From Hoeflea sp. YIM 152468 (GTDB lineage Bacteria > Pseudomonadota > Alphaproteobacteria > Rhizobiales > Rhizobiaceae), in NCBI RefSeq assembly GCF_029210485.1, contig NZ_JARGET010000038.1:62001-126000 (forward strand): 64,000 nucleotides of DNA, read 5' to 3'. Every line of letters starts with the position of its first letter. Positions within the stretch are counted from its first letter, which is position 1. Positions 1-64,000 of the stretch are shown here, piece by piece. Below the pieces are notes generated by a model, which saw only the letters and a program-made list of their open reading frames with translations, ran no database searches and had not been told where the DNA came from. Both the position numbers and the translations under genes were made by a program.

Positions 1-76
1 ACAAGAGAAGCTCGGACAACGTTGGTGGAGCAGGGTTGAGACTGCCGAGCAGTGCCATTTACAGGAGGAGTACTAC

Positions 77-1192
77 ATGTCTGATCTATCTTTTATGACC
101 CGTCGCAAAATTCTCAAACTTGCCGGTGCAACGACACTGGCGGCGCCATTTCTGTCGATCCGAGCCAGCGCGCAGACCGTCAATCTGTCGATGCTTGCCT
201 GGTATGGCCATGCCGAACCAGACATTGTCGGGGAATTTGAGGAAGCCAACAACGTCAAGTTCACGCCGAAATACTACACCGGCGGTGACAATATGCTGGG
301 TCTCATTGCCCAGTCGCCCGCCGGCACCTACGACGTCATCCTTTCTGATGCGGAATATGTTCAGCAGCTGAACTCCGCCGGTTATATCGAGGAGCTTGAC
401 CCGGAAGATTATCACTTTGACGACTATTTTCCGGAGTTCCAGAAATTTCCCGGCCACTGGAAGGACGGCAAGCTGTTTTCTGTGTTGACGCGGTTCGGAT
501 TTCTAGGTGTCGCCTATAACACGGACACGTTCAGTGAAGCCGACGCGATGAGCTACGATCTCTATGCGGACGACCGGCTAACCGGGAAACTGGGGCACTT
601 TGATTGGCATCTGCCCAATCTCGGCCAGACCAGCCTCTGGGCCGGCAATGCATCGCCCTACGATATCGATGCGGCTGCATGGGATGCAGTCAAGGCAAAA
701 ACAATGACTCTGCGTCCTCAGGTCGGGGGCTTCTTCGACTACGGCGGAACCTTCTCGTCGCTCAAGAACGGGCAGATGCTGGCCTTTGCCGGAATTGGAG
801 ACTGGATTACCGGCACCTTGGAAAAAAATGGTGCGAAGGTTCGCTCGGTTGTGCCGGAGCAAGGGGGGCTGCAGTGGACGGAAAGCTTCTCGATCGGCAA
901 GGGCTCGCCAAACGCCGAGATGGCGAAAAAGTGGATCCAGTGGATCACCTCGCCCGAGGGGCAGGCCAAGTCTGCAGACATGGCTGCCTATCCGGCGTTG
1001 ATCCCGAACCAGAAGGGATGGAAAGTCCTCAATGAAACCAATATGGCCGAAGCCAAACGCCAGAAAATGGTCGTCGGTGAAGCCAACGTGATGGATATGA
1101 TCCGGAGTGGACAAATCCAGTTCCGGCAACTGCCGGTTCAGCAGGGTATTGAAGACTGGAATGACTTCTGGTCTGACTACAAGGGCGCTTAG
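77..1192 (+). CDS. ABC transporter substrate-binding protein, spermidine/putrescine (PotD/PotF) type
   Basis: 371 residues. The N-terminus carries a twin-arginine-like signal (RRKILKLAG from residue 9, hydrophobic stretch, probable cleavage after ASA at 32), so it is an exported periplasmic binding protein. The body resembles extracellular solute-binding proteins of the polyamine family. A strong ribosome site, AGGAGGAG, lies 8 bases before the ATG. It is the first gene of a four-gene ABC operon (binding protein, two permeases, ATPase). The substrate cannot be read from sequence; the nearby creatinase and sarcosine oxidase genes suggest creatine or a related guanidino or methylamino compound, which is inference. 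Confidence 0.88.
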   Translation: MSDLSFMTRRKILKLAGATTLAAPFLSIRASAQTVNLSMLAWYGHAEPDIVGEFEEANNVKFTPKYYTGGDNMLGLIAQSPAGTYDVILSDAEYVQQLNSAGYIEELDPEDYHFDDYFPEFQKFPGHWKDGKLFSVLTRFGFLGVAYNTDTFSEADAMSYDLYADDRLTGKLGHFDWHLPNLGQTSLWAGNASPYDIDAAAWDAVKAKTMTLRPQVGGFFDYGGTFSSLKNGQMLAFAGIGDWITGTLEKNGAKVRSVVPEQGGLQWTESFSIGKGSPNAEMAKKWIQWITSPEGQAKSADMAAYPALIPNQKGWKVLNETNMAEAKRQKMVVGEANVMDMIRSGQIQFRQLPVQQGIEDWNDFWSDYKGA

Positions 1193-1198
1193 CGCTGA

Positions 1199-1231
1199 CC
1201 TGTGCGCTGTCCGTCCGGGGCGGCGCACAGG
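1199..1231 (+). promoter_or_regulatory. Stem-loop between binding-protein and permease genes
   Basis: Arms CCTGTGCGC (1199-1207) and GCGCACAGG (1223-1231) are exact complements (9 bp) around a 15-base loop, with no T-tract behind. It lies in the 77-base gap after the binding-protein gene. Such hairpins commonly stabilise the upstream mRNA or partly terminate, giving more binding protein than permease; that role is inferred. Confidence 0.6.
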
Positions 1232-1269
1232 GCCTCCTTCCGATCCTCTGTTCTTCTGAAAGCTTTTCA

Positions 1270-2115
1270 ATGCGGCACCACGCATCACTTTTTGGTCTGA
1301 CCCTGGCATTGCCGCTGTTGATCTGGCAGCTGCTGTTCTTTGTTGCACCGCTCGCTTTTCTTGTCGCGCTCAGCTTCTGGACGGTGCGGAATTTCCAGAT
1401 GCAGCCCGATTTTGATGTTTCGAACTGGGTCCGCATCTATACACGGGAAGTGTTCTGGCAAGCCTATTTGCGGAGTTTGATCCTCGCCACGGCTGCCACC
1501 GTGTTGACCAGCGCGATCGCTTTTCCTGCGGCTTATGCAATTTCGTTCAAGCTGTCAGAGAGCGCCAAGCGCTGGATCGTCTTCATTCTCGTGATTCCGT
1601 TTTTCACCAGCTACCTGGTCCGGGTCTATTCGCTTCAGGTCTTCCTCTCCGATGCTGGTATCCTCAACGCTGCGCTCGGATATTTCGGGCTGGGGCCGGT
1701 GCTGATGCTCAACAACACGTTCGGGGTCCTGGTCGGTCTTGTCACCCTGTGCCTGCCGCTGGTCATCCTGCTGCAGACCTTCAGTCTCAATTTCGTCAAC
1801 CGTGATCTGGTCGAGGCGGCACACAATCTGCGCTGCGGGCCATTGGCCACCGTGTTTCGCGTCATCGTGCCCTCGGCAAAGGTGGGGCTGATCATCGCCG
1901 CGCTGTTCTCATTCATCCTTTCCTTCGGTGATTTTGTCAGTCCGCTCTACCTGGGTGGCGGCAATCCACCCACGCTTTCGATCATGATTACCGATATTAC
2001 GAAATCGGGCCAGCAATGGCCGCGAGCAGCGGTCGTCGCGATCACCATGATCGTTTCGCTTCTCATCGTGGCCTTTGCCTCAATCCGGTTTGCCTACAAG
2101 GAGCGCGGCCGATGA
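1270..2115 (+). CDS. ABC transporter permease, PotB/PotH type
   Basis: 281-residue hydrophobic protein with about six membrane segments and the cytoplasmic EAA-type loop (VEAAHNLRCGP region) that docks on the ATPase. It resembles the first permease of polyamine-type ABC importers. Its stop overlaps the next start as ATGA, so the two permeases are translationally coupled. It forms an inner-membrane heterodimer with the next product. Confidence 0.88.
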   Translation: MRHHASLFGLTLALPLLIWQLLFFVAPLAFLVALSFWTVRNFQMQPDFDVSNWVRIYTREVFWQAYLRSLILATAATVLTSAIAFPAAYAISFKLSESAKRWIVFILVIPFFTSYLVRVYSLQVFLSDAGILNAALGYFGLGPVLMLNNTFGVLVGLVTLCLPLVILLQTFSLNFVNRDLVEAAHNLRCGPLATVFRVIVPSAKVGLIIAALFSFILSFGDFVSPLYLGGGNPPTLSIMITDITKSGQQWPRAAVVAITMIVSLLIVAFASIRFAYKERGR

Positions 2116-2927
2116 CCGTCACACGCGATCGAATGATTTCCGGAACCTTGAAGTTTCACCTGTTCTTGTGCGTCGTGTTCATCTTCGCCCCCATTATCGG
2201 CAGCTTCGTCTTTTCGCTGAACTCGGATCGCTTTCCGTCGTTGCCGCTGGGTTCCTTTTCAACCGAATGGTATCGGCTGATCTGGGAGGATCCGTTCGTC
2301 TGGGCCGGATTCTTCAACACCATGATCGTTGGCTTCTGCGTCGCGGTGATTGCCACGGTGCTCGGTTTTGGCGGTGCCTATACCGATTATCGTTACAAGT
2401 TCTTCGGCAAACAGATCTACATGGCGCTTGCGCTGCTGCCTCCCACCATTCCGGTTGTCATTCTCGGCCTGGCAATGCTTGCCTATCTTTCCCGCATCGG
2501 TTTGTCCGGCGATTTGTACTCCATCATAATCGCGCATGGCGTGATGTGCTCTCCCTTCGCGATGGCGATCATCCGGTTGCGGCTTTCACAGATGGATCCG
2601 GATCTTGAAGCCGCCGCCTGGAATCTCGGCGGCAACGAATGGGTCACCTTGCGCCATGTGGTGCTTCCCTTCACGTTTCCCGCCATTATCGCTTCGCTGT
2701 TCATCACGATGGCGGTGTCCTTCGACGAGTTTGCCGTCGCCTGGTTCGTCTCTGGCCTTCACGAGACGCTCCCGGTCAAGGTTCTCGGGTTCCTGCAAGG
2801 ACAAGTCAGCCCGCGCATCAACGCGATCGGTTCCCTCGCCTTTGTTTCCTCCATCAGCCTTATCGTGCTGGCGCAAATGTTGTTGCGCACCCCATCCACA
2901 CGTTCCCGCTCTGCATCGGAAGACTAA
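2112..2927 (+). CDS. ABC transporter permease, PotC/PotI type
   Basis: 271 residues from the ATG at 2112, chosen over an upstream in-frame ATG because 2112 overlaps the preceding stop (ATGA) and begins a typical N-terminus before the first membrane helix. It has multiple membrane segments and an EAA loop (LEAAAWNLGGNEW). It is the second permease of the polyamine-type importer and pairs with the upstream permease. The ATPase gene begins two bases after its stop. Confidence 0.88.
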   Translation: MTVTRDRMISGTLKFHLFLCVVFIFAPIIGSFVFSLNSDRFPSLPLGSFSTEWYRLIWEDPFVWAGFFNTMIVGFCVAVIATVLGFGGAYTDYRYKFFGKQIYMALALLPPTIPVVILGLAMLAYLSRIGLSGDLYSIIIAHGVMCSPFAMAIIRLRLSQMDPDLEAAAWNLGGNEWVTLRHVVLPFTFPAIIASLFITMAVSFDEFAVAWFVSGLHETLPVKVLGFLQGQVSPRINAIGSLAFVSSISLIVLAQMLLRTPSTRSRSASED

Positions 2928-2928
2928 A

Positions 2929-4023
2929 ATGCAAAACACACCAATCGTCGCCTTCGATCAAGTCAACAAGAGTTTCGGAAATTTTGTTGCCGTCGAGAAC
3001 GTCAGTTTCGAGATCGGCCGGGGAGAGTTTCTGGCGATCATGGGCTCGTCCGGCTGTGGCAAGACGACCACGCTGCGTATGCTGGCCGGGCTGGAAGCCC
3101 CCAGTCAGGGGCGCATTCTGCTGGACGGAGAAGAGGTTGGTGACAAGCCGACCTGGAGCCGGGATACACCGATGGTGTGGCAAAGCCTTGCACTGTTTCC
3201 GTTTCTAACGGTGCAGGAAAACGTCGAATTCGGACTGAAGATGCGGAAGGTTCCCCGCAAAGAGCGGATCGAGCGAGCCCGCAAATGGCTTGATCGGCTG
3301 GGTATTCTTGAGTTCGCCGATCGCAACATCGCCCAGTTGTCAGGCGGTCAGCGTCAACGTGTTGCTCTTGCTCGCTCGCTTGTAACCGAGCCCAAGATCC
3401 TGTTGCTGGATGAGCCTCTTTCAGCGCTGGATGCGCATCTGAAGGTCCGCATGCAGTCGGTGCTGTCAAATCTGCAAAAGGACCTCGGCATCACCTTCGT
3501 GTATGTCACGCACAGCATGTCCGAGGCTTTTTCGATGGCAGACCGGGTGATCATCATGAGCCGCGGCAAGGTCGAGCAGATTGGCACGCCGGAGGAAATT
3601 TTCCACCATCCGACCAACCGCTTCGTCGCCGAATTCCTCGGTTCCTCCAATATATTCACAGGCGTCATATCATCGGTGAATGGCGACACGCTGAGCGTCC
3701 GGACCAAAGAGGGCGTGTTTGAAATCCGAAACCAGAAAAAACTGGAAAAACAGGCAGGAGATTCGATCTCGTTTACGGTGAGATCGGAACAATTGAAATT
3801 GGACCTTGAGGACAGCAAGCCGTTGCTCAACAGCATTGTCGCAACGGTGGTCGGAGAAGAATTTTCTGGCGCAATGGCCAACATATTTCTTGAAACAGCA
3901 GACGGCCTGGAGTTGCAGGTCCAAAAACCTCACGAGGAAATTCGCAAACTGGGCGTTCGGCACAATCGAAATGTGGTCGCGTATTTTGATCCAGACCAAT
4001 GCCATATCTTGTCCGAGGGGTAG
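2929..4023 (+). CDS. ABC transporter ATP-binding protein, PotA/PotG type
   Basis: 364 residues from ATG 2929; longer in-frame readings would run back through the permease gene. Visible motifs: Walker A GSSGCGKTT (39-47), signature LSGGQ (137-141) followed by Walker B LLLDEP, the H-loop region (VTHS), and a C-terminal TOBE-like domain of about 110 residues as in polyamine and iron importers. It powers uptake by the preceding permeases. It is the last gene of the operon and faces the LysR gene convergently. The Q-loop reads WQS where FQ is more usual, which is a conservative change. Confidence 0.9.
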   Translation: MQNTPIVAFDQVNKSFGNFVAVENVSFEIGRGEFLAIMGSSGCGKTTTLRMLAGLEAPSQGRILLDGEEVGDKPTWSRDTPMVWQSLALFPFLTVQENVEFGLKMRKVPRKERIERARKWLDRLGILEFADRNIAQLSGGQRQRVALARSLVTEPKILLLDEPLSALDAHLKVRMQSVLSNLQKDLGITFVYVTHSMSEAFSMADRVIIMSRGKVEQIGTPEEIFHHPTNRFVAEFLGSSNIFTGVISSVNGDTLSVRTKEGVFEIRNQKKLEKQAGDSISFTVRSEQLKLDLEDSKPLLNSIVATVVGEEFSGAMANIFLETADGLELQVQKPHEEIRKLGVRHNRNVVAYFDPDQCHILSEG

Positions 4024-4160
4024 TTGACCGCCTGACATCGGATTGCTGCTGCGGGGTCCGTTTCCCCGACCCGTTCTCATCGGCATGATCATCGCAAATC
4101 GCGGGAATACAGGGAGCCGCTCATTTGCTTCCTGCAGGCAAACTCCCGCTGATTGGCAGA

Positions 4161-5048
4161 CTATCGTTCTGCCATTGCCCAATTCTTAAACACGCGCACT
4201 TGCTCGGATATCCGTTCGTCAGTCGACATGACGGAGAGCAGGTAGTAATTCGAACCTCCGTCGACCGTTTCACCGGAGAGTTGTACCAAGCTTCCCGATT
4301 CGATATCGCTTCGCACCATCTTTATCGGACAGATGGCGACACCCTGCCCAGACAGTGCGGCTGCCCGAAGCAGATTGAAATCTTCAAATGTGGCGCCTTC
4401 CAGATCGGCTTGTGCCGTGTAGCCAGATTGCAAAAACCAATTCTGCCAGCCAGTCGTGTCGCCATCATGCAGGAGCCCGAGCCTTAGGAAGTCGTCTGCA
4501 TTTTCTGGCTGATGTCCAAGAGAGTTGAGCAGCAAGGGACTGCAAACCGGTACACTCTCGCCTCCGAGAAAGAATGCGCTTTCGACATTGGCAATATCCG
4601 GGGAGGCCGACGAGAACACGAAGGCCAAGTGGACATCATGAAAATTGATGTCTCTGCCATGCATGACGTAGACGATCCGGGTTTCGATCTCGGGAAAGGC
4701 TGTGCGAAACAGGCCCAGCTTGGGAATTAGCCAACACATGGCGACCGAAGGAATGGCTGCAATAACAAGGGGGCGCGGTGTGTTGTTGGCCAAGGCGCGA
4801 TGACAGGCCGCCTCAATTTCCGTCAGGGATTGCCGCAGGGCACGAGCCAACTCCACCCCATGCGGCAACAATCGGGTGCGGTTGCCCTCACGTTCAAACA
4901 GCGGCGCACCAAGCCAGACTTCAACGGCCCTTATTTGATGGCTGACAGCGGATTGGGTCACAAACAGGGAGTCGGCCGCTGCCTTGAACGATCCAAGGCG
5001 CGCCGCAGCCTCAAAGGTGCGCAATGCATTCAAAGGTGGTGTGCGCAT
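4161..5048 (-). CDS. LysR-family transcriptional regulator, GcvA-like
   Basis: 295 residues with an N-terminal LysR helix-turn-helix (LNALRTFEAAARLGSFKAAA, then TQSAVSHQIRAVE) and a C-terminal effector-binding domain. The N-terminus matches the GcvA/AmpR-like branch. It sits between the ABC operon (convergent) and the creatinase gene (divergent, 125 bases between starts), so creatinase and possibly the transporter are the likely targets. The effector is unknown; creatine or sarcosine would fit. Confidence 0.88.
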   Translation of the reverse strand: MRTPPLNALRTFEAAARLGSFKAAADSLFVTQSAVSHQIRAVEVWLGAPLFEREGNRTRLLPHGVELARALRQSLTEIEAACHRALANNTPRPLVIAAIPSVAMCWLIPKLGLFRTAFPEIETRIVYVMHGRDINFHDVHLAFVFSSASPDIANVESAFFLGGESVPVCSPLLLNSLGHQPENADDFLRLGLLHDGDTTGWQNWFLQSGYTAQADLEGATFEDFNLLRAAALSGQGVAICPIKMVRSDIESGSLVQLSGETVDGGSNYYLLSVMSTDERISEQVRVFKNWAMAER

Positions 5049-5173
5049 GCGAGACCCTCTGGATGAAAAAATGTAATGCTATCTTGAAATATCGTCTTTT
5101 GACAGCCGGGATTTTTAATTGCCTTCTTCCGTGGGGGAATTTGTTTCCGCTCTTAGAAAACATGGAGGATTAG

Positions 5174-6403
5174 ATGGATCGCGAACGGTTTCAGAATTAT
5201 GTGGGCAATGGCGAAAAGGCCACCCCAACTTTCTCAGATGCAGAAATGCAACGGCGCCTGGATGCGATCCGGGCCCATATGGCAGAGGCCAAAATCGATG
5301 CGGCGCTGTTTACCAGCTATCATTGCATCAATTACTACTCCGACTTCCTGTATTGTTATTTCGGCCGTCGCTATGGTTTCCTGGTGGATCACACCATCGC
5401 TACATCGATCAGCGCGGGCATCGACGGCGGTCAACCCTGGCGGCGAACTTTTGGCGGCAAGAACATCACCTACACCGACTGGCAGAAAGACAATTATTTT
5501 CATGCCATTCGTGAGTTGACCGGCGGCGTCAAGCGGCTGGGAATCGAGTTCGATCACATCAACATCGACACGTTGAACTTGCTGAAAGCTGAATTTCCGC
5601 AGATGGAATTCGTCGATATCGGCGCGGCTTCGATGCGGCTTCGGATGATCAAATCCAGCGAAGAAATTGCCCATATCACCAAGATGACCCGCATTGCAGA
5701 TATCGGTGGTGCGGCCTGCGTCGAAGCGATTGGAGTGGGCGTGCCCGAGCATGAGGTCGCTCTGCATTCCACGGCGACGATGGTGCGTGAGATCGCCCGG
5801 GTCTGGCCGGATGGCGAGTTGTTGGACACCTGGACCTGGTTCCAGTCGGGCATCAACACCGATGGCGCGCACAATCCGGTGACCAGCCGCAGGATTGAAA
5901 AGGGCGATATCCTGTCCTTGAACTGCTTCCCGATGGTGGCTGGCTATTACGTGGCCCTGGAGCGCACCTTGTTCTGTGAAGAGGCAAGCGACGAGCATAT
6001 CCGCCTGTGGAACGTCAACTGCGCTGTGCATGACCGGGGCAAGGAACTGTTGGTGCCGGGTGCCAAGTGCAGCGACATCGCCAAGGAGTTGAACGAAATG
6101 TATGCCGCCGAAAACCTGCTGCAGTACCGCAGCTTCGGTTACGGCCATTCGTTCGGTGTGCTCTGCCATTATTACGGTCGCGAGGCGGGGCTTGAATTGC
6201 GCGAGGATTGCGACACCGTGCTGGAGCCTGGCATGGTCGTGTCGATGGAGCCGATGATCACTGTACCGAACGACCTGCCGGGCGCAGGCGGCTACCGTGA
6301 GCATGATATCCTTGTCATCACCGACGACAACAACAAGGGCAATACCAACATCACCGGCTTCGCGTACGGCCCCGATCATCTCATCGTCAAGGGCAAGGGT
6401 TGA
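5174..6403 (+). CDS. Creatinase (creatine amidinohydrolase)
   Basis: 409 residues. It hydrolyses creatine to sarcosine and urea (EC 3.5.3.3) and has the pita-bread fold of M24 peptidases without their metal site. It agrees over its full length with Pseudomonas creatinase as I remember it: the FTSYHxINYYSDFLYC block near residue 46, WTWFQSGINTDGAHNPVT with the catalytic histidine at 233 (His232 in P. putida), the FGYGHSFG block, and EPGMVVSMEPM near the end. A ribosome site GGAGG precedes the ATG. Sarcosine oxidase genes lie 1.3 kb downstream, which supports the function. General M24 dipeptidase annotation would be too vague here. Confidence 0.95.
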   Translation: MDRERFQNYVGNGEKATPTFSDAEMQRRLDAIRAHMAEAKIDAALFTSYHCINYYSDFLYCYFGRRYGFLVDHTIATSISAGIDGGQPWRRTFGGKNITYTDWQKDNYFHAIRELTGGVKRLGIEFDHINIDTLNLLKAEFPQMEFVDIGAASMRLRMIKSSEEIAHITKMTRIADIGGAACVEAIGVGVPEHEVALHSTATMVREIARVWPDGELLDTWTWFQSGINTDGAHNPVTSRRIEKGDILSLNCFPMVAGYYVALERTLFCEEASDEHIRLWNVNCAVHDRGKELLVPGAKCSDIAKELNEMYAAENLLQYRSFGYGHSFGVLCHYYGREAGLELREDCDTVLEPGMVVSMEPMITVPNDLPGAGGYREHDILVITDDNNKGNTNITGFAYGPDHLIVKGKG

Positions 6404-6425
6404 TCTGCTCCTTCTATCAATGCCG

Positions 6426-6447
6426 CCCCGGCGCTGAAATGCCGGGG
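6426..6447 (+). promoter_or_regulatory. Stem-loop after creatinase gene
   Basis: CCCCGGC (6426-6432) pairs with GCCGGGG (6441-6447) across an 8-base loop, 23 bases after the creatinase stop. No T-tract follows, so it is more likely an mRNA 3' stabiliser than a full terminator. Confidence 0.45.
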
Positions 6448-6597
6448 CTGAGCCCGGCCCCACTCCGGGTCTGACTTGAAAACATCAATCACGGCAGTGG
6501 TGAGGAGCGGGGCGCCAGATCGGCGGGCATTGGTGTCATGGAATTCAGCACGGGCCGGGAAGTCGCGCGTGTTGCAAGGCAAAGACAAACCAGACAG

Positions 6598-6625
6598 GGG
6601 CGGGCAGTGATGGCCCGCCCTTTTT
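6598..6625 (+). terminator. Rho-independent terminator of the creatinase transcript
   Basis: GGGCGGGC (6598-6605) and GCCCGCCC (6613-6620) form an 8-bp GC stem with a 7-base loop, directly followed by TTTTT. The polarity fits plus-strand transcription from creatinase and would stop it before the convergent regulator gene. Confidence 0.8.
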
Positions 6626-7626
6626 CATTTTGCCATCTGCGGCAGATGGTTCTGTCGCCGCCATGCCTCCGGGGTCAGTCCTTCCGTGGCGCGGAAAACC
6701 CTGATGAAATGTGAGATGTCGGCGAAGCCGGTTTCGTTGGCGATCTCGGTCACCGAGTGTTCACTGCGTTCGAGCAGCAACCGCGCTTGCGCGAGACGGA
6801 TGAGCTTGCTGGCTTCTGACGGGCTGATTTGAAGTGATGCCATAAAATGCCGTTCCAGTTTGCGGCGGCTGACGCCCATTCGTGCGGCCAAATCAGTGAC
6901 CGTCAACGGTGAATCGAGCGTTTGCTGCATCGCAAGCAATGCCTTCTTGACCAATCGATCGCGTGTGGTGAGCTCCAAGGGTAATCCCGGTTGCGGCCGA
7001 TCCGCCGCCAGCGCCTCGTCGATTATCATGATTGAAAGGCTCTTTTTCGCCGCCGCACGGCCGACATGTCGATCGACCAGCCAGGCAGCAAGATGCGCGG
7101 AACTGACGCCACCCGAACATGTCAGCCTGTCCCGATCAACGACAAATATCTGGTCGGACACCGGGCGTATGCCTTCGAACTGATCGAGAAAATCATCGTG
7201 GTGGAACCAGCTGACGCAACAGCGATAGCCCTGCATCAAACCGGCATGGTGCAGGATGAAGGCACCGGTGCAAAGCCCAACCAGCGGCACGCCCGATTCC
7301 GCTGCCTTGTCAAGGAAGGCGACATAATCCGGATCGAGTCGCTCCATCTCTTCCATCAGGCCGCCAACGACAACGATGTAGTCAAAGCGGGAGGGATCTC
7401 CCAATCGTTCATCCGGCTGAAGCGAAATGCCACTGCTTGATGTGACCGGATTCATCGTCGCTGACAGCACCCGCCACCGGCAAAGGATCGGACGCGACCG
7501 ATCCCCCTCATCCGCCGCCAGTCGCAACACATCGACGAAATTGGCGAAAGCGGACAGCGTGAAGCGGCGGGCAAGAATGAAGCCGATGCGCAGGCGCGCG
7601 GTGGGATCGGGCATGGCAATTCCCAT
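6625..7626 (-). CDS. GlxA-family AraC-type regulator (DJ-1/PfpI domain plus AraC HTH)
   Basis: 333 residues. The N-terminal two thirds is a DJ-1/PfpI-like amidotransferase-fold sensor with the cysteine elbow GLCTGAF; the C-terminal third is an AraC/XylS double helix-turn-helix (MGVSRRKLERHF, then ETGFADISHFIRVFR). This architecture is shared with GbdR and SouR, which control glycine betaine, dimethylglycine and sarcosine catabolism in Pseudomonas. It is divergent from soxB (111 bases), so it is the likely sarcosine-responsive activator of the sox-glyA-sdaA operon. A second in-frame ATG at 7614 is an alternative start. Confidence 0.88.
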   Translation of the reverse strand: MGIAMPDPTARLRIGFILARRFTLSAFANFVDVLRLAADEGDRSRPILCRWRVLSATMNPVTSSSGISLQPDERLGDPSRFDYIVVVGGLMEEMERLDPDYVAFLDKAAESGVPLVGLCTGAFILHHAGLMQGYRCCVSWFHHDDFLDQFEGIRPVSDQIFVVDRDRLTCSGGVSSAHLAAWLVDRHVGRAAAKKSLSIMIIDEALAADRPQPGLPLELTTRDRLVKKALLAMQQTLDSPLTVTDLAARMGVSRRKLERHFMASLQISPSEASKLIRLAQARLLLERSEHSVTEIANETGFADISHFIRVFRATEGLTPEAWRRQNHLPQMAK

Positions 7627-7635
7627 TCTGGTGTG

Positions 7636-7654
7636 TGGCGCAATTATAACGCCA
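7636..7654. promoter_or_regulatory. Inverted repeat, possible regulator site in glxA-type/soxB gap
   Basis: TGGCG (7636-7640) and CGCCA (7650-7654) flank an AT-rich 9-base centre in the 111-base divergent gap. Position and symmetry suit an operator for the adjacent AraC-type regulator. Short arms make chance possible. Confidence 0.35.
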
Positions 7655-7737
7655 ATCTGACGCGTTTATACAGTGAAAAACCAAACCTTCTGGCATGATG
7701 GCCTGCAGAAACGCCTGTCCACCAGGAGCTCACGTCC

Positions 7738-8991
7738 ATGACTCATTTCTCCGCCATGTCGCTTCTCAAGAATGCGTTCACAGGCAATAAAAACTGGTCC
7801 GCGCAATGGCCGGATGCGCAACCGAAGACGGAATACGATGTCATCATCGTTGGCGCCGGCGGTCACGGGCTCGGGGCCGCCTATTATCTGGCCAAGGAAC
7901 ACGGCATTACCAATGTCGCGGTAATTGAAAAGGGCTGGCTGGGCGGCGGCAACACCGGCCGCAACACCACCATCATCCGCTCGAATTATCTGTATGACGA
8001 AAGCGCAGGTCTTTACGATCATGCCCTCGATCTTTGGGAAAACCTGTCGACCGAGCTGAATTACAATGTGATGTTTTCCAAGCGCGGCGTCATGATGCTG
8101 GCGCACAACATCCATGACGTCCAGAGCTTCCAGCGCCATATTCATGCGAACCGCTTGAACGGTGTGGACAATTGCTGGCTGACACCGGCCGAGGCCAAGG
8201 AATTCTGCCCGCCGCTCAACATCGCCTCCGATGCACGCTATCCGGTGATGGGGGCGGCCTTGCAGAAGCGGGCGGGCACCGCGCGCCACGATGCGGTTGC
8301 CTGGGGCTATGCACGCGCTGCTGCCGCCCGTGGTGTCGATATCATCCAGAATTGTCCCGTGCTGTCGATCAAACGAGGTCCTGATGGCGCCGTGGAAGGG
8401 GTGGAGACAGGCAAGGGGTTCATCAGGGCAAAAAAGATCGCGGTGTCGGCGGCGGGCCATACGTCGGTGATCATGCAATCTGCCGACCTGAAAATGCCAC
8501 TGGAAAGCTACCCGCTGCAGGCTCTGGTGAGCGAGCCGGTCAAGCCGGTGTTTCCCTGTGTCGTCATGTCCAACACGGTCCACGCCTATATCAGCCAGTC
8601 CGACAAGGGTGAGCTGGTCATCGGCTCCGGAACCGATCAGTATATCAGTTACTCCCAGCGCGGCGGACTGCCGTTGATCGAGCACACTGTGGCAGCGATC
8701 TGTGAGGTCTTCCCGATCTTCAACCGGATGCGAATGCTGCGCAAATGGGGCGGCATTGTTGATGTCACGCCTGACCGTTCGGCCATTCTCGGCAAGACCC
8801 CGGTGAAAGGGCTCTATGTCAATTGCGGCTGGGGCACCGGCGGATTCAAGGCAACTCCCGGCGCAGCCCATACTCTTGCCTGGACCGTGGCGAAGGACGA
8901 GCCGCATGTCATCAACGCACCCTTCACGCTTGAACGCTTCACCACAGGTCGTCTGATCGACGAGGCCGCAGCTGCGGCTGTGGCACATTAG
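7738..8991 (+). CDS. soxB: Sarcosine oxidase beta subunit
   Basis: 417 residues. This is the catalytic subunit of heterotetrameric sarcosine oxidase: it oxidises the N-methyl group of sarcosine and passes it to tetrahydrofolate with H2O2 formation. An FAD-binding GAGGHG motif lies near residue 39. ARHDAVAWG contains His184, probably equivalent to the covalent FMN attachment histidine of the family. Length fits the usual 405-420. It is the first gene of soxBDAG, with soxD starting 10 bases later. A GGAG ribosome site precedes the ATG. Confidence 0.96.
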
Positions 8992-9001
8992 GGAGAAACC
9001 G

Positions 9002-9301
9002 ATGCTTCTGATCCATTGCCCCTACTGCGATGATACCCTGCCGGAACTGGAATTTGCCTATGCCGGCGAGGCGCATATTGCACGGCCTTCTGACCCTTCC
9101 GAGCTGAGCGATGAGGAATGGCGTGATTTCCTCTTCATCCGTTCGAACGCCCGCGGAGTTCATGCCGAACGCTGGCGCCATATTCATGGATGCGCGCGGT
9201 ATTTCAATGCACTCAGAGATACGGTCAGCGACAAGTTTCTACGCACTTACAAAGCCGGTGAACCCCGTCCGGACACGTCAGTTCAGGAGGCCGTGAAATG
9301 A
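9002..9301 (+). CDS. soxD: Sarcosine oxidase delta subunit
   Basis: 99 residues, typical length for SoxD. It is a small zinc-binding subunit of the heterotetramer; HCPYC near the N-terminus supplies Cys6 and Cys9, with His residues downstream as further ligands. The motif DFLFIRSNARGVHAERW is characteristic. Its stop overlaps the soxA start (ATGA), indicating coupled translation. Confidence 0.95.
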   Translation: MLLIHCPYCDDTLPELEFAYAGEAHIARPSDPSELSDEEWRDFLFIRSNARGVHAERWRHIHGCARYFNALRDTVSDKFLRTYKAGEPRPDTSVQEAVK

Positions 9302-12297
9302 CCAGTTTCCGTGTAAAAGACCGCGGCCGCGTCAAGGCTGACCGGCCGGTTCGGTTCAGCTTCGATGGCGTTGCGTATGAAGGATGCGAAGGCGATACCG
9401 TGGCGTCCGCGCTGCTGGCCAATGGTGTCCACCTGATGGGCCGGGGCTTCAAATATCACCGCCCGCGCGGGCCTGTCACCGCCGGTTCTGAAGAACCCAA
9501 TGCGCTTATCGGAACCAGCCGCGGCGTGGGTCGGTTTGAGCCCAATACGCGCGCGACGGTGCAGGAAATCTATCAAGGCCTGACGACCGAAAGCCAGAAC
9601 AAATGGCCGTCGCTGAAATTCGATGTGGGCGCGATCAACGACCGGCTTTACATGCTGTTTTCGGCCGGGTTTTACTACAAGACCTTCATGTGGCCGCGCA
9701 GTTTCTGGGACAAGGTCTACGAACCCTTCATCCGCCGCGCCGCCGGGCTGGGCAAGGCCCCCGTTGACGTGGATCCGGATCACTATGCCAGCCGCTATCT
9801 GTATTGCGACGTGCTGATCGTCGGTGCCGGGCCGTCAGGACTGGCGGCCGCTCTTGCGGCAGCGCAAACGGGCGTCAACGTTGTCGTGGTCGATGAACAT
9901 GCCGAAATGGGCGGCAGCTTGTTGTCGGAACCGTCGGTCGGAATCAATGGTAAAGCGGCGTGGGACTGGCTGGAGGCAACCCTGGACGAGTTGGGGCGCT
10001 TGCCGAATGTCCGGCTGATGACGCGGACGACCGCGATTGGCTATTATCATCAGAACATGATCGCACTTTGCCAGAAGCTGACCGATCATCTGGCCGAATT
10101 GCCAACGGACGCCCCGCGCGAACGGATGTGGCGGGTGCGGGCAAAGCAGGTGGTTTTGGGGCAAGGCGCAATCGAGCGACCGCTGGTTTTTGACGGCAAC
10201 GACCGGCCGGGCGTCATGCTCGCTAGCGCTGCGCAGACTTATCTCAATCGCTATGGCGTGAAGGTGGGAAATCGACCGGTCATCCTGACCAGCCATGACA
10301 GCGCCTGGTACGCTGCTTTCGATCTCGCCGATGCGGGGGCGAAAGTCGGGGCCATTGTGGATACACGCAACGATATCCAGGCTGCCCTGATGCAACAGGC
10401 AAAGGCGCGCGGCATCGAGACGCTGACCGGTCATACCGCGACGGCGACATCCGGACGGTTGCGGGTGAAGTCCGTGCGCGTCAATCCGGTTCGTGGCGGT
10501 CGCGTCGGCAAGGCGAGAACCATCGATTGCGACGCACTGCTGATGAGCGGCGGCTGGACGCCGTCACTGCATCTTTTCTCCCATACCAAGGGATCGCTGC
10601 ACTGGGATGCAGAGGAAAATGTCTATTTGCCAGGTCAGCAGACCGAGGAATGCCATATTGCCGGCGCCGGTCGCGGTCTCTGGGGCATTGCAGCCGTGCT
10701 CGAGGACGGTGTAAAGGCCGGGACCGCAGCAGTCCGGGCGCTGGGCCACAGTTGCGATGCCGTGAGATTTGATGTCAGCGACGATCGAACCGGCAACGGC
10801 GTGACGCACAAGGAACTCGCGACCGACCGGAGCCCGGGCAGAGCGAAGGCCTTTATCGACTTCCAGAACGACGTGACCGCCAAGGATATCCGGCTGGCTG
10901 TGCGTGAGGGCATGCGCTCCATCGAACATGTCAAGCGCTACACCACAAATGGCATGGCCACCGATCAAGGCAAGATGTCGAACATGAACGGCCTGATGAT
11001 CGCCTCCGATGCTTTGCAAAAGGAAGCGCCGCAGGTTGGGCTGACGACGTTCCGGCCGCCTTACACCCCGACAACTTTTGGCACCTTTGCGGGCTATCAC
11101 AAGGGCAGTCATTTCGAACTCACACGCAAAACCCCGATCGACAGTTGGGCCGAAGAGCACGGCGCCGCGTTTGAACCCGTGGCCCTGTGGCGCCGCGCAT
11201 GGTATTTCCCCAAGGCTGGCGAAACCATGCACATGGCGGTTTCCCGCGAGTGCAAGGCAACCCGGGAGTCCATCGGAATTTTCGACGCCTCCACCCTCGG
11301 CAAGATCGAGGTCTCCGGTCCCGATGCGGTCGAATTCATGAACCGCATGTACACAAATCCATGGACCAAGCTGGCGCCCGGACGCTGTCGTTACGGTCTG
11401 CTGCTGGGTGAAGACGGTTTCATTCGCGACGATGGTGTCATCGGGCGGATGCGGGATGACCTGTTCCACGTCACCACGACGACGGGCGGCGCTGCGCGGG
11501 TGCTGAACATGATGGAGGATTACCTTCAGACCGAGTGGCCCGACCTCAAGGTATGGCTGACCTCGACGACCGAGGAGTGGGCAACCATCGCACTGAACGG
11601 CCCCAACGCCCGCAAGCTGCTCGCTCCGCTGGTTGAAGGTGTGGATATTTCCGCAGACGCTTTCCCGCATATGTCGGTCGCCGAATGCACCGTCGCGGGA
11701 TTTTCCTCGCGTCTCTTCCGGATCAGCTTTACCGGCGAATTGGGGTTCGAGGTCAATGTCCCGGCTCGCCACGGCCGCGCATTGTGGAAGAAACTGATGC
11801 AGGCCGGGCGTCAATATGACATCTGCCCCTATGGCACAGAGACCATGCACGTGCTGCGCGCCGAGAAGGGCTACATCATCATCGGCCAGGACACGGATGG
11901 AACGGTTACCCCCCAGGATGCCGGAATCGGCTGGGCCATCGGCAAGGCCAAGCCCGATTTTGTCGGCAAGCGGTCACTGTCGCGCCCCGACATCGTTGCC
12001 CGGGACCGCAAGCATCTGGTCGGGTTGTTGACCGATGACCCCAAGATCGTGCTGGAGGAGGGTGCACAGATCGTGACGGATCCGAACCAGCCGCTGCCGA
12101 TGAAGATGATCGGGCATGTCACCTCGTCGTACTGGTCCGAAGCCCTTGGGCGATCCATCGCCATGGCCCTGGTTGCCGGTGGGCACGAGAAAATGGACCA
12201 GACGCTTTATATCCCGATGCCCGGACACACTGTGGCAGCGAAAGTCACCGGAACTGTGTTCTACGATCCCGCAGGCGAACGCCTGAAGGTCGAATGA
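9298..12297 (+). CDS. soxA: Sarcosine oxidase alpha subunit
   Basis: 999 residues, full length. In order: an N-terminal ferredoxin-like domain without a cluster (about 1-100), an NAD-binding domain with GAGPSG near residue 177, a middle region, and a C-terminal GcvT-like aminomethyltransferase domain (about 600-999) that makes 5,10-methylene-THF. It works with SoxB, SoxD and SoxG in the cytoplasm. The methylene-THF product is the co-substrate for the GlyA enzyme encoded downstream. Confidence 0.96.
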   Translation: MTSFRVKDRGRVKADRPVRFSFDGVAYEGCEGDTVASALLANGVHLMGRGFKYHRPRGPVTAGSEEPNALIGTSRGVGRFEPNTRATVQEIYQGLTTESQNKWPSLKFDVGAINDRLYMLFSAGFYYKTFMWPRSFWDKVYEPFIRRAAGLGKAPVDVDPDHYASRYLYCDVLIVGAGPSGLAAALAAAQTGVNVVVVDEHAEMGGSLLSEPSVGINGKAAWDWLEATLDELGRLPNVRLMTRTTAIGYYHQNMIALCQKLTDHLAELPTDAPRERMWRVRAKQVVLGQGAIERPLVFDGNDRPGVMLASAAQTYLNRYGVKVGNRPVILTSHDSAWYAAFDLADAGAKVGAIVDTRNDIQAALMQQAKARGIETLTGHTATATSGRLRVKSVRVNPVRGGRVGKARTIDCDALLMSGGWTPSLHLFSHTKGSLHWDAEENVYLPGQQTEECHIAGAGRGLWGIAAVLEDGVKAGTAAVRALGHSCDAVRFDVSDDRTGNGVTHKELATDRSPGRAKAFIDFQNDVTAKDIRLAVREGMRSIEHVKRYTTNGMATDQGKMSNMNGLMIASDALQKEAPQVGLTTFRPPYTPTTFGTFAGYHKGSHFELTRKTPIDSWAEEHGAAFEPVALWRRAWYFPKAGETMHMAVSRECKATRESIGIFDASTLGKIEVSGPDAVEFMNRMYTNPWTKLAPGRCRYGLLLGEDGFIRDDGVIGRMRDDLFHVTTTTGGAARVLNMMEDYLQTEWPDLKVWLTSTTEEWATIALNGPNARKLLAPLVEGVDISADAFPHMSVAECTVAGFSSRLFRISFTGELGFEVNVPARHGRALWKKLMQAGRQYDICPYGTETMHVLRAEKGYIIIGQDTDGTVTPQDAGIGWAIGKAKPDFVGKRSLSRPDIVARDRKHLVGLLTDDPKIVLEEGAQIVTDPNQPLPMKMIGHVTSSYWSEALGRSIAMALVAGGHEKMDQTLYIPMPGHTVAAKVTGTVFYDPAGERLKVE

Positions 12298-12310
12298 GAA
12301 GGATCAGAGT

Positions 12311-12847
12311 ATGAACGCCCATGTCACACCGAATAGCCCGGGGCCGGTTTCCCTGACGATTGTTCCGCCCTTTGCCCGCTTCAGTCTTCGTATTGCTGCG
12401 GCAAGCGTGGAAGCAGCATCGAAAGCCTTCGGCCTGGAATTGCCGGTCAAGATCGGGCAGGGCCAGGCGAAAGATGGCCGCGCCGCCTGGTGTCTTGGTC
12501 CGGATGAGTGGTTGTTGCATGCCGTCGAGACGGAGACCGTGCAAATCATGGAAGCCTTTGCCCGATTTCGCCCCGAAACACCCCACAGTCTGACGCTCAT
12601 CAGTGACCGGGAAATCACCATCGCCATGGAGGGGGCGCGGGCTGCCGAATTGCTGTCAGTCGCCTGCCCGATAGATCTTGCCCGAATCCACCCCGGGATG
12701 GCCAAGCGCACGGTTTTCGACTCGGCTCAGGTGGTGTTGCTGCGCGACGGACCCGATCATTTCCGGTTGGAAGTGTGGCGGTCATTCTTTCCGCATGTTC
12801 ATGAGCTTTTGCAGATAGCCAACCGCGAGCTTGCCAGCGGCTATTGA
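12311..12847 (+). CDS. soxG: Sarcosine oxidase gamma subunit
   Basis: 178 residues, normal SoxG size. It contains the family pattern around [10 protein letters not shown] and a C-terminal segment ending in [13 protein letters not shown] typical of SoxG. It completes the heterotetramer and folds like the GcvT C-terminal part. It begins 13 bases after soxA. Confidence 0.93.
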
Positions 12848-12926
12848 CGACGGCTCGACCAGTCGAATTCCGCGTTGTCCGCACCTGAGCGGGCCGAAAT
12901 ACCAATGGCTTCAAAGGAATCCCGAA

Positions 12927-14204
12927 ATGTTGAAAATCCTTCCATCCTCGCAGATTTCCGATACCGAGATCGCAACCGCCATCGACCTGGAACTGGATCG
13001 CCAGATGAACCAGATCGAGCTGATCGCCTCCGAGAACATAGTCTCGGAAAACGTGCTCAGGGCGCAAGGCTCTGTTCTGACCAACAAATATGCTGAAGGC
13101 TATCCCCGACGCCGCTATTATGGCGGATGCGAACATGTCGACACCATCGAGACCATCGCCATCGAGCGGGCGAAGAAGCTGTTCGGAGCGGGCTTTGTCA
13201 ACGTCCAGCCGCATTCCGGTGCTCAGGCCAACCAGGCGGTATTCCTGGCTTTGCTCAGCCCCGGCGACCGGATCATGGGAATGTCACTGGCGCATGGCGG
13301 ACATCTTACGCACGGCTCGCTGGTGACGATGTCGGGCAAATGGTTCGACGTGGTCAGCTACGAGGTGCGCGAGAGCGATCAGCGCATCGACATGGGTGAA
13401 GTCCGCAAGGTCGCCCTTGAGACAAAACCCAAGCTCATCATTGCCGGTGCGTCGGCTTATCCCCGCCCTATCGATTTCGCCGGTTTCCGGGAAATTGCCG
13501 ATGAGGTCGGTGCCTATCTGATGGTCGACATGGCCCATTACGCGGGACTGATTGCGGCCGGCGAATACCCCGACCCGATCCCGCATGCCCATGTCGTGAC
13601 AACGACAACCCACAAGACGCTCCGCGGACCGCGCGGCGGCATGATCCTGACCAATGATGAAGCACTGGCGAAAAAGTTCAATTCCGCTGTGTTCCCGGGC
13701 AATCAGGGCGGACCGCTGATGCATGTGATTGCTGCCAAGGCCGTGAGTTTTGGCGAAGCGCTCGAGCCTTCGTTCAAGGACTACGCCCGCCAGGTCATTG
13801 CCAACGCACGGGCCTTGTCCGAGGTGCTGGTTGAGGGCGGGCTGGGCATTGTCTCCGGCGGAACCGACTGTCATATGGTGCTGGTCGACCTTCGCCCCAA
13901 GGGTGTGACCGGCAAGGCCGCCGAGGCGGCATTGGAGCGGGCGGGACTGACCTGCAACAAGAACGCCATCCCCTTCGATCCGGAAAAGCCTTTTGTCACC
14001 TCGGGTGTCCGTCTGGGCACGTCGGCCGGCACCACGCGCGGTTTCGGCGAGGACGAGTTCCGCACGGTTGGCGCCCTGGCCCTGCGGGTGATCGAAGCAC
14101 TCGCTGCGCAACCCGAAGGTGATGCTCGTGTCGAAGCCGAGGTTTTGGCGGAAGTCCGGGCGCTGTGTGCGGCGCATCCGATTTACAGTGGCACGGACGC
14201 CTGA
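12927..14204 (+). CDS. glyA: Serine hydroxymethyltransferase
   Basis: 425 residues from ATG 12927, chosen because AAGGA lies about 10 bases upstream and [15 protein letters not shown] precedes the usual IELIASEN block; a longer in-frame reading overlaps soxG. It interconverts glycine plus methylene-THF with serine. The PLP lysine is Lys230 in [13 protein letters not shown] (Lys229 in E. coli). Position after soxG suggests it consumes both sarcosine oxidase products. Rhizobia normally have a housekeeping glyA elsewhere, so this is probably a dedicated copy. Confidence 0.95.
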
Positions 14205-14206
14205 TC

Positions 14207-15616
14207 ATGTTTCTCTCGGTCTTCGATATTTTCAAGATCGGCATTGGCCCTTCGTCATCCCACACGATGGGGCCCATGACGGCGGCTGCGCGTTTCCTGG
14301 ACGATTTGCGAGGCGGCGTCGAGAAACTCCCCGGAGCAGGGCGGCTGGCGCGACTTGGAGCGAGCCTGCATGGCAGCCTCGCCTTTACCGGCAAGGGGCA
14401 CGCAACCGACCGGGCGGTCATTCTGGGGCTGACCGGGTTGCTGCCCGACACGCTCGATCCCGACGAGGCCGAAGCGCTCGAAGCGGAAGTGCGGGCAGCA
14501 AAGCGGGTAAACCCGCCCGATCTGGGCGAGTTGGTCTTCGATCCGGAGACAGATCTGGTGTTTGACTACGGTCCGCCGCTGTCAGGGCACGCAAACGGTC
14601 TGATCCTTCGGGCTTTCGATGTGCAAGGCAACCCGTATCACACACAAACCTATTACTCGGTTGGCGGCGGCTTTGTCGCTACCGCAGAAGAGTTGGAGCG
14701 AACGAAGTCAGATACCCGCGATATGCATGACCAAAAATCCGCCCATGACTATCCCTATCCGTTTGGTCTGGCGCGCGAGATGCTGGACATGGGATCATCA
14801 GCCGGGCTGAGCATCGCGGCCATGAAACGCGCCAACGAGATCACCCATTCCGGCGGCGATCTGAACGCACGGCTCGACGCATTGTGGCTGGCCATGAATG
14901 GGTGCATTGACCGCGGGTTGCGGATGGAGGGTGTTCTGCCCGGTGGCCTCAAGGTCAAACGTCGCTCCAAGAGCATACATGATCAGCTGATCGCCGAGCG
15001 CGGGCGCAATCAAAGCCAGCCACACGTCGTCAACGACTGGCTGATTGTCTATGCGATGGCGGTGAACGAAGAGAACGCGGCGGGCGGTCGGGTGGTCACA
15101 TCGCCGACCAACGGTGCGGCTGGTGTGGTGCCGGCGGTGATCCGCTACTATCGGGATCATTGTATTGGTGCGAACCAGGAAGGCATTCGCGTCTTTCTGC
15201 TCACGGCTGCTGCCATCGGCGGGCTGGTCAAGCACAACGCATCGATTTCCGGCGCAGAAGTGGGCTGTCAGGGGGAGGTCGGGTCGGCCTCTGCAATGGC
15301 AGCAGCCGGGTTATGCGCAGCTTTGGGCGGGACAAACGAACAGGTGGAAAATGCCGCCGAAATTGCGCTCGAACATCATTTGGGCATGACCTGCGACCCG
15401 GTGGGTGGACTGGTTCAGGTGCCCTGCATCGAGCGCAACGGGCTTGGCGCGATCAAGGCTGTCTCGGCTGCGTCTCTGGCCCTGCGTGGCGACGGCACTC
15501 ATTTCATGCCGCTCGACAATTGCATTGAAACGATGCGCCAGACCGGCCTTGATATGAACGTGAAGTACAAGGAGACATCTCTGGGCGGCCTGGCGGTCAA
15601 CCTGCCCGAATGCTGA
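14207..15616 (+). CDS. sdaA: L-serine ammonia-lyase, iron-sulfur dependent, single chain
   Basis: 469 residues from ATG 14207, two bases after the glyA stop. It deaminates L-serine to pyruvate. The N-terminal beta domain begins [20 protein letters not shown], the signature of this family. The C-terminal alpha domain has the glycine-rich [13 protein letters not shown] block and cysteines that ligate a 4Fe-4S cluster. As last gene of the sox operon it turns the serine formed by GlyA into pyruvate and ammonia. Confidence 0.94.
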
Positions 15617-15703
15617 TAAGCGTGCCAGAAACGGAGTTGCTGGCAACATGGCTTGATACACATCTCCTCGTCTCAATTCCGCCGCTTGCCTTGCGCGTTC
15701 CGA

Positions 15704-15972
15704 TCACGCAACATCCGGTCCCGCCTCGATGCGCTCGCAGGTCACCCCAAACCCGTAGCGGGTGACGACGAGGCCCACGATCGGTCCGGCCCATGGCTGT
15801 TCAAACACGCGGGCAAGCTGGGCCGCGCCCTTGCCGGCGCCGACGACAATCGTCCGGCCCGAGGGGGCGTGGGCAGGGCTTGCGCTAGACCCTTTGCAGG
15901 ATCGGCGGCAGCCACTGCGGCATCAAAGAGATGGCGCAGGAACAGCTCAGGCTCTTTCTCGGGATCAATCAT
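15704..15972 (-). pseudogene. Remnant of glycerate 2-kinase / MOFRL-family gene (ttuD-like)
   Basis: Starting at ATG 15972 the frame reads LFLRHLFDAAVAAADPAKG, the usual N-terminus of glycerate 2-kinases of the TtuD/GckA type. Near the run of five C on the minus strand (plus 15863-15867) the homology moves to another frame, which reads PSGRTIVVGAGKGAAQLAR and then GLVVTRYGFGVTCERIE before a TGA at 15704-15706. About 95 residues are recognisable out of roughly 420; the rest is absent in all frames down to sdaA. It starts 3 bases after the stop of the hydroxyacid dehydrogenase gene, so it was once the next gene of that operon. Confidence 0.8.
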
Positions 15973-15975
15973 CGG

Positions 15976-16944
15976 TCATGAAACAACATTCTGCGGAGCA
16001 GCGTTCATGAAGGCCTCGATATTGTCGATGAGCTGATCCGAAAGGCCCTGGATCGCCTCGCGGCTGGCCCAGGCGACATGCGGTGTCAGGATGACGTTAT
16101 CGCGCCGGGCGATGCGCCGCATCACGTGGCCCTCGCCCGGTGGCTCCGTTGTAACCACATCGAACCCCGCCCCTGAAATGCGTCCGCTGTCGAGCGCGCG
16201 CTCAAGCGCGTCCTCGTCGACAAGCCCGCCCCGCGCGGTGTTCAGCAGCAGGGGGTGACGCTCCATCATGTTGAATTCGGCATCGGAAATCAGATTGCGC
16301 GTCGAGGACATCAACGGACAGTGCAAGCTGATGACGTCGCTGAACCGCATGACCTCCTCGAATGGTGTGTACAGGGGGCCCATCCCCTCGACCCCCTTGT
16401 AACTGGAAAACAGCACCCGCATACCGAAAGCTTCAGCGATCCTGCCAACCGCCTTGCCAAGGGCGCCGTCCCCGATAATGCCCATCACCTTTCCAGACAA
16501 ATCCGCAATCGGATAGTCGAAGTAACAGAACTGGTTCGACTTTTCCCAGCGTCCGTCGATGACCGACTGGCGATAGGGCACGATGCTGCGTTGCAGGGCC
16601 AGAAGCAGCGCAAAGGTATGTTCAGGCACGGTATTCCCGGCATACCCCTGGATATTGCAGACCGTGATGCCCCGTGACCGGCAGGCTGCCAGGTCGATGC
16701 GATCATAGCCGGTGGCCGCGACGGCGATCAGTTTCAGCTTTGGCGCGGCGGCCAGCGCCTCGGCATTGATCGGCACCTTGTTGGTGATCACTACCTCGGC
16801 GTCGGCAATCCGCGCGGCGACCTGATCAGGATCGGTTTGCTGATGCTCTTGGATTTGCGCGGCGAAGATTGGTTGCCTCAATTTTGTCTCGGGCGACAGA
16901 GTCGACCGGTCGAGGAACACGATACGAACGGTTGCCTGCGTCAT
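15976..16944 (-). CDS. D-2-hydroxyacid dehydrogenase (hydroxypyruvate/glyoxylate reductase type)
   Basis: 322 residues, NAD(P)-dependent reduction of a 2-oxo acid to a D-2-hydroxy acid. The nucleotide-binding motif is GIIGDGALGKAVGR in the central Rossmann domain. Catalytic Arg, Glu and His occur in NTARGG, TTEPPGEG and TPHVAWAS. It overlaps the upstream dehydrogenase gene by one base. The glycerate kinase remnant right behind it makes hydroxypyruvate the most plausible substrate, but this is inferred from context. Confidence 0.88.
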   Translation of the reverse strand: MTQATVRIVFLDRSTLSPETKLRQPIFAAQIQEHQQTDPDQVAARIADAEVVITNKVPINAEALAAAPKLKLIAVAATGYDRIDLAACRSRGITVCNIQGYAGNTVPEHTFALLLALQRSIVPYRQSVIDGRWEKSNQFCYFDYPIADLSGKVMGIIGDGALGKAVGRIAEAFGMRVLFSSYKGVEGMGPLYTPFEEVMRFSDVISLHCPLMSSTRNLISDAEFNMMERHPLLLNTARGGLVDEDALERALDSGRISGAGFDVVTTEPPGEGHVMRRIARRDNVILTPHVAWASREAIQGLSDQLIDNIEAFMNAAPQNVVS

Positions 16945-18011
16945 TAAACAGCCTCTTTGATCAGACCGGAGAGTGGCGCGCAGCCGAGACCGGTGGCAAC
17001 GGTGTCGAGATCGGCGATGACATTGTCTGGCAGGGCGATGCCCGCCTGACGGGTCCGGCCTTCGCGGCCTTGTTCCAATTCGCCGGGCATGAGGATGGCG
17101 TCGAAACCATCGGCAAGGGCGCAGTCCTTCAAGCTGGCGACCAGGTCGCGCACCCGGTCGGCATGCGTGTCGGACACATGTGTCCGCGACACGTCAATGA
17201 GCAGTATGAAATGCCCGATGTCCTGCGGCGTGACGAAATCGCTGTAAAGATTGCCCAGAGCGCCTGCGAACCGCCCGCCGGAGAGAACCCCGCACAGCAC
17301 TTCGACCATGATGGCCAGCGCCGAGCCTTTTGGGCCGGACAGCGGCAGGACAACGCCTTTTTCGGCAGCCGCACCGCTGGTGGTCGGCTTGCCGTCCGCG
17401 TCCAGCGCCCAGCCTTCGGGAATGGCCTCGTCGCGCTTGGCCGCCTCAACGATCTTGCCGCGGGCGACCACTGATGTCGCCATATCCAGGAGGACCGGCG
17501 TGTCCCCGGTGATCGGGGTACCGAAGGTGATCGGGTTGGTGCCAAGCACGGCCTGTCGACCGCCAAACACGGTCATCGAAGGCGGCGCATTGGTCATCGC
17601 GATAGCGATGCAGCCTGCAGCAACGGCTTTTTCGACGTAGAACGACCCCGCACCATTGTGGTTGGAGTGGCCAACAGTTGCGACGCAGACGCCGTTCTCC
17701 CGCGCCACAAGAAGTGCTGCTTCGAGTGCGCGGAGGCTGACCACCGGCCCGGGCCCGTTGTCGCCATCGACAACCAGAACGCCGGGCGATGGCCGCTCAA
17801 GCTTGATGTCCGGCCGGGCCTTGACCACGCCCGCCTTGATCCGCTCGGCATAGATCGGAATCCGCGTGAGCCCATGCGAGCCGTGTCCGCGCAGGTCGGC
17901 GTGGATCAGCACATCCGTCACGGTCGCGGCATCCTTTGCAGATAGGCCTGCAGCTTCGAAAACGCCGTTGGAAAAATCCCGGATCGTGTCCAGGTCAAGC
18001 GTAGAAGTCAT
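16944..18011 (-). CDS. Malate/L-lactate/sulfolactate dehydrogenase family oxidoreductase (Ldh2 fold)
   Basis: 355 residues of the NAD(P)-dependent family that includes ureidoglycolate, sulfolactate (ComC) and malate dehydrogenases, unrelated to Rossmann dehydrogenases. Characteristic blocks: DLRGHGSHGLTRIP (about residue 39) and VGHSNHNGAGSF with the catalytic His, followed by MTNAPPSM and GTNPITFGTP. Substrate undetermined. It overlaps its neighbours (1 base downstream, 4 bases upstream), so it belongs to the tct operon. Confidence 0.86.
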   Translation of the reverse strand: MTSTLDLDTIRDFSNGVFEAAGLSAKDAATVTDVLIHADLRGHGSHGLTRIPIYAERIKAGVVKARPDIKLERPSPGVLVVDGDNGPGPVVSLRALEAALLVARENGVCVATVGHSNHNGAGSFYVEKAVAAGCIAIAMTNAPPSMTVFGGRQAVLGTNPITFGTPITGDTPVLLDMATSVVARGKIVEAAKRDEAIPEGWALDADGKPTTSGAAAEKGVVLPLSGPKGSALAIMVEVLCGVLSGGRFAGALGNLYSDFVTPQDIGHFILLIDVSRTHVSDTHADRVRDLVASLKDCALADGFDAILMPGELEQGREGRTRQAGIALPDNVIADLDTVATGLGCAPLSGLIKEAV

Positions 18012-18904
18012 TGGCTGGTATCCTCGTTGCGGCCATTCAGGCGGTCATAGAGCAGACCAAGCGCTGCGCTGTCGTGCTTGGCGAACCCGGCATTGCAGGT
18101 CGCGACCATCAATTGATGCGCGAGATCCGTGGCTGGCTGTGAAATGTTGAAATGCGCACCCACAGCATTGGCGATGCCGAGATCCTTGCGCATCAGTTCG
18201 GCGCGGAACCCGCCGTCAAGCGTGCCTTCGATGTAGCGCAGCGCATGGGCATCGAGAACACCGCTGCGCGCGGCACCGGTGGACAGGACCTCGCGCATCA
18301 CCCTGGGGTCGACCCCGGCGGCCCGCGCCATGGACACGGCTTCGAAAACGCCCATCATGTTGACCGCAACCATCAGCTGGTTGCAGGCCTTGAGCGCCTG
18401 CCCGGCTCCAAGCGGACCGACGTGATGAATGTGCTTGCCCATGGCCTGCAGCACCGGCTGCGCCTCGGCCACGTCGTCTTGCGATCCGCCACACATGATG
18501 GTCAGGGTGCCGTCTGCCGCCCCCTTCGCGCCGCCGCTGACGGGGGCATCTATGATCCGACCACCGACCACGGCCAGTTGCTGTGCCATCTCCTGCGCTT
18601 CGAACGGGGCAATGGTCGAGCAATCTATGAGCAACCCGTTGTCCCAGGCATGGGCGGCCAAGCCGGTTTCGCCCGCGAAAACGCTGCGCAGTGCTGCGGC
18701 ATCGGGCACGCAGGTGACGATTTTCTGACAGCGCGTGGCAAGCTCCGCCGGTGTCGCGCAGATCTCTGCGCCCAAGGCGCGGAATGTCTCCGCCTTTTCC
18801 GGCGATGAGGTGGTGACCGCCAGTTTCAGACCGGATGCGGCGATGTTGCGTGCCATTCCGGCGCCCATTACGCCCAGTCCGATGAACCCTATCATGTTGC
18901 TCAA
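18008..18904 (-). CDS. 3-hydroxyisobutyrate / tartronate-semialdehyde reductase family dehydrogenase
   Basis: 298 residues of the beta-hydroxyacid dehydrogenase family. N-terminal GFIGLGVMGAGMARN is the NAD(P) fold; PVSGGAKGAADGTL is the substrate-binding block; the conserved lysine is in LKACNQLM. Family members include GlxR, GarR and L-threonate dehydrogenase LtnD. Start and stop overlap its neighbours by 4 bases each. Together with the hydroxypyruvate-reductase-like gene and the kinase remnant it points to chemistry near tartronate semialdehyde or glycerate. Confidence 0.87.
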   Translation of the reverse strand: MSNMIGFIGLGVMGAGMARNIAASGLKLAVTTSSPEKAETFRALGAEICATPAELATRCQKIVTCVPDAAALRSVFAGETGLAAHAWDNGLLIDCSTIAPFEAQEMAQQLAVVGGRIIDAPVSGGAKGAADGTLTIMCGGSQDDVAEAQPVLQAMGKHIHHVGPLGAGQALKACNQLMVAVNMMGVFEAVSMARAAGVDPRVMREVLSTGAARSGVLDAHALRYIEGTLDGGFRAELMRKDLGIANAVGAHFNISQPATDLAHQLMVATCNAGFAKHDSAALGLLYDRLNGRNEDTSQ

Positions 18905-20418
18905 ACCCCCATTCTCTCGACTTGTGCTTTCTCGGAACGCAGTTTTCCCTGTCGCCAGATAGTCAGACCGACGAGTCCGATGACGATCGCCACCAAAGTG
19001 AGTGCGACCGGATTGATCATGAACGGTTCGAACGACCCGCGGCTTCGCGTCAGCGCCTGTCGCAACGCCTCTTCAAAAGAAGGCGTAATGATGAAAGCAA
19101 TCAGCAAAGGTGCGACCGGTACGTTCGTGCGGTTGAAGATGAACCCCAGGATGCCTGCGGCGAGCATGACGTAGACGTCCAGAACGTTGTTCCGGGCCAC
19201 GTAGCTGCCGGCCACGCAAACCAGTGCGACGCAGGGCATGAGATAGATTTTGGGGATCCGCAGGGTCAGGGACAGCATGCGCATCGCCGGGTACCCGATC
19301 AGCCCCATCAGAAGCGTGGAGCCCAGCAGTGCGAAATAGATCGTGTAGACGATATCGGGCGAGTTGACGAAGATCAGCGGCCCGGGGCTGACACCTTGCA
19401 GAACCAGCGCGCCCAGCAGGATGGCCGTGACGGCGTCACCCGGAATGCCAAGCGCCAAAGTCGGAATGAACGTCGCGCCGACGACTGCGTTGTTGGCGCT
19501 TTCGGATGCAATCACCCCCCGTGGATCGCCGTTGCCAAAGTTCCCCTTGCTACCTGCTGAGCGCTTGGCATCAGCATAGGCCAGAAACGAGGCAATTGTG
19601 GCGCCGATGCCCGGCAGGATGCCGATCGCCGATCCGATGGCAGATGCGCGTGTCATTGGCACGATGTTGCCGAGGATCTCACGAAGCGAGATCCGGTTGG
19701 CGGCGCGGTCTTCGCCCGACAAATCCACCTTGCCGAGAGACTGGGAGAAACCGCGCGTGGCCTCCTCGATGATCTCGGCGACGGCAAAGAGCCCGACCAG
19801 TAGCGGCACATAGGTGAGTCCGTCCATCAGCGCGGTCGAGCCAAAGGTAAAGCGCGGAATGCCCAGCATGGGATCGCTGCCCACCGTTGCCAGAACCATT
19901 CCCAGCGCTGCCGAGAACAGTCCCTTGACCAGCGAATTTCCCGACAGGATGCCGATCACCAGAAAGGTGAAGAACAGTAACGAGGCAATCTCGACCGGGC
20001 CGAAGCCGAGCGCGAAGCTGGCCAGTTGTGGCGCGAGCAAGATCAGCAAACCGATCGAGAACACAGCCCCGAAAACAGAACTGATGAGAGACAGGCGGAG
20101 CGCCTTGGTCGACAGTCCCTGTTGCGCCATCGGATAGCCGTCAAAAATCGTGGCGGCAGAGGCCGGTGTGCCGGGCGCGTTGAGCAGGATTGCCGAAACC
20201 GATCCGCCGAATATGCCCGCGCCGTAAAGGCCAATCAGCATCACCATCGCCTGGTCGGTTGGCATGAAGATCGTCAGGGGGACCGCCAGGGCGACCGCGA
20301 TATTGACCGACAAGCCCGGGATCGCCCCGATAATCAGTCCGATGACCACTGACAGCACAAGGGTCAGAAAAGTCGCGGGCTCAGCGAACCCGTAGAGAGC
20401 TTGGAAAAGCGGATCCAT
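18901..20418 (-). CDS. tctA: Tripartite tricarboxylate transporter, large permease TctA
   Basis: 505 residues, about 11-12 membrane segments. Family features are the early PGLSVNIAVALAVPLT-like stretch and the conserved GxYGAGxFGGSVSAILLNAPGTP region around residues 65-85. It forms the inner-membrane channel with TctB and is fed by the periplasmic TctC. These systems import carboxylates such as citrate or tartrate; the substrate here is unknown. Confidence 0.93.
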   Translation of the reverse strand: MDPLFQALYGFAEPATFLTLVLSVVIGLIIGAIPGLSVNIAVALAVPLTIFMPTDQAMVMLIGLYGAGIFGGSVSAILLNAPGTPASAATIFDGYPMAQQGLSTKALRLSLISSVFGAVFSIGLLILLAPQLASFALGFGPVEIASLLFFTFLVIGILSGNSLVKGLFSAALGMVLATVGSDPMLGIPRFTFGSTALMDGLTYVPLLVGLFAVAEIIEEATRGFSQSLGKVDLSGEDRAANRISLREILGNIVPMTRASAIGSAIGILPGIGATIASFLAYADAKRSAGSKGNFGNGDPRGVIASESANNAVVGATFIPTLALGIPGDAVTAILLGALVLQGVSPGPLIFVNSPDIVYTIYFALLGSTLLMGLIGYPAMRMLSLTLRIPKIYLMPCVALVCVAGSYVARNNVLDVYVMLAAGILGFIFNRTNVPVAPLLIAFIITPSFEEALRQALTRSRGSFEPFMINPVALTLVAIVIGLVGLTIWRQGKLRSEKAQVERMGV

Positions 20419-20436
20419 ATCCAGCCTCCGGAATAG

Positions 20437-20895
20437 TCAGAAAAATGAGGCGCCAGGGAGCGGAACCAGGAAAATTTTGCGCAGCAGGGCATCGACCAGG
20501 ATCGGCAGACCGAGCGCCAGACTGGCTGCCACAAGCCAGTTCTTGGCGCGATATATCAGGAAAATGGCGGCCAGAAACAGGATGGAGGCCGGCAGGAAGC
20601 CGATGGTTGAAAGGCCCAGGGCATAAGCGCCGAACAGGCCGATCTGAAGAAGACCCATTCCAATTCCGGCTGTGAAGGCGCCAGCTTCTCCCGGCACGGG
20701 GCGATCTGTGAACAGCATCACCACGCCAAACAATAGCACCATGGCCCCGGCGAAGGTCGGTAGGGCCGATGGCCCTACCGAATAAAAACCGCCGCCCATA
20801 CTGGCCTGCTGCTGGTTGAGCTCCGGCACCATTACCGTCAGAAAGACGATGGATGCGACCACAAAGACCAGTGCGAGCGTTCGGTTCGCGGTCAT
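20437..20895 (-). CDS. tctB: Tripartite tricarboxylate transporter, small permease TctB
   Basis: 152 residues with four predicted membrane segments, typical of TctB. The start at 20895 (MTANRTLALVFVVAS) is preferred because it follows the tctC stop by four bases; a longer reading would run into tctC. Gene order tctC-tctB-tctA is the usual one. Confidence 0.87.
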   Translation of the reverse strand: MTANRTLALVFVVASIVFLTVMVPELNQQQASMGGGFYSVGPSALPTFAGAMVLLFGVVMLFTDRPVPGEAGAFTAGIGMGLLQIGLFGAYALGLSTIGFLPASILFLAAIFLIYRAKNWLVAASLALGLPILVDALLRKIFLVPLPGASFF

Positions 20896-20899
20896 GTGC

Positions 20900-21856
20900 T
20901 TACTCGGTTGCCGGAGTGCCGGTGGCAAGTGCATCAGCCACCGCGTCCGACATCGAACGCATCGCCTGTTCGAAGTCTTCGCCAGTCAGGAAACTTGGCG
21001 TGATATTGCTGCGCGCAGCGACCGTCGTAAAGGCGTCCGATTCCATCGCTTTGGCGAACCGCTCCTGCAGATAGGCAACCGCCGCATCCGGGGTGCCTGC
21101 GGGCGCGACGAGACCCTTCATGTTTTCCAGATTGACGTTGTAGCCGAGCTCGCTCAACGAAGACACCTCAGGGATCTGATCGGCGCGATCAGATGTTGTC
21201 GCAAGCACGTTGATCGTACCGGCATCCAGTTGCGCGCGAGCATCGCCGGGCGTGATGATCGTCAAATCCACATGCCCCCCCAGCAGGGCGGCAAGCGCCG
21301 GCGATCCACCCTGGTAAGGGACGTGAACCATGTCGATCCCCGCTTCCTTTCCAAAAACCAGGAACGCGGAGTGCAGAATGCCCGCTGGACCAGACGACCC
21401 ATAGGCCAGTGTGCCGGGGTTCTGCTTGGCGCGCTCCACAACCGCGTCGATGCTGTCCAGTCCACTGCCGGCCTTGCTCACGATCACCATGTGCTCGCGG
21501 TTGACGCGGACGACACCCCGGAAATCATCAAGGCTATACTGGGTTTGGCGGTGATGTGGCACCGAGGTGCTTTCGCTGCCACCGGCAACCAGCAGTGTGT
21601 AGCCGTCAGGCGCGGCCTTGGCGACCATTTCCGCTGCGAGTGTCCCCGAGGCTCCGGGGCGATTCTCAACCACCAGCGGGACGGGGAACAGTTCCTGTGC
21701 AGCCGATGCTATCAGGCGCGCGGTCTGGTCCGTCCCGCCACCGGGCGCAAAGCCGACAACGATCCGGATCGGTTTTTCCGGCGTCCAATCCTGTGCGGCG
21801 GCTGGCGCAGCAGCGACCAGACCGACCGCAATTATAAGCCCCTTGAAGATATTCAT
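20900..21856 (-). CDS. tctC: Tripartite tricarboxylate transporter substrate-binding protein TctC
   Basis: 318 residues. Sec signal peptide MNIFKGLIIAVGLVAAAPAAA, cleavage near AAA-QDW at about 22. The mature part shows Bug/TctC marks: WTPEKPIRIVVGFAPGGGTD, VVENRPGASG and PYQGGSPAL. It binds a carboxylate in the periplasm for TctAB. A GGGAGG ribosome site precedes the ATG. Confidence 0.93.
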   Translation of the reverse strand: MNIFKGLIIAVGLVAAAPAAAQDWTPEKPIRIVVGFAPGGGTDQTARLIASAAQELFPVPLVVENRPGASGTLAAEMVAKAAPDGYTLLVAGGSESTSVPHHRQTQYSLDDFRGVVRVNREHMVIVSKAGSGLDSIDAVVERAKQNPGTLAYGSSGPAGILHSAFLVFGKEAGIDMVHVPYQGGSPALAALLGGHVDLTIITPGDARAQLDAGTINVLATTSDRADQIPEVSSLSELGYNVNLENMKGLVAPAGTPDAAVAYLQERFAKAMESDAFTTVAARSNITPSFLTGEDFEQAMRSMSDAVADALATGTPATE

Positions 21857-21937
21857 GGTTTCCTCCCTTGAATTTTGAATTTGTGACGGTTCAACCTACC
21901 GACCGCCGTTTGTGTTCTGCGCGGCTGGCGATAGAGC

Positions 21938-22609
21938 TCAGACCCCCGCGCACCCTTTCGCCTTGAGCGTTTCGTCAACCCAAGAACGATCCCAAGTGGA
22001 TTGCAGGATCGCCTTCTGAATGTCGCGCTCCTTGTCCTCCTGGACACGGGCGAGCTCGAGAATGCGCGCTGCATCGGCCTTTGGGACGCACACAACGCCA
22101 TCCATGTCGCCGACGATGATATCGCCGGGCTCAATGAGCATGCCGTCGAGCGAGATCGCAACATTCACCTCACCGGGGCCATCCTTGTAGGGGCCACGAT
22201 GGCTGACTCCGGCACCATAGACCGGGAATGTGTCCGCGCTGATTACATCCATGTCCCGGACCGCGCCATTGACCACGAAACCAACGCAGCCCCGTGAACG
22301 GGCATGGGAAATGATGAGCTCCCCGATCAAGGCGTTGGTGAGATCTCCACCCGCATCCACGACGATCACATCACCGGGCTGAACCATGTCAGCGGCCTTG
22401 TGGATCATAAGATTGTCGCCCGGGCGGGTCTTTACGGTCACCGCCGTGCCGGCCAGCGATCCCTCGCGGTGCATCGGACGGACGGCTGGACCTGCCGCCA
22501 CCATGCGGCTCATATTGTCGCTGATGATCGCCGTTGGAAGAGTCGAAAACGCCTCGACAATAGAGGCCTCAGCCCGTTCGTGTCCATGAGTTATACGGAA
22601 TCCATTCAC
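21938..22609 (-). CDS. RraA-like / HMG-aldolase family protein
   Basis: 223 residues of the RraA fold. It resembles 4-hydroxy-4-methyl-2-oxoglutarate / 4-carboxy-4-hydroxy-2-oxoadipate aldolases: NMSRMVAAGPAVRPM, GDVIVVDAGGD, and the GAVRD pair that binds substrate and metal. In aldolases the Arg-Asp pair is usually followed two residues later by an acidic residue; here the sequence continues MDVISAD, so that position looks changed and aldolase activity is uncertain. It is the first gene of the operon with tctCBA and three dehydrogenases, probably acting on the imported acid. Confidence 0.8.
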   Translation of the reverse strand: MNGFRITHGHERAEASIVEAFSTLPTAIISDNMSRMVAAGPAVRPMHREGSLAGTAVTVKTRPGDNLMIHKAADMVQPGDVIVVDAGGDLTNALIGELIISHARSRGCVGFVVNGAVRDMDVISADTFPVYGAGVSHRGPYKDGPGEVNVAISLDGMLIEPGDIIVGDMDGVVCVPKADAARILELARVQEDKERDIQKAILQSTWDRSWVDETLKAKGCAGV

Positions 22610-22714
22610 TGCGCCGCGCCTCCTTCAGCTGTTGTCCTGCATATTTGTTGCAAAAAAGTTCCTATGCTGTCTAATGCTAAATGGGACCGGAATAATGCCG
22701 TATGGATATAACTG

Positions 22715-23620
22715 ATGACTCTCGAACTGCGCCTTATCCGAAGCTTTGTATGCCTGTCAGAAGAGTTGAATTTCTCGCGAGCGGCTGAACGGCTGCATAT
22801 CGCGCAGCCCGCGCTGAGCCGCCAGATCATGGCGCTTGAGGCGACATTGGGGGTTCAATTGCTTCACCGCACCAAACGAAAGGTCGAATTGACCGCCGCC
22901 GGGACGGCCTTTCGCAATCGTTGTTGCCGGCTGCTTTTGGACGTGATGGAAGCTGAACACGAGGCCCGGCGCGTCGCCGCGGGCCAAGAGGGTGCGCTGG
23001 CTATCAGCTTTATCAATTCCTCGACCTACGGGATGCTGCCCCCGATCCTCAATGCCTTCCGGACCCGATTTCCCCGCGTAGAACTCAAGCTCTTCGAGAT
23101 GACAATTTCCGAACAGATACAGGCATTGCGGGTGGGAGAGGTGGATATCGGATTGTTGCGCCCCCCTATTTCGGACAACGCCCTTATGTCGAGGCCGATT
23201 GGAACGCAACAGTTCATCGTCGCGTTGCCGAGATCACACCCGTATGCGCAGGTCGGGCGCATCTCGCTCAGCGCCCTGAAGAACGATCCGTTTGTCGTAT
23301 TCGAGCGGCAACAGAGTTCGTTGTTCTACTCGCGGATCAATGCAATGTGCGAAGCTGCGGGCTTTGTTCCCATGGTCAGCCAGAAGGCAACACAAATTCA
23401 TACAGTTGTCGGTCTTGTCGGCGCAGGGATGGGCGTGTCGATCGTGCCTGACGTCGCGAAAAACCTACAGCTTCCGACCGTCTCTTTCGCTCAGATCGAA
23501 GACAATCCTGCGGGTGTCGATGTATGCCTGGCTTGGCGAAAGGACAGCACCTTGCCGACTTTACCTGCTTTTGCCGAAATCGCCGCAACCGCGGGGCGCG
23601 AATACCTTGCCGGCTCCTGA
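22715..23620 (+). CDS. LysR-family transcriptional regulator
   Basis: 301 residues. The N-terminal LysR helix-turn-helix is ELNFSRAAERLHIAQPALSR followed by LGVQLLHRTKR; the C-terminus is the periplasmic-binding-like effector domain, closest to the BenM/CatR branch by its pattern. It is divergent from the RraA-tct operon (105 bases between starts), so it most likely controls that operon and responds to the imported acid or a product. Confidence 0.9.
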   Translation: MTLELRLIRSFVCLSEELNFSRAAERLHIAQPALSRQIMALEATLGVQLLHRTKRKVELTAAGTAFRNRCCRLLLDVMEAEHEARRVAAGQEGALAISFINSSTYGMLPPILNAFRTRFPRVELKLFEMTISEQIQALRVGEVDIGLLRPPISDNALMSRPIGTQQFIVALPRSHPYAQVGRISLSALKNDPFVVFERQQSSLFYSRINAMCEAAGFVPMVSQKATQIHTVVGLVGAGMGVSIVPDVAKNLQLPTVSFAQIEDNPAGVDVCLAWRKDSTLPTLPAFAEIAATAGREYLAGS

Positions 23621-23719
23621 GCGCGAGGCCAACACCGGTCCTGGATGCTCCAAATTCGCAGCCAGCCTTGATAGTAGACATGGCGCTGCGCACTGGATGC
23701 AAACAGGCATCAGCCGCGA

Positions 23720-23760
23720 AAGCGCGTCGCATCACACCGGTTCCGGGTGACGCGCTTTTT
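23720..23760 (+). terminator. Hairpin with T-tract after the LysR gene
   Basis: AAGCGCGTC (23720-23728) pairs with GACGCGCTT (23749-23757); the right arm runs into TTTTT. The internal ACACCGG/CCGGGT can extend pairing. It can terminate the LysR transcript, but the same arms also form the left half of a composite rhizobial repeat, so it may be repeat-derived. Confidence 0.6.
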
Positions 23761-23763
23761 GGC

Positions 23764-23820
23764 TCTTTGTTTATGCATGTCGTTGTCGCAAAACCGCTGC
23801 ACACTTTTGCGCGACATGCA
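23764..23820 (+). repeat. Dispersed palindromic intergenic repeat, copy A
   Basis: TGCATGTCG (from 23774) and CGACATGCA (to 23820) are exact inverted arms, with inner CGCAAAA and TTTTGCG also complementary, preceded by CTTTGTTTA. I recognise this from memory as an abundant intergenic repeat of Rhizobiales, here joined to the GCGCGTC/GACGCGC hairpin. Related copies occur at 24157, 52991, 54468 and 63918. Confidence 0.75.
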
Positions 23821-24156
23821 TCAGCCGCTAGCAGCGATCCAAACTCAGGCCTGCGGCGTCTCGCAGCAGCGGGCCGCCTTGGGCTTGGAGATTATTGTTG
23901 CTGCCAAAGCTCCATGCCGTCACGGCGGCAAAAGAAGCACCTGACTACTCAGCCGTCGCAACTTGTAATCCGTCGCAACAATGTGCGGGGAACACGATTC
24001 ACGTCACCGGGACATCAAGCCGATCCGCAGTGCCGTGCGGGCACCTGGAACTGGTCATCTCAAGTTGTCCTGCCGCGATTCTGCAGTCTGGCTCCTGACC
24101 TTCTATTGCCGATACGCTCATGCGCATCCATCTGGGGCGCAAAGGACGCTGCATCT

Positions 24157-24218
24157 GTTTGAGCCGATGCATGCACGCGTTGTCGTCCAAATCAATCCAT
24201 CTGAACGCGACAGGCATG
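24157..24218 (+). repeat. Dispersed palindromic intergenic repeat, copy B
   Basis: GTTTGA, then TGCATG at 24168, GTCGTCCAAATCAA in the middle and GAACGCGACA near the end. It shares the order TTTGA - GCATG - GTCGTCCAAA - GAACGCGACA - GC with the copies at 52991 and 63918. Confidence 0.65.
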
Positions 24219-24270
24219 AATCCCGGTGGGGGCATCGCAAGTCAGGATGGTCGCGGAGGGATTGTACGGA

Positions 24271-24301
24271 GCTGGCGCAGGGGCCGGAAGATTGCGCCAG
24301 C
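24271..24301 (-). terminator. Stem-loop just past the SDR gene
   Basis: GCTGGCGCA (24271-24279) and TGCGCCAGC (24293-24301) are exact complements with a 13-base loop, 6 bases beyond the SDR stop. There is no T-tract on the minus strand, so it is a likely 3'-end stem or weak terminator. Confidence 0.5.
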
Positions 24302-24306
24302 AGATA

Positions 24307-25104
24307 TCAGTGCGCCTCCTCGATCGGCCAGTTCAGGCCTGCCGAAATCCCGCCGTCAATGCGAATGATCTGGCCGGTCAGAAACCCGGCAGCCGGTGAC
24401 GCCAAGAAAATTGCAGCCCCCACCAGGTCTTCAACTGTGCCCATACGCCGCAAGGGCGTGACGGTATCGTGCCAGGCACGCAGCTTGGGGGAAGACCAGA
24501 GCTTCTCGGTCAGCTCTGTCAGGATGAATCCCGGCGCCACCGCGTTCACCCGCACGCCATGCTTTCCCCATTCCATCGCCAGCGTACGGGTCATGCTGGA
24601 CAGCCCCGATTTCGACATGCTGTAGGGGGCAATCTGGGACAACGCCGCGTGGGTCGACAGGCTGTCGATATTGATCTGACTGCCGCCGCCTTGCTGCACC
24701 ATCTGCCTGCCGACAGCTTGCGCCATGAAGAAGGCACCGCGCAGATTGGTGGCCATGATCTCGTCATACTCCGCCGCTGTGTAATCGAGCGCCGGCATAC
24801 GCTTGTTGACACCGGCGCAATTGATCAACGTGTCGATTCCGCCGCAGTCTTTTGCCACTGCGTCAACACAGGCGGCGATCGCTTCGGGAACCGCCACGTC
24901 GCAGCTGTGATAGCGCATGGCAAACGGCGTGGGTTGCGCGGCTTCACAGATCGCTGCAAGTGTGGCTTCGTTTCGGCCCGATATGATCACGCGGGCCCCC
25001 TCGCGGGCAAAAGCCTCTGCCATGGCCAAGCCGATGCCCCGGCTTCCCCCGGAAACCAGAACCGTGGTGCCTGATACGTCGAAGCGGTTGCGCGTCATGT
25101 CCAT
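24307..25104 (-). CDS. SDR-family NAD(P)-dependent oxidoreductase
   Basis: 265 residues, classical short-chain dehydrogenase. The cofactor motif SGGSRGIG lies near residue 19 (TGxxxGxG with S for T), NCAGVNKR carries the NAG block, and the active-site Tyr and Lys are in YSMSK. C-terminal RMGTVEDLVGAAIFLASPAAGFLTG is typical of gluconate 5-dehydrogenase and sugar or ketoacyl reductases. It lies 20 bases after the GntR gene, so the two are probably co-transcribed. Substrate unknown; a polyol or sugar acid fits the neighbouring TRAP system. Confidence 0.87.
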   Translation of the reverse strand: MDMTRNRFDVSGTTVLVSGGSRGIGLAMAEAFAREGARVIISGRNEATLAAICEAAQPTPFAMRYHSCDVAVPEAIAACVDAVAKDCGGIDTLINCAGVNKRMPALDYTAAEYDEIMATNLRGAFFMAQAVGRQMVQQGGGSQINIDSLSTHAALSQIAPYSMSKSGLSSMTRTLAMEWGKHGVRVNAVAPGFILTELTEKLWSSPKLRAWHDTVTPLRRMGTVEDLVGAAIFLASPAAGFLTGQIIRIDGGISAGLNWPIEEAH

Positions 25105-25124
25105 TCTCCAAACCGGGCCCAGGC

Positions 25125-25859
25125 TTATCCAACCGTGGACGAATGCCCGCTCTCACCGGATAGAAGGTTGTTTTCGGTTTCCTCGCGGGCGAATGCGACC
25201 CTGACATTGTCGATCGCCAGACGCAGATGTTGCCTCATCGCCGATGACACCAGTTCCTTGTCACGCCGCCGCAGGCCCTCGACAATGCGACCGTGATCGA
25301 TCATCGCCATCTCACGCGCGCTGCGGCGCCGCGCCGAAAGAAACCGAGCCCGCCACAGCCGGGCATGAAACTGCTTGTGGGTCTTGATCAGCGGCAGGTT
25401 CTTGGTTGAAGCGACGATCGCTTCGTGAAACCCCATATCGATCTTGAAGAACTCGACCGGATCCGGATTGTCCATCATCTCGAGCATGGTCTGGTGCATT
25501 GCCTCGATCTCTTCGATCTCTTCCTCTGTCGCCTCTTCACAGGAACACTCACCTGCCAGCGCCTCCAGAGCCGACTGCACCAGCAGAAGGTGGGTCACCT
25601 CAAGCAGCGACGGTTTCGCGACCATCGGAGTCCTGGCCGGCGCCATCTCGATCAGCCCCTCCACCTCCAGCATCAGCAGGGCTTCGCGCAAGGGGGTGCG
25701 GCTGACGGCCAGAGCTGCGGAGGTCTCGCGTTCAGGAATGGTGTCACCGGGCTTGAGATCCCCCAACAGGATCTGCTCGCGCAGAATGTCGGCAACCTGT
25801 TCGCCCAGGCTTTGGCGCGCAATCGCCGTCAATTTTGAGGAAGGTTTTCTAACTGGCAC
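25125..25859 (-). CDS. GntR-family regulator, FadR/FCD subfamily
   Basis: 244 residues. The winged helix-turn-helix occupies about 15-80 (LGEQVADILREQILLGDLKPGDTIPE, SRTPLREALLMLEVEGLI). The C-terminal all-helical FCD ligand domain has metal-site candidates in FHEAI and the late MRQH. It is divergent from the TRAP operon with a TTGGTATACCAA palindrome in between, so it likely represses or activates that operon and its own SDR operon. Confidence 0.9.
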   Translation of the reverse strand: MPVRKPSSKLTAIARQSLGEQVADILREQILLGDLKPGDTIPERETSAALAVSRTPLREALLMLEVEGLIEMAPARTPMVAKPSLLEVTHLLLVQSALEALAGECSCEEATEEEIEEIEAMHQTMLEMMDNPDPVEFFKIDMGFHEAIVASTKNLPLIKTHKQFHARLWRARFLSARRRSAREMAMIDHGRIVEGLRRRDKELVSSAMRQHLRLAIDNVRVAFAREETENNLLSGESGHSSTVG

Positions 25860-25924
25860 GGCTGGTTCTCGCTTGTGGTCTGAGTTTCATCGTCTGACTG
25901 ACCCATAGAAGGTTTATGCCATAT

Positions 25925-25957
25925 TTGGTATACCAAAACTTGACATGCTGGTATAAT
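25925..25957. promoter_or_regulatory. GntR-type operator between GntR gene and TRAP operon
   Basis: TTGGTATACCAA (25925-25936) is a perfect 12-base palindrome; a second CTGGTATAAT half-match lies at 25948-25957. FCD-type GntR proteins commonly bind TGGT-N-ACCA sites. It sits 65 bases before the GntR start and about 120 before dctP. Confidence 0.65.
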
Positions 25958-26058
25958 CTGTATTCATCTTCAGTGCGGCCTGTATTTTCACATGGCTTGG
26001 GAACTACTTCAGGAGAATGCAGAGCGTCGCGACCATAAAATTTTTCTGGGAGGAAAAA

Positions 26059-27069
26059 ATGAAAGTTCTATTGCTTGCCGCCGGCACTGCCGCAGCATTC
26101 CTGGCGTCGAACGCCTACGCCGCAGATTTCAATCTGCGCATGCAGACACAATATGCAGCTGAAACCGTATCGGGAAAGCTTGCACAGGGCTTCATCGACA
26201 ATGTCGAAGCCATGTCTGGCGGCCGGGTGGACATCGAAATGTTCTGGTCCTCTTCCGTCGTTGCCACCGTCGAGGGGTTTGATGCCGCTGCCAGCGGCAT
26301 TCTTGATGGCGAAATGCATGGCGGCGCCTACCAGACCGGCAAAAACCCGGCTTTCCAGTTCGTTGGGGACCCGATGGGCGGCTACGACACGCCGTATGAG
26401 CTTTACAGCTTTTTCTATTTTGGCGGCGGCCAGGAAGCGGCGAACGAGCTTTATGAAGCCCACAACATGCACCTCGTCGGCTGGTGGACGGGCGGACAGG
26501 AATCGCTCTCCTCCTCCAAGGCACTTCGCGGGCCGGAAGACCTCAAGGGCTGGAAGTTCCGGTCGCCGCCGGGACTGGAGACCGAGATCTTCGCCGAACT
26601 GGGCGCGTCCCCGATCGTCATGGACTTCACTGAAGTGTTCACGTCACTCGAAACCGGCATCATCGACGGTGCCGATGCATCCAGCCTCGCCAACAATGTC
26701 GGGCTCGGTCTCTACGATCTGGTGGATCACGCCACTTACCCCGGCTTCCATTCAATGCCGGTCGATCACGTAACCTTCAATCTCGATGTCTGGAACAGCT
26801 TCCCGGACGATATCAAGGCGATCTTCGAGGTCGCAACGCAGGCACTCGCCCTGCAAACCGCCACGACCATCGATGTCGCCAATGCCGAAGCAGCAACCAA
26901 ACTGCGCGCACAAGGTGTCACCCTCTACGATTGGTCGGCCGAAGACCGGGCAGAATTCCGTGCCGGCGCCCAGCGCGCCTGGGATGGCTGGGCGGAGAAA
27001 ACCCCCGAAGCCAAGGCTCTGGTCGAAGCGCATCGCGCCTTCCTGCGCCGCACTGGCAAGATCAAGTAG
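26059..27069 (+). CDS. TRAP transporter substrate-binding protein (DctP type)
   Basis: 336 residues from ATG 26059, which has GGGAGG just upstream and opens a Sec signal peptide (MKVLLLAAGTAAAFLASNAYA, cut about residue 21). An upstream in-frame ATG at 26017 would spoil the signal. The mature part has DctP features, including the LKGWKFRSPPG region with the conserved arginine that pairs with substrate carboxylate. It binds an organic or sugar acid in the periplasm for the DctQM proteins downstream. Confidence 0.92.
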   Translation: MKVLLLAAGTAAAFLASNAYAADFNLRMQTQYAAETVSGKLAQGFIDNVEAMSGGRVDIEMFWSSSVVATVEGFDAAASGILDGEMHGGAYQTGKNPAFQFVGDPMGGYDTPYELYSFFYFGGGQEAANELYEAHNMHLVGWWTGGQESLSSSKALRGPEDLKGWKFRSPPGLETEIFAELGASPIVMDFTEVFTSLETGIIDGADASSLANNVGLGLYDLVDHATYPGFHSMPVDHVTFNLDVWNSFPDDIKAIFEVATQALALQTATTIDVANAEAATKLRAQGVTLYDWSAEDRAEFRAGAQRAWDGWAEKTPEAKALVEAHRAFLRRTGKIK

Positions 27070-27096
27070 GCTCCGGCACGCTTGGACAGGCAAAAT

Positions 27097-27122
27097 GCGG
27101 CGAGCCCTTTGGGGCTCGTCGC
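27097..27122 (+). promoter_or_regulatory. Stem-loop between TRAP binding-protein and permease genes
   Basis: GCGGCGAGCCC (27097-27107) and GGGCTCGTCGC (27112-27122) pair over 11 bp with one G-T, 4-base loop, no T-tract. It is in the 95-base gap, a position that often sets the binding protein to permease ratio. Confidence 0.6.
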
Positions 27123-27164
27123 GTGGCATAATGGTAGCTTCGCAAGGGGTGGGGGCGGCAATCA

Positions 27165-27977
27165 ATGGCTGAGAATGCTGAGAGCCTGTGGCTCAAAACA
27201 GCTCGCAAACCGATGTACTGGGTGATGATGGCGAGTATCTGCGCAACCGTCCTCCTGGCCGCGCTGCTGATCGTGGGGCAGTTCTTCTTCGATCTTGATA
27301 CGAACATGAGAGATTTCCTCTCTCCGTCAGACGCGCCCCTTGTCATGGCGACAATGATCGCCGGCGCGGTGGCCACGTTGTCAGCCAGTGTCTATCTGTC
27401 CGACACCTGCGGCATCATTGAACAACAGCCGTCAGGCTTTTTCGATATTGTCAGCCTGATCTGCTCGCGGGTGTCGATGATCGGCATCACCGGCGTCGTT
27501 CTGGTGATGTTGTTTGAAGTGGTGTCGCGCTACGTATTTGAAAAACCCACCTTGTGGGCCAACGAATTGTCCTTGTGGATGGCCGGCTTCATTTTTCTGC
27601 TGGCCGGGCTGTATGCCATGCAGCAGCGCAGTCACATCCGCATCTATGTGGTTTACGACCTCTTTCCCCGCTGGCTGCAGAAACTGTCGGATATCACCTC
27701 GGTGCTGCTGATCTGGGTCTTCACCTTCATGCTGATCTGGGGCGGGTACAACGAGGCGCGTGACAAGTTCCTGCGCTGGGAAACCTTCGGAACCGCCTGG
27801 GATCCTCCGCTTCCAGCAACCATCAAGCCCGCCATCCTGATTGTACTGGCGCTGGTGGCAATCCAGGCATTGTCCAACCTCATCGCAGACTGGAACAAGA
27901 TGCCCGAGCACCACTCTCCCCTCGACGACATCGACGAGGTGGAAATCGAAGACATCCGCAAGAGCATCAAGGAATAG
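27165..27977 (+). CDS. TRAP transporter small permease (DctQ), extended form
   Basis: 270 residues, longer than the usual 160-200. Two extra hydrophobic segments at the N-terminus (about 18-45 and 60-80) precede a normal four-helix DctQ core (FEVVSRYVF, ANELSLWMAGFIFLLAG). A charged tail, DDIDEVEIEDIRKS, ends the protein. It is the small membrane subunit that works with the large permease starting four bases later. Confidence 0.86.
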   Translation: MAENAESLWLKTARKPMYWVMMASICATVLLAALLIVGQFFFDLDTNMRDFLSPSDAPLVMATMIAGAVATLSASVYLSDTCGIIEQQPSGFFDIVSLICSRVSMIGITGVVLVMLFEVVSRYVFEKPTLWANELSLWMAGFIFLLAGLYAMQQRSHIRIYVVYDLFPRWLQKLSDITSVLLIWVFTFMLIWGGYNEARDKFLRWETFGTAWDPPLPATIKPAILIVLALVAIQALSNLIADWNKMPEHHSPLDDIDEVEIEDIRKSIKE

Positions 27978-27981
27978 ACCG

Positions 27982-29571
27982 ATGGATATGGGAACACTGT
28001 CTCTGCTCCTGCTGATCGCATTGTTTGCGCTTCTTGCCATGGGCATGCCGCTGGGATTTGCATCGGCCGCCCTGGCCTGCTCCGTTCTGATGATGAAATT
28101 CGGGCCCGACATTCTGTTCCGCGATTTCGGCCGCGGACCTCTGGCCGTGGTGGCCCAGGCGGTTTACCGCCAGATGACCAACTATGTTCTGATCTCGGTG
28201 CCGCTGTTCATCTTCATGGCGGCGCTGCTTGAACGAAGCGGCATCGCCAGAGACATGTATTCGTCGCTGAATGTCTGGCTGAGCCGGACCCGTGGCGGCA
28301 TTGCCATCGTCACCTCGATCATGGCGGTCATCATGGCGACGATGTCGGGTATTATCGGCGGGGAGGTTGTGTTGCTGGGGCTGATCGCACTGCCGCAGAT
28401 GCTGCGGCTCGGATACAACCAGAATCTTGCGATCGGCACGATCTGCGCCAGCGGATCGTTGGGAACCATGATCCCGCCCTCGATCGTCCTGATTTTCTAC
28501 GGCCTTGTCACCGAAACATCGATCAAGGCGCTGTTTACAGCCTCCTTCCTGCCCGGCTTCATGCTGGCGTTGTTCTTCATCATCTACATTGTTGTCAGAA
28601 CACAGCTGAACCCGGATCAGGCCCCGCTTCCCGAGCCCGATCCCGAGGATCCGCCATTCCGGGAAAAGGCGATGTTCTTTGCCGGGTTCGTGCTTGTACT
28701 GGCAATGGGCGCCACGGCACTCCTGCTCATCCGGGCGTTCATATCAATGGCGGTCGGCACGGAGGCCGTCGAAGAGGGGGCGGCGCAAACCGTCGCGGCC
28801 ACATCCGGCATCATCTATCTGTTGGGTCTCCTCGTCATTGGCGCCCTGCTTGCGCAGTTCGTGATCGGGCGCGAGAGAGTGCGCACAGGCTGGGAAATGG
28901 GCAAGGGTCTGGTCGCGCCGCTGATTGTCATCGGCGTTGTGCTGGGATCGATCTATGGCGGCATCACAGGCATCACCGAGGCTGCGGCGATGGGTGTCAT
29001 CGCCGTGTTCCTGATCACTCTGGCACGTGGCGAAATGAGCTTCGATATCGTCTGGGTATCGCTGATGCGCACCATGAAATCCACCGGGACCATCATCTGG
29101 GTGACCGTGGGCGCAGCCGCACTTGCAGCCTCCTATACGCTCGCCGGCGGTCCAACCTATGTCGCAAATCTCATTGTGAATGCAGAACTTCCCACCATGG
29201 GTGTCATCATGGTCATGATGCTGGTGTTTCTGCTCATGGGAATGTTCATGGACTGGGTGGGTATCGTCTTGCTGATCATGCCGGTCTTTCTGCCGATCGT
29301 GCTGGCACTTCCGCCCGATGAACTGGGTTTCTTGGGAACCATCGAGCCCAAATACATCGCCATCTGGTTCGGCGTCCTTTTCACGATGAACATGCAGGTC
29401 AGCTTCCTGTCGCCGCCCTTCGGTCCGGCCGCATTCTATCTGAAATCGGTCGCCCCCGCACACATTACCCTGACCGATATCTTCAAGGGATTTCTGCCAT
29501 TTATCGGCATCCAAATGCTGGCATTGCTGGTGCTGTTGCTGTGGCCGGGGCTGGTGACGACCTTCCTCTAG
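27982..29571 (+). CDS. TRAP transporter large permease (DctM)
   Basis: 529 residues from ATG 27982, four bases after the dctQ stop; the longer frame overlaps dctQ. About 12 membrane segments, with DctM blocks such as GxxxxIPPSI (GTMIPPSIVLI) and FLGMFMD-like LLMGMFMDWVGIVL. A hydrophilic insertion around residues 205-225 (LNPDQAPLPEPDPEDPPF) and more helices make it longer than the usual 425. It forms the ion-coupled channel for the DctP substrate. Confidence 0.9.
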   Translation: MDMGTLSLLLLIALFALLAMGMPLGFASAALACSVLMMKFGPDILFRDFGRGPLAVVAQAVYRQMTNYVLISVPLFIFMAALLERSGIARDMYSSLNVWLSRTRGGIAIVTSIMAVIMATMSGIIGGEVVLLGLIALPQMLRLGYNQNLAIGTICASGSLGTMIPPSIVLIFYGLVTETSIKALFTASFLPGFMLALFFIIYIVVRTQLNPDQAPLPEPDPEDPPFREKAMFFAGFVLVLAMGATALLLIRAFISMAVGTEAVEEGAAQTVAATSGIIYLLGLLVIGALLAQFVIGRERVRTGWEMGKGLVAPLIVIGVVLGSIYGGITGITEAAAMGVIAVFLITLARGEMSFDIVWVSLMRTMKSTGTIIWVTVGAAALAASYTLAGGPTYVANLIVNAELPTMGVIMVMMLVFLLMGMFMDWVGIVLLIMPVFLPIVLALPPDELGFLGTIEPKYIAIWFGVLFTMNMQVSFLSPPFGPAAFYLKSVAPAHITLTDIFKGFLPFIGIQMLALLVLLLWPGLVTTFL

Positions 29572-29776
29572 GAAAGACCGGATTTCCCTGCCGAACGGTG
29601 TCGGCGAAAATGCTGCCGGCACCGCTCACAACCGGGTGCGATTGCTCTGACCGCGCCGTGCTTGCGCCCTGGCTCTGGTCACGAGCACTCACACGCCGGG
29701 GTCGCCCATCGTTATCTTGAAGCTGCACGGCCAGGCTCAGGAACATGGCGTTCTCGACCGCTCTCGGGATCGCAGT

Positions 29777-31576
29777 CTAATGATTGTCGCGAGGCCGCGA
29801 TTTCTGTGCAATAGCCTGAAATTCCGGCGCACCACGCAGCACCATGCCGTCCGAGAACGGTTCAACCAGATCACGGAAATACTTCTGCCAGGGTGACTGG
29901 CTCTGAGGTATCGGATAGCCGCCGGCCGAAGCAAGATCAGCAGCTCTTTGCGCCCATTCCGCTTCCGGCACCAATGCCTCAACACTGCAGGTGGTCAGGT
30001 CGATGCGGATGGAGTCGCCGGATTTGAGCAAGGCCAGCCCACCACCGGCTGCAGCCTCGGGCGAGGCATTGAGAATGGACGGCGATGCAGATGTGCCTGA
30101 TTGCCGCCCATCCCCAATGCAGGGCAAGGAGGTTATGCCCTTTTTCAGCAGGTAACCGGGGGGCCGCATGTTCACCACTTCCGCCCCTCCGGGATAGCCC
30201 AGAGGGCCGGCCCCGCGCATGACCAGGATGCAATTTTCGTCCACCTCAAGCGCCGGATCATCGATTGTGCTGTTGTATTGTTCCGGTCCGTCGAAAACGA
30301 TTGCCCGCCCGACAAAGGCATCCGGATGCTTCTCGCTCAACAAATAGCGTTGCCGGAATTCCGGCGAAATCACCGATGTCTTCATCATGGCGCTATCAAA
30401 CAGATTGCCCTTCATATTGAGAAACCCGGCGTTTGCCAGCATGGGTTTTCCCACCGTGAGAATGACCTCTGCGTTCTCGCTGCGGCGGTGGCCGCAATTC
30501 TCGCCGATCGGTCGTCCGTTGACAGTGACCGCATCCGGGTTCGGCAACAGTTTCGCTTCCATCAATTCTCCGACAACCGCCGGAACACCGCCTGCGCGGT
30601 GGAAATCCTCGCCAAGATAGGCACCGGCAGGCTGCATGTTGGTGAGCAAGGGGATGTGATAACCAAGCGCCTGCCAGTCATCATTGGACAACGGAACTCC
30701 CACATGCCGGGCGACCGCATTGAGGTGGATCGGCGCATTGGTTGAGCCACCCAGCGCCGAATTGACCACAATGGCGTTCTCAAATGCAGCGCGGGTCATG
30801 ACATCGGAAGGCTTGAGATCCTCCCACACCATCTCGACGATGCGCCGGCCGGTGGAATAGGCCATTTGCCCCCGCTCGCGGTAGGGAGCGGGGATCGCGG
30901 CGGATCCGGGCAGTTGCATGCCCAAGGCTTCCGCCAGAGAGTTCATGGTCGAGGCGGTTCCCATGGTATTGCAGTAGCCGACCGATGGCGCGGATGAGGT
31001 GACCAGGTCGGCAAACTGCTCGTCATCGATCTTGCCTTCCGCATGCAGCTCCCGGGCTTTCCAGATGATGGTGCCCGATCCGGTGCGTTCATTGCGGAAA
31101 TAGCCATTCAGCATCGGCCCGACCGAGAATGCGATAGCCGGAATGTTGACCGTGGCGGCAGCCATCAGCAGCGCCGGGGTGGTCTTGTCACAGCCGATGG
31201 TGAGCACAACACCATCCATCGGATAGCCGAAGAGCGCCTCAACCAGTCCCAGATAGGCGAGGTTCCGGTCGAGCATCGCAGTCGGGCGTTTGCCGGTTTC
31301 CTGTATCGGATGCACCGGAATTTCAAATGGCACCCCGCCGCCGGCAATGATGCCATCCCGGACCCGCTTTGCCAGTTCCACATGATGGCGGTTGCACGGA
31401 GACAGGTCCGATCCGGTTTGAGCAATCCCGATAATCGGCTTGCCTGACTGCAATTCGGCGCGGGTCAAACCATAATTGACATAGCGCTCGACATAGAGCG
31501 CCGTCATTTCGGGATTGTCAGGGTTGGAGAACCAGAGCCTTGAACGCAACTCGTCAGCTGTTTTCCGATTGGACAT
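29777..31576 (-). CDS. IlvD/Edd-family dehydratase, D-xylonate dehydratase-like
   Basis: 599 residues from ATG 31576, which has GAGGAG 6 bases upstream; the longer frame has no such site. It matches the sugar-acid branch (Caulobacter XylD type): [27 protein letters not shown] and [12 protein letters not shown] contain the cysteines expected for an Fe-S cluster. C-terminal blocks [17 protein letters not shown] and [13 protein letters not shown] are also typical. It dehydrates an aldonate to a 2-keto-3-deoxy acid. It follows a sugar ABC transporter on the same strand. The exact substrate (xylonate, arabonate, galactonate or other) is undecided. Confidence 0.88.
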
Positions 31577-31689
31577 TTCATCTCCTCTTTCGCCCGCTGT
31601 TTGAGGTCGCGGGGACCCTTGCTGTTGTTTCAAGACCAGCGAACCGGTTTCGCCTTAGCTGTCAGCAACGGCCGGCCTGGCGACCGGCC

Positions 31690-32694
31690 TCAGGATTGCA
31701 CCTTCGCTCCCCGTGCATAAAGCAACAGCATTCCAATGATGACGACGCCGAAGACGATGTTGCGGAAAACGTCAGCGGGCAGCTTGATGCCAAACTCGGC
31801 AAAATAGACCTGTGGCTGCAGCACCGACAGGATCGACTGCAGGAGCGTGATCAGAATCACGCCGGCGACCGTGCCCATATACCGGCCTCGGCCGCCGAGC
31901 ACATTGGTGCCGCCCAGAACGATGGCGGCCACGGTCGGCAAGAGATAGACATCCCCCATGGCCTGATAGGACCGGTTGGCCCAGCCGGACAGAAGGATTC
32001 CGCCGGCGGCGGCACACGCGCCTGAAAACACGAAACAGATGACAAGAACCCGGCGGGTATTGACGCCGGAGAGGAAAACCGCCCGTTCGGTGTTTCCGAT
32101 CGCGTAGATCTGCCGCCCAAGCGTCGTCCGCGTCAGCACGAAGACGGTCGCTGCGCCAAGCAGGATCCAGATCAGCAACGGATTGGGAACGCCCGGAACC
32201 AGGTGCCCCACCGCAAGCTCCCGCATAAAGGGCGTGCCGCTGTCCTGCGGCGCGAAACCTCCGGTGTGATAGACCATCACGCCCTGCGCCACCGCGTTCA
32301 TGCCGAGTGTGAAGATCATTGCCGGTGCGCGCAGATAGGCAACCCCGATCCCGTTGATAAGGCCGACCGTCATCCCGCAGGCGATGCCGAAGGGGACCGC
32401 CAGAGGCACGCCCAGCTCCGGTCCGAGAATGCCGCTCGCTCCCGTGGCCATCATACCGCCGATCGAAATGGTCCACGGAATCGAGAGATCGATGTGGCCC
32501 AGAAGAATGACCATCATCATGCCGGTCGCGATGACGCCCAGAAAGGACGCCACCTGAAGCTGCTGAACCAGATAGGTGGCCGACAGGAAATTCGGTTCGG
32601 CTATCGCACCGACTCCCAGCAGCAGGATGATGCAGCCAAAGGCAATTGTTGTTGCCTTGTCGAGTGGCTTGATGGATTTTGTCATGCCGGTCAT
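31690..32694 (-). CDS. Sugar ABC transporter permease, RbsC/YjfF type
   Basis: 334 residues, 8-10 membrane segments. It carries the BPD_transp_2 pattern GRQIYAIGNTERAVFLSGV and VLGGTNVLGGRGRYMGTVAG. It is the second permease of the CUT2-type importer and follows the first by 13 bases. It lies 113 bases before the dehydratase start, consistent with one transcript. Confidence 0.9.
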   Translation of the reverse strand: MTGMTKSIKPLDKATTIAFGCIILLLGVGAIAEPNFLSATYLVQQLQVASFLGVIATGMMMVILLGHIDLSIPWTISIGGMMATGASGILGPELGVPLAVPFGIACGMTVGLINGIGVAYLRAPAMIFTLGMNAVAQGVMVYHTGGFAPQDSGTPFMRELAVGHLVPGVPNPLLIWILLGAATVFVLTRTTLGRQIYAIGNTERAVFLSGVNTRRVLVICFVFSGACAAAGGILLSGWANRSYQAMGDVYLLPTVAAIVLGGTNVLGGRGRYMGTVAGVILITLLQSILSVLQPQVYFAEFGIKLPADVFRNIVFGVVIIGMLLLYARGAKVQS

Positions 32695-32707
32695 TGCGCT
32701 GAGTTCC

Positions 32708-33733
32708 TTACCGGTAGAGGTCGAGTTTGTTCTTGACCCGCAGAATTCTCAGCGAGCCGATCGACACCGCGAACAGCAGGACAATGCCGACGAACAACGG
32801 CTGCAGCACCGGATTGATGTCAAACACGATCAGCAGATCGCCAACGGTACGCATCACGAACGCACCGAATATGGAGCCAACGGCACTGCCGACGCCTCCA
32901 AACAGCGATGTTCCGCCAATCACCACGGCACCGATGGAATTGAGAGTGTAATCGTTGGCAAGCGAAGCTTTGGCCGCGCCGGAATAGGTGATGCAGGTGA
33001 GAAGAATACCGGCAATCGCCGCAAACAAACCGGCCAGCGTGTAGGCCAGCAGCCGCGCGCGCGCTACAGGCACGCCCGACATGTAGGCTGCCTGTTCGGA
33101 CGATCCGATCGCATAGGCCCCGCGCCCGAGCACGGACCGGCGGTAAGGCATCCAGATCAACAGCACAACGGCGATCAACAGGATGACGGTTGACGGCACC
33201 CCGGCCCAGGAACGGGTCATCAGATCGGCAAACTCGAAATTGACCGAACCGCCGGGCTGCGGACGGATAGCCAGTGAACATCCGAAATAAACCGCACCCG
33301 TGGCAAGCGTGACAATGATCGGCTGCAGCCGGCCGTACACAACGATCACGCCGTTGATGAAGCCACAGAGCAGACCAACCCCGAGCACAAGCAAAATCCC
33401 GAAAAACGCCGAGACCGGGCCGCCGACGACAACCACCGACGCCAGGCAGTTGGTCAACACAAAAATCATTCCCACCGACAGGTCGAGTCCGCCGGTGATC
33501 ACCGGCAGGGTTTGCGCCATGGCAACGAGCGCGAGCAGCGCCCCCTTGTTGGCTGCGGTGTTGATGATGTTGGCCGTCAGTCCGACATTCAGTTTCCAGC
33601 CGTAGACAAGGAACATGACGGCAAAGATCGCAACCGCGAGCAGCAGGCCACGCTGGGCCAGCAGCCAGTGGCTGAAATTGTCACGGGCACGCCCGGCGGG
33701 CGCTGCGGCTTGAGTTGAGGGTACCACACTCAT
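32708..33733 (-). CDS. Sugar ABC transporter permease, YtfT/RbsC type
   Basis: 341 residues, multiple membrane helices. The family loop is GRGAYAIGSSEQAAYMSGV and the late block is VVIGGTSLFGGVGSAVGS. It overlaps the end of the ATPase gene by four bases (coupled translation). It is a component of a galactofuranose/ribose-type CUT2 importer. Confidence 0.9.
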   Translation of the reverse strand: MSVVPSTQAAAPAGRARDNFSHWLLAQRGLLLAVAIFAVMFLVYGWKLNVGLTANIINTAANKGALLALVAMAQTLPVITGGLDLSVGMIFVLTNCLASVVVVGGPVSAFFGILLVLGVGLLCGFINGVIVVYGRLQPIIVTLATGAVYFGCSLAIRPQPGGSVNFEFADLMTRSWAGVPSTVILLIAVVLLIWMPYRRSVLGRGAYAIGSSEQAAYMSGVPVARARLLAYTLAGLFAAIAGILLTCITYSGAAKASLANDYTLNSIGAVVIGGTSLFGGVGSAVGSIFGAFVMRTVGDLLIVFDINPVLQPLFVGIVLLFAVSIGSLRILRVKNKLDLYR

Positions 33734-35277
33734 TGAACGGTCTCCGGCAAATCCCTGGTGTTTGTGATGTTGAGTGCCGCAGCAATCAGGTTGCGTTCGG
33801 TGAGCCGGTCACCGGCCAAGGTTTCGATGACAGTGCCATCGTAAAGCACCAGAACCCGGTCACAGCAGCCGATGAGTTCGTCATAATCGGTGGAGTAGAA
33901 CAGGATTGCCGCACCGCTTTCGGCCAGACGCCGGAGCAACTGGTAGATTTCCTGCTTCGTGCCCACGTCGATCCCCCGGGTGGGGTCGTTGAGCAGGATG
34001 ATGCGCGGCTTGTTCATCAGCCATTTGCCGATGACGATCTTCTGCTGGTTGCCGCCCGAGAGGGCTGCCACCGGGCCGTCAATACCGTCGGATCTGATTT
34101 TCAACAGCTCGACCATTTCCGTGATTGCTGCTTCTTCGGCCGACCGGTCGACCAGACCCCATTTGCTCATCCGGTCGACGGCGGCGAAGGTGAGGTTCTC
34201 CCGCACGGTCATGGGCAGCATCAACCCTTCATGCTTGCGGTCCTCGGGAATGAGCGCCATCCCGACAGTGTCCGACTTGGCGTGCTGCGGACTGGTGATA
34301 TCGACCGCTTCGCCGGCAATCCTGATTGTGCCGGTGGTGCCGATCAGCGTGCCGAACAGGGCAAGCAGCAATTGGCGCTGTCCCTGTCCATCAAGGCCGC
34401 CCAACCCGACCACTTCACCGGGCCGGAGTTCCAGATTGATATTGTTCAACTCCCGCTGCCAGGAGAGGTTCTCGACCTTGAGAACCGGTTCGCTATCGGG
34501 TTTCGCCCTGGTCAGCGGCGGAAAAGCGTTCTGGTATTCCCGGCCAATCATCATTTCCACCATTGCATTGTCGGTCTTGCTGCCGGCGGTGAAAGTTTCA
34601 ACATGCTGGCCATTGCGGAACACAGTGCAGTCATCCGCAAGCTCGGCGATCTCATGCATCCGGTGGGAGATGTAGACGACTGCCATCCCCTCCTCGCGCA
34701 GGCGCTTGAGCATGGCGAAGACCTTTGCCACATCCGCCGCAGTGAGCGCGGACGTGGCTTCATCAAGGATCAGCAGCTTTGGTTCGCGTGCCATCGCCTT
34801 GGCGATCTCCACCATCTGCCGGCGCGACAGCGGCAGGTCGCGTACGGTTGCATTCGGGTGGATATCCTCGCCTCCGACCACGGCCAGCGCGGCTTCGGCG
34901 CGCTTTCGCTGGGCGCGATAGTCGATTTGGCCGAACCGCATCGGCGGATTTGTAATGCAGATATTGTCGGCAACCGTCAGATCTGGCAGCAGTGAAAGCT
35001 CCTGGAAAATACAGGCAATCCCGGCCTCGTTGGCCGCGGCGGGCCGGGCAAAGACCTGCGGCCTGCCATCGAGCAGAATACGTCCCGCATTGGGCTGAAC
35101 CACTCCGGACAGCACCTTGATCAGCGTGGATTTGCCCGCGCCGTTTTCCCCCAGAAGGGCATGTATTCGTCCCCGGTCGCATTCAAAACGGACATTCTCA
35201 AGCGCTCGGACGCCGCCGTAGTGCTTGGTAATCCCTTCCATGCGCAGCAAGGGTGTAGTTTCACCTGCCATCGCCAA
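33730..35277 (-). CDS. Sugar ABC transporter ATP-binding protein, CUT2 type
   Basis: 515 residues with two fused nucleotide-binding domains as in RbsA/YtfR. The first has a canonical Walker A (GENGAGKST, about residue 43) and the Walker B block LLILDEATSAL. The second has the degenerate Walker A usual for this family (GLGGLDGQGQRQ) and LSGGNQQK, then LNDPTRGIDVG. It energises the two downstream permeases. Confidence 0.92.
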   Translation of the reverse strand: MAMAGETTPLLRMEGITKHYGGVRALENVRFECDRGRIHALLGENGAGKSTLIKVLSGVVQPNAGRILLDGRPQVFARPAAANEAGIACIFQELSLLPDLTVADNICITNPPMRFGQIDYRAQRKRAEAALAVVGGEDIHPNATVRDLPLSRRQMVEIAKAMAREPKLLILDEATSALTAADVAKVFAMLKRLREEGMAVVYISHRMHEIAELADDCTVFRNGQHVETFTAGSKTDNAMVEMMIGREYQNAFPPLTRAKPDSEPVLKVENLSWQRELNNINLELRPGEVVGLGGLDGQGQRQLLLALFGTLIGTTGTIRIAGEAVDITSPQHAKSDTVGMALIPEDRKHEGLMLPMTVRENLTFAAVDRMSKWGLVDRSAEEAAITEMVELLKIRSDGIDGPVAALSGGNQQKIVIGKWLMNKPRIILLNDPTRGIDVGTKQEIYQLLRRLAESGAAILFYSTDYDELIGCCDRVLVLYDGTVIETLAGDRLTERNLIAAALNITNTRDLPETVQ

Positions 35278-35324
35278 AGGTAGCTCCTGCCTTCACTCAA
35301 GTTTCTGTCGATTTACGCATTGTC

Positions 35325-35350
35325 GTGCCGCCGAGATGGTCCGGCGGCAC
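35325..35350 (-). promoter_or_regulatory. Stem-loop between sugar-binding-protein and ATPase genes
   Basis: GTGCCGCCG (35325-35333) and CGGCGGCAC (35342-35350) form a perfect 9-bp stem with an 8-base loop in the 92-base gap. Probable mRNA stabiliser after the binding-protein cistron. Confidence 0.6.
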
Positions 35351-35369
35351 TCCTTGGTCGCCCGTGCGG

Positions 35370-36488
35370 CTAGTTGTTGTCGCCGCTTTGCGACGAGATC
35401 TCTTCGTTGGTGAAGCCGATATTGCAGTCCGGAAAATTGTTGCCGGTAAACAGCGATCCGGGAAGATCCGGAAACACCTCCGAGCCCACCTTGTAGGGCG
35501 AGAACGAGATTGATGTCGGCAGCGAAATCGACTGCGGAATGACCTCACCCTTCAAAGCCGCAATCGCGGTCTTGATGGTGATCGCCGACTGCGCCGGACC
35601 GGTGCCGCCAGATTGGCAGACCATGCCCTTGTCGTGATACTCGTTGCACATCTGGCGAAAGGCGTTTTCATCTTCGCCGGACATGGGAACGATGAACTTG
35701 CCGGCATCGATCATCGCCTGGGCCGGTCCTTGCGAGCCGCCCTGAACGTAGATGCCGTCAAACATGCCGCCCGCTGCGATCGCGTCGGCGGTTACCTTCT
35801 GTCCGTCGCCAGGCGCCCAGTTGCCGACAACTTCGGTGACTTCCACATTGCGGCCGGAAGCATCGAGCACTTCCTGAAAGCCTGTGGCGCGGGCAATATC
35901 GACCGGCTGACCTGCGGGTCCGCGAACGAACAGGAATTTGGCCGGATCAGCGTCCGTCTTCGACAGCAGGAACTCTCCTGCGGTGCGTCCCAGGCCGACC
36001 TGATCGACATTGATCTGGATGTTCATCGGATCATCGATGACATTGTCGAAGGAAAGCACCACCACACCAGCGGCATTGGCCTTGCGCACCACCGAGCCGA
36101 AGGCGGAAGTGTTGTTGGCGTTGACGATGATGGCATCAAAGCCCTGATCGATGAAGTTGTTGGCTGCGGCAATCTGGGCGGCAATGTCCTCGCCGACCGA
36201 TACGACCTTGAACTCCTCGAGGTCCGCGGCGACTTCCGGCTGGTTGGCAAAGGCCTTTGCAACGCGGATCATCTGCACGCGCCAGTCATTGGCGATGAAA
36301 CCGTTGACCAGAGCGACCTTGTAGGGGCCTTCTTTAGCCGGCCACTGGAAGTATTGGGTGTCTTCCGACAGCGGAGCGAAGCACTGCGGATCGGCACCCG
36401 GGCCATCAACGACCTCCGGCGCGGCGAGTGCGAGGCTGGTCGACAGCATAAAGCCGGCGGCTGCGGTTATCAGTGTTTGATGTTTCAT
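35370..36488 (-). CDS. Sugar ABC transporter substrate-binding protein
   Basis: 372 residues from ATG 36488 (GGGAGGAAG upstream); the longer frame lacks a signal peptide at its start. A Sec signal (MKHQTLITAAAGFMLSTSLA, cut near LAA-APE) precedes a periplasmic-binding type 1 domain with YKVALVNGFIANDWRVQMI and GFDAIIVNANNTSA. It is the first gene of the CUT2 operon. The sugar is unknown. Confidence 0.9.
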   Translation of the reverse strand: MKHQTLITAAAGFMLSTSLALAAPEVVDGPGADPQCFAPLSEDTQYFQWPAKEGPYKVALVNGFIANDWRVQMIRVAKAFANQPEVAADLEEFKVVSVGEDIAAQIAAANNFIDQGFDAIIVNANNTSAFGSVVRKANAAGVVVLSFDNVIDDPMNIQINVDQVGLGRTAGEFLLSKTDADPAKFLFVRGPAGQPVDIARATGFQEVLDASGRNVEVTEVVGNWAPGDGQKVTADAIAAGGMFDGIYVQGGSQGPAQAMIDAGKFIVPMSGEDENAFRQMCNEYHDKGMVCQSGGTGPAQSAITIKTAIAALKGEVIPQSISLPTSISFSPYKVGSEVFPDLPGSLFTGNNFPDCNIGFTNEEISSQSGDNN

Positions 36489-36602
36489 GGTCTTCCTCCC
36501 TTTGGCGCCCAACTGCGCCCTCCCTTGATGCCGCCTTCGGCGGCCACTTCCCCAACTCACCGTCTTGCCTCCCAACGCAACGGCAGAGCGAGCTCTTTAC
36601 GG

Positions 36603-37361
36603 CTAGGCGCTGAAGTGCCTGAAGCCATTTTCCAGATGAGTCTTCATCTTGTACTGGTATGCCGTGCGATCCCGCGCCTCGAGCGCTTCCAGAATGTCAC
36701 CGTGCTCACTGAACGTCGAAGTCGAGAACGTGTGGCGGGTCTTGCCGCGCAACATGATCCTCAGGATCACCGGCTTCATGATCTTGTAGACATCCAGCAC
36801 AGCCTTGTTGTCCATGATCTGGACAAGCCGCGTGTGGAACCGGAAATCGGCCTCTGACGCATCCAGCTCGGCTTTGGCGTGGCGCAAGTCCTCATTGGCG
36901 GCGTGAAGATCAGCGATGTCCGCCGCAACGATCTTCTCGAACAGCACATCCACAGATGCCACCTCCAGCAGGCCGCGAAAGCCCTGGACATCGACAAATG
37001 TGTCGCGCGACACCTCAAGCGTGTTGAACGAAAACAGATCGAGCGCCCGCTCCATGCGGTCATCGATGATCGTCGCCCCGACTTTCGGGCGCACCGAGAC
37101 GATGCCATAGGCCTTGAGAATGCGCATTGCCTCACGGACCGTATTGCGGCTGGCCTCGAATCGCTCACACAGTTCCCGTTCCGTCGGCAGATTGTCACCT
37201 ACGGTCAGTCCCTCGCTCGAAATCAGCCCCCGGATGCTCTGAACCATCTCATCCACAGCTGAGCGCGAGGGCGGGCGAATGGCTGCATCCTGATTTTCCG
37301 CGACCGACTCAGCGGCATCGCTGCCTGGGACTGATCCAGCCGTCTGTTTTTCCGTCGCCAC
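36603..37361 (-). CDS. GntR-family regulator, FadR/FCD subfamily
   Basis: 252 residues from GTG 37361, chosen because AGGAG lies 7 bases before it; an in-frame ATG at 37406 lies upstream of a palindrome and lacks such a site. The winged helix has NLPTERELCERFEASRNTVREAMRILKAYG; the FCD domain follows with DFRFHTRLVQ. It lies directly upstream of the sugar ABC operon on the same strand (114 bases), so it is the likely regulator of transporter and dehydratase. Confidence 0.87.
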   Translation of the reverse strand: MATEKQTAGSVPGSDAAESVAENQDAAIRPPSRSAVDEMVQSIRGLISSEGLTVGDNLPTERELCERFEASRNTVREAMRILKAYGIVSVRPKVGATIIDDRMERALDLFSFNTLEVSRDTFVDVQGFRGLLEVASVDVLFEKIVAADIADLHAANEDLRHAKAELDASEADFRFHTRLVQIMDNKAVLDVYKIMKPVILRIMLRGKTRHTFSTSTFSEHGDILEALEARDRTAYQYKMKTHLENGFRHFSA

Positions 37362-37372
37362 CTGGCATCTCC

Positions 37373-37389
37373 TATTTGTAGGACAAATA
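37373..37389. promoter_or_regulatory. Palindromic operator candidate before the GntR gene
   Basis: TATTTGT (37373-37379) and ACAAATA (37383-37389) are perfect 7-base arms around AGG, 12 bases before the GTG start. The position suggests autorepression. Confidence 0.55.
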
Positions 37390-37800
37390 CATAACTTCCG
37401 CGACATTTCGAGTCAAATACTTTCTCTTTCAGCAGAATGTTTCGGAATTACAAGTGTTCTGGACCAACAAATGATCAATGGTGACAAGCCCTGCGTTCGC
37501 CAACCCTGACCTTCAGGCGAGTTGTTTCGTCATGAGACAAGCGGAACAGAAATCTGGCCGGCGCCACTGCGCCGAAACCCCGCCGCGGGCCATTCCCGGA
37601 GCGCCAAGACTTGCTTGACTTCGTATCATGCAAGTTCACTTTGCGCCGATCGATCACAAGCAGCCACTTCCATCTTGCCAGCCAACTGGTATACTGATCC
37701 TGCCGATTGGAACTGCGAACCATTGCAACCAGTTACCAACCGATCGCTATTGGTTGCAGCCGTTCCGGATGTGACGTCGCGACAGGAGCAAGAACAGCCG
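37390..37800. other. Divergent intergenic region between two GntR genes
   Basis: About 410 bases with no supported gene. It holds an ACTGGTATACTG element near 37685-37696, similar to FCD-type GntR sites, and an inverted repeat at 37724-37758. Promoters of both regulators are expected here but no hexamers stand out. Confidence 0.55.
37724..37758. promoter_or_regulatory. Inverted repeat upstream of second GntR gene
   Basis: TGCAACCA (37724-37731) and TGGTTGCA (37751-37758) are exact inverted arms 19 bases apart, centred about 60 bases before the ATG. It may be two half-sites bound by a dimer, probably the GntR protein itself. Confidence 0.45.
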
Positions 37801-38514
37801 ATGGACCACTCAGGACCGATTATTCGACGCAAGCTTTCCGATGAGGTTCTCGACAGACTCAAGCGTCTCATCACCGACGGCGAGCTCCAGCCAGGCGACG
37901 ACATGCCGTCCGAGCGTGAACTGATGGTTCGCTTCGAGGTCGGTCGCCCGGCAATCCGTGAAGCCATGCAGGCGCTTGCAAGCATGGGGCTGGTGGCGAT
38001 TTCCCACGGCGAACGCGCCAAGGTGCTCAAACTGTCGGCAAGATCGATCATCAACCAGGTCGATGCGACAGCGAAAATGATGCTCGCGTCTTCCAAGGAT
38101 TCCCTCGAGCATCTCAAAAATGCCCGGATTTTTTTTGAACGCGGCATGGTGAGGGAAGCCGCCGAGAAAGCATCTCACGAAGATGTCGAACGGTTGCGCG
38201 AAATCGTCGCCCGGCAACGGCTGGCCCTGGGCGATGCCGAAGCCTTTATTTCAGCCGACATGCTGCTTCATACGCAGATTGCCGTCATTTCCCGCAACCC
38301 GATCTACATCGCCTTCAGCGAGGCGATGCTGAGCTGGCTCAAGGAGTACCATACCGAAATGCTGATCTGGACCGGCAAGGAAAGCACCACACTGGCAGAG
38401 CATGAAGAGATTATCGAGTGCATTGCAGCCCATGATGCCGAGGCGGCGGAAAAAGCTATGATCCAGCATCTGGAGCGGTCCCGCGCGCTTTACATGCAAA
38501 AAGCGGCGTCGTGA
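37801..38514 (+). CDS. GntR-family regulator, FCD subfamily (NanR-like)
   Basis: 237 residues from ATG 37801 (GGAGCAAGAACAGCCG upstream provides a ribosome site). The winged helix is LSDEVLDRLKRLITDGELQP and PSERELMVRFEVGRPAIREA; FCD domain follows with LHTQIAVIS and EHEEIIECI. It resembles NanR-type regulators of sugar-acid genes. It is followed by an aldo/keto reductase gene on the same strand and is divergent from the other GntR gene. Confidence 0.87.
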   Translation: MDHSGPIIRRKLSDEVLDRLKRLITDGELQPGDDMPSERELMVRFEVGRPAIREAMQALASMGLVAISHGERAKVLKLSARSIINQVDATAKMMLASSKDSLEHLKNARIFFERGMVREAAEKASHEDVERLREIVARQRLALGDAEAFISADMLLHTQIAVISRNPIYIAFSEAMLSWLKEYHTEMLIWTGKESTTLAEHEEIIECIAAHDAEAAEKAMIQHLERSRALYMQKAAS

Positions 38515-38687
38515 AAGGAACCTCTTCGCTCCACGATTGCGATATGACCGCGGCGGCTGGGGTCATGCAATATCTCCGGTGACGAGACAATCCTGTCAAA
38601 AAAAAGTGGCGGCCGAGACCTGCATTTGCGCAAACGACGAGCGGCTCCCGGCGCTGACAAGGCAACCCCCTCCCAGAAAGTCAACCG

Positions 38688-39620
38688 ATGAAGTGCATTG
38701 AGACGAAGAATGGAACGCCTGTTTCGCGACTGGGATTTGGAGCCATGCAATTTGGCCGGACCGCGGATGAAAACGACGCGCGCGAGATGTTTGAGGCCTG
38801 CATTGGTGCCGGGATCAATCTCTTCGACACGGCTTACAGCTATACGGGCGGCGCCTCCGAGCAAATGCTGGGCAAACTGGCCGCCCCGATGGCCGATGAT
38901 GTCCTCGTCGCCACGAAGGCACCGAATGACCGCCCCGCGTCGTCAGACAATCTGCGGGCTTCCCATGAGCTAAGCTGCAAACGGTTGGGGGTCGACTGTA
39001 TCGATATCTACTATCTGCATCGGTTCGACCCCGAAACGGAGTTGGAGGAGACCTTTGGCACCCTGGCCGAGATGCAGTCTCGGGGCCTGATCCGCCACAT
39101 CGGGGTGTCCAATTTCGCGGCGTGGCAAATCATGAAGGCACAGGCAGTTTGTGCGACATTCGACACGCAGATCGACGTTTGCCAACCGATGTACAATCTT
39201 GTCAAACGGCAGGCAGAGGCCGAGATTCTGCCGGCCTGTGAAGATCAGGGCATCTCCGTCTGCCCCTATTCACCGCTGGGCGGCGGGTTGCTGACCGGCA
39301 AATACGCAGATGGGGCGGCGGGCCGGCTTAAAGATGATCGCACCTATGCGGCGCGCTATGCACAGTCGTGGATGCACGAAGCCGCCCGCGAGCTGCGCCA
39401 TCTGTCGGAACGTCTGGCGATCCCCGCTGCGACGCTCGCCGTGGCATGGGTGGCCCGGCATCCGGCGGTCACCTCGACGTTGATCTCCGCCCGCAATGCA
39501 TCTCAATTGCAGCCGTCGCTGGATGCGATCGATTTCGAATTGTCGGACGATCTCCATGCGCAGGTCACCCGGCTCAGCCCCACTCCGGCGCCTGCAACCG
39601 ACCGGTCGGAAGAAGCCTGA
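38688..39620 (+). CDS. Aldo/keto reductase
   Basis: 310 residues, AKR TIM-barrel. The catalytic Asp-Tyr pair is in FDTAYSY (about residue 45-51), Lys in VATKAP and His in YYLHRFD. The C-terminal cofactor region includes LISARNASQL. It is NADPH-dependent and acts on aldehydes or sugars; the substrate is unknown. It lies 173 bases after the GntR gene and is convergent with the otnC/otnK operon. Confidence 0.88.
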   Translation: MKCIETKNGTPVSRLGFGAMQFGRTADENDAREMFEACIGAGINLFDTAYSYTGGASEQMLGKLAAPMADDVLVATKAPNDRPASSDNLRASHELSCKRLGVDCIDIYYLHRFDPETELEETFGTLAEMQSRGLIRHIGVSNFAAWQIMKAQAVCATFDTQIDVCQPMYNLVKRQAEAEILPACEDQGISVCPYSPLGGGLLTGKYADGAAGRLKDDRTYAARYAQSWMHEAARELRHLSERLAIPAATLAVAWVARHPAVTSTLISARNASQLQPSLDAIDFELSDDLHAQVTRLSPTPAPATDRSEEA

Positions 39621-39818
39621 CCAAGACCACTGCATGTCGCGCCATGCGCATCCTGTTCGTGGCTCGTGGAAGCCAGACGTTCCACCAAAAGGGTGCGGCA
39701 ACACCGCAATGCCGGGCGCAGCACTGCTGTGACACAATGGACAATCCGGTGGCGCGTTTGGGCAACCGCGCCTTGGATCGCCGCCCTGAACGGAACGTCG
39801 CTGTCCTGAAACAGATCC

Positions 39819-40463
39819 CTACCAGTCTACGTCGAATGTCTTAACGAGGCCGCCGAGCTGTGCTTCCGTCAACAGGTGTGGCGACAGACCGCGACACAGC
39901 AGGGTGAGCTTGGCGGCCTCCTCCAGTTCCTCCATGGCATAGACTGCGGCATCGAGATCCTTGCCGCAGACGACCGGCCCGTGATTGGCCAGCAGCACGG
40001 CAGACCGTTTGCCAAGCAGGCCGCGCACGGCGTCACCCATGGCCGGATCGCCGGGCATGAAATAGGGCAGCAGCTTGACGCGCCCCAGCTTCATGACGCT
40101 GTAGGCAGTGATCGGCGGCAGCACGTTTTCCGGATCGGTTTCGGGCAGCACCGACAACACCACCGAGTAACACGAATGCAGGTGCACGACGGCGCCGGCG
40201 CCATGCCGGGTGTCGTAAAAAGCGCTGTGCAGCGGCACTTCCTTGGTCGGCGGGTCTCCACTGATCAATCGGCCTGACGCATCCAGCAGGCTGATCCGCG
40301 CCGGATCGATGAATCCCATGCTGGCCCCGGTTGGCGTGACCAGAACGCGGCCATCGGAAAGCCGCGCGGAAATATTGCCGGACGAACCGTTTGTCAGACC
40401 GCGCTCAAAAATCGACTTTGCCCATCTGGCGATATCGTCGCGGATCCGGGTTTCCTCAGTCAT
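39819..40463 (-). CDS. otnC: 3-oxo-tetronate 4-phosphate decarboxylase-like class II aldolase
   Basis: 214 residues of the class II aldolase/adducin fold. NGSSGNISARL binds phosphate, HLHSCYSV and the later ANHG supply zinc-binding His. OtnC decarboxylates 3-oxo-tetronate 4-phosphate to dihydroxyacetone phosphate in threonate/erythronate pathways. Its start overlaps the stop of the DUF1537 kinase gene by four bases, the pairing expected for OtnK/OtnC. Confidence 0.85.
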   Translation of the reverse strand: MTEETRIRDDIARWAKSIFERGLTNGSSGNISARLSDGRVLVTPTGASMGFIDPARISLLDASGRLISGDPPTKEVPLHSAFYDTRHGAGAVVHLHSCYSVVLSVLPETDPENVLPPITAYSVMKLGRVKLLPYFMPGDPAMGDAVRGLLGKRSAVLLANHGPVVCGKDLDAAVYAMEELEEAAKLTLLCRGLSPHLLTEAQLGGLVKTFDVDW

Positions 40464-41689
40464 CGGTCCTCCGAGAGCATCTTGATGGCATGGGCGAAAA
40501 AATTCTCATCGCCGAAATTGCCGGACTTGAGCGCGATCACCAGCGCGCGGTCATCCACACGCAAGGCCGGCACGCCGGGCGCGATCCGTGTGCCGACGGT
40601 CAATTGGCGGGCTCCCAACCCGGCGACGACGGCACCTGAGGTTTCGCCGCCGGCGGACACGATCTGAGATATTCCGCGACGAGACAGTTCTGCAGCGAGT
40701 TCGCGAAACAAGCCCTCGATCCGGTCTGCGACAATCGTCTGACCGTATTTCTGTTGCGCGGCCTTGACCGTTTCGGGGTCCGCCGACGAGTAGACCAGTG
40801 GCGCCTTGTGCGCCTCGGCCATCACCCAGTCAGCGACGCTTTCGGCGCTGTGCTTACCCGCCATCACGGCATCGGCTGTCAGTTCCAGAGATGGCGCGAC
40901 TTTGCTGTATGCGGCGATCTGCGCCCGCGTCGCCACCGAACAGGATCCCGACAGGACTGCCCCCTTGCCGGGATGACCGGTCCAGGGGGGAGATGCAGAG
41001 CGAAACCCGAAATTCCCGGGCAGGCCGAGCGCGATACCGGAACCGCCACACAGCAATTTGCGGTGTTTTGCAGCAGCGCCGATGGTCACAAGATCATCAT
41101 CCTCGATCGCATCCACAATGAACATTGCCTTGCCGGAGGTCAGCATTTCGGCGACTGCGCCCGTCCCCCTGGCAACGACCTGGGCCGGCACATGCGCCAC
41201 CGGCCACCGGGTTTGCCGGGCGAGAACGCGGCGCAGATCAGACTCACGCATCGGGGTGAGCGGATGGTTCTGCATGCCGCTCTCACTGAGCAATCTGTCG
41301 CCCACGAACAGATGGCCCTGATATACGCTGCGGCCATTTTCCGGGAAGGCCGGGCAAACGATGACAGCGGTCTCGCCGAGCCGTTCGGCGAGTGCCTCGG
41401 TGACTTGCCCGATATTGCCCTGATCGGTGGAGTCGAACGTGGAGCAGACCTTGAAGATGATCTGTTCAGCGCCCTGCCCTGTGAGCCAGTCGCACGCCTG
41501 CAACGATTGGCGGATTGCCTGTTCGAGCGGCGCGGTGCGCGATTTGAGTGAAATCACCGCGGCATCGCAACCGGTGACCGGATGTTCCGGCAGGCCGGCC
41601 AGAAGCAGGGTTTTCATGCCGGCTTCGGCAAGCGTCAGCGCAATGTCCGAGGCGCCGGTAAAATCATCCGCAATCACGCCGATCTTCAC
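40460..41689 (-). CDS. otnK: 3-oxo-tetronate kinase (DUF1537 family)
   Basis: 409 residues. N-terminal MKIGVIADDFTGASDIALTL is the DUF1537 signature; the C-terminal nucleotide-binding part has VLSGSCSVATR and SAGGETSGAVV. It phosphorylates 3-oxo-tetronate at O4 before OtnC acts. It overlaps both neighbours by four bases, so translation with the upstream hydrolase gene is coupled. D-threonate kinases and other acid sugar kinases share the family, but the OtnC partner favours OtnK. Confidence 0.87.
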   Translation of the reverse strand: MKIGVIADDFTGASDIALTLAEAGMKTLLLAGLPEHPVTGCDAAVISLKSRTAPLEQAIRQSLQACDWLTGQGAEQIIFKVCSTFDSTDQGNIGQVTEALAERLGETAVIVCPAFPENGRSVYQGHLFVGDRLLSESGMQNHPLTPMRESDLRRVLARQTRWPVAHVPAQVVARGTGAVAEMLTSGKAMFIVDAIEDDDLVTIGAAAKHRKLLCGGSGIALGLPGNFGFRSASPPWTGHPGKGAVLSGSCSVATRAQIAAYSKVAPSLELTADAVMAGKHSAESVADWVMAEAHKAPLVYSSADPETVKAAQQKYGQTIVADRIEGLFRELAAELSRRGISQIVSAGGETSGAVVAGLGARQLTVGTRIAPGVPALRVDDRALVIALKSGNFGDENFFAHAIKMLSEDR

Positions 41690-42480
41690 AGTCTGAATTC
41701 CTTTGTCGGTCCGGTGTCGAGCCGCACGGCATAGTCCGGCCCGGCCGACTCGAAAAGATTCATCACCAGAGGATCGTGGCCGGGAACAATCAGGCTGCGA
41801 TCGCTGGCAAGCGCGGATATCCGATCGAACCCATCAAGCATGTTTTGCAGATCAACCACGATCGGAAACGGCTTTCTGGCAAACACGTTTTCATAATAAT
41901 GCGCGGCGTCAGACGCCAGACAGAGCCACCCGGACATTGTGCGCACCCGGACGGCTTGAAGCCCGCGCGAATGGCCGCCGATGCAATGCACCGTCACCCC
42001 ATCGGCGACTTCCCCATCGCCATCATGGAACATCACACGACCGGAATAGACCCGCCGGACCATCTCGCAGACATGATCGGCGGAAAACGGCATCCGCAGC
42101 GTATCGTGACACATGCAGGGCCCGGTGGCGTATGCCATTTCGGCGGATTGCAGATGAATGGTGGCATTGGGAAACTGGTTGAGACCACCGGCATGATCGT
42201 AATGCAGATGGGTGACGATCAGGGTGGTGATGTCTTCCGGCTTGAGGCCGATCCCCTGCAAGGCGGCTGCCGGCTCCCGGATAATCGGCCGATCCCGGTG
42301 CCGCGCTTCAGCTTCGTCATAGCCGGTATCGACCACAATGACCTGGTCACCGCATTTGAGCACCCAGATGAAATAATCCATCGCATGCGGCTGGTCATGA
42401 TTGTCGTCGAAGAGGAAGCTGTCCTTGCGCGTCCGCGAATTGCGGTCGGCATATTTGAGGGCGTAGACTTCCCAGATCAT
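41686..42480 (-). CDS. Metallo-beta-lactamase-fold hydrolase, AHL-lactonase-like
   Basis: 264 residues from ATG 42480, which overlaps the ABM gene stop (ATGA). The zinc motif THLHYDHAGG gives His91, His93, Asp95 and His96; further ligands lie in GGHSRG and DAAHYY, then VPGHDP. It resembles N-acyl-homoserine lactonases (AttM/AiiB). In this operon with sugar-acid kinase and decarboxylase the likely role is opening a sugar lactone, which is inference. Quorum quenching is the alternative. Confidence 0.83.
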   Translation of the reverse strand: MIWEVYALKYADRNSRTRKDSFLFDDNHDQPHAMDYFIWVLKCGDQVIVVDTGYDEAEARHRDRPIIREPAAALQGIGLKPEDITTLIVTHLHYDHAGGLNQFPNATIHLQSAEMAYATGPCMCHDTLRMPFSADHVCEMVRRVYSGRVMFHDGDGEVADGVTVHCIGGHSRGLQAVRVRTMSGWLCLASDAAHYYENVFARKPFPIVVDLQNMLDGFDRISALASDRSLIVPGHDPLVMNLFESAGPDYAVRLDTGPTKEFRL

Positions 42481-42767
42481 TGATGCACGCGGGCGAAGGT
42501 GCGCACGTCCTTGGACTCGATCATTTGCGAAACGGCGGCGTCGAACTTCTTGAAATGGGGCGTCTGCCTGTGTGCATCGAAGCCGGCAAGATCTGAGTAG
42601 ATCTCGTAGAGGAAAACACTGTCGGGCTGCGCCGCATCGGTGCAGACATCGAACTGATGGCAAGCGGGCTCATCGCGCAGCGAGGCCTGAGCATTTTCGA
42701 GCATCAGCGGCATGAACTCGTTGATCATGCCGGCCTTTATCTTGAACGTGACAACAACAGCAAACAT
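42477..42767 (-). CDS. Antibiotic-biosynthesis-monooxygenase (ABM) domain protein, YgiN-like
   Basis: 96 residues from ATG 42765-42767 (GTGAGG ribosome site), chosen because the product is a complete ABM ferredoxin-like dimer domain: VTFKIKAG at the start, ACHQFDVCTDAAQPDSVFLYE in pieces around residue 36-55, and HFKKFDAAV near the end. Members act as quinol monooxygenases, isomerases or have unknown roles. It sits between TRAP permease and hydrolase genes with overlap downstream. Confidence 0.82.
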   Translation of the reverse strand: MFAVVVTFKIKAGMINEFMPLMLENAQASLRDEPACHQFDVCTDAAQPDSVFLYEIYSDLAGFDAHRQTPHFKKFDAAVSQMIESKDVRTFARVHQ

Positions 42768-42778
42768 ACCAACCTCAC

Positions 42779-44062
42779 TTAACGAAACAGATAGACCAAT
42801 GTCATCGACACGGCGGGAACATAGGTGACCAGCAACAGCGCGCCGATGGCGGCAAAGTACAGCATGCCCATTCTGCGCGCGATGGAAAGCACCCCGACGC
42901 CGGAGATGCGCGAGGCGACATAGAGGGTGGCTCCGACCGGCGGAGTAAACAACCCGACCGCCACATTGCAGGTCATGATCACGCCCAGATGCACCGGATC
43001 GATGCCGAAGGCCTGCGCGGTCGGCAGGAACAGCGGCGCGGTCAACAGGATCGCCGGCACGGGATCGAGAACCAGGCCGAGGATCAGCAGCACCAGATTG
43101 ACCAGGATGAGAAAGACCCAGGGGCTTGATGACAGGTCCTGCACAAAGGCAACCAGCACCTGCGGCATCTGCTCGAGCGTGATCAACCAGCCGAGAACCG
43201 TGGTCGCGCCGATCACCACCATCACCGTGGCACTGGTGACAAAGGCATCGACCATCAATTGCGGCAGGTCCTTGATCCGGAAATCCCGGTAGACGAAGAT
43301 CGTGACCACCAGCCCGTAGACCACGGCCAGCGCAGCCGCTTCGGTGGGGGTGACCCAGCCGCTGAAAATTCCACCGAGAATGAGGATCGGCATGAACAGT
43401 GCGGGTGCGGTGCCGACAAACGAACTCCACAGTTCCGCCCGTGTGGTGGTGCGGCCACCAGGATCGCAGCCGGTTGATTTGCCGACATAATAGCAGACCA
43501 GCATGAAGGCGAGGCCGAAGATGATGCCAGGAATCGTTCCGGCCAGAAACAGATCGGCCACCGAGACATTGCCGACAAATCCGTAGATCAGCATCGGGAT
43601 CGATGGCGGGATGATGATGCCGATGGTCCCGGCGGCAGCGACCAGCCCGGCGGCAAACGCCTTGTCATAGCCTTCCTTGGCCATGTTCTTGATCATCACC
43701 GAACCGATTGCGGCGCTGTCGGCAATCGCCGACCCGGAGATGCCGCCGAAGATCATCGAAGCGCCGACCACCACCATGCCCAGCCCGCCCGGCATGAAGC
43801 CGAAGGCCGCCCTGGCGAAGCCGATGATGCGCATGCCGACACCGCCGCGGCTCATCAGTTCACCCGCCACGATGAACAGCGGAATGGCGAGAAAATGGTT
43901 GGGTTCGACCCCGCCGATGAAATTGAGATAGAGCGCCTGCAGCGGATAGCCCAAATCAAACACGATGATCGGCAGAACGGCTGTGATCAGGATCGCCCAG
44001 ACCAGCGGCACGCCGACAAACACGGTGACGAGAAACACCGCGACAACGAAAAGCAGGATCAC
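42779..44062 (-). CDS. TRAP transporter large permease (DctM)
   Basis: 427 residues, standard length, about 12 membrane segments. Motifs GTIGIIIPPSIPMLIYG and LGLVLDPVPAILL are typical. Its start overlaps the small permease stop by four bases. It imports the acid or sugar acid used by the following enzymes. Confidence 0.93.
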   Translation of the reverse strand: MILLFVVAVFLVTVFVGVPLVWAILITAVLPIIVFDLGYPLQALYLNFIGGVEPNHFLAIPLFIVAGELMSRGGVGMRIIGFARAAFGFMPGGLGMVVVGASMIFGGISGSAIADSAAIGSVMIKNMAKEGYDKAFAAGLVAAAGTIGIIIPPSIPMLIYGFVGNVSVADLFLAGTIPGIIFGLAFMLVCYYVGKSTGCDPGGRTTTRAELWSSFVGTAPALFMPILILGGIFSGWVTPTEAAALAVVYGLVVTIFVYRDFRIKDLPQLMVDAFVTSATVMVVIGATTVLGWLITLEQMPQVLVAFVQDLSSSPWVFLILVNLVLLILGLVLDPVPAILLTAPLFLPTAQAFGIDPVHLGVIMTCNVAVGLFTPPVGATLYVASRISGVGVLSIARRMGMLYFAAIGALLLVTYVPAVSMTLVYLFR

Positions 44063-44607
44063 AGCACGGCTCCCGTATCGGCGCCATCGACATGGTGGGC
44101 AACCGTCAGGCCATCGCCCCCCGGTGGCGAACGCCAGTCATGCACCATGTTGAAGGTATGGAAAATCAGCGACAGCGCGATGCCCACAGGCATCGAGGCA
44201 TAAAGAAAACCGACCGGCCAATACAGCACCGTCGTCCGCTGCGCCCAGGTATGGCTAGAGATCGAATAGCCCTCGACAATCAGGCTCAGCATCATCACCA
44301 GCACAATGAAATTGATCGCAGCGGAGAGGAAGCGGTGGAGTGCTTTTGGCACGAACAGCTCGACGATCTCGGTGACGCGCATATGTGCGCCGCGGGCGAT
44401 TGCCGCTGCACAGCCGAGAAAGGTCGTCCAGAGCAGAAGGAAGGCGGTGACTTCCAGCGACCAGGCAAGATCAAATCCCGCCGCGCCCCTAAGTGTTGCG
44501 TTGACAAAAACAAGCGTCACGATTGATAGACCGCCAAGCACCAGACACAGATCGATCAAGCGACTTATAACCCGTAATGCAAGCGGATAGATTGCCCTGT
44601 AATCCAT
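44059..44607 (-). CDS. TRAP transporter small permease (DctQ)
   Basis: 182 residues with four membrane helices; the conserved core is WSLEVTAFLLLWTTFLGCAA followed by RGAHMRV. It works with the DctM protein encoded next. It lies 67 bases after the binding-protein gene across a stem-loop. Confidence 0.9.
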   Translation of the reverse strand: MDYRAIYPLALRVISRLIDLCLVLGGLSIVTLVFVNATLRGAAGFDLAWSLEVTAFLLLWTTFLGCAAAIARGAHMRVTEIVELFVPKALHRFLSAAINFIVLVMMLSLIVEGYSISSHTWAQRTTVLYWPVGFLYASMPVGIALSLIFHTFNMVHDWRSPPGGDGLTVAHHVDGADTGAVL

Positions 44608-44625
44608 GCCAAAGTCCCAGACAAA

Positions 44626-44652
44626 GGATCAGGACCGCGACGGTCCTGATCC
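44626..44652 (-). promoter_or_regulatory. Stem-loop between TRAP binding-protein and permease genes
   Basis: GGATCAGGACCG (44626-44637) and CGGTCCTGATCC (44641-44652) form a perfect 12-bp stem with a 3-base loop. On the minus strand only TTTGTC follows, so termination would be partial. Likely sets more DctP than DctQM. Confidence 0.65.
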
Positions 44653-44674
44653 CGGGTTTACGATTAACGAAAGC

Positions 44675-45679
44675 CTATTTCGCCGGCATCATCTCACGGA
44701 TCTTGGCGGCATCGGCCAGCACCTTGTCAACGGCTTCCGCGCCATAGACACCGCGCGCCTGGTCATAGACGGATGCGACGGCTTCCCGGAACGGCCCAAT
44801 CTCGGGCGTCGACACCTTGGCGCCCTCTGCAGTCATTTCCTCAAGCTGCGCATTGACCGAGTTCTTGACCAAGTCGCGGCTGAAGGCAGAGGATTCGGCT
44901 GCGGCTTTCCTGACCGCTTCCTTGTCGGCGTCCGAAAAGGCCTGCCAGGTCTTCTCCGAAATCGTCAACGGCAACGGGCTGTAGACATGCCGGGTCAGCG
45001 TGATGTGGGGCGCGACCTCGTAGAAGCGGAGCGACTTGATCGTATCAACCGGATTCTCCTGACCATCGACGGTGCCCTGCTGGATCGCAAGATACACGTC
45101 GGTGATCGGCATCACCACGGTCTGAAAGCCGACCGCTTCCATGGTCCAACGGATCATGTCGTTGGGAAACACGCGCATTTTCTTGCCTGCCGCATCGGCC
45201 GGAGATGTCAGCGGATCTTTGGTGGTGTAACTGCGGAACCCCGCCTCCCAAGTGGCCAGCACCCGGAAACCAACTTCAGGCAGCTTGTCGAATTCGCCCC
45301 TGAGCCATTCGGAATTATCATAGAATTCCCAGCCCTGCTCGTAGGTGTCGACCAGGAACGGCATTGCGGTGAGATTGAGGGTGGTCAGGTGAGTGGCGTA
45401 GGATCCGGTCGCAGAGACGGTGAAATCGACACCGCCAAGCTGCAGTTGCTCGATCGCCTTCGGGTCGTTGGCAAGCTGGCCAGCAGGGAATATGCGAATC
45501 TCGTAGCGGCCCTCGGTATATTCCTTCACCTTCTCGGCAAAAACCTCGGCAGCCGCCTGCCGGGATCCGCCAGGATTGTCGGTGTGGCTGAACTTCAGGA
45601 CCGTTTGGGCATTGGCGCCGGCCCCCAGCGCGCCCATTAGCGCGGTTGTCACGGTCAACGTCTTGAGCAGAGTGTTCAT
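44675..45679 (-). CDS. TRAP transporter substrate-binding protein (DctP)
   Basis: 334 residues. Sec signal MNTLLKTLTVTTALMGALGA with cleavage near ANA-QTV (about 24). Mature part: LKFSHTDNPGG at the start, AGKKMRVFPND with the substrate-binding arginine, and QQGTVDGQENPVDTI, all characteristic of DctP proteins. GGGAGGA precedes the ATG. It is divergent from the isopropylmalate-dehydrogenase-like gene. Confidence 0.93.
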   Translation of the reverse strand: MNTLLKTLTVTTALMGALGAGANAQTVLKFSHTDNPGGSRQAAAEVFAEKVKEYTEGRYEIRIFPAGQLANDPKAIEQLQLGGVDFTVSATGSYATHLTTLNLTAMPFLVDTYEQGWEFYDNSEWLRGEFDKLPEVGFRVLATWEAGFRSYTTKDPLTSPADAAGKKMRVFPNDMIRWTMEAVGFQTVVMPITDVYLAIQQGTVDGQENPVDTIKSLRFYEVAPHITLTRHVYSPLPLTISEKTWQAFSDADKEAVRKAAAESSAFSRDLVKNSVNAQLEEMTAEGAKVSTPEIGPFREAVASVYDQARGVYGAEAVDKVLADAAKIREMMPAK

Positions 45680-45716
45680 ATTGTCCTCCCAGGCAAAAAA
45701 TCAGTGTTGCAATTAT

Positions 45717-45732
45717 TTAACGTATACATTAA
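45717..45732. promoter_or_regulatory. Operator-like palindrome in divergent dctP / dehydrogenase gap
   Basis: TTAACGTATACATTAA is a near-perfect 16-base palindrome centred on GTATAC, 38 bases before dctP and 75 before the dehydrogenase. The GTATAC core matches FCD-type GntR sites; the GntR gene at 47922 in the divergent operon is the obvious candidate regulator. Confidence 0.6.
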
Positions 45733-45806
45733 CAAATTCATTGTCAAATTCGTTTTGCGGACAAATCCGGTGTTTTCAGCATCGGTCGATCACTCAGGGG
45801 AAACTT

Positions 45807-46901
45807 ATGGTCCAGTCATTTGAAATTGCGGTGTTTGAAGGTGACGGCATCGGGCCCGAAATCACTGCCCCTACGATACGCATTCTTGAAGCCCTTGCAA
45901 AACAGCAGCAGGATTACGGACTGGCCTTTTCCAAAGCCCCGGCCGGCGCCGCTCATTATGCGCAAACCGGAGAGTCGCTGCCAGTGGCGTCAATGGAGAC
46001 GGCACGGAACGCCGATGCGATCTTGCTGGCGGCCATGGGGCTGCCCTCCGTTCGCTATCAGGACGGAACCGAAATTTCGCCGCAGCTGGATCTCAGGATC
46101 GAGCTCGACCTGTTTGCCGGGGTTCGCCCTGTCCGGGTGGTGCAGGGTCAACCGACCCCGCTCAAGCTTTCAGGCGGCCAGTCGATCGACTTCGTCCTGA
46201 TCCGGGAAAGCACGGAAGGCCTGTTTTTCTCCATGGGCAAAGGGGCGGTCAGCAAGGATGAGGCACGCGAGACGCTTCTGATCACGCGCAAGACCAGTGA
46301 AAAACTGTTCCGGTTCGCATTTGATTATGCCCAGCAACGCAAGGCCCTGGGAACCGGCAAGGGCCGTGTGACCTGCGTCGACAAAGCCAATGTGTTTCGC
46401 GCCTTTGCCTTTTTCCGCGAGATCTTCGATGGCGTGGCCAAGGAGTATTCTCACCTTATCGCAGACCATGCCTATGTCGACGCGACCGCACTCTGGATGG
46501 TGGAAAAGCCTTGGCTGTTTGATGTGCTGGTCACCGAAAACATGTTTGGCGACATCCTGTCCGATCTTGGCGCCGGCATCATGGGCGGGCTTGGACTGGC
46601 GCCGTCTGCCGATATCGGGCTTAATCACGCGGTGTTCCAACCGTGTCACGGATCAGCCCCCGACATTGCCGGAAAGGGCGTGGCCAATCCATTCGCCATG
46701 ATCCTGTCGGCCGCCATGATGCTTGACTGGCTCGGCACGAAGCACAACATCGAAACGATGGTGTCTGATGGGGCGAAATTGCGCGACGCGGTGTATCAGG
46801 TGGTTGCCGATGGCAGCGTCCTGACCCGCGATCTTGGCGGAACCAGCGGCACCGAAGCCGCCGCCGAGGCGGTTCTGGAACAGATAACAGCAAGGGCGTG
46901 A
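45807..46901 (+). CDS. Isocitrate/isopropylmalate dehydrogenase family protein
   Basis: 364 residues from ATG 45807 (AGGGG upstream). Family features: FEGDGIGPEIT at the N-terminus, LRIELDLFAGVRPV, RESTEGLFF, the lysine in CVDKANV, and the metal aspartates in ENMFGDILSDLGAG, then GSAPDIAGKG. Members oxidise 2-hydroxy acids with a neighbouring carboxylate, often decarboxylating (isopropylmalate, tartrate, isocitrate). Location divergent from the TRAP-otn operon suggests a sugar-acid or tartrate-like substrate rather than leucine synthesis. Confidence 0.87.
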   Translation: MVQSFEIAVFEGDGIGPEITAPTIRILEALAKQQQDYGLAFSKAPAGAAHYAQTGESLPVASMETARNADAILLAAMGLPSVRYQDGTEISPQLDLRIELDLFAGVRPVRVVQGQPTPLKLSGGQSIDFVLIRESTEGLFFSMGKGAVSKDEARETLLITRKTSEKLFRFAFDYAQQRKALGTGKGRVTCVDKANVFRAFAFFREIFDGVAKEYSHLIADHAYVDATALWMVEKPWLFDVLVTENMFGDILSDLGAGIMGGLGLAPSADIGLNHAVFQPCHGSAPDIAGKGVANPFAMILSAAMMLDWLGTKHNIETMVSDGAKLRDAVYQVVADGSVLTRDLGGTSGTEAAAEAVLEQITARA

Positions 46902-47920
46902 TCTTGGACAATACCATACGGGTCGCCTGTCTTGGGGCGGGATATTTCAGCCAGTTTCACTTTGACGCCTGGGAGCGGATTGAAGCGGTGGAGCTGGTCG
47001 GCATTGCCAACAGGAACATCGAGAAGGCCCGGCAGACCGGTTACCCGGCATTCAGCGATCTGGGGCACATGCTCGAAGCGACGACGCCGGACCTGCTCGA
47101 CATCATCACGCCGCCCGAGACCCATCTGGGTGCAATCAAGGCGGCTCTGGAGCACGGCGTCACGGCGATCATATGCCAGAAGCCGTTCTGCACTTCACTT
47201 GATGAAGCTCGGACGGCGGTCTCTCTCGCTGCGGACAAAGGCGTTCCGCTGATCGTGCACGAGAATTTCCGCTTCCAGCCCTGGTATCGGGAGATGGCTC
47301 GCGCTCTTGCCGCCGGCGACATCGGTGATGTTCATCAACTGACTTTCCGGTTGCGGACCGGCGATGGACAAGGCCCTGATGCCTATCTCTCGCGGCAGCC
47401 CTATTTTCAGAAGATGGAGCGCTTTCTCGTCCACGAGACCGCAGTGCACTGGATCGACACGTTCCGATTCCTGCTCGGAGATATCCAGGCAGTCTATGCT
47501 GATCTGAGAAAAATGAACCCGGTGATTGCCGGAGAGGATGCCGGCTACATCATTTTCGATTTCGATCACGGCGTCCGGGCCATCTTCGACGGCAACCGGC
47601 ATCTTGATCACGCATCCGAAAACACCCGCACCACACTGGGTGAAGCGCTGCTGGAAGGCACCACCGGGACCATTACTCTTGCCGGCAACGGCGCCCTCTA
47701 TCTGCGCTCTTTCGGTGAGACCGCGACGCGGACGCTGCTGGAGCCAAAAGACTGGCGCGGCTTTGCCGGTGATTGCGTGTTTGCGCTTCAGCGTCATGTC
47801 GTCGAGGGCCTGCTGGAAAGAAGACCGTTCGAAAACACTGCGGCCGATTATCTTCGTGTTATAGAGGTGGAAGAAGCGATCTACCGGTCAGCAAGCGAGG
47901 GTCGCAAACAAGGGGTGTAG
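46898..47920 (+). CDS. Gfo/Idh/MocA-family oxidoreductase
   Basis: 340 residues. It begins at GTG 46898, overlapping the previous stop (GTGA); a TTG at 46904 is an alternative. The N-terminal Rossmann motif is VACLGAGYFSQFH; the EKP-type motif appears as CQKPFC and the catalytic region has HETAVHWIDTFR. Such enzymes oxidise sugars, inositols or sugar derivatives with NAD(P). It could make a lactone for the MBL-fold hydrolase of the divergent operon. Confidence 0.87.
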   Translation: MILDNTIRVACLGAGYFSQFHFDAWERIEAVELVGIANRNIEKARQTGYPAFSDLGHMLEATTPDLLDIITPPETHLGAIKAALEHGVTAIICQKPFCTSLDEARTAVSLAADKGVPLIVHENFRFQPWYREMARALAAGDIGDVHQLTFRLRTGDGQGPDAYLSRQPYFQKMERFLVHETAVHWIDTFRFLLGDIQAVYADLRKMNPVIAGEDAGYIIFDFDHGVRAIFDGNRHLDHASENTRTTLGEALLEGTTGTITLAGNGALYLRSFGETATRTLLEPKDWRGFAGDCVFALQRHVVEGLLERRPFENTAADYLRVIEVEEAIYRSASEGRKQGV

Positions 47921-47921
47921 G

Positions 47922-48596
47922 GTGTCGGAGGAAGCAAAGGCAAAATCTCAGAGTATTCGGGCGGTGGATGCTCTCAGAGCGTTGATTTTTGCCGGCGAAT
48001 TGCCTCCAGGGTCAGATCACCTTGAAAGCGAACTCGCGGAAAAGCTCGGCATGTCGAGAACACCGGTGCGCGAGGCGACGCTGGTGCTCGAATCGCAGGG
48101 TCTGCTGGAAGTCAGACCGCGCAAGGGCGTCCGGATATCAGCCCTGTCGGCCGACGACATGCGCGAGATCTACGAGGTGCTGACCGAGCTTGAAAGCCTC
48201 GCCGCCTCGCTCGCTGCTGACGCCGGTTATTCGGAACAGGAATTGTCCCGGCTGAAGACCGCGATTGTCGAGATGGAAGCCAGCGTGGCAGCCAATGACC
48301 GCGAAGGCTGGGCCCGCGCCGACGCCGCCTTCCATGACGAACTTGTCCGCCTGGGCGGCAACAAGCGCATCCAGACCATCGTTTCAAATTTCAACGACCA
48401 GGTCCGCCGGGCACGGGCCTTGACGCTGCATATGCGGCCAATGCCCAGCAAATCCAATCAGGACCATCGCGCGCTCTATGAGGCTATCGCCAAGGGTGAT
48501 TCCAAGGCCGCCCGCCAGGTGCACTGGATGCACAGGACAGAGGCCAAGGATATGCTGATCAATCTGCTCCACCAGCACGGGCTTCGCCGGGTTTGA
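47922..48596 (+). CDS. GntR-family regulator, FCD subfamily
   Basis: 224 residues from GTG 47922, one base after the preceding stop. Winged helix: SDHLESELAEKLGMSRTPVR and a wing with RPRKGVRIS; FCD domain follows with FHDELVRLGGN and DHRALYEAI. It is third gene of the dehydrogenase operon, so it probably regulates this operon and the divergent TRAP-otn operon through the palindrome at 45717. Confidence 0.89.
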   Translation: MSEEAKAKSQSIRAVDALRALIFAGELPPGSDHLESELAEKLGMSRTPVREATLVLESQGLLEVRPRKGVRISALSADDMREIYEVLTELESLAASLAADAGYSEQELSRLKTAIVEMEASVAANDREGWARADAAFHDELVRLGGNKRIQTIVSNFNDQVRRARALTLHMRPMPSKSNQDHRALYEAIAKGDSKAARQVHWMHRTEAKDMLINLLHQHGLRRV

Positions 48597-48674
48597 TATA
48601 GCCTGTCAATTTCATTCAGCTTGAGCCGAACAGGGAATCCTTGAGGATTCAGCTCGACGGCACGGCGCTCAAAC

Positions 48675-48712
48675 AAAAAGCCCCCGGATCATTGCGATCC
48701 GGGGGCATTTTT
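48675..48712. terminator. Bidirectional rho-independent terminator
   Basis: GCCCCCGGATC (48680-48690) and GATCCGGGGGC (48696-48706) form a perfect 11-bp stem with a 5-base loop. AAAAA lies before and ATTTTT after, so it can end the GntR transcript on plus and the pnp transcript on minus. It marks the border between accessory and core genes. Confidence 0.9.
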
Positions 48713-48763
48713 CATGGCATGGCCATCTGGCGGTTCCCCGCCGTCAACCGAACGTAACGCGGC

Positions 48764-50884
48764 TTATTCGCCGGCTTCGACTTCCTTGCCGGTTTCCTGA
48801 TCGACGACCTTCATCGACAGGCGGACCTTGCCGCGCTCGTCAAACCCGAGCAGCTTGACCCAGACCTTCTGGCCTTCCTTGACCACATCTGCGGTCTTGG
48901 CGACGCGTTCGGCGGCGAGCTGGGAGATGTGGACCAGACCGTCCTTGGGACCGAAGAAATTGACGAAGGCGCCGAAATCGGCAACCTTGACCACGGTGCC
49001 CTCATAGATCACGCCGACTTCCGGCTCGGCCGTGATCGAGTGGATCCACTTCTTGGCGGCCTCGATTTCCTTGCCCGAGGACGAGGCAATCTTGATGGTG
49101 CCGTCGTCGTCGATGTTGATCTTGGCGCCGGTCTTCTCAACGATTTCGCGGATGATCTTGCCGCCTGTGCCGATGACGTCACGGATCTTGTCGACCGGGA
49201 TGTTCATGACTTCGATGCGTGGCGCGAACTCGCCCAGCTGGCCACGGCTTTCCGTCAGCGCGTTGCCCATCTCGCCCAGAATGTGCAAGCGGCCGTCCTT
49301 GGCCTGGCCAAGCGCGATCTTCATGATCTCTTCGGTGATGCCGTCGATCTTGATGTCCATCTGCAGGGCGGTGATGCCGTCGGTGGTGCCTGCGACCTTG
49401 AAGTCCATGTCGCCGAGGTGATCCTCGTCACCCAGAATGTCGGAGAGAACCGCAAAGTCGTCGGCTTCCTTGATCAGGCCCATGGCGATACCGGCGACAG
49501 GCTTGGCCAGAGGCACGCCTGCATCCATCAGCGCCAGCGATGTGCCGCAGACTGTGGCCATCGAGGACGACCCGTTGGACTCGGTGATTTCCGAGACGAC
49601 GCGCAGCGTGTAGGGGAACTGGTCCGCGGACGGCATCATCGGGTGGATCGCGCGCCAGGCGAGCTTGCCGTGACCGATTTCGCGGCGGCCGGGCGAACCG
49701 GTGCGGCCGGTTTCACCAACCGAGTAAGGCGGGAAGTTGTAGTGCAACATGAAGGTGGCCTTCTTGGTCCCCGTCAGGCTGTCGACATACTGCTCGTCTT
49801 CGCCGGTGCCGAGCGTGGCCACAACGATGGCCTGGGTCTCGCCGCGGGTGAACAGCGCGGACCCATGGGTCCGCGGCAGCAGGCCGACTTCGGAGACGAT
49901 CGGGCGCACGGTCGAGAAATCGCGGCCGTCGATGCGGCTCTTGGTCTCGATGATGGCGCCACGGACGACCTTGGCCTGCAGTGACTTGAAGACGGCGCCG
50001 ATGACTTCATTGCTGAAGCGGGGCTCTTCGCCGTCAGCCGGAGCAAAGTGCTCCTTGACCTTGGCCTTGACCGCATCGAGAGCGTTGTAGCGGGCTGTCT
50101 TGTCGGTGTTCTTGTAGGCGTCGCGCAGACCGGCTTCGCACATGGCGAGCATTTCGGCTTCCAGCGCCGAGTTGTCCTCGACGGCAAAGTCGCGCGGCTC
50201 TTTCGCAGCGGCTTCGGCGAGCTTGATGATCGCGTCGATGACCGGCTGCATGGCCTTGTGGCCGAACATGACGGCGCCGAGCATGACGTCTTCACCGAGT
50301 TCCTTGGCCTCGGATTCGACCATCAGCACAGCGTCGGATGTACCGGCAACGATGAGGTCGAGGTCTGATTCAGGCATTTCGTCGACATGCGGGTTGAGCA
50401 CATAGTCGCCGGCGATGTAGCCGACGCGGGCGCCTGCGATCGGGCCCATGAACGGGATGCCGGAAATGGTCAGCGCAGCCGACGCTGCAACCAGCGCCAG
50501 GATGTCGGGGTTGTTTTCCAGGTCGTGCTGCAGAACGGTGATGATGATCTGGGTGTCGTTCTTGTAGCCATCAGGAAACAGCGGGCGCAGCGGGCGGTCG
50601 ATGAGGCGCGATGTCAGCGTCTCGTTCTCGCTCGGGCGGCCTTCGCGCTTGAAATAGCCGCCGGGGATCTTGCCGGCCGCGTAGGTCTTTTCCTGGTAGT
50701 TGACGGTCAGCGGAAAGAAATCCTGGCCGGGCTTGGGCGATTTGGCCGAAACGACGGTGGCGAGCACGACGGTTTCGCCGTAGGTGGCGATGACCGCGCC
50801 ATCAGCCTGGCGGGCAACCTTGCCGGTTTCCAGTGTGAGCGGACGACCGCCCCATTCAATCTCGACCTTGTGGGTATCGAACAT
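48764..50884 (-). CDS. pnp: Polyribonucleotide nucleotidyltransferase (PNPase)
   Basis: 706 residues from ATG 50884 (AAGGA upstream); an ATG eight codons earlier lacks a comparable site. Two RNase PH domains, with [15 protein letters not shown] and the later [12 protein letters not shown] and [13 protein letters not shown] blocks. They are followed by a KH domain ([11 protein letters not shown]) and an S1 domain near the C-terminus ([19 protein letters not shown]). It is the 3'-5' phosphorolytic exonuclease of the degradosome, downstream of rpsO as in most proteobacteria. Confidence 0.97.
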
Positions 50885-51229
50885 GTCTTGTCCTTCGTGT
50901 GCGGGCATGTGGGCCGGCCGTTTTTATCGGCCTTGCGCTTCACTGCCCCGTTTGATTGAGCGCATCTCGGGCAAGACAGCGGGAGGCTTTGTGTCTGGCC
51001 GCGCGGCATATGGCGGCGAAAGCATCCGGCAATCCTGCCCCATGACAGGCTATTTTGGGTGTTCTGATCCGGAGTGCCCGGAGAGCAGAACGGTTTCGGC
51101 GCGACGTGTGGCCCTCTGGGCCTGATGGTGCGCGCCGCAGCGCCACGGTTCCTTTTCCATTGGCTGGATCGGAGACCGGAGAAAGGTTTCGGCGGGCGAT
51201 GCGGATCGCGTCGCCCGCCGAACAGCAGT
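50885..51229. other. rpsO-pnp intergenic region
   Basis: 345 bases without a gene. It contains a stem-loop directly behind rpsO (51191-51219) and probably the pnp promoter. In proteobacteria this interval carries RNA processing and terminator stems. Confidence 0.6.
51191..51219 (-). terminator. Stem-loop after rpsO
   Basis: GGCGGGCGA (51191-51199) and TCGCCCGCC (51211-51219) are exact complements with an 11-base loop, 10 bases beyond the rpsO stop. The minus strand continues GAAACCTTTC, so termination would be inefficient, allowing read-through into pnp; it could also be an RNase processing stem. Confidence 0.55.
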
Positions 51230-51499
51230 TTAGCGGCGGATGCCCAGACGGGCGATCAGCGCGGTGTATCGCGCTTCTTCCTTGCGCTTGACATAATCCA
51301 GCAGGGAGCGACGCGTGGACACCATCGTCAACAGCCCGCGCCGTGAGTGGTTGTCCTTCTTGTTGTCCTTGAAGTGGCCGGTCAGATTGTTGATCCGTTC
51401 GGTCAGAATCGCAACCTGGACTTCCGGTGACCCGGTATCGCCGGGCTTGATTGCATATTCTTCGATCAGCGCAGCCTTGCGCTCAGGCGTAATCGACAT
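51230..51499 (-). CDS. rpsO: 30S ribosomal protein S15
   Basis: 89 residues, exact family length. It begins [16 protein letters not shown] and carries the S15 core [17 protein letters not shown] and [14 protein letters not shown]. It binds 16S rRNA early in 30S assembly. An AAGGA-type ribosome site precedes the start. Confidence 0.97.
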
Positions 51500-51717
51500 C
51501 GTAAATCCTTTCAGTCTGGATGGATATGGCGCCCGCTGCCGGGATGTCGTCCAGCAAGGGCCTCGAACGTCAGGCCGGACAAACCGGCGATAACGGCTGG
51601 GCTATAGGCCAATTCCAGCCGAAATGAAAGGAAAATTTGGCGAGCAACCCGGTGGCCGCTGCCGGCAATCACCACAGCGGCGCGCTTGAGCCGAGCCCTG
51701 GAGCGTTGAGCGATAAA

Positions 51718-52080
51718 TCATGACGCCCTAGCAGCCGCGTTTGAGGTAGCGTCCGGGACTGCCTCGCGCCAGGCAACGGAGCCGGCATCTGCCTCGGAGA
51801 CGTAAGGCCCATCGGCGACACAGTAAAATCCGTTGCGGAAGCCATCGACATCGGACGTGTTGAGCACGCGCGACCCCGCACCGCCGCCGACCATCGGCCC
51901 GCCAAGCCGGGAGAGTGTGCGGTTTGCTTGGTTCAGGCTTTTCGCGCAGCCCAGAATGATGTACCAGCCGCAGCCGCCCGCGTCATAACCCGGCGTCAGC
52001 GCCTGGACGGGGTCACTCGACACCGACAGGACCGCACCTGCGAGAACGATAATGGCTGCGGCATTTGAGATGCTTTTCAT
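51718..52080 (-). CDS. Small secreted protein of unknown function
   Basis: 120 residues from ATG 52080 (AGAAAGCTG upstream). A Sec signal peptide is clear: MKSISNAAAIIVLAGAVLSV, cleavage near VQA-LTP at about 27. The mature part has GGCGWYIILGCAKS with two cysteines, then GFRNGFYCVADGPYV, a pattern reminiscent of SPOR-like or rhizobial conserved hypothetical proteins. I do not recognise a function. A much longer reading of the frame has no support and would cross the chaC 5' end. It is divergent from chaC (137 bases between starts). Confidence 0.7.
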   Translation of the reverse strand: MKSISNAAAIIVLAGAVLSVSSDPVQALTPGYDAGGCGWYIILGCAKSLNQANRTLSRLGGPMVGGGAGSRVLNTSDVDGFRNGFYCVADGPYVSEADAGSVAWREAVPDATSNAAARAS

Positions 52081-52217
52081 CAGCTTTCTCCCGTCGGCAT
52101 ACAAACTGCCGCAAGGGGCGAGCCGGTGCAAGCCGGTTTGAAACGCACTTGACAGGCGAAGGCGCTCAACGGACCTTTCGCAAGTTCTGGCCACCGAGCG
52201 GAAGGAGCCCTGCAACA

Positions 52218-52931
52218 ATGTCCGGACACAGACGAATGCGGCTGTCGCAACGCCATGTTGATGTCGTCCATCGCGACATCGAGGATCCCGGACCGAAACT
52301 GCTGCCGGAGTTCCGGACAGCAACCGATGCGGACTACCAGGAGGCAGTCGAGGGCATGCTGGAAACCTGTCCACCGGGTGATGATTTCTGGTTGTTTGGC
52401 TATGGCTCGCTGATCTGGAGGCCGGAAACCGCATTCGAGGAGAAGCGGCTGGCCACGGCGATCGGCTGGCGGCGGCGGTTTTGCCTCGGGCCGGATCACC
52501 GCTTCCGCGGCAGCCATGAAGCGCCGGGCCTGATGATGGCGCTCGATCGCGGCGGCCAGTGCAAGGGCATGGCCTACCGCTTGCCGCAGGCCGGGCTGGA
52601 GCAGGAACTGCACCGGCTGATCCGGCGCGAACTCAGCCAGCTTCCGTCAGCGTTTCCCTGGCGCTGGATCAAGGTCGCGACCGATCAGGGGCCGCTGCGG
52701 GCGCTGACTTTTGCCATGGACCGCAACAACGCCCGCTATGTCGCGGGGCTATCCGACGAGGAAATCGCTGCCACACTTGCCCAGGCGTGCGGCTTTCGCG
52801 GTTCGATGGCAGAGTATCTCTTTGCCACCGTCACGATGCTGGAAAGCCTTGGCATCCATGATCGCAAGCTGTGGCGGCTGCAAGATCTGGTCGCCGACCG
52901 GATCGAGGCTTCTTACGCTGGTCCGTGGTAA
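52218..52931 (+). CDS. chaC: Glutathione-specific gamma-glutamylcyclotransferase, ChaC type
   Basis: 237 residues from ATG 52218, with AAGGAG 12 bases upstream. It degrades glutathione to 5-oxoproline and Cys-Gly. The substrate loop FGYGSLIW lies at 60-67, RRFCLG follows and the catalytic Glu is in GSHEAPG. The N-terminal 55 residues are an extension. It stands alone between rpsO and truB, on the strand opposite to the translation genes. Confidence 0.87.
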   Translation: MSGHRRMRLSQRHVDVVHRDIEDPGPKLLPEFRTATDADYQEAVEGMLETCPPGDDFWLFGYGSLIWRPETAFEEKRLATAIGWRRRFCLGPDHRFRGSHEAPGLMMALDRGGQCKGMAYRLPQAGLEQELHRLIRRELSQLPSAFPWRWIKVATDQGPLRALTFAMDRNNARYVAGLSDEEIAATLAQACGFRGSMAEYLFATVTMLESLGIHDRKLWRLQDLVADRIEASYAGPW

Positions 52932-52990
52932 CCGGACCTTTTTCTACAGCGCTTCGGATGCAACACAATGCGAACAATACGCCGTATCCG

Positions 52991-53046
52991 GTTTGATCAA
53001 TGCCTGTCCGCCGTCGTCCAAATCAAATCACTTGACCGCGACATGC
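52991..53046 (+). repeat. Dispersed palindromic intergenic repeat, copy C
   Basis: GTTTGATCAATGCCTGTC at the left and ACCGCGACATGCG at the right, with GTCGTCCAAATCAA between. It matches copy B base for base in the middle block and the revcomp of copy D at both ends. It fills most of the gap between chaC and truB and overlaps no gene. Confidence 0.7.
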
Positions 53047-53047
53047 G

Positions 53048-53983
53048 TCAGCCCTTGAAGACCCGTCGGGGGCGAAATTCACCGCCTGCCACCTCGCCGA
53101 TCGCGAGCAGCCCGCCACGCACAAAAGCGCAGGCATCATCGGTCGCGATCGGGGCATCGCGGCCACGCAGGATGATCGGATTGCCCATGCGGATGCGGTG
53201 CGCCTGATCCTCGCTGACATCGATGCGCGGCAACATGCCCAGCGCCTCGCCGGGCGGCACCAGATAGGCATCAAGCCGGGCAAGGCGTTCGGCGTCGTCC
53301 TCGATCTCCTCAAGCGCGATCAGATCGGCAAGCGGCACCATCGCCGCCTCGGCAAAGGGGGCGACCATCGATCGGCGCAGCGCGGAGATATGACCGTAAC
53401 AGCCGAGCTCACGGCCGAAATCGCGGGCCAGAGCGCGGATATAGGTGCCCTTGCCGCATTCGACCTCGAACACCGCATGGTCCGGGTCGGGGCAGCCAAC
53501 CAAGGTGATCCGGTGGATTTCGACCTCGCGGGCGGGAATTTCCACCTCCACGCCGTCGCGGGCCATATCATAGGCGCGCTCTCCAGCAATCTTGACGGCG
53601 GAAAAGGCCGGCGGCACCTGTTCGATCACGCCGGTGTAAGCAGGCAGTATCGCTTCAATAGCGGCCCGGTCCGGGCGATCATCGGATTGCGCGGTGATGG
53701 CGCCCTCAAGATCGTCGGTGTTGCGCTGCTGCCCCCAGGCGACCGTAAATTCGTAAACTTTGCGCCCGTCCATGACATAGGGAACCGTCTTGGTGGCGTC
53801 CCCCAGCGCAATCGGCAGCATGCCCGACGCAAGCGGATCGAGGGTCCCGGCATGACCGGCCTTGTCCGCCTTGAACAGCCATTTGACCTTGGAGACAGCT
53901 TCCGTGGAACCGAAATCCCACGGCTTGTCGAGAACCAGCCAGCCCGATATCGGCCGGCCTTTTTTCTTGCCCCGTCGCGCCAT
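53048..53983 (-). CDS. truB: tRNA pseudouridine(55) synthase
   Basis: 311 residues from ATG 53983, one base after the rbfA stop region; longer in-frame reading would overlap rbfA. It makes pseudouridine 55 in the T-loop of tRNAs. The catalytic aspartate is Asp49 in [12 protein letters not shown] (Asp48 in E. coli). N-terminal [13 protein letters not shown] and the later [15 protein letters not shown] are family blocks. Confidence 0.96.
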
Positions 53984-53984
53984 T

Positions 53985-54431
53985 TCAGACGTCCCCTTCG
54001 CCTTCGGACCCCGGACCATCGCCCGACTCGTCCGCGTCCTGTGCCCGATCAAGATCGCGAGCGACCTCGGGAGAGCGCAGCAGCGCATCGATCCTGGCGT
54101 AGTTGTCAAAGCTGGTGTCATCGCGGAAGCGAAGTTCCGGCATGTGCTTCAGCTGCCGGATCAGCGGCGAAACACGGCCGCGCAGATAGCGCGAATGCTT
54201 GTTCAGTGCGGCGATGACGGCGTCATGGTCCTTCAGGCCAAGCGGCGTGACATAGGCCGTGGCGATCTTGAGATCCGGCGACATGCGCACTTCGGAGACG
54301 GAAATCACGGCGGTTTCAAGCAGCGGATCGCGCACGTCGCCGCGCTGCAGCACCTGGGTGATGGCGATGCGAACCTGCTCGCCGACACGCAGCATACGCT
54401 GGGAGGGAGCCGAGGAAGATGGCTTGCTCAT
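53985..54431 (-). CDS. rbfA: 30S ribosome-binding factor A
   Basis: 148 residues, KH-like fold. Recognisable blocks: [20 protein letters not shown] and [17 protein letters not shown], and [16 protein letters not shown] near the C-terminus. It helps 16S rRNA 5' maturation. The tail is acidic ([14 protein letters not shown]). It is placed between infB and truB as usual. Confidence 0.96.
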
Positions 54432-54467
54432 GAGATTCCAACCGGGTCAGCGGGCCTGAGCGCCCGA

Positions 54468-54525
54468 ATGCATGTCGCGTTCAAAACACTGTTCTGGACA
54501 ATGACGGCCATGCATTGATTCAAAC
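54468..54525 (-). repeat. Dispersed palindromic intergenic repeat, copy D
   Basis: ATGCATG (54468-54474) and CATGCAT (54509-54515) are exact inverted arms. Read on the minus strand it gives GTTTGAATCAATGC, then TTGAACGCGACATGC, matching copy C. It lies in the 190-base gap between infB and rbfA. Confidence 0.65.
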
Positions 54526-54624
54526 ACCTCCAGCGCAATTTGCGCATCCAGTCGGATGCCCGCCGCGGGAGGCAGCACAAAAGGAACAGCGGCCCGGCAC
54601 ATCAAGCGCCGGGCCCTCGTCCGA

Positions 54625-57306
54625 TCAGAGTGTGCGCGTGATGTGTTCGACGCGGAAACACTCAATGACATCGCCTGCGCGGATGTCTTCGTAATTCTCG
54701 AAGGCCATACCGCACTCCTGGCCTCCATGGACTTCGGCGACTTCGTCCTTGAAACGCTTGAGCGTCTTGAGCTTGCCTTCGTGGATGACAACGTTGTCAC
54801 GAATCAGGCGGACGCCCGAACCACGTTCAACCTTGCCTTCGGTGACACGGCAACCGGCAACCTTGCCGACCTTGGTGATGTTGAACACCTCGAGGATTTC
54901 GGCATTGCCAAGGAAGGTCTCGCGACGCTCCGGCGAGAGCATGCCCGACATCGCCGCCTTCACATCATCAATCAGATCGTAGATGATGTTGTAGTAGCGG
55001 ATCTCGACGCCATCCCGTTCGGCTGCATCACGTGCCTGCTTGTTGGCACGGACGTTGAAGCCGATGATAGCGGCGCCCGAAGCCTCCGCCAGCGAGATAT
55101 CGGACTCGGTGATCCCTCCGGCGCCGGAATGGATGATCCGGGCCCGGACTTCTTCGGTTCCGAGCTTGTCGATGGCGCTTGCAATGGCTTCGATCGAGCC
55201 CTGCACGTCGCCCTTAACCAGCAGCGGAAATTCCTGGCTGCCGGTATCCTGCAGCTGTGTCATCATCTGCTCGAGCGAGCCGCGTGAGCCGCTCTGGCGC
55301 GCCGCCGCCTTGTCACGGGCAAGCCGCTGACGGTAATCGGCGATTTCGCGCGCGCGGGCTTCATTCTCGACGACCGCAAAGCGGTCACCGGCCTGCGGCG
55401 TGCCCTGCAACCCGAGAATTTCCACGGGGAACGCCGGGCCGGCTTCCTTGACCTGCTCACCACGGTCGTTGACCAGAGCGCGCACTCGGCCCCACTGATC
55501 GCCGGCCACGAGGATTTCACCCGTGCGGAGCGTACCGGTCTGGACCAGCACGGTGGCGACCGAACCGCGGCCGCGATCCAGCTTGGCCTCGATCACCACG
55601 CCTTCGGCGGTGCGATCGGGGTTGGCCTTGAGATCCAGCAGTTCAGCCTGCAGAAGGATCGCGTCGAGCAGCTTGTCGAGATTGAGCTGCTTGGTGGCCG
55701 ACACCTCGACGTCGAGAACCTCGCCGCCCATGCTTTCGACAAACACTTCGTGCTGCAGCAGATCGGTGCGAACCTTCTGTGCATCGGCGGTCGGCTTGTC
55801 GATCTTGTTGATCGCCACGATGATGGGAACACCCGCCGCCTTGGCGTGATTGATCGATTCCACTGTCTGCGGCATCACGGCGTCGTCAGCGGCCACCACC
55901 AGAATGGCGATGTCGGTGGCTTCGGCGCCGCGGGCACGCATCGCGGTAAAGGCAGCGTGGCCAGGCGTGTCAATGAAGGTGATCAGCTGACCATTCTTTT
56001 CGACCTGGTAGGCACCGATGTGCTGGGTGATGCCACCGGCTTCACCCGAAACCACATTGGCGTCGCGGATCGCATCGAGCAACGAGGTCTTGCCGTGGTC
56101 GACGTGACCCATGATGGTGACCACCGGAGGCCGCGAGACCGTTTCGCCGCCCTTGTCCTCGACATTGAAAATGCCCAGTTCGATATCGGATTCCGAAACA
56201 CGGCGGACGGTGTGACCGAATTCGCCAGCGATGATCTCCGCCAGATCGGCATCGATGAGATCGCCAGGCTTCATCATCTGGCCTTCCTTCATCAGGTACT
56301 TGATCACATCGACCGACCGTTCGGCCATGCGCTGCGAAAGCTCCTGAATGGTGATGGTTTCCGGCAGTTGCACCTCGCGCATGACCTTTTCGCGTGGCTC
56401 CTGCGCCATCGAGCGGCGCATTTTTTCCTGACGGCGGCGCATGGCAGACAAGGAGCGGCCACGCGAATTGCCGTCATCATTGAGTGCTGCGGTCAGTGTC
56501 AGCTTGCCACGGCGCCGATCTTCTTCGGCCTTGGGACGCGCCGGCTTGGCCGCTTCAGGACGCGCACCCTTGGCGCCTGGACGGGCTGGGCCACCGGGAC
56601 GGGGCGCACCACTGGGGCGCGCCGGGGTTTCGTCTTCGCTTTCACGACGACGAGCCCGCACAGGCTCCTCGGCGGTGGGCGGCACCGCTTCGGCCGGCGC
56701 GTTGGCAGCAGCCTCGGCATCCAGGAGGGCCTGCTTTTCGGCTTCCTCGGCGAGGCGCGCATCTTCTATGGCCTTGAGGCGGGCGTTTTCAGCTTCCTCA
56801 ATGGCGCGGCGGGCGGCCTCTTCTTCGGCACGCTTGCGCTCTTCCAAATCCCGCACACGACTTTCCTGCAAGGCGCGGCGACGGGCTTCGACTTCATTGG
56901 CGGACAGTTGGTTGAGGACAGCACCGCGCGGCGGAGCCTTCGGCGCCGGAGCCCGCGGAGGGGTAACCGGAGCTTGCGGCTTCGACGGAGTTTGCGCGCT
57001 TGCCGGGGTCGACGGCGCTGCAGCGGCAGCCGGCGCGCGGGGAGCGGCTGGTGCAGCAGAAGCAGGCACATCGGCCGGCTTGTCGGCAACTGGCGCTGCC
57101 GGCCGCGGCTTGAGGGTCACCGGCGGCACCGGCTTTTCATCCTCGGGACGGGTGATGCGGCGCTTGCGCGTCTCCACCACCACAGCCTTGGTACGGCCAC
57201 GGCCCATCTCCTGGCGAACCATCCCCTGCTCGATCGCGGGGCGTTTCAGCGAGAAGGTCTTCTTGCCGGGTACACTGATTGTCTTGTCGTCGTTACTGTC
57301 GTTCAT
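54625..57306 (-). CDS. infB: Translation initiation factor IF-2
   Basis: 893 residues. A long Ala/Pro/Glu/Arg-rich N-terminal region (about 1-320), including a coiled-coil-like stretch rich in [13 protein letters not shown] patterns, precedes the conserved part. The G domain has GHVDHGKTS (about residue 399), DTPGHAAF and NKID. C-terminal domains II-IV end in FEDYEDI-like [16 protein letters not shown]. It loads fMet-tRNA on the 30S subunit. Part of the nusA-infB operon. Confidence 0.97.
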
Positions 57307-57399
57307 TCCGTATCCGTTTCCGCGGGAAACCGCATCGCTGATCTGCGCGCCGGCTTCTTGATAGATCGCACCCGGGCTTTAATGCCCGGCAGCCCGTTT

Positions 57400-58026
57400 T
57401 CAGTCCGGCCCCGCCTGGGGACCGTTTCTGTAGCGCGCAAGCATCTTTGCGCGCTTCACTACACCCTCACCGGCCTGCCCTGCAAGCGCGGCGGCATGGA
57501 TAAAAGCGCCATCGCCCAAAGCAAGCCCCAATTCATCGGCTGAAAACTGCCGAAAGACAGGCACCTCAGCCTCATAGACACCCATTGCGCCGGCCGTATT
57601 GGCCTGCCGCAATTTGCGCACACCGTCCTCGGCGGCATCCGTCGCATGCATCAGCGCCACCGCAGCGCCTGAGCGCAAGGCGTCATCCACCTTACCAGAT
57701 CCGGTAACAAATTGGCCCGATTTTCGCGCCAGGTTCATCATACCGAATAAACCGTCACAAAGCAGCCTGTCGACCACTTCACCCAATGCAGGATCCGCCG
57801 TCACCTCAACCTTGAGTGCCCGACCGAAGAGCTTGCGCTTGACCGCAAGGTCAACCGCGGCCCGCTCGGCCGTCACCCAGCACCCCCGCCCCGGCAGGAC
57901 AAGGCGCAGATCCGGGACAACAGAGCCATCAGGCCCGGCCACGAACCGGATCAACCCGTCGGATTGACCCCGCTCCCTGGTCACTATGCACATCCGGTCG
58001 TTCACGGGCTCGATCCTGACCTTCAC
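57400..58026 (-). CDS. YlxR-family RNA-binding protein (DUF448) fused to an L7Ae-like domain
   Basis: 208 residues. The YlxR domain occupies about 1-90, with MCIVTRERG, DGLIRFV, and the RGCWVTAERAAVDLAVKR region. The C-terminal half (about 95-190: GLFGMMNLARKSGQFVTGSG) looks like an L7Ae/S12e-like domain, the two-domain form common in alphaproteobacteria. It lies between nusA (26-base gap) and infB, its standard place. A role in RNase P or transcription regulation has been proposed for the family. Confidence 0.9.
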   Translation of the reverse strand: MKVRIEPVNDRMCIVTRERGQSDGLIRFVAGPDGSVVPDLRLVLPGRGCWVTAERAAVDLAVKRKLFGRALKVEVTADPALGEVVDRLLCDGLFGMMNLARKSGQFVTGSGKVDDALRSGAAVALMHATDAAEDGVRKLRQANTAGAMGVYEAEVPVFRQFSADELGLALGDGAFIHAAALAGQAGEGVVKRAKMLARYRNGPQAGPD

Positions 58027-58052
58027 TGCAACGCCTCCGGCAACGCTGGACC

Positions 58053-59729
58053 TCAGGCCTGCTCGTCGCCTGCCGCCACCACTGTTTCCGCTGCAGCGGC
58101 TTCGGCCTCGCCTTCGGCAGCTTCGCCTCCGCCCTCGCCTTCGCCTTCGTCTTCGCCTTCTGCCTCCTCGACGACCAATTCGTCTTCGGAGATCCAGCCC
58201 ACCGCAAGACGTGCCTGCAAGATCATTTGCTCAGCTTCCGCCCGGGTCACCTCGAGGCTGGAAAACAGGCCTTCAAAGCGTTTGGTTTCACCATCCTTGC
58301 GCTCCGACCAACCGGTCAGATCGTCAACGGCACAGCCGGCGAAATCTTCGATTGTCTTGATCCCGTCGCCACCGAGCGCCACCATCATCGCGGTGGTGAT
58401 CCCGGGGATCGAGCGCAACTCATCCTCAACACCCAGCTCCTGGCGCTTGGTATCCAGCTCGGCCTCGATCCTGTCGAGGTATTCCTTCGCACGGGTCTGA
58501 AGCTCGTTTGCAGTTTCCTCGTCAAAGCCTTCGATCGCGGTGATTTCACCGATTTCGACATAGGCCACTTCCTCAACCTGGCTGAAGCCTTCCGAGGCGA
58601 GCACCTGGCCGACCATTTCGTCGACATCAAGCGCTTCCATGAACAGCTGCGTGCGCTCGTGGAATTCCTTCTGACGGCGCTGGCTTTCTTCTTCCTCGGT
58701 GAGGATGTCGATGTCCCAGCCGGTCAACTGCGAGGCAAGCCGGACATTCTGGCCGCGACGGCCGATGGCCAGTGACAACTGCTCGTCCGGCACCACGACT
58801 TCGATGCGCTCGGCATCCTCGTCGAGCACCACCTTGCTCACCTCGGCCGGCTGCAGCGCGTTGACGATGAAGCTCGCCGGCGAGGGTGACCAGGGAATGA
58901 TGTCAATTTTCTCGCCCTGCAATTCGCCCACGACGGCCTGCACACGGCTGCCGCGCATGCCGACGCAGGCACCGACCGGATCGATGGCGGAATCATTGGA
59001 GATCACGGCAATCTTGGCGCGGCTGCCCGGATCACGCGCGACCGAACGAATTTCAATGATGCCGTCATAGATTTCCGGCACTTCCATCATGAACAGCTTG
59101 ACCATGAACTGCGGATGGGTGCGCGAGAGGAAAATCTGCGGTCCGCGCTGCTCGCGGCGCACGTCATACACATAGGCACGAACCCGATCGCCATAGCGGA
59201 AGGCTTCGCGCGGGATGGTTTCATCGCGCCGGATGATGCCTTCGCCACGGCCGAGATCGACGATGACGTTGCCGTACTCGACGCGCTTGACCGTGCCGTT
59301 GACGATCTCGCCAATGCGATCCTTGAACTCGTCGAACTGCTGGTCGCGCTCGGCTTCCCGCACCTTCTGCACGATCACCTGCTTGGCGGACTGGGCCGCG
59401 ATACGGCCGAAATCCATCGGCGGCAGCGGATCAGCAATGAAATCGCCAAGCTGCGCATCGGGATTGCGGTCACGCGCCAGCATCAGCGGGATCTGGGTCG
59501 AGTAATCCTCTGCATGCTCGACAACCTCGAGAAGACGCTGCAATCGGATTTCGCCGGTCTTTGCGTTGATGTCAGCCCGTATGTTGGATTCCGATCCGTA
59601 GCGCGAACGCGCAGCCTTCTGGATCGCGTCCGCCATCGCGGAGATCACGATCTCGCGGTCAATGGACTTCTCGCGAGCGACCGCATCGGCGATCTGAAGA
59701 AGCTCAAGCCTGTTTGCACTGACTGCCAT
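58053..59729 (-). CDS. nusA: Transcription termination/antitermination protein NusA
   Basis: 558 residues from ATG 59729 (GGAG 6 bases upstream preferred over an ATG four codons earlier). In order: N-terminal RNA polymerase-binding domain ([20 protein letters not shown]), S1 domain (about 130-200), two KH domains ([17 protein letters not shown] and [16 protein letters not shown]), then helix-hairpin-helix acidic repeats and a Glu/Ala-rich tail. It controls pausing and termination. Confidence 0.97.
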
Positions 59730-59831
59730 GTCTGTCTCCATGTGTCGGCTCGCAACCGGCGGGCCTTGTCTGGTTTGGGTCCATCAAACGGACCTGATCA
59801 ACTGAGCCCGGCGGGCACCATCAAAATCGTT

Positions 59832-60470
59832 TCAGGCCTTGTCCCCGGCCTCTCCGGCGTCACCGGCTTCTTCATTTTCATCGTCTGCGGGCTCCTCGAG
59901 AGCCTGTGCGGCCTTTGCGGCCTTGTCTGCGCGCAGCGATTCGCGAACCAGCTCATCGGTCAGCACCAGCTTGGCCTCGGCCAGCGCCGAAAACGGAATC
60001 ACCGCAATATTGATCTCGCCCTCGACCGGCTGCTCGCGCTCGACCGAAAATGCGGTCTCGGTCACATCACGGATGTATCCGCGAAAACGCTTTCTGCCAT
60101 TGATCAGGACCGACGCATCGCAACGGGCCAGATGGCCTTCCCAGCGCAGGAAATCGGACTTTCGCACCAACGGCCGGTCGATACCGGGTGACGAGATTTC
60201 CAGATGATAGGCCTTCTCGACAGGATCCTCGACATCCAGCGCCGGCGAAATCGCGCGGGAAACCGCTTCACAGTCCTCGACGCTCATGGTGCCGTCGTTG
60301 CGTTCCGCCATGATTTGCAGTGTCAATCCATTCTGACTCAACTGGCGAACCCGCACAAGGCGCATGTCCAGAGATTGAATCAGCGGCTCGACAATTTCGG
60401 CAATGCGCGCGTCAACGCCGGTTTCGGTGACCAGTCTTTCCTCATGAGGCATTGCGGTGTCGTCTGTCAT
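59832..60470 (-). CDS. rimP: Ribosome maturation factor RimP
   Basis: 212 residues from ATG 60470, which has AGGGA upstream; the longer frame has no family similarity before [14 protein letters not shown]-terminal RimP block is [30 protein letters not shown] is the hallmark. It helps 30S maturation. The C-terminal extension is acidic and Ala-rich. It is first gene of the rimP-nusA-infB operon. Confidence 0.95.
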
Positions 60471-60622
60471 CGGTCCCTGGTCCTGGCTGCTGCATGAGTC
60501 CGCAAACCGGCTTCGATTTGAGGACTGAATCATACAGCACATTTGAAACGTGCTGCGGTGTGGCTTGTGTGTCATCTTCGGCATGACACACGCTGCAATG
60601 GTTCAACTGAGCGCCTGGCAAC

Positions 60623-60658
60623 AAAAAAGAGCGGGTCCTCGCGGGCCCACCCTTGCTC
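60623..60658 (-). promoter_or_regulatory. Attenuator-like hairpin with T-tract in the rimP leader
   Basis: On the minus strand GAGC AA GGGT pairs with ACCC GCTC (plus 60629-60658) around a GC-rich loop and is followed directly by six T. Nothing is transcribed toward it except from the rimP promoter, so it is best read as an attenuator in the leader rather than the end of another gene. Confidence 0.6.
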
Positions 60659-60681
60659 AGAACGATCAAGAATTTGGGCGT

Positions 60682-60710
60682 TATATAGCCTGCTTCAAGC
60701 TCAGGGGCAA
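60682..60710 (-). promoter_or_regulatory. Candidate sigma-70 promoter for rimP-nusA-infB
   Basis: Minus-strand TTGCCC (plus 60705-60710) and TATATA (plus 60682-60687) are separated by exactly 17 bases. It lies about 210 bases before rimP and just upstream of the attenuator-like hairpin. Confidence 0.5.
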
Positions 60711-60891
60711 GATATTTCGCGATTCTTGCAACTTTGCACCTCCAGCGCCGCGCGGTCGCGCGATTGACCGGCGACATCGCCCCAATCCAGTGACGCCCGG
60801 CCGCGTAACCATAAGTAAACCTGATTGACTCAGACTGGTCATTCGGCCGCGAATTGTCGCCCCCCGACCCGGAGCGAAACGAAAGACCGCA

Positions 60892-61683
60892 ATGAGAAAG
60901 CAACACGACCTACTCGAGAATGCGGTGATCGTCGCCGCCCATCCCGATGACGAGATCTTGTGGTTTTCGTCGATCATGCAACAGGCCCGCCAGGTGATCA
61001 TCCTTTATCGCGACTTCTGGGCTGTACCGGATCTTGGCAACAAGCGTGCGGCCGCAATAGCCAATCTGCCGCACGACAACGTAACCTGGCTGGAACTGGC
61101 CGAAGCGGGCTCTTACGGCTGCGCCGACTGGACGTCGCCCGAGATGTCGGAAACCGGGCTGGCCTTTACCGCGACGGCGACGATGCGCGATATCAAATCG
61201 ATGGTGAAAAAAATGGTCCCGGCTGACAGCCCAGCGCCGGCGGCACGGCTGGCGCAGGCCTATAACGACAATTTCTTCACCATCGTCGAGCGGCTTCGTC
61301 CGATGCTGAGCGAAGACATGAATGTGTTCACCCATAATCCCTGGGGAGAGTACGGCCACGAAGATCATGTGCAATGTTTCCGGGCCGTCGACCGTCTGCG
61401 CCAAGAGATCGGATTCAAATTGTGGATGTCCAACTACTGCACGGAGCGCTCGCTGCCCCTGGCAATGACCTATTTCCAGCGAACTCCGGGGCCCTTCATT
61501 CGCCTTCCCGCCGATGTGGAGTATGCGCAACGGGTAGCCCAGGCCTATGTCGACGCAGATTGCTGGACCTGGATTGACGATTGGGACTGGTTCGAAGATG
61601 AGTGCTTCATGGAGGCGCCGGCTGGCCCGTCCAGCGCGCCGGGACAGGGCCGTCTGTTCCCGCTGAATTTCTTTTCAATGTGA
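60892..61683 (+). CDS. PIG-L / LmbE-family deacetylase-like protein
   Basis: 263 residues. The zinc motif AHPDDE lies at 16-21 and the third-ligand region is YGHEDHVQCF. The family removes N-acetyl groups from GlcNAc-type substrates. The protein keeps the metal motif but otherwise shows no close match I recognise, and it has an acidic aromatic C-terminal part (WTWIDDWDWFEDECF). No sugar gene is adjacent, so the substrate is unknown. It converges on trmB. Confidence 0.8.
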   Translation: MRKQHDLLENAVIVAAHPDDEILWFSSIMQQARQVIILYRDFWAVPDLGNKRAAAIANLPHDNVTWLELAEAGSYGCADWTSPEMSETGLAFTATATMRDIKSMVKKMVPADSPAPAARLAQAYNDNFFTIVERLRPMLSEDMNVFTHNPWGEYGHEDHVQCFRAVDRLRQEIGFKLWMSNYCTERSLPLAMTYFQRTPGPFIRLPADVEYAQRVAQAYVDADCWTWIDDWDWFEDECFMEAPAGPSSAPGQGRLFPLNFFSM

Positions 61684-61699
61684 GCGCTACACGCGGGTC

Positions 61700-62404
61700 T
61701 CAGGCGAGCCTGACGAATTCGAGATAGCAAGGCTTGCGGCCTTCGCGGATCGCCTTGGCCTCATAGCGGGTGCCGGGCCAGCCTGACCATGGCTCGCGCC
61801 AGTCGCTGGCCTTGCGGGCAGTCCAGTCGAACCCCGAATGTGCAGCCATGTGAGCAAGCGTCCAGTTGACATAGGAGTCGATGTCGGAGGCAAAGCCGAA
61901 GCGGCCGCCGGGTTTGAGCACACGGGCAAAGCGGTCGAGATTGAGCCGGGAGACGAAACGGCGCTTCCAGTGCTTCTTCTTGGGCCACGGATCGGGATAG
62001 AGCAGATCGATGCGATCGAGGCAGGCTTCGGGCAGCCAATCAAGCACCCGCGTGGCGTCATCGTCATAGAGCCGGATATTTTCGAGCCCCTGGCTTTCCA
62101 GCCCGGCCAGCAACTTGGCCATGGAGTTGACGAACGGCTCGACGCCGATGAACCCGACTTCTGGTGCATGGCATGCGCGATGAAGCAGATGTTCGCCACC
62201 GCCGAAGCCGATCTCGAGCCGGATCTCCGACACCGGACTCTGCCAGAGACTGGAGAGAGGGTCCGGTGGTGGAGATGACAGATCGAGCTTGAACGCAGGC
62301 AGTAGCGCTGCCAGCGCCTCGGCCTGCGCAGCCCTGAGAGGCTTTCCCTTGCGGCGACCGTAAAATGCCTCGGTCGCCCGGCTGCGCCTTTGTGCGTTGG
62401 TCAT
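61700..62404 (-). CDS. trmB: tRNA (guanine-N7-)-methyltransferase
   Basis: 234 residues. It methylates G46 of tRNA using SAM. The SAM-binding block is [30 protein letters not shown] is the TrmB signature. It lies 32 bases after metK on the same strand, the usual alphaproteobacterial pair, so SAM synthase and a SAM consumer are likely co-transcribed. Confidence 0.95.
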
Positions 62405-62436
62405 GATTTCTATAGCACCAAGCTTGATGGTCTGGC

Positions 62437-63678
62437 TCAGTTCTTGAGAGCATCCTTGAGGGGCTTGACCAGATCAAGCTTTTCCCAGGAAAAAGAGCCG
62501 TCGCGGCCTGGCTTGCGGCCAAAATGGCCATAGGCTGCCGTGCGCGCATAAATCGGCTTGTTGAGATCGAGATGGGTGCGGATGCCGCGCGGAGTCAGGT
62601 CCATGACCTTGGGCAGCGCCTCTTCAAGGGCTGCTTCAGAGACTTTTCCGGTGTCATGGAAATTGACATTGATCGACAGCGGCTGCGCAATGCCAATGGC
62701 GTAGGCGAGCTGGATCGTGCAGCGCTCCGCGAAGCCGGCGGCAATGGCGTTTTTCGCCAGATAGCGCGCCGCATAGGCCGCCGACCGATCGACCTTGGTG
62801 GTGTCCTTGCCGGAAAAAGCCCCGCCACCGTGAGGTGCCGCCCCGCCATAGGTATCGACAATGATCTTGCGCCCGGTCAAGCCGGTATCGCCGTCAGGGC
62901 CGCCGATGACAAACTTGCCAGTCGGGTTGATATGCCACGCGCAATCTGTGGCAATCGGAAGGTCACCCAGCGCCTGCCGGATGAAAGGCTCAACAGCCGT
63001 TCGCACCTTGGCCGAATCCCAGCCTTCATCCAGATGCTGGGTCGACAGCACGATCGCCGTAACTTCGCTGGGCTTGCCGTCGACGTAGCGAACGGTAACC
63101 TGGCTCTTGGCGTCAGGGCCGAGTTGGCCGACGTCGCCTTCGCCCTTGTGGCGAGCGGCGGCGAGAAGCTCGAGAATCTTGTGCGAATAGTAAATCGGCG
63201 CCGGCATCAGGTCCGGAGTCTCGCGGCAGGCATAGCCGAACATGATGCCTTGATCGCCCGCACCTTCGGAACCCTGCTGGTCTGAGGAATTGTCGACCCC
63301 TTGCGCAATATGGGCCGACTGAAAATGCAGCAATACGTCGATTTTGGCGGTTTTCCAGTGAAAGCCATCCTGCTCGTAGCCGATGGACCGTATCGCCTTG
63401 CGCGCGGCAGATCTGAATTTGGCGGGATTGATGACTTCCTTGCCCGACTTGTCCAACTTGACCAGTGACGGAGGCACCCGGACCTCACCGGCAATAATAA
63501 CCCTGTTGGTGGTCGCAAGCGTTTCGCAGGCCACCCGCACATCCCCTGGATTCATGCCGGATTTTTTCGCTTCGCGATAAACCAAATCAACGATTTCATC
63601 AGAAATCCGGTCGCACACCTTGTCAGGATGGCCCTCGGATACTGATTCACTGGTGAAAAGGAAATTCGAGCGCTCCAT
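62437..63678 (-). CDS. metK: S-adenosylmethionine synthetase
   Basis: 413 residues from ATG 63678, which has GGAG 6 bases upstream; the in-frame ATG at 63690 lacks a ribosome site. Blocks: [39 protein letters not shown] (hexapeptide-like site), and [19 protein letters not shown]. It makes SAM from methionine and ATP. Confidence 0.97.
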
Positions 63679-63749
63679 GGCAGGCTCCATCAGATTGAAT
63701 TGGTGAAGCCTCTTTAGTGGCTACACAGGCCCCTGACAAGGTCAGAATG

Positions 63750-63771
63750 ACATAAATATATCTTGATATGT
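63750..63771. promoter_or_regulatory. Palindromic operator candidate upstream of metK
   Basis: ACATAAATATATCTTGATATGT is symmetric at its ends (ACATA / TATGT) with an AT-rich centre holding ATATC-TT-GATAT halves in imperfect form, 72 bases before the metK start. ArsR-type SAM/SAH-cycle regulators bind AT-rich palindromes in front of metK in proteobacteria; assignment here is inference. Confidence 0.45.
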
Positions 63772-63804
63772 TGGCCGAGGTGCCGATTCCATGATGGCGC
63801 TTCG

Positions 63805-63850
63805 CGCACTCTGGTGCGGTCGTGCCGCTGCACGACCGCACCAGAGTGCG
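63805..63850. repeat. Perfect 21-bp inverted repeat with 4-base loop
   Basis: The arms at 63805-63825 and 63830-63850 are exact complements over 21 bases (CGCACTCTGGTG at the outer left, CACCAGAGTGCG at the outer right), with loop CGCT. No T-tract follows on either strand. It is the longest perfect stem I see in the window; function unknown. Confidence 0.8.
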
Positions 63851-63917
63851 GCACCGCCAGCCCAATGCGCCCCCAGCGACCTGCATCCATTCGGACGCAC
63901 AAAGGCCGATGCAGCAC

Positions 63918-63973
63918 TTTGATAAGATGCATGTACGTTATCGTTCAAACGACCAGGTTCGAACGCGAAATGC
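63918..63973 (+). repeat. Dispersed palindromic intergenic repeat, copy E
   Basis: TTTGATAAGATGCATG on the left and GTTCGAACGCGAAATGC on the right with TCGTTCAAAC between. It keeps the order of elements seen in copies B-D, with some divergence. Confidence 0.55.
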
Positions 63974-64000
63974 CTTGGCCGGCGATGCCTGCAAACCGCA

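Follow-up and report, generated by a model that had tools for sequence, protein, structure and literature searches.

Gene Content of the Locus

The window, by which we mean the whole 64 kb stretch of Hoeflea sp. YIM 152468 DNA that was analysed, carries an ABM gene on the reverse strand (42477–42767), whose product is here a proposed LsrG-like isomerase/tautomerase. The preliminary description had placed a 96-residue ABM protein, overlapping the start of a hydrolase gene, inside a sugar-acid operon, and both points hold. The 96-residue open reading frame is real, its product matches PF03992 in Pfam with 67.6 bits (E = 1.1e-18, profile positions 1–76 of 78, cut-off 23.1), and the neighbouring sequences confirm the sugar-acid operon around it, which has a clear end. 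The ATG start of the ABM gene, with a GAGG site ahead of it, lies 11 nt past the stop of the TRAP large-permease gene, and the gene ends in ATGA, the ATG of which is the start of the MBL-fold hydrolase gene (a 4-nt overlap).

The operon members that accompany the ABM gene, all on the reverse strand, are the TRAP transporter genes, the MBL-fold hydrolase gene, otnK and otnC. The hydrolase (41686–42480) is lactonase-like, with an HLHYDH motif and a PF00753 match of 70.7 bits, and every score that it obtained with AHL-lactonase models was below cut-off. OtnK, a 3-oxo-tetronate kinase (40460–41689), scores 519.9 bits with NF043035 (cut-off 350), and OtnC (39819–40463) scores 296.6 bits with NF043034 (cut-off 250) and is of the Aldolase_II kind (PF00596). 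The D-apiose pathway was considered for the kinase and rejected, as the OiaK model gave 106.4 bits against a cut-off of 700. The transporter comprises the large permease DctM (42779–44062; TIGR00786, 402.9 bits), the small permease DctQ (44059–44607), named from its position and a 240-bit match to a gene so annotated in Sulfitobacter (L077), and the solute-binding protein DctP (44675–45679; PF03480, 244 bits). Facing the operon on the forward strand are genes for a member of the isocitrate/isopropylmalate dehydrogenase family, hereafter IsoDH (45807–46901; PF00180, 308.6 bits), a Gfo/Idh/MocA oxidoreductase (46898–47920; PF01408, 74.3 bits) and a GntR-family regulator (47922–48596), whose family name is taken from its Sulfitobacter counterpart.

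Among the operon genes identified by Pfam and NCBIfam scans there is no quinone or aromatic-ring enzyme. OtnI is absent from the 64 kb window and LtnD from the operon; the closest relative of LtnD that the window encodes (310 bits) lies far from the operon, at 18011–19072. An aldo/keto reductase gene (38688–39620) is convergent with the operon, and a weaker relative of it lies within the corresponding module at two other loci (L026, L138). The window also holds a second sugar-acid island (24307–36575), with an SDR, a GntR regulator, an IlvD/Edd-type dehydratase (PRK13017, 990.5 bits) and a ribose-type ABC binding protein, and with TRAP-like and ABC transporter genes, recognised by eye, between them.

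Family, Fold and Conserved Residues of the ABM Protein

The ABM reading frame evolves as a protein under purifying selection, since in comparisons with three relatives dN (0.14–0.20) is well below dS (0.81–1.35) and third codon positions change most. Its nearest relatives in named records include proteins from Hoeflea sp. (81%) and Hoeflea alexandrii (79%). The genome of Hoeflea sp. YIM 152468 encodes four ABM proteins; a second one (L001, on contig C15) reaches 118.2 of the 135 bits of the LsrG model and so is close to LsrG, with RbsD-like and ABC ATPase matches as neighbours.

The only NCBIfam match of the ABM protein in the operon is the LsrG isomerase NF007791, at 43.8 bits against an equivalog cut-off of 135, which it does not reach. 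LsrG is annotated as (4S)-4-hydroxy-5-phosphonooxypentane-2,3-dione isomerase, and the accessible part of one report describes it as the isomerase of a phosphorylated hydroxy-dione (PMC12274486). The ABM structure is predicted with high confidence (pLDDT 98.2). Among the best 50 of 1771 fold matches, the top PDB entries by E-value are two LsrG structures (3QMQ from E. coli and 2GFF from Y. pestis; TM 0.90–0.91); many other ABM structures are nearly equal to LsrG as matches, and 2omo has a slightly higher TM-score. The preliminary description had suggested comparing the predicted structure with L-rhamnose mutarotase (RhaM) and with ABM enzymes, and had seen a likeness to RhaM. The comparison places LsrG first by E-value, and the mutarotase likeness finds no support: Pfam returns ABM only, and RhaM does not appear among the best 50 of 1771 fold matches. 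What does stand is the preference for an isomerase over a quinol monooxygenase. We take this to be the better reading because LsrG is the sole NCBIfam match, because LsrG structures are the top folds, and because OtnK in this operon would have to be preceded by a carbonyl shift.

Across 87 rows of IsoDH-linked ABM proteins (80 distinct), the invariant residues include Ser29, Glu33, Cys36, Phe39, Asp40, Glu55, Tyr57, His66, His71 and Lys86. The same residues are also common in a set of 37 ABM proteins that have no IsoDH close by. This set is impure, since it includes the window's own ABM again as L003, along with proteins from several short or cut contigs in which IsoDH may lie beyond the end; from it only the LsrG and E. 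coli YgiN rows are relied on. Because these residues are shared outside the IsoDH context, they mark an LsrG-like branch and not the pathway discussed here.

Recurrence of the ABM, IsoDH and OtnK Grouping

We surveyed 137 OtnK loci, made up of 136 from one class-level and one phylum-level survey plus the window, each read for 8 kb to either side, or less near contig ends, and some of them near-identical (such as L163 and L166). An ABM protein above 80 bits is encoded at 10 of the 137, and an IsoDH of the same clade at all ten (11 of 137 overall). None of the ten has OtnI, which is found at 83 of the 137 loci overall (p = 5e-5, a value that, like the other p values of the survey, ignores shared ancestry, the ten loci representing seven family codes). 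LtnD above 350 bits is likewise found at none of the ten and at 65 of 137 overall, though two of the ten, L044 and the window, encode a more distant LtnD relative (310 bits). ABM matches of 32 and 35 bits at two OtnI loci (L111, L119) were not counted, and IsoDH relatives of 258–422 bits are present at three OtnI loci (L124, L159, L174). Absence of OtnI alone proves little, because 44 of the 137 loci have neither OtnI nor ABM.

The association is also seen at the level of whole genomes. Among 385 genomes, 13 have an ABM protein above 100 bits, and of these all 13 have IsoDH at an E-value of 1e-70 or better (38 of 385 overall) and 12 have OtnK (49 of 385 overall). When weaker ABM proteins are added, IsoDH is found in 17 of 24 genomes and OtnK in 19 of 24. 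The reverse association is looser, with 25 of the 38 IsoDH genomes lacking a strong ABM. In four genomes (G107, G182, G361, G160) the IsoDH relative has one in-frame stop, perhaps reflecting decaying genes or sequence errors.

A scan of genome contigs with an ABM alignment gave 230 loci, and the best 80 of these, a set biased to close kin by that choice, were read for their neighbours: 66 have the MBL-fold hydrolase, 65 the Gfo/Idh oxidoreductase, 64 IsoDH, 49 a match to the GntR regulator, 45 OtnK, 45 OtnC and 5 OtnI. Where OtnK is not nearby (35 of 80), it is present elsewhere in 21 of the 23 genomes examined. The usual core is IsoDH, ABM, OtnK and OtnC, with exceptions at L134, which has no OtnC nearby, and in a Marinovum stretch (L082), which has no OtnK. 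Gene order varies by lineage while the set is kept, for example ABM-IsoDH-OtnK-OtnC at L173, IsoDH-OtnK-OtnC-ABM at L064 (where the OtnC match is weak, 77 bits) and IsoDH-ABM-HAD-ALDH-OtnK-OtnC at the Agrobacterium and Rhizobium loci L081 and L086. The transporter also changes, from TRAP in the window to tripartite tricarboxylate in Marinovum and sugar ABC in Rhizobium and Agrobacterium, and in the latter two SDR, HAD and ALDH genes stand in place of the hydrolase and Gfo/Idh genes. Judged from these gene neighbourhoods, the grouping of ABM, IsoDH and OtnK is no accident of one genome.

Some loci depart from this pattern. L138 has the module without an ABM gene within 8 kb, the four ABM genes of its genome lying on other contigs. 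A same-genus genome without OtnK encodes an ABM protein 71% identical to that of the window (L016:10001–10291), apart from any close IsoDH, and a tree of ABM proteins (96 columns, 112 rows) places it near the Hoeflea module ABMs, at a resolution too poor for counting gains. Another ABM protein, 54% identical to that of the window, is encoded among apparent housekeeping genes, as judged by eye.

The Tetronate Pathway and OtnI

According to the accessible part of a study of the L-threonate route, LtnD produces 2-oxo-threonate, OtnI converts this to 3-oxo-threonate, OtnK phosphorylates it and OtnC yields DHAP; the same source describes an OtnI-free bypass, whose OtnC is of another sort and carries an F_bP_aldolase domain, and assigns the Aldolase_II-type OtnC to the branch requiring isomerisation (PMC12540250). 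Because the window encodes an Aldolase_II-type OtnC, one would expect a 3-oxo substrate here.

From the counts at OtnK loci, the case that ABM simply replaces OtnI would be strong, but it is weakened by the genomes and loci that keep OtnI, and we do not adopt it. The genome of Hoeflea sp. YIM 152468 itself encodes an OtnI of 356.3 bits (cut-off 325) on another contig (L005:1492–2262, contig C5), next to genes judged by eye to encode a DapA-family protein and an MFS transporter. Of the 43 genomes with IsoDH and OtnK near ABM, 42 were searched, and 38 of these have OtnI-like proteins, above cut-off in 6. The five ABM loci with OtnI alongside are all from Roseobacter (L196, L199, L204, L219, L241). 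In genomes where ABM is unlinked, OtnI is found at 12 of the 20 OtnK loci read (20 of 24 places). Since OtnI or an OtnI-like protein is kept in this genome and in most of the module genomes searched, ABM is not needed merely for want of OtnI: it must act on another substrate or with other stereochemistry, unless an enediol is what it works on directly.

Substitution of the Catalytic Tyr by Phe in the Dehydrogenase

Phe140 of IsoDH (codon 46224–46226; numbered from the ATG at 45807, and F141 if counted from 45804) aligns with Tyr139 of T. thermophilus IPMDH. In each of the 91 module IsoDH rows (83 distinct) this catalytic-Tyr position is occupied by Phe; L138, with no ABM gene near it, also has Phe. 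Tyr is found in all 14 other rows covering the site, among them E. coli DmlA and LeuB (the LeuB row is partial, being cut by the end of the stretch, and L233 has no letter at the site). Since clade score, and not Tyr or Phe, decided which 91 rows were taken, the Phe could go back to a single ancestral change. All 91 also retain one Lys, three Asp and three Arg, and we take these positions to be the catalytic Lys and Asp and the three carboxylate-binding Arg of IPMDH. The structure of IsoDH is predicted with a pLDDT of 92.5.

A simulation study of human IDH1 treats Tyr139 as less essential and points out that the mutant reaction persists in a Y139D enzyme (PMC12200840). The Phe of IsoDH may therefore mean that an enediol is released, or simply that no decarboxylation takes place.

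Proposed Role of the ABM Protein

The explanation that we favour, and to which we would give about an even chance, is that ABM is an LsrG-like isomerase/tautomerase that turns the IsoDH product into 3-oxo-tetronate in a pathway for a four-carbon acid sugar. We propose this because the gene recurs across layouts, is uncharacterised and is kin to an isomerase of the same chemical type, and because OtnK wants 3-oxo-tetronate. IsoDH would oxidise a hydroxy acid at the carbon beside the carboxylate, whether or not CO2 is lost, and its product would be 2-oxo-tetronate or the 2,3-enediol of this compound; ABM would shift the carbonyl from C2 to C3 via the enediol, yielding 3-oxo-tetronate; OtnK would phosphorylate this, and OtnC would then decarboxylate the product to DHAP. 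The MBL-fold enzyme may open a lactone that is made or imported upstream, and the Gfo/Idh oxidoreductase may provide another oxidation. What the analysis shows is the genes, their repeated grouping, the family assignments, the LsrG-like fold and the Phe at the Tyr position; all of these reactions, and that of ABM most of all, are inferred, as is the starting substrate. Counting against the proposal are the retained OtnI, the isolated ABM of L016, locus L138, the 44 of 137 OtnK loci without either isomerase, the identity of only ~24% to LsrG and the missed LsrG cut-off, together with the 54% identical ABM among apparent housekeeping genes, the IsoDH relatives at the OtnI loci L124, L159 and L174, the 310-bit LtnD relatives and the weak ABM matches at L111 and L119.

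A bolder form of this proposal, which we hold only tentatively, is that IsoDH and ABM are halves of one reaction, with IsoDH handing an enediol to ABM as a dedicated tautomerase. IsoDH, having kept all that such a reaction requires, would then act on a branched hydroxy-diacid, for example a hydroxymethyl-tartrate, by oxidation and decarboxylation; lacking the Tyr, it could not reprotonate the enol, and ABM would place the proton so that 3-oxo-tetronate, not 2-oxo-tetronate, is formed.

A little less probable is a plainer arrangement in which IsoDH only dehydrogenates a tetronate to free 2-oxo-tetronate and ABM, as a second OtnI, carries out the OtnI reaction, perhaps on the other enantiomer. 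It fits this scheme that oxidation by members of the IsoDH family takes place beside a carboxylate, and so does the lack of OtnI at all ten ABM-bearing OtnK loci. However, in the loci and genomes with both ABM and OtnI the two would be redundant unless their stereochemistry differs, and the three Arg that presumably bind carboxylate are kept in every one of the 91 module IsoDH rows.

Unlikely, in our judgement, is a role one step earlier, with ABM as a mutarotase or lactone isomerase that prepares the substrate of the adjacent lactonase-like enzyme, a role close to that put forward in the preliminary description. The hydrolase gene directly follows ABM in 57 of the 80 ABM loci (the best 80 of 230) and is present in 66 of them, as this role would have it, but it is missing from the stretch read at five of the ten ABM-bearing OtnK loci (L044, L064, L065, L134, L173) as well as at L081 and L086, and the failure of RhaM to appear in Pfam or among the best 50 of 1771 fold matches tells against it too.

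Still more doubtful is that ABM uses O2 as a monooxygenase of quinols or aldehydes, or that it protects against reactive carbonyls. The family name points this way, relatives being called putative quinol monooxygenase in 27 of the 60 listed plasmid records, and so do the ABM copies outside the module and the ABM protein ArqI, which the accessible part of one report places within a glyoxal-induced operon (PMC12274486). Against this, the identified operon genes include no quinone or aromatic-ring enzyme, the window's ABM protein contains no tryptophan, and Asp40, Tyr54 and Tyr57 are unlike the residues of YgiN. That ABM is non-catalytic here, a binding or regulatory protein, as might be drawn from the accessible account of ArqI binding another enzyme and lowering quinolone-signal production (PMC12274486), is very improbable, since the never-varying polar residues Ser29, Glu33, Cys36, Asp40, Glu55, His66, His71 and Lys86 (87 rows, 80 distinct) suggest a conserved functional site.

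Should ABM turn out to isomerise tetronates, then many annotations in the ABM family mislead, LsrG is not alone among ABM proteins in being an isomerase, and a module of many marine and soil Alphaproteobacteria gains a testable pathway. If the two-halves reading is true, it would amount to a previously undescribed split oxidative decarboxylase/tautomerase that opens a new way into the 3-oxo-tetronate pathway. The replacement of Tyr by Phe, in a dehydrogenase family familiar from textbooks, itself offers a concrete hypothesis that is cheap to test.

Comparison With Known Systems

ABM isomerases and tetronate catabolism are both already known. No literature joining ABM with tetronate terms was found in a search for which subscription papers were mostly beyond reach, and the accessible portions of two pathway papers do not mention an antibiotic biosynthesis enzyme (PMC12506659; PMC10580937).

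Of the known ABM enzymes compared, YgiN, the E. coli quinol monooxygenase, shares the ABM fold (TM 0.78) and Glu33, Cys36, Glu55, His66 and His71, but it has Ala40, Ile54 and Trp57 where the window's ABM has Asp, Tyr and Tyr (a comparison by position, not of the established catalytic residues of YgiN), and its partner genes are unlike those described here. RhaM, the L-rhamnose mutarotase, is a small alpha+beta dimer acting on sugars, and its likeness to the window's ABM lies in these features. On the side of the dehydrogenase, the 3-isopropylmalate, tartrate and isocitrate dehydrogenases have the same Lys, three Asp and three Arg as IsoDH and differ from it in having Tyr, not Phe.

OtnI (YgbM) belongs to another family than ABM, the AP_endonuc_2/Hyi type, and is alike in that 3-oxo-tetronate, which feeds OtnK and OtnC, would be the product of ABM too. 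LsrG, at ~24% identity, has the same letter as the window's ABM at Ser29, Glu33, Phe39, Asp40, Tyr54, Glu55, Tyr57, His66 and His71 and differs at Cys36 and Lys86. Its partners in E. coli are LsrA, LsrC, LsrD, LsrB and LsrF, whereas those of the window's ABM are TRAP, the MBL-fold hydrolase, OtnK and OtnC, with IsoDH and Gfo/Idh opposite; the substrate of LsrG is phosphorylated, whereas a phosphorylated substrate is not expected for the window's ABM. The lsrG gene, like the ABM gene described here, lies in an operon for the uptake of a small sugar, and the carbonyl shift that we propose for ABM would be of the same kind as that carried out by LsrG.
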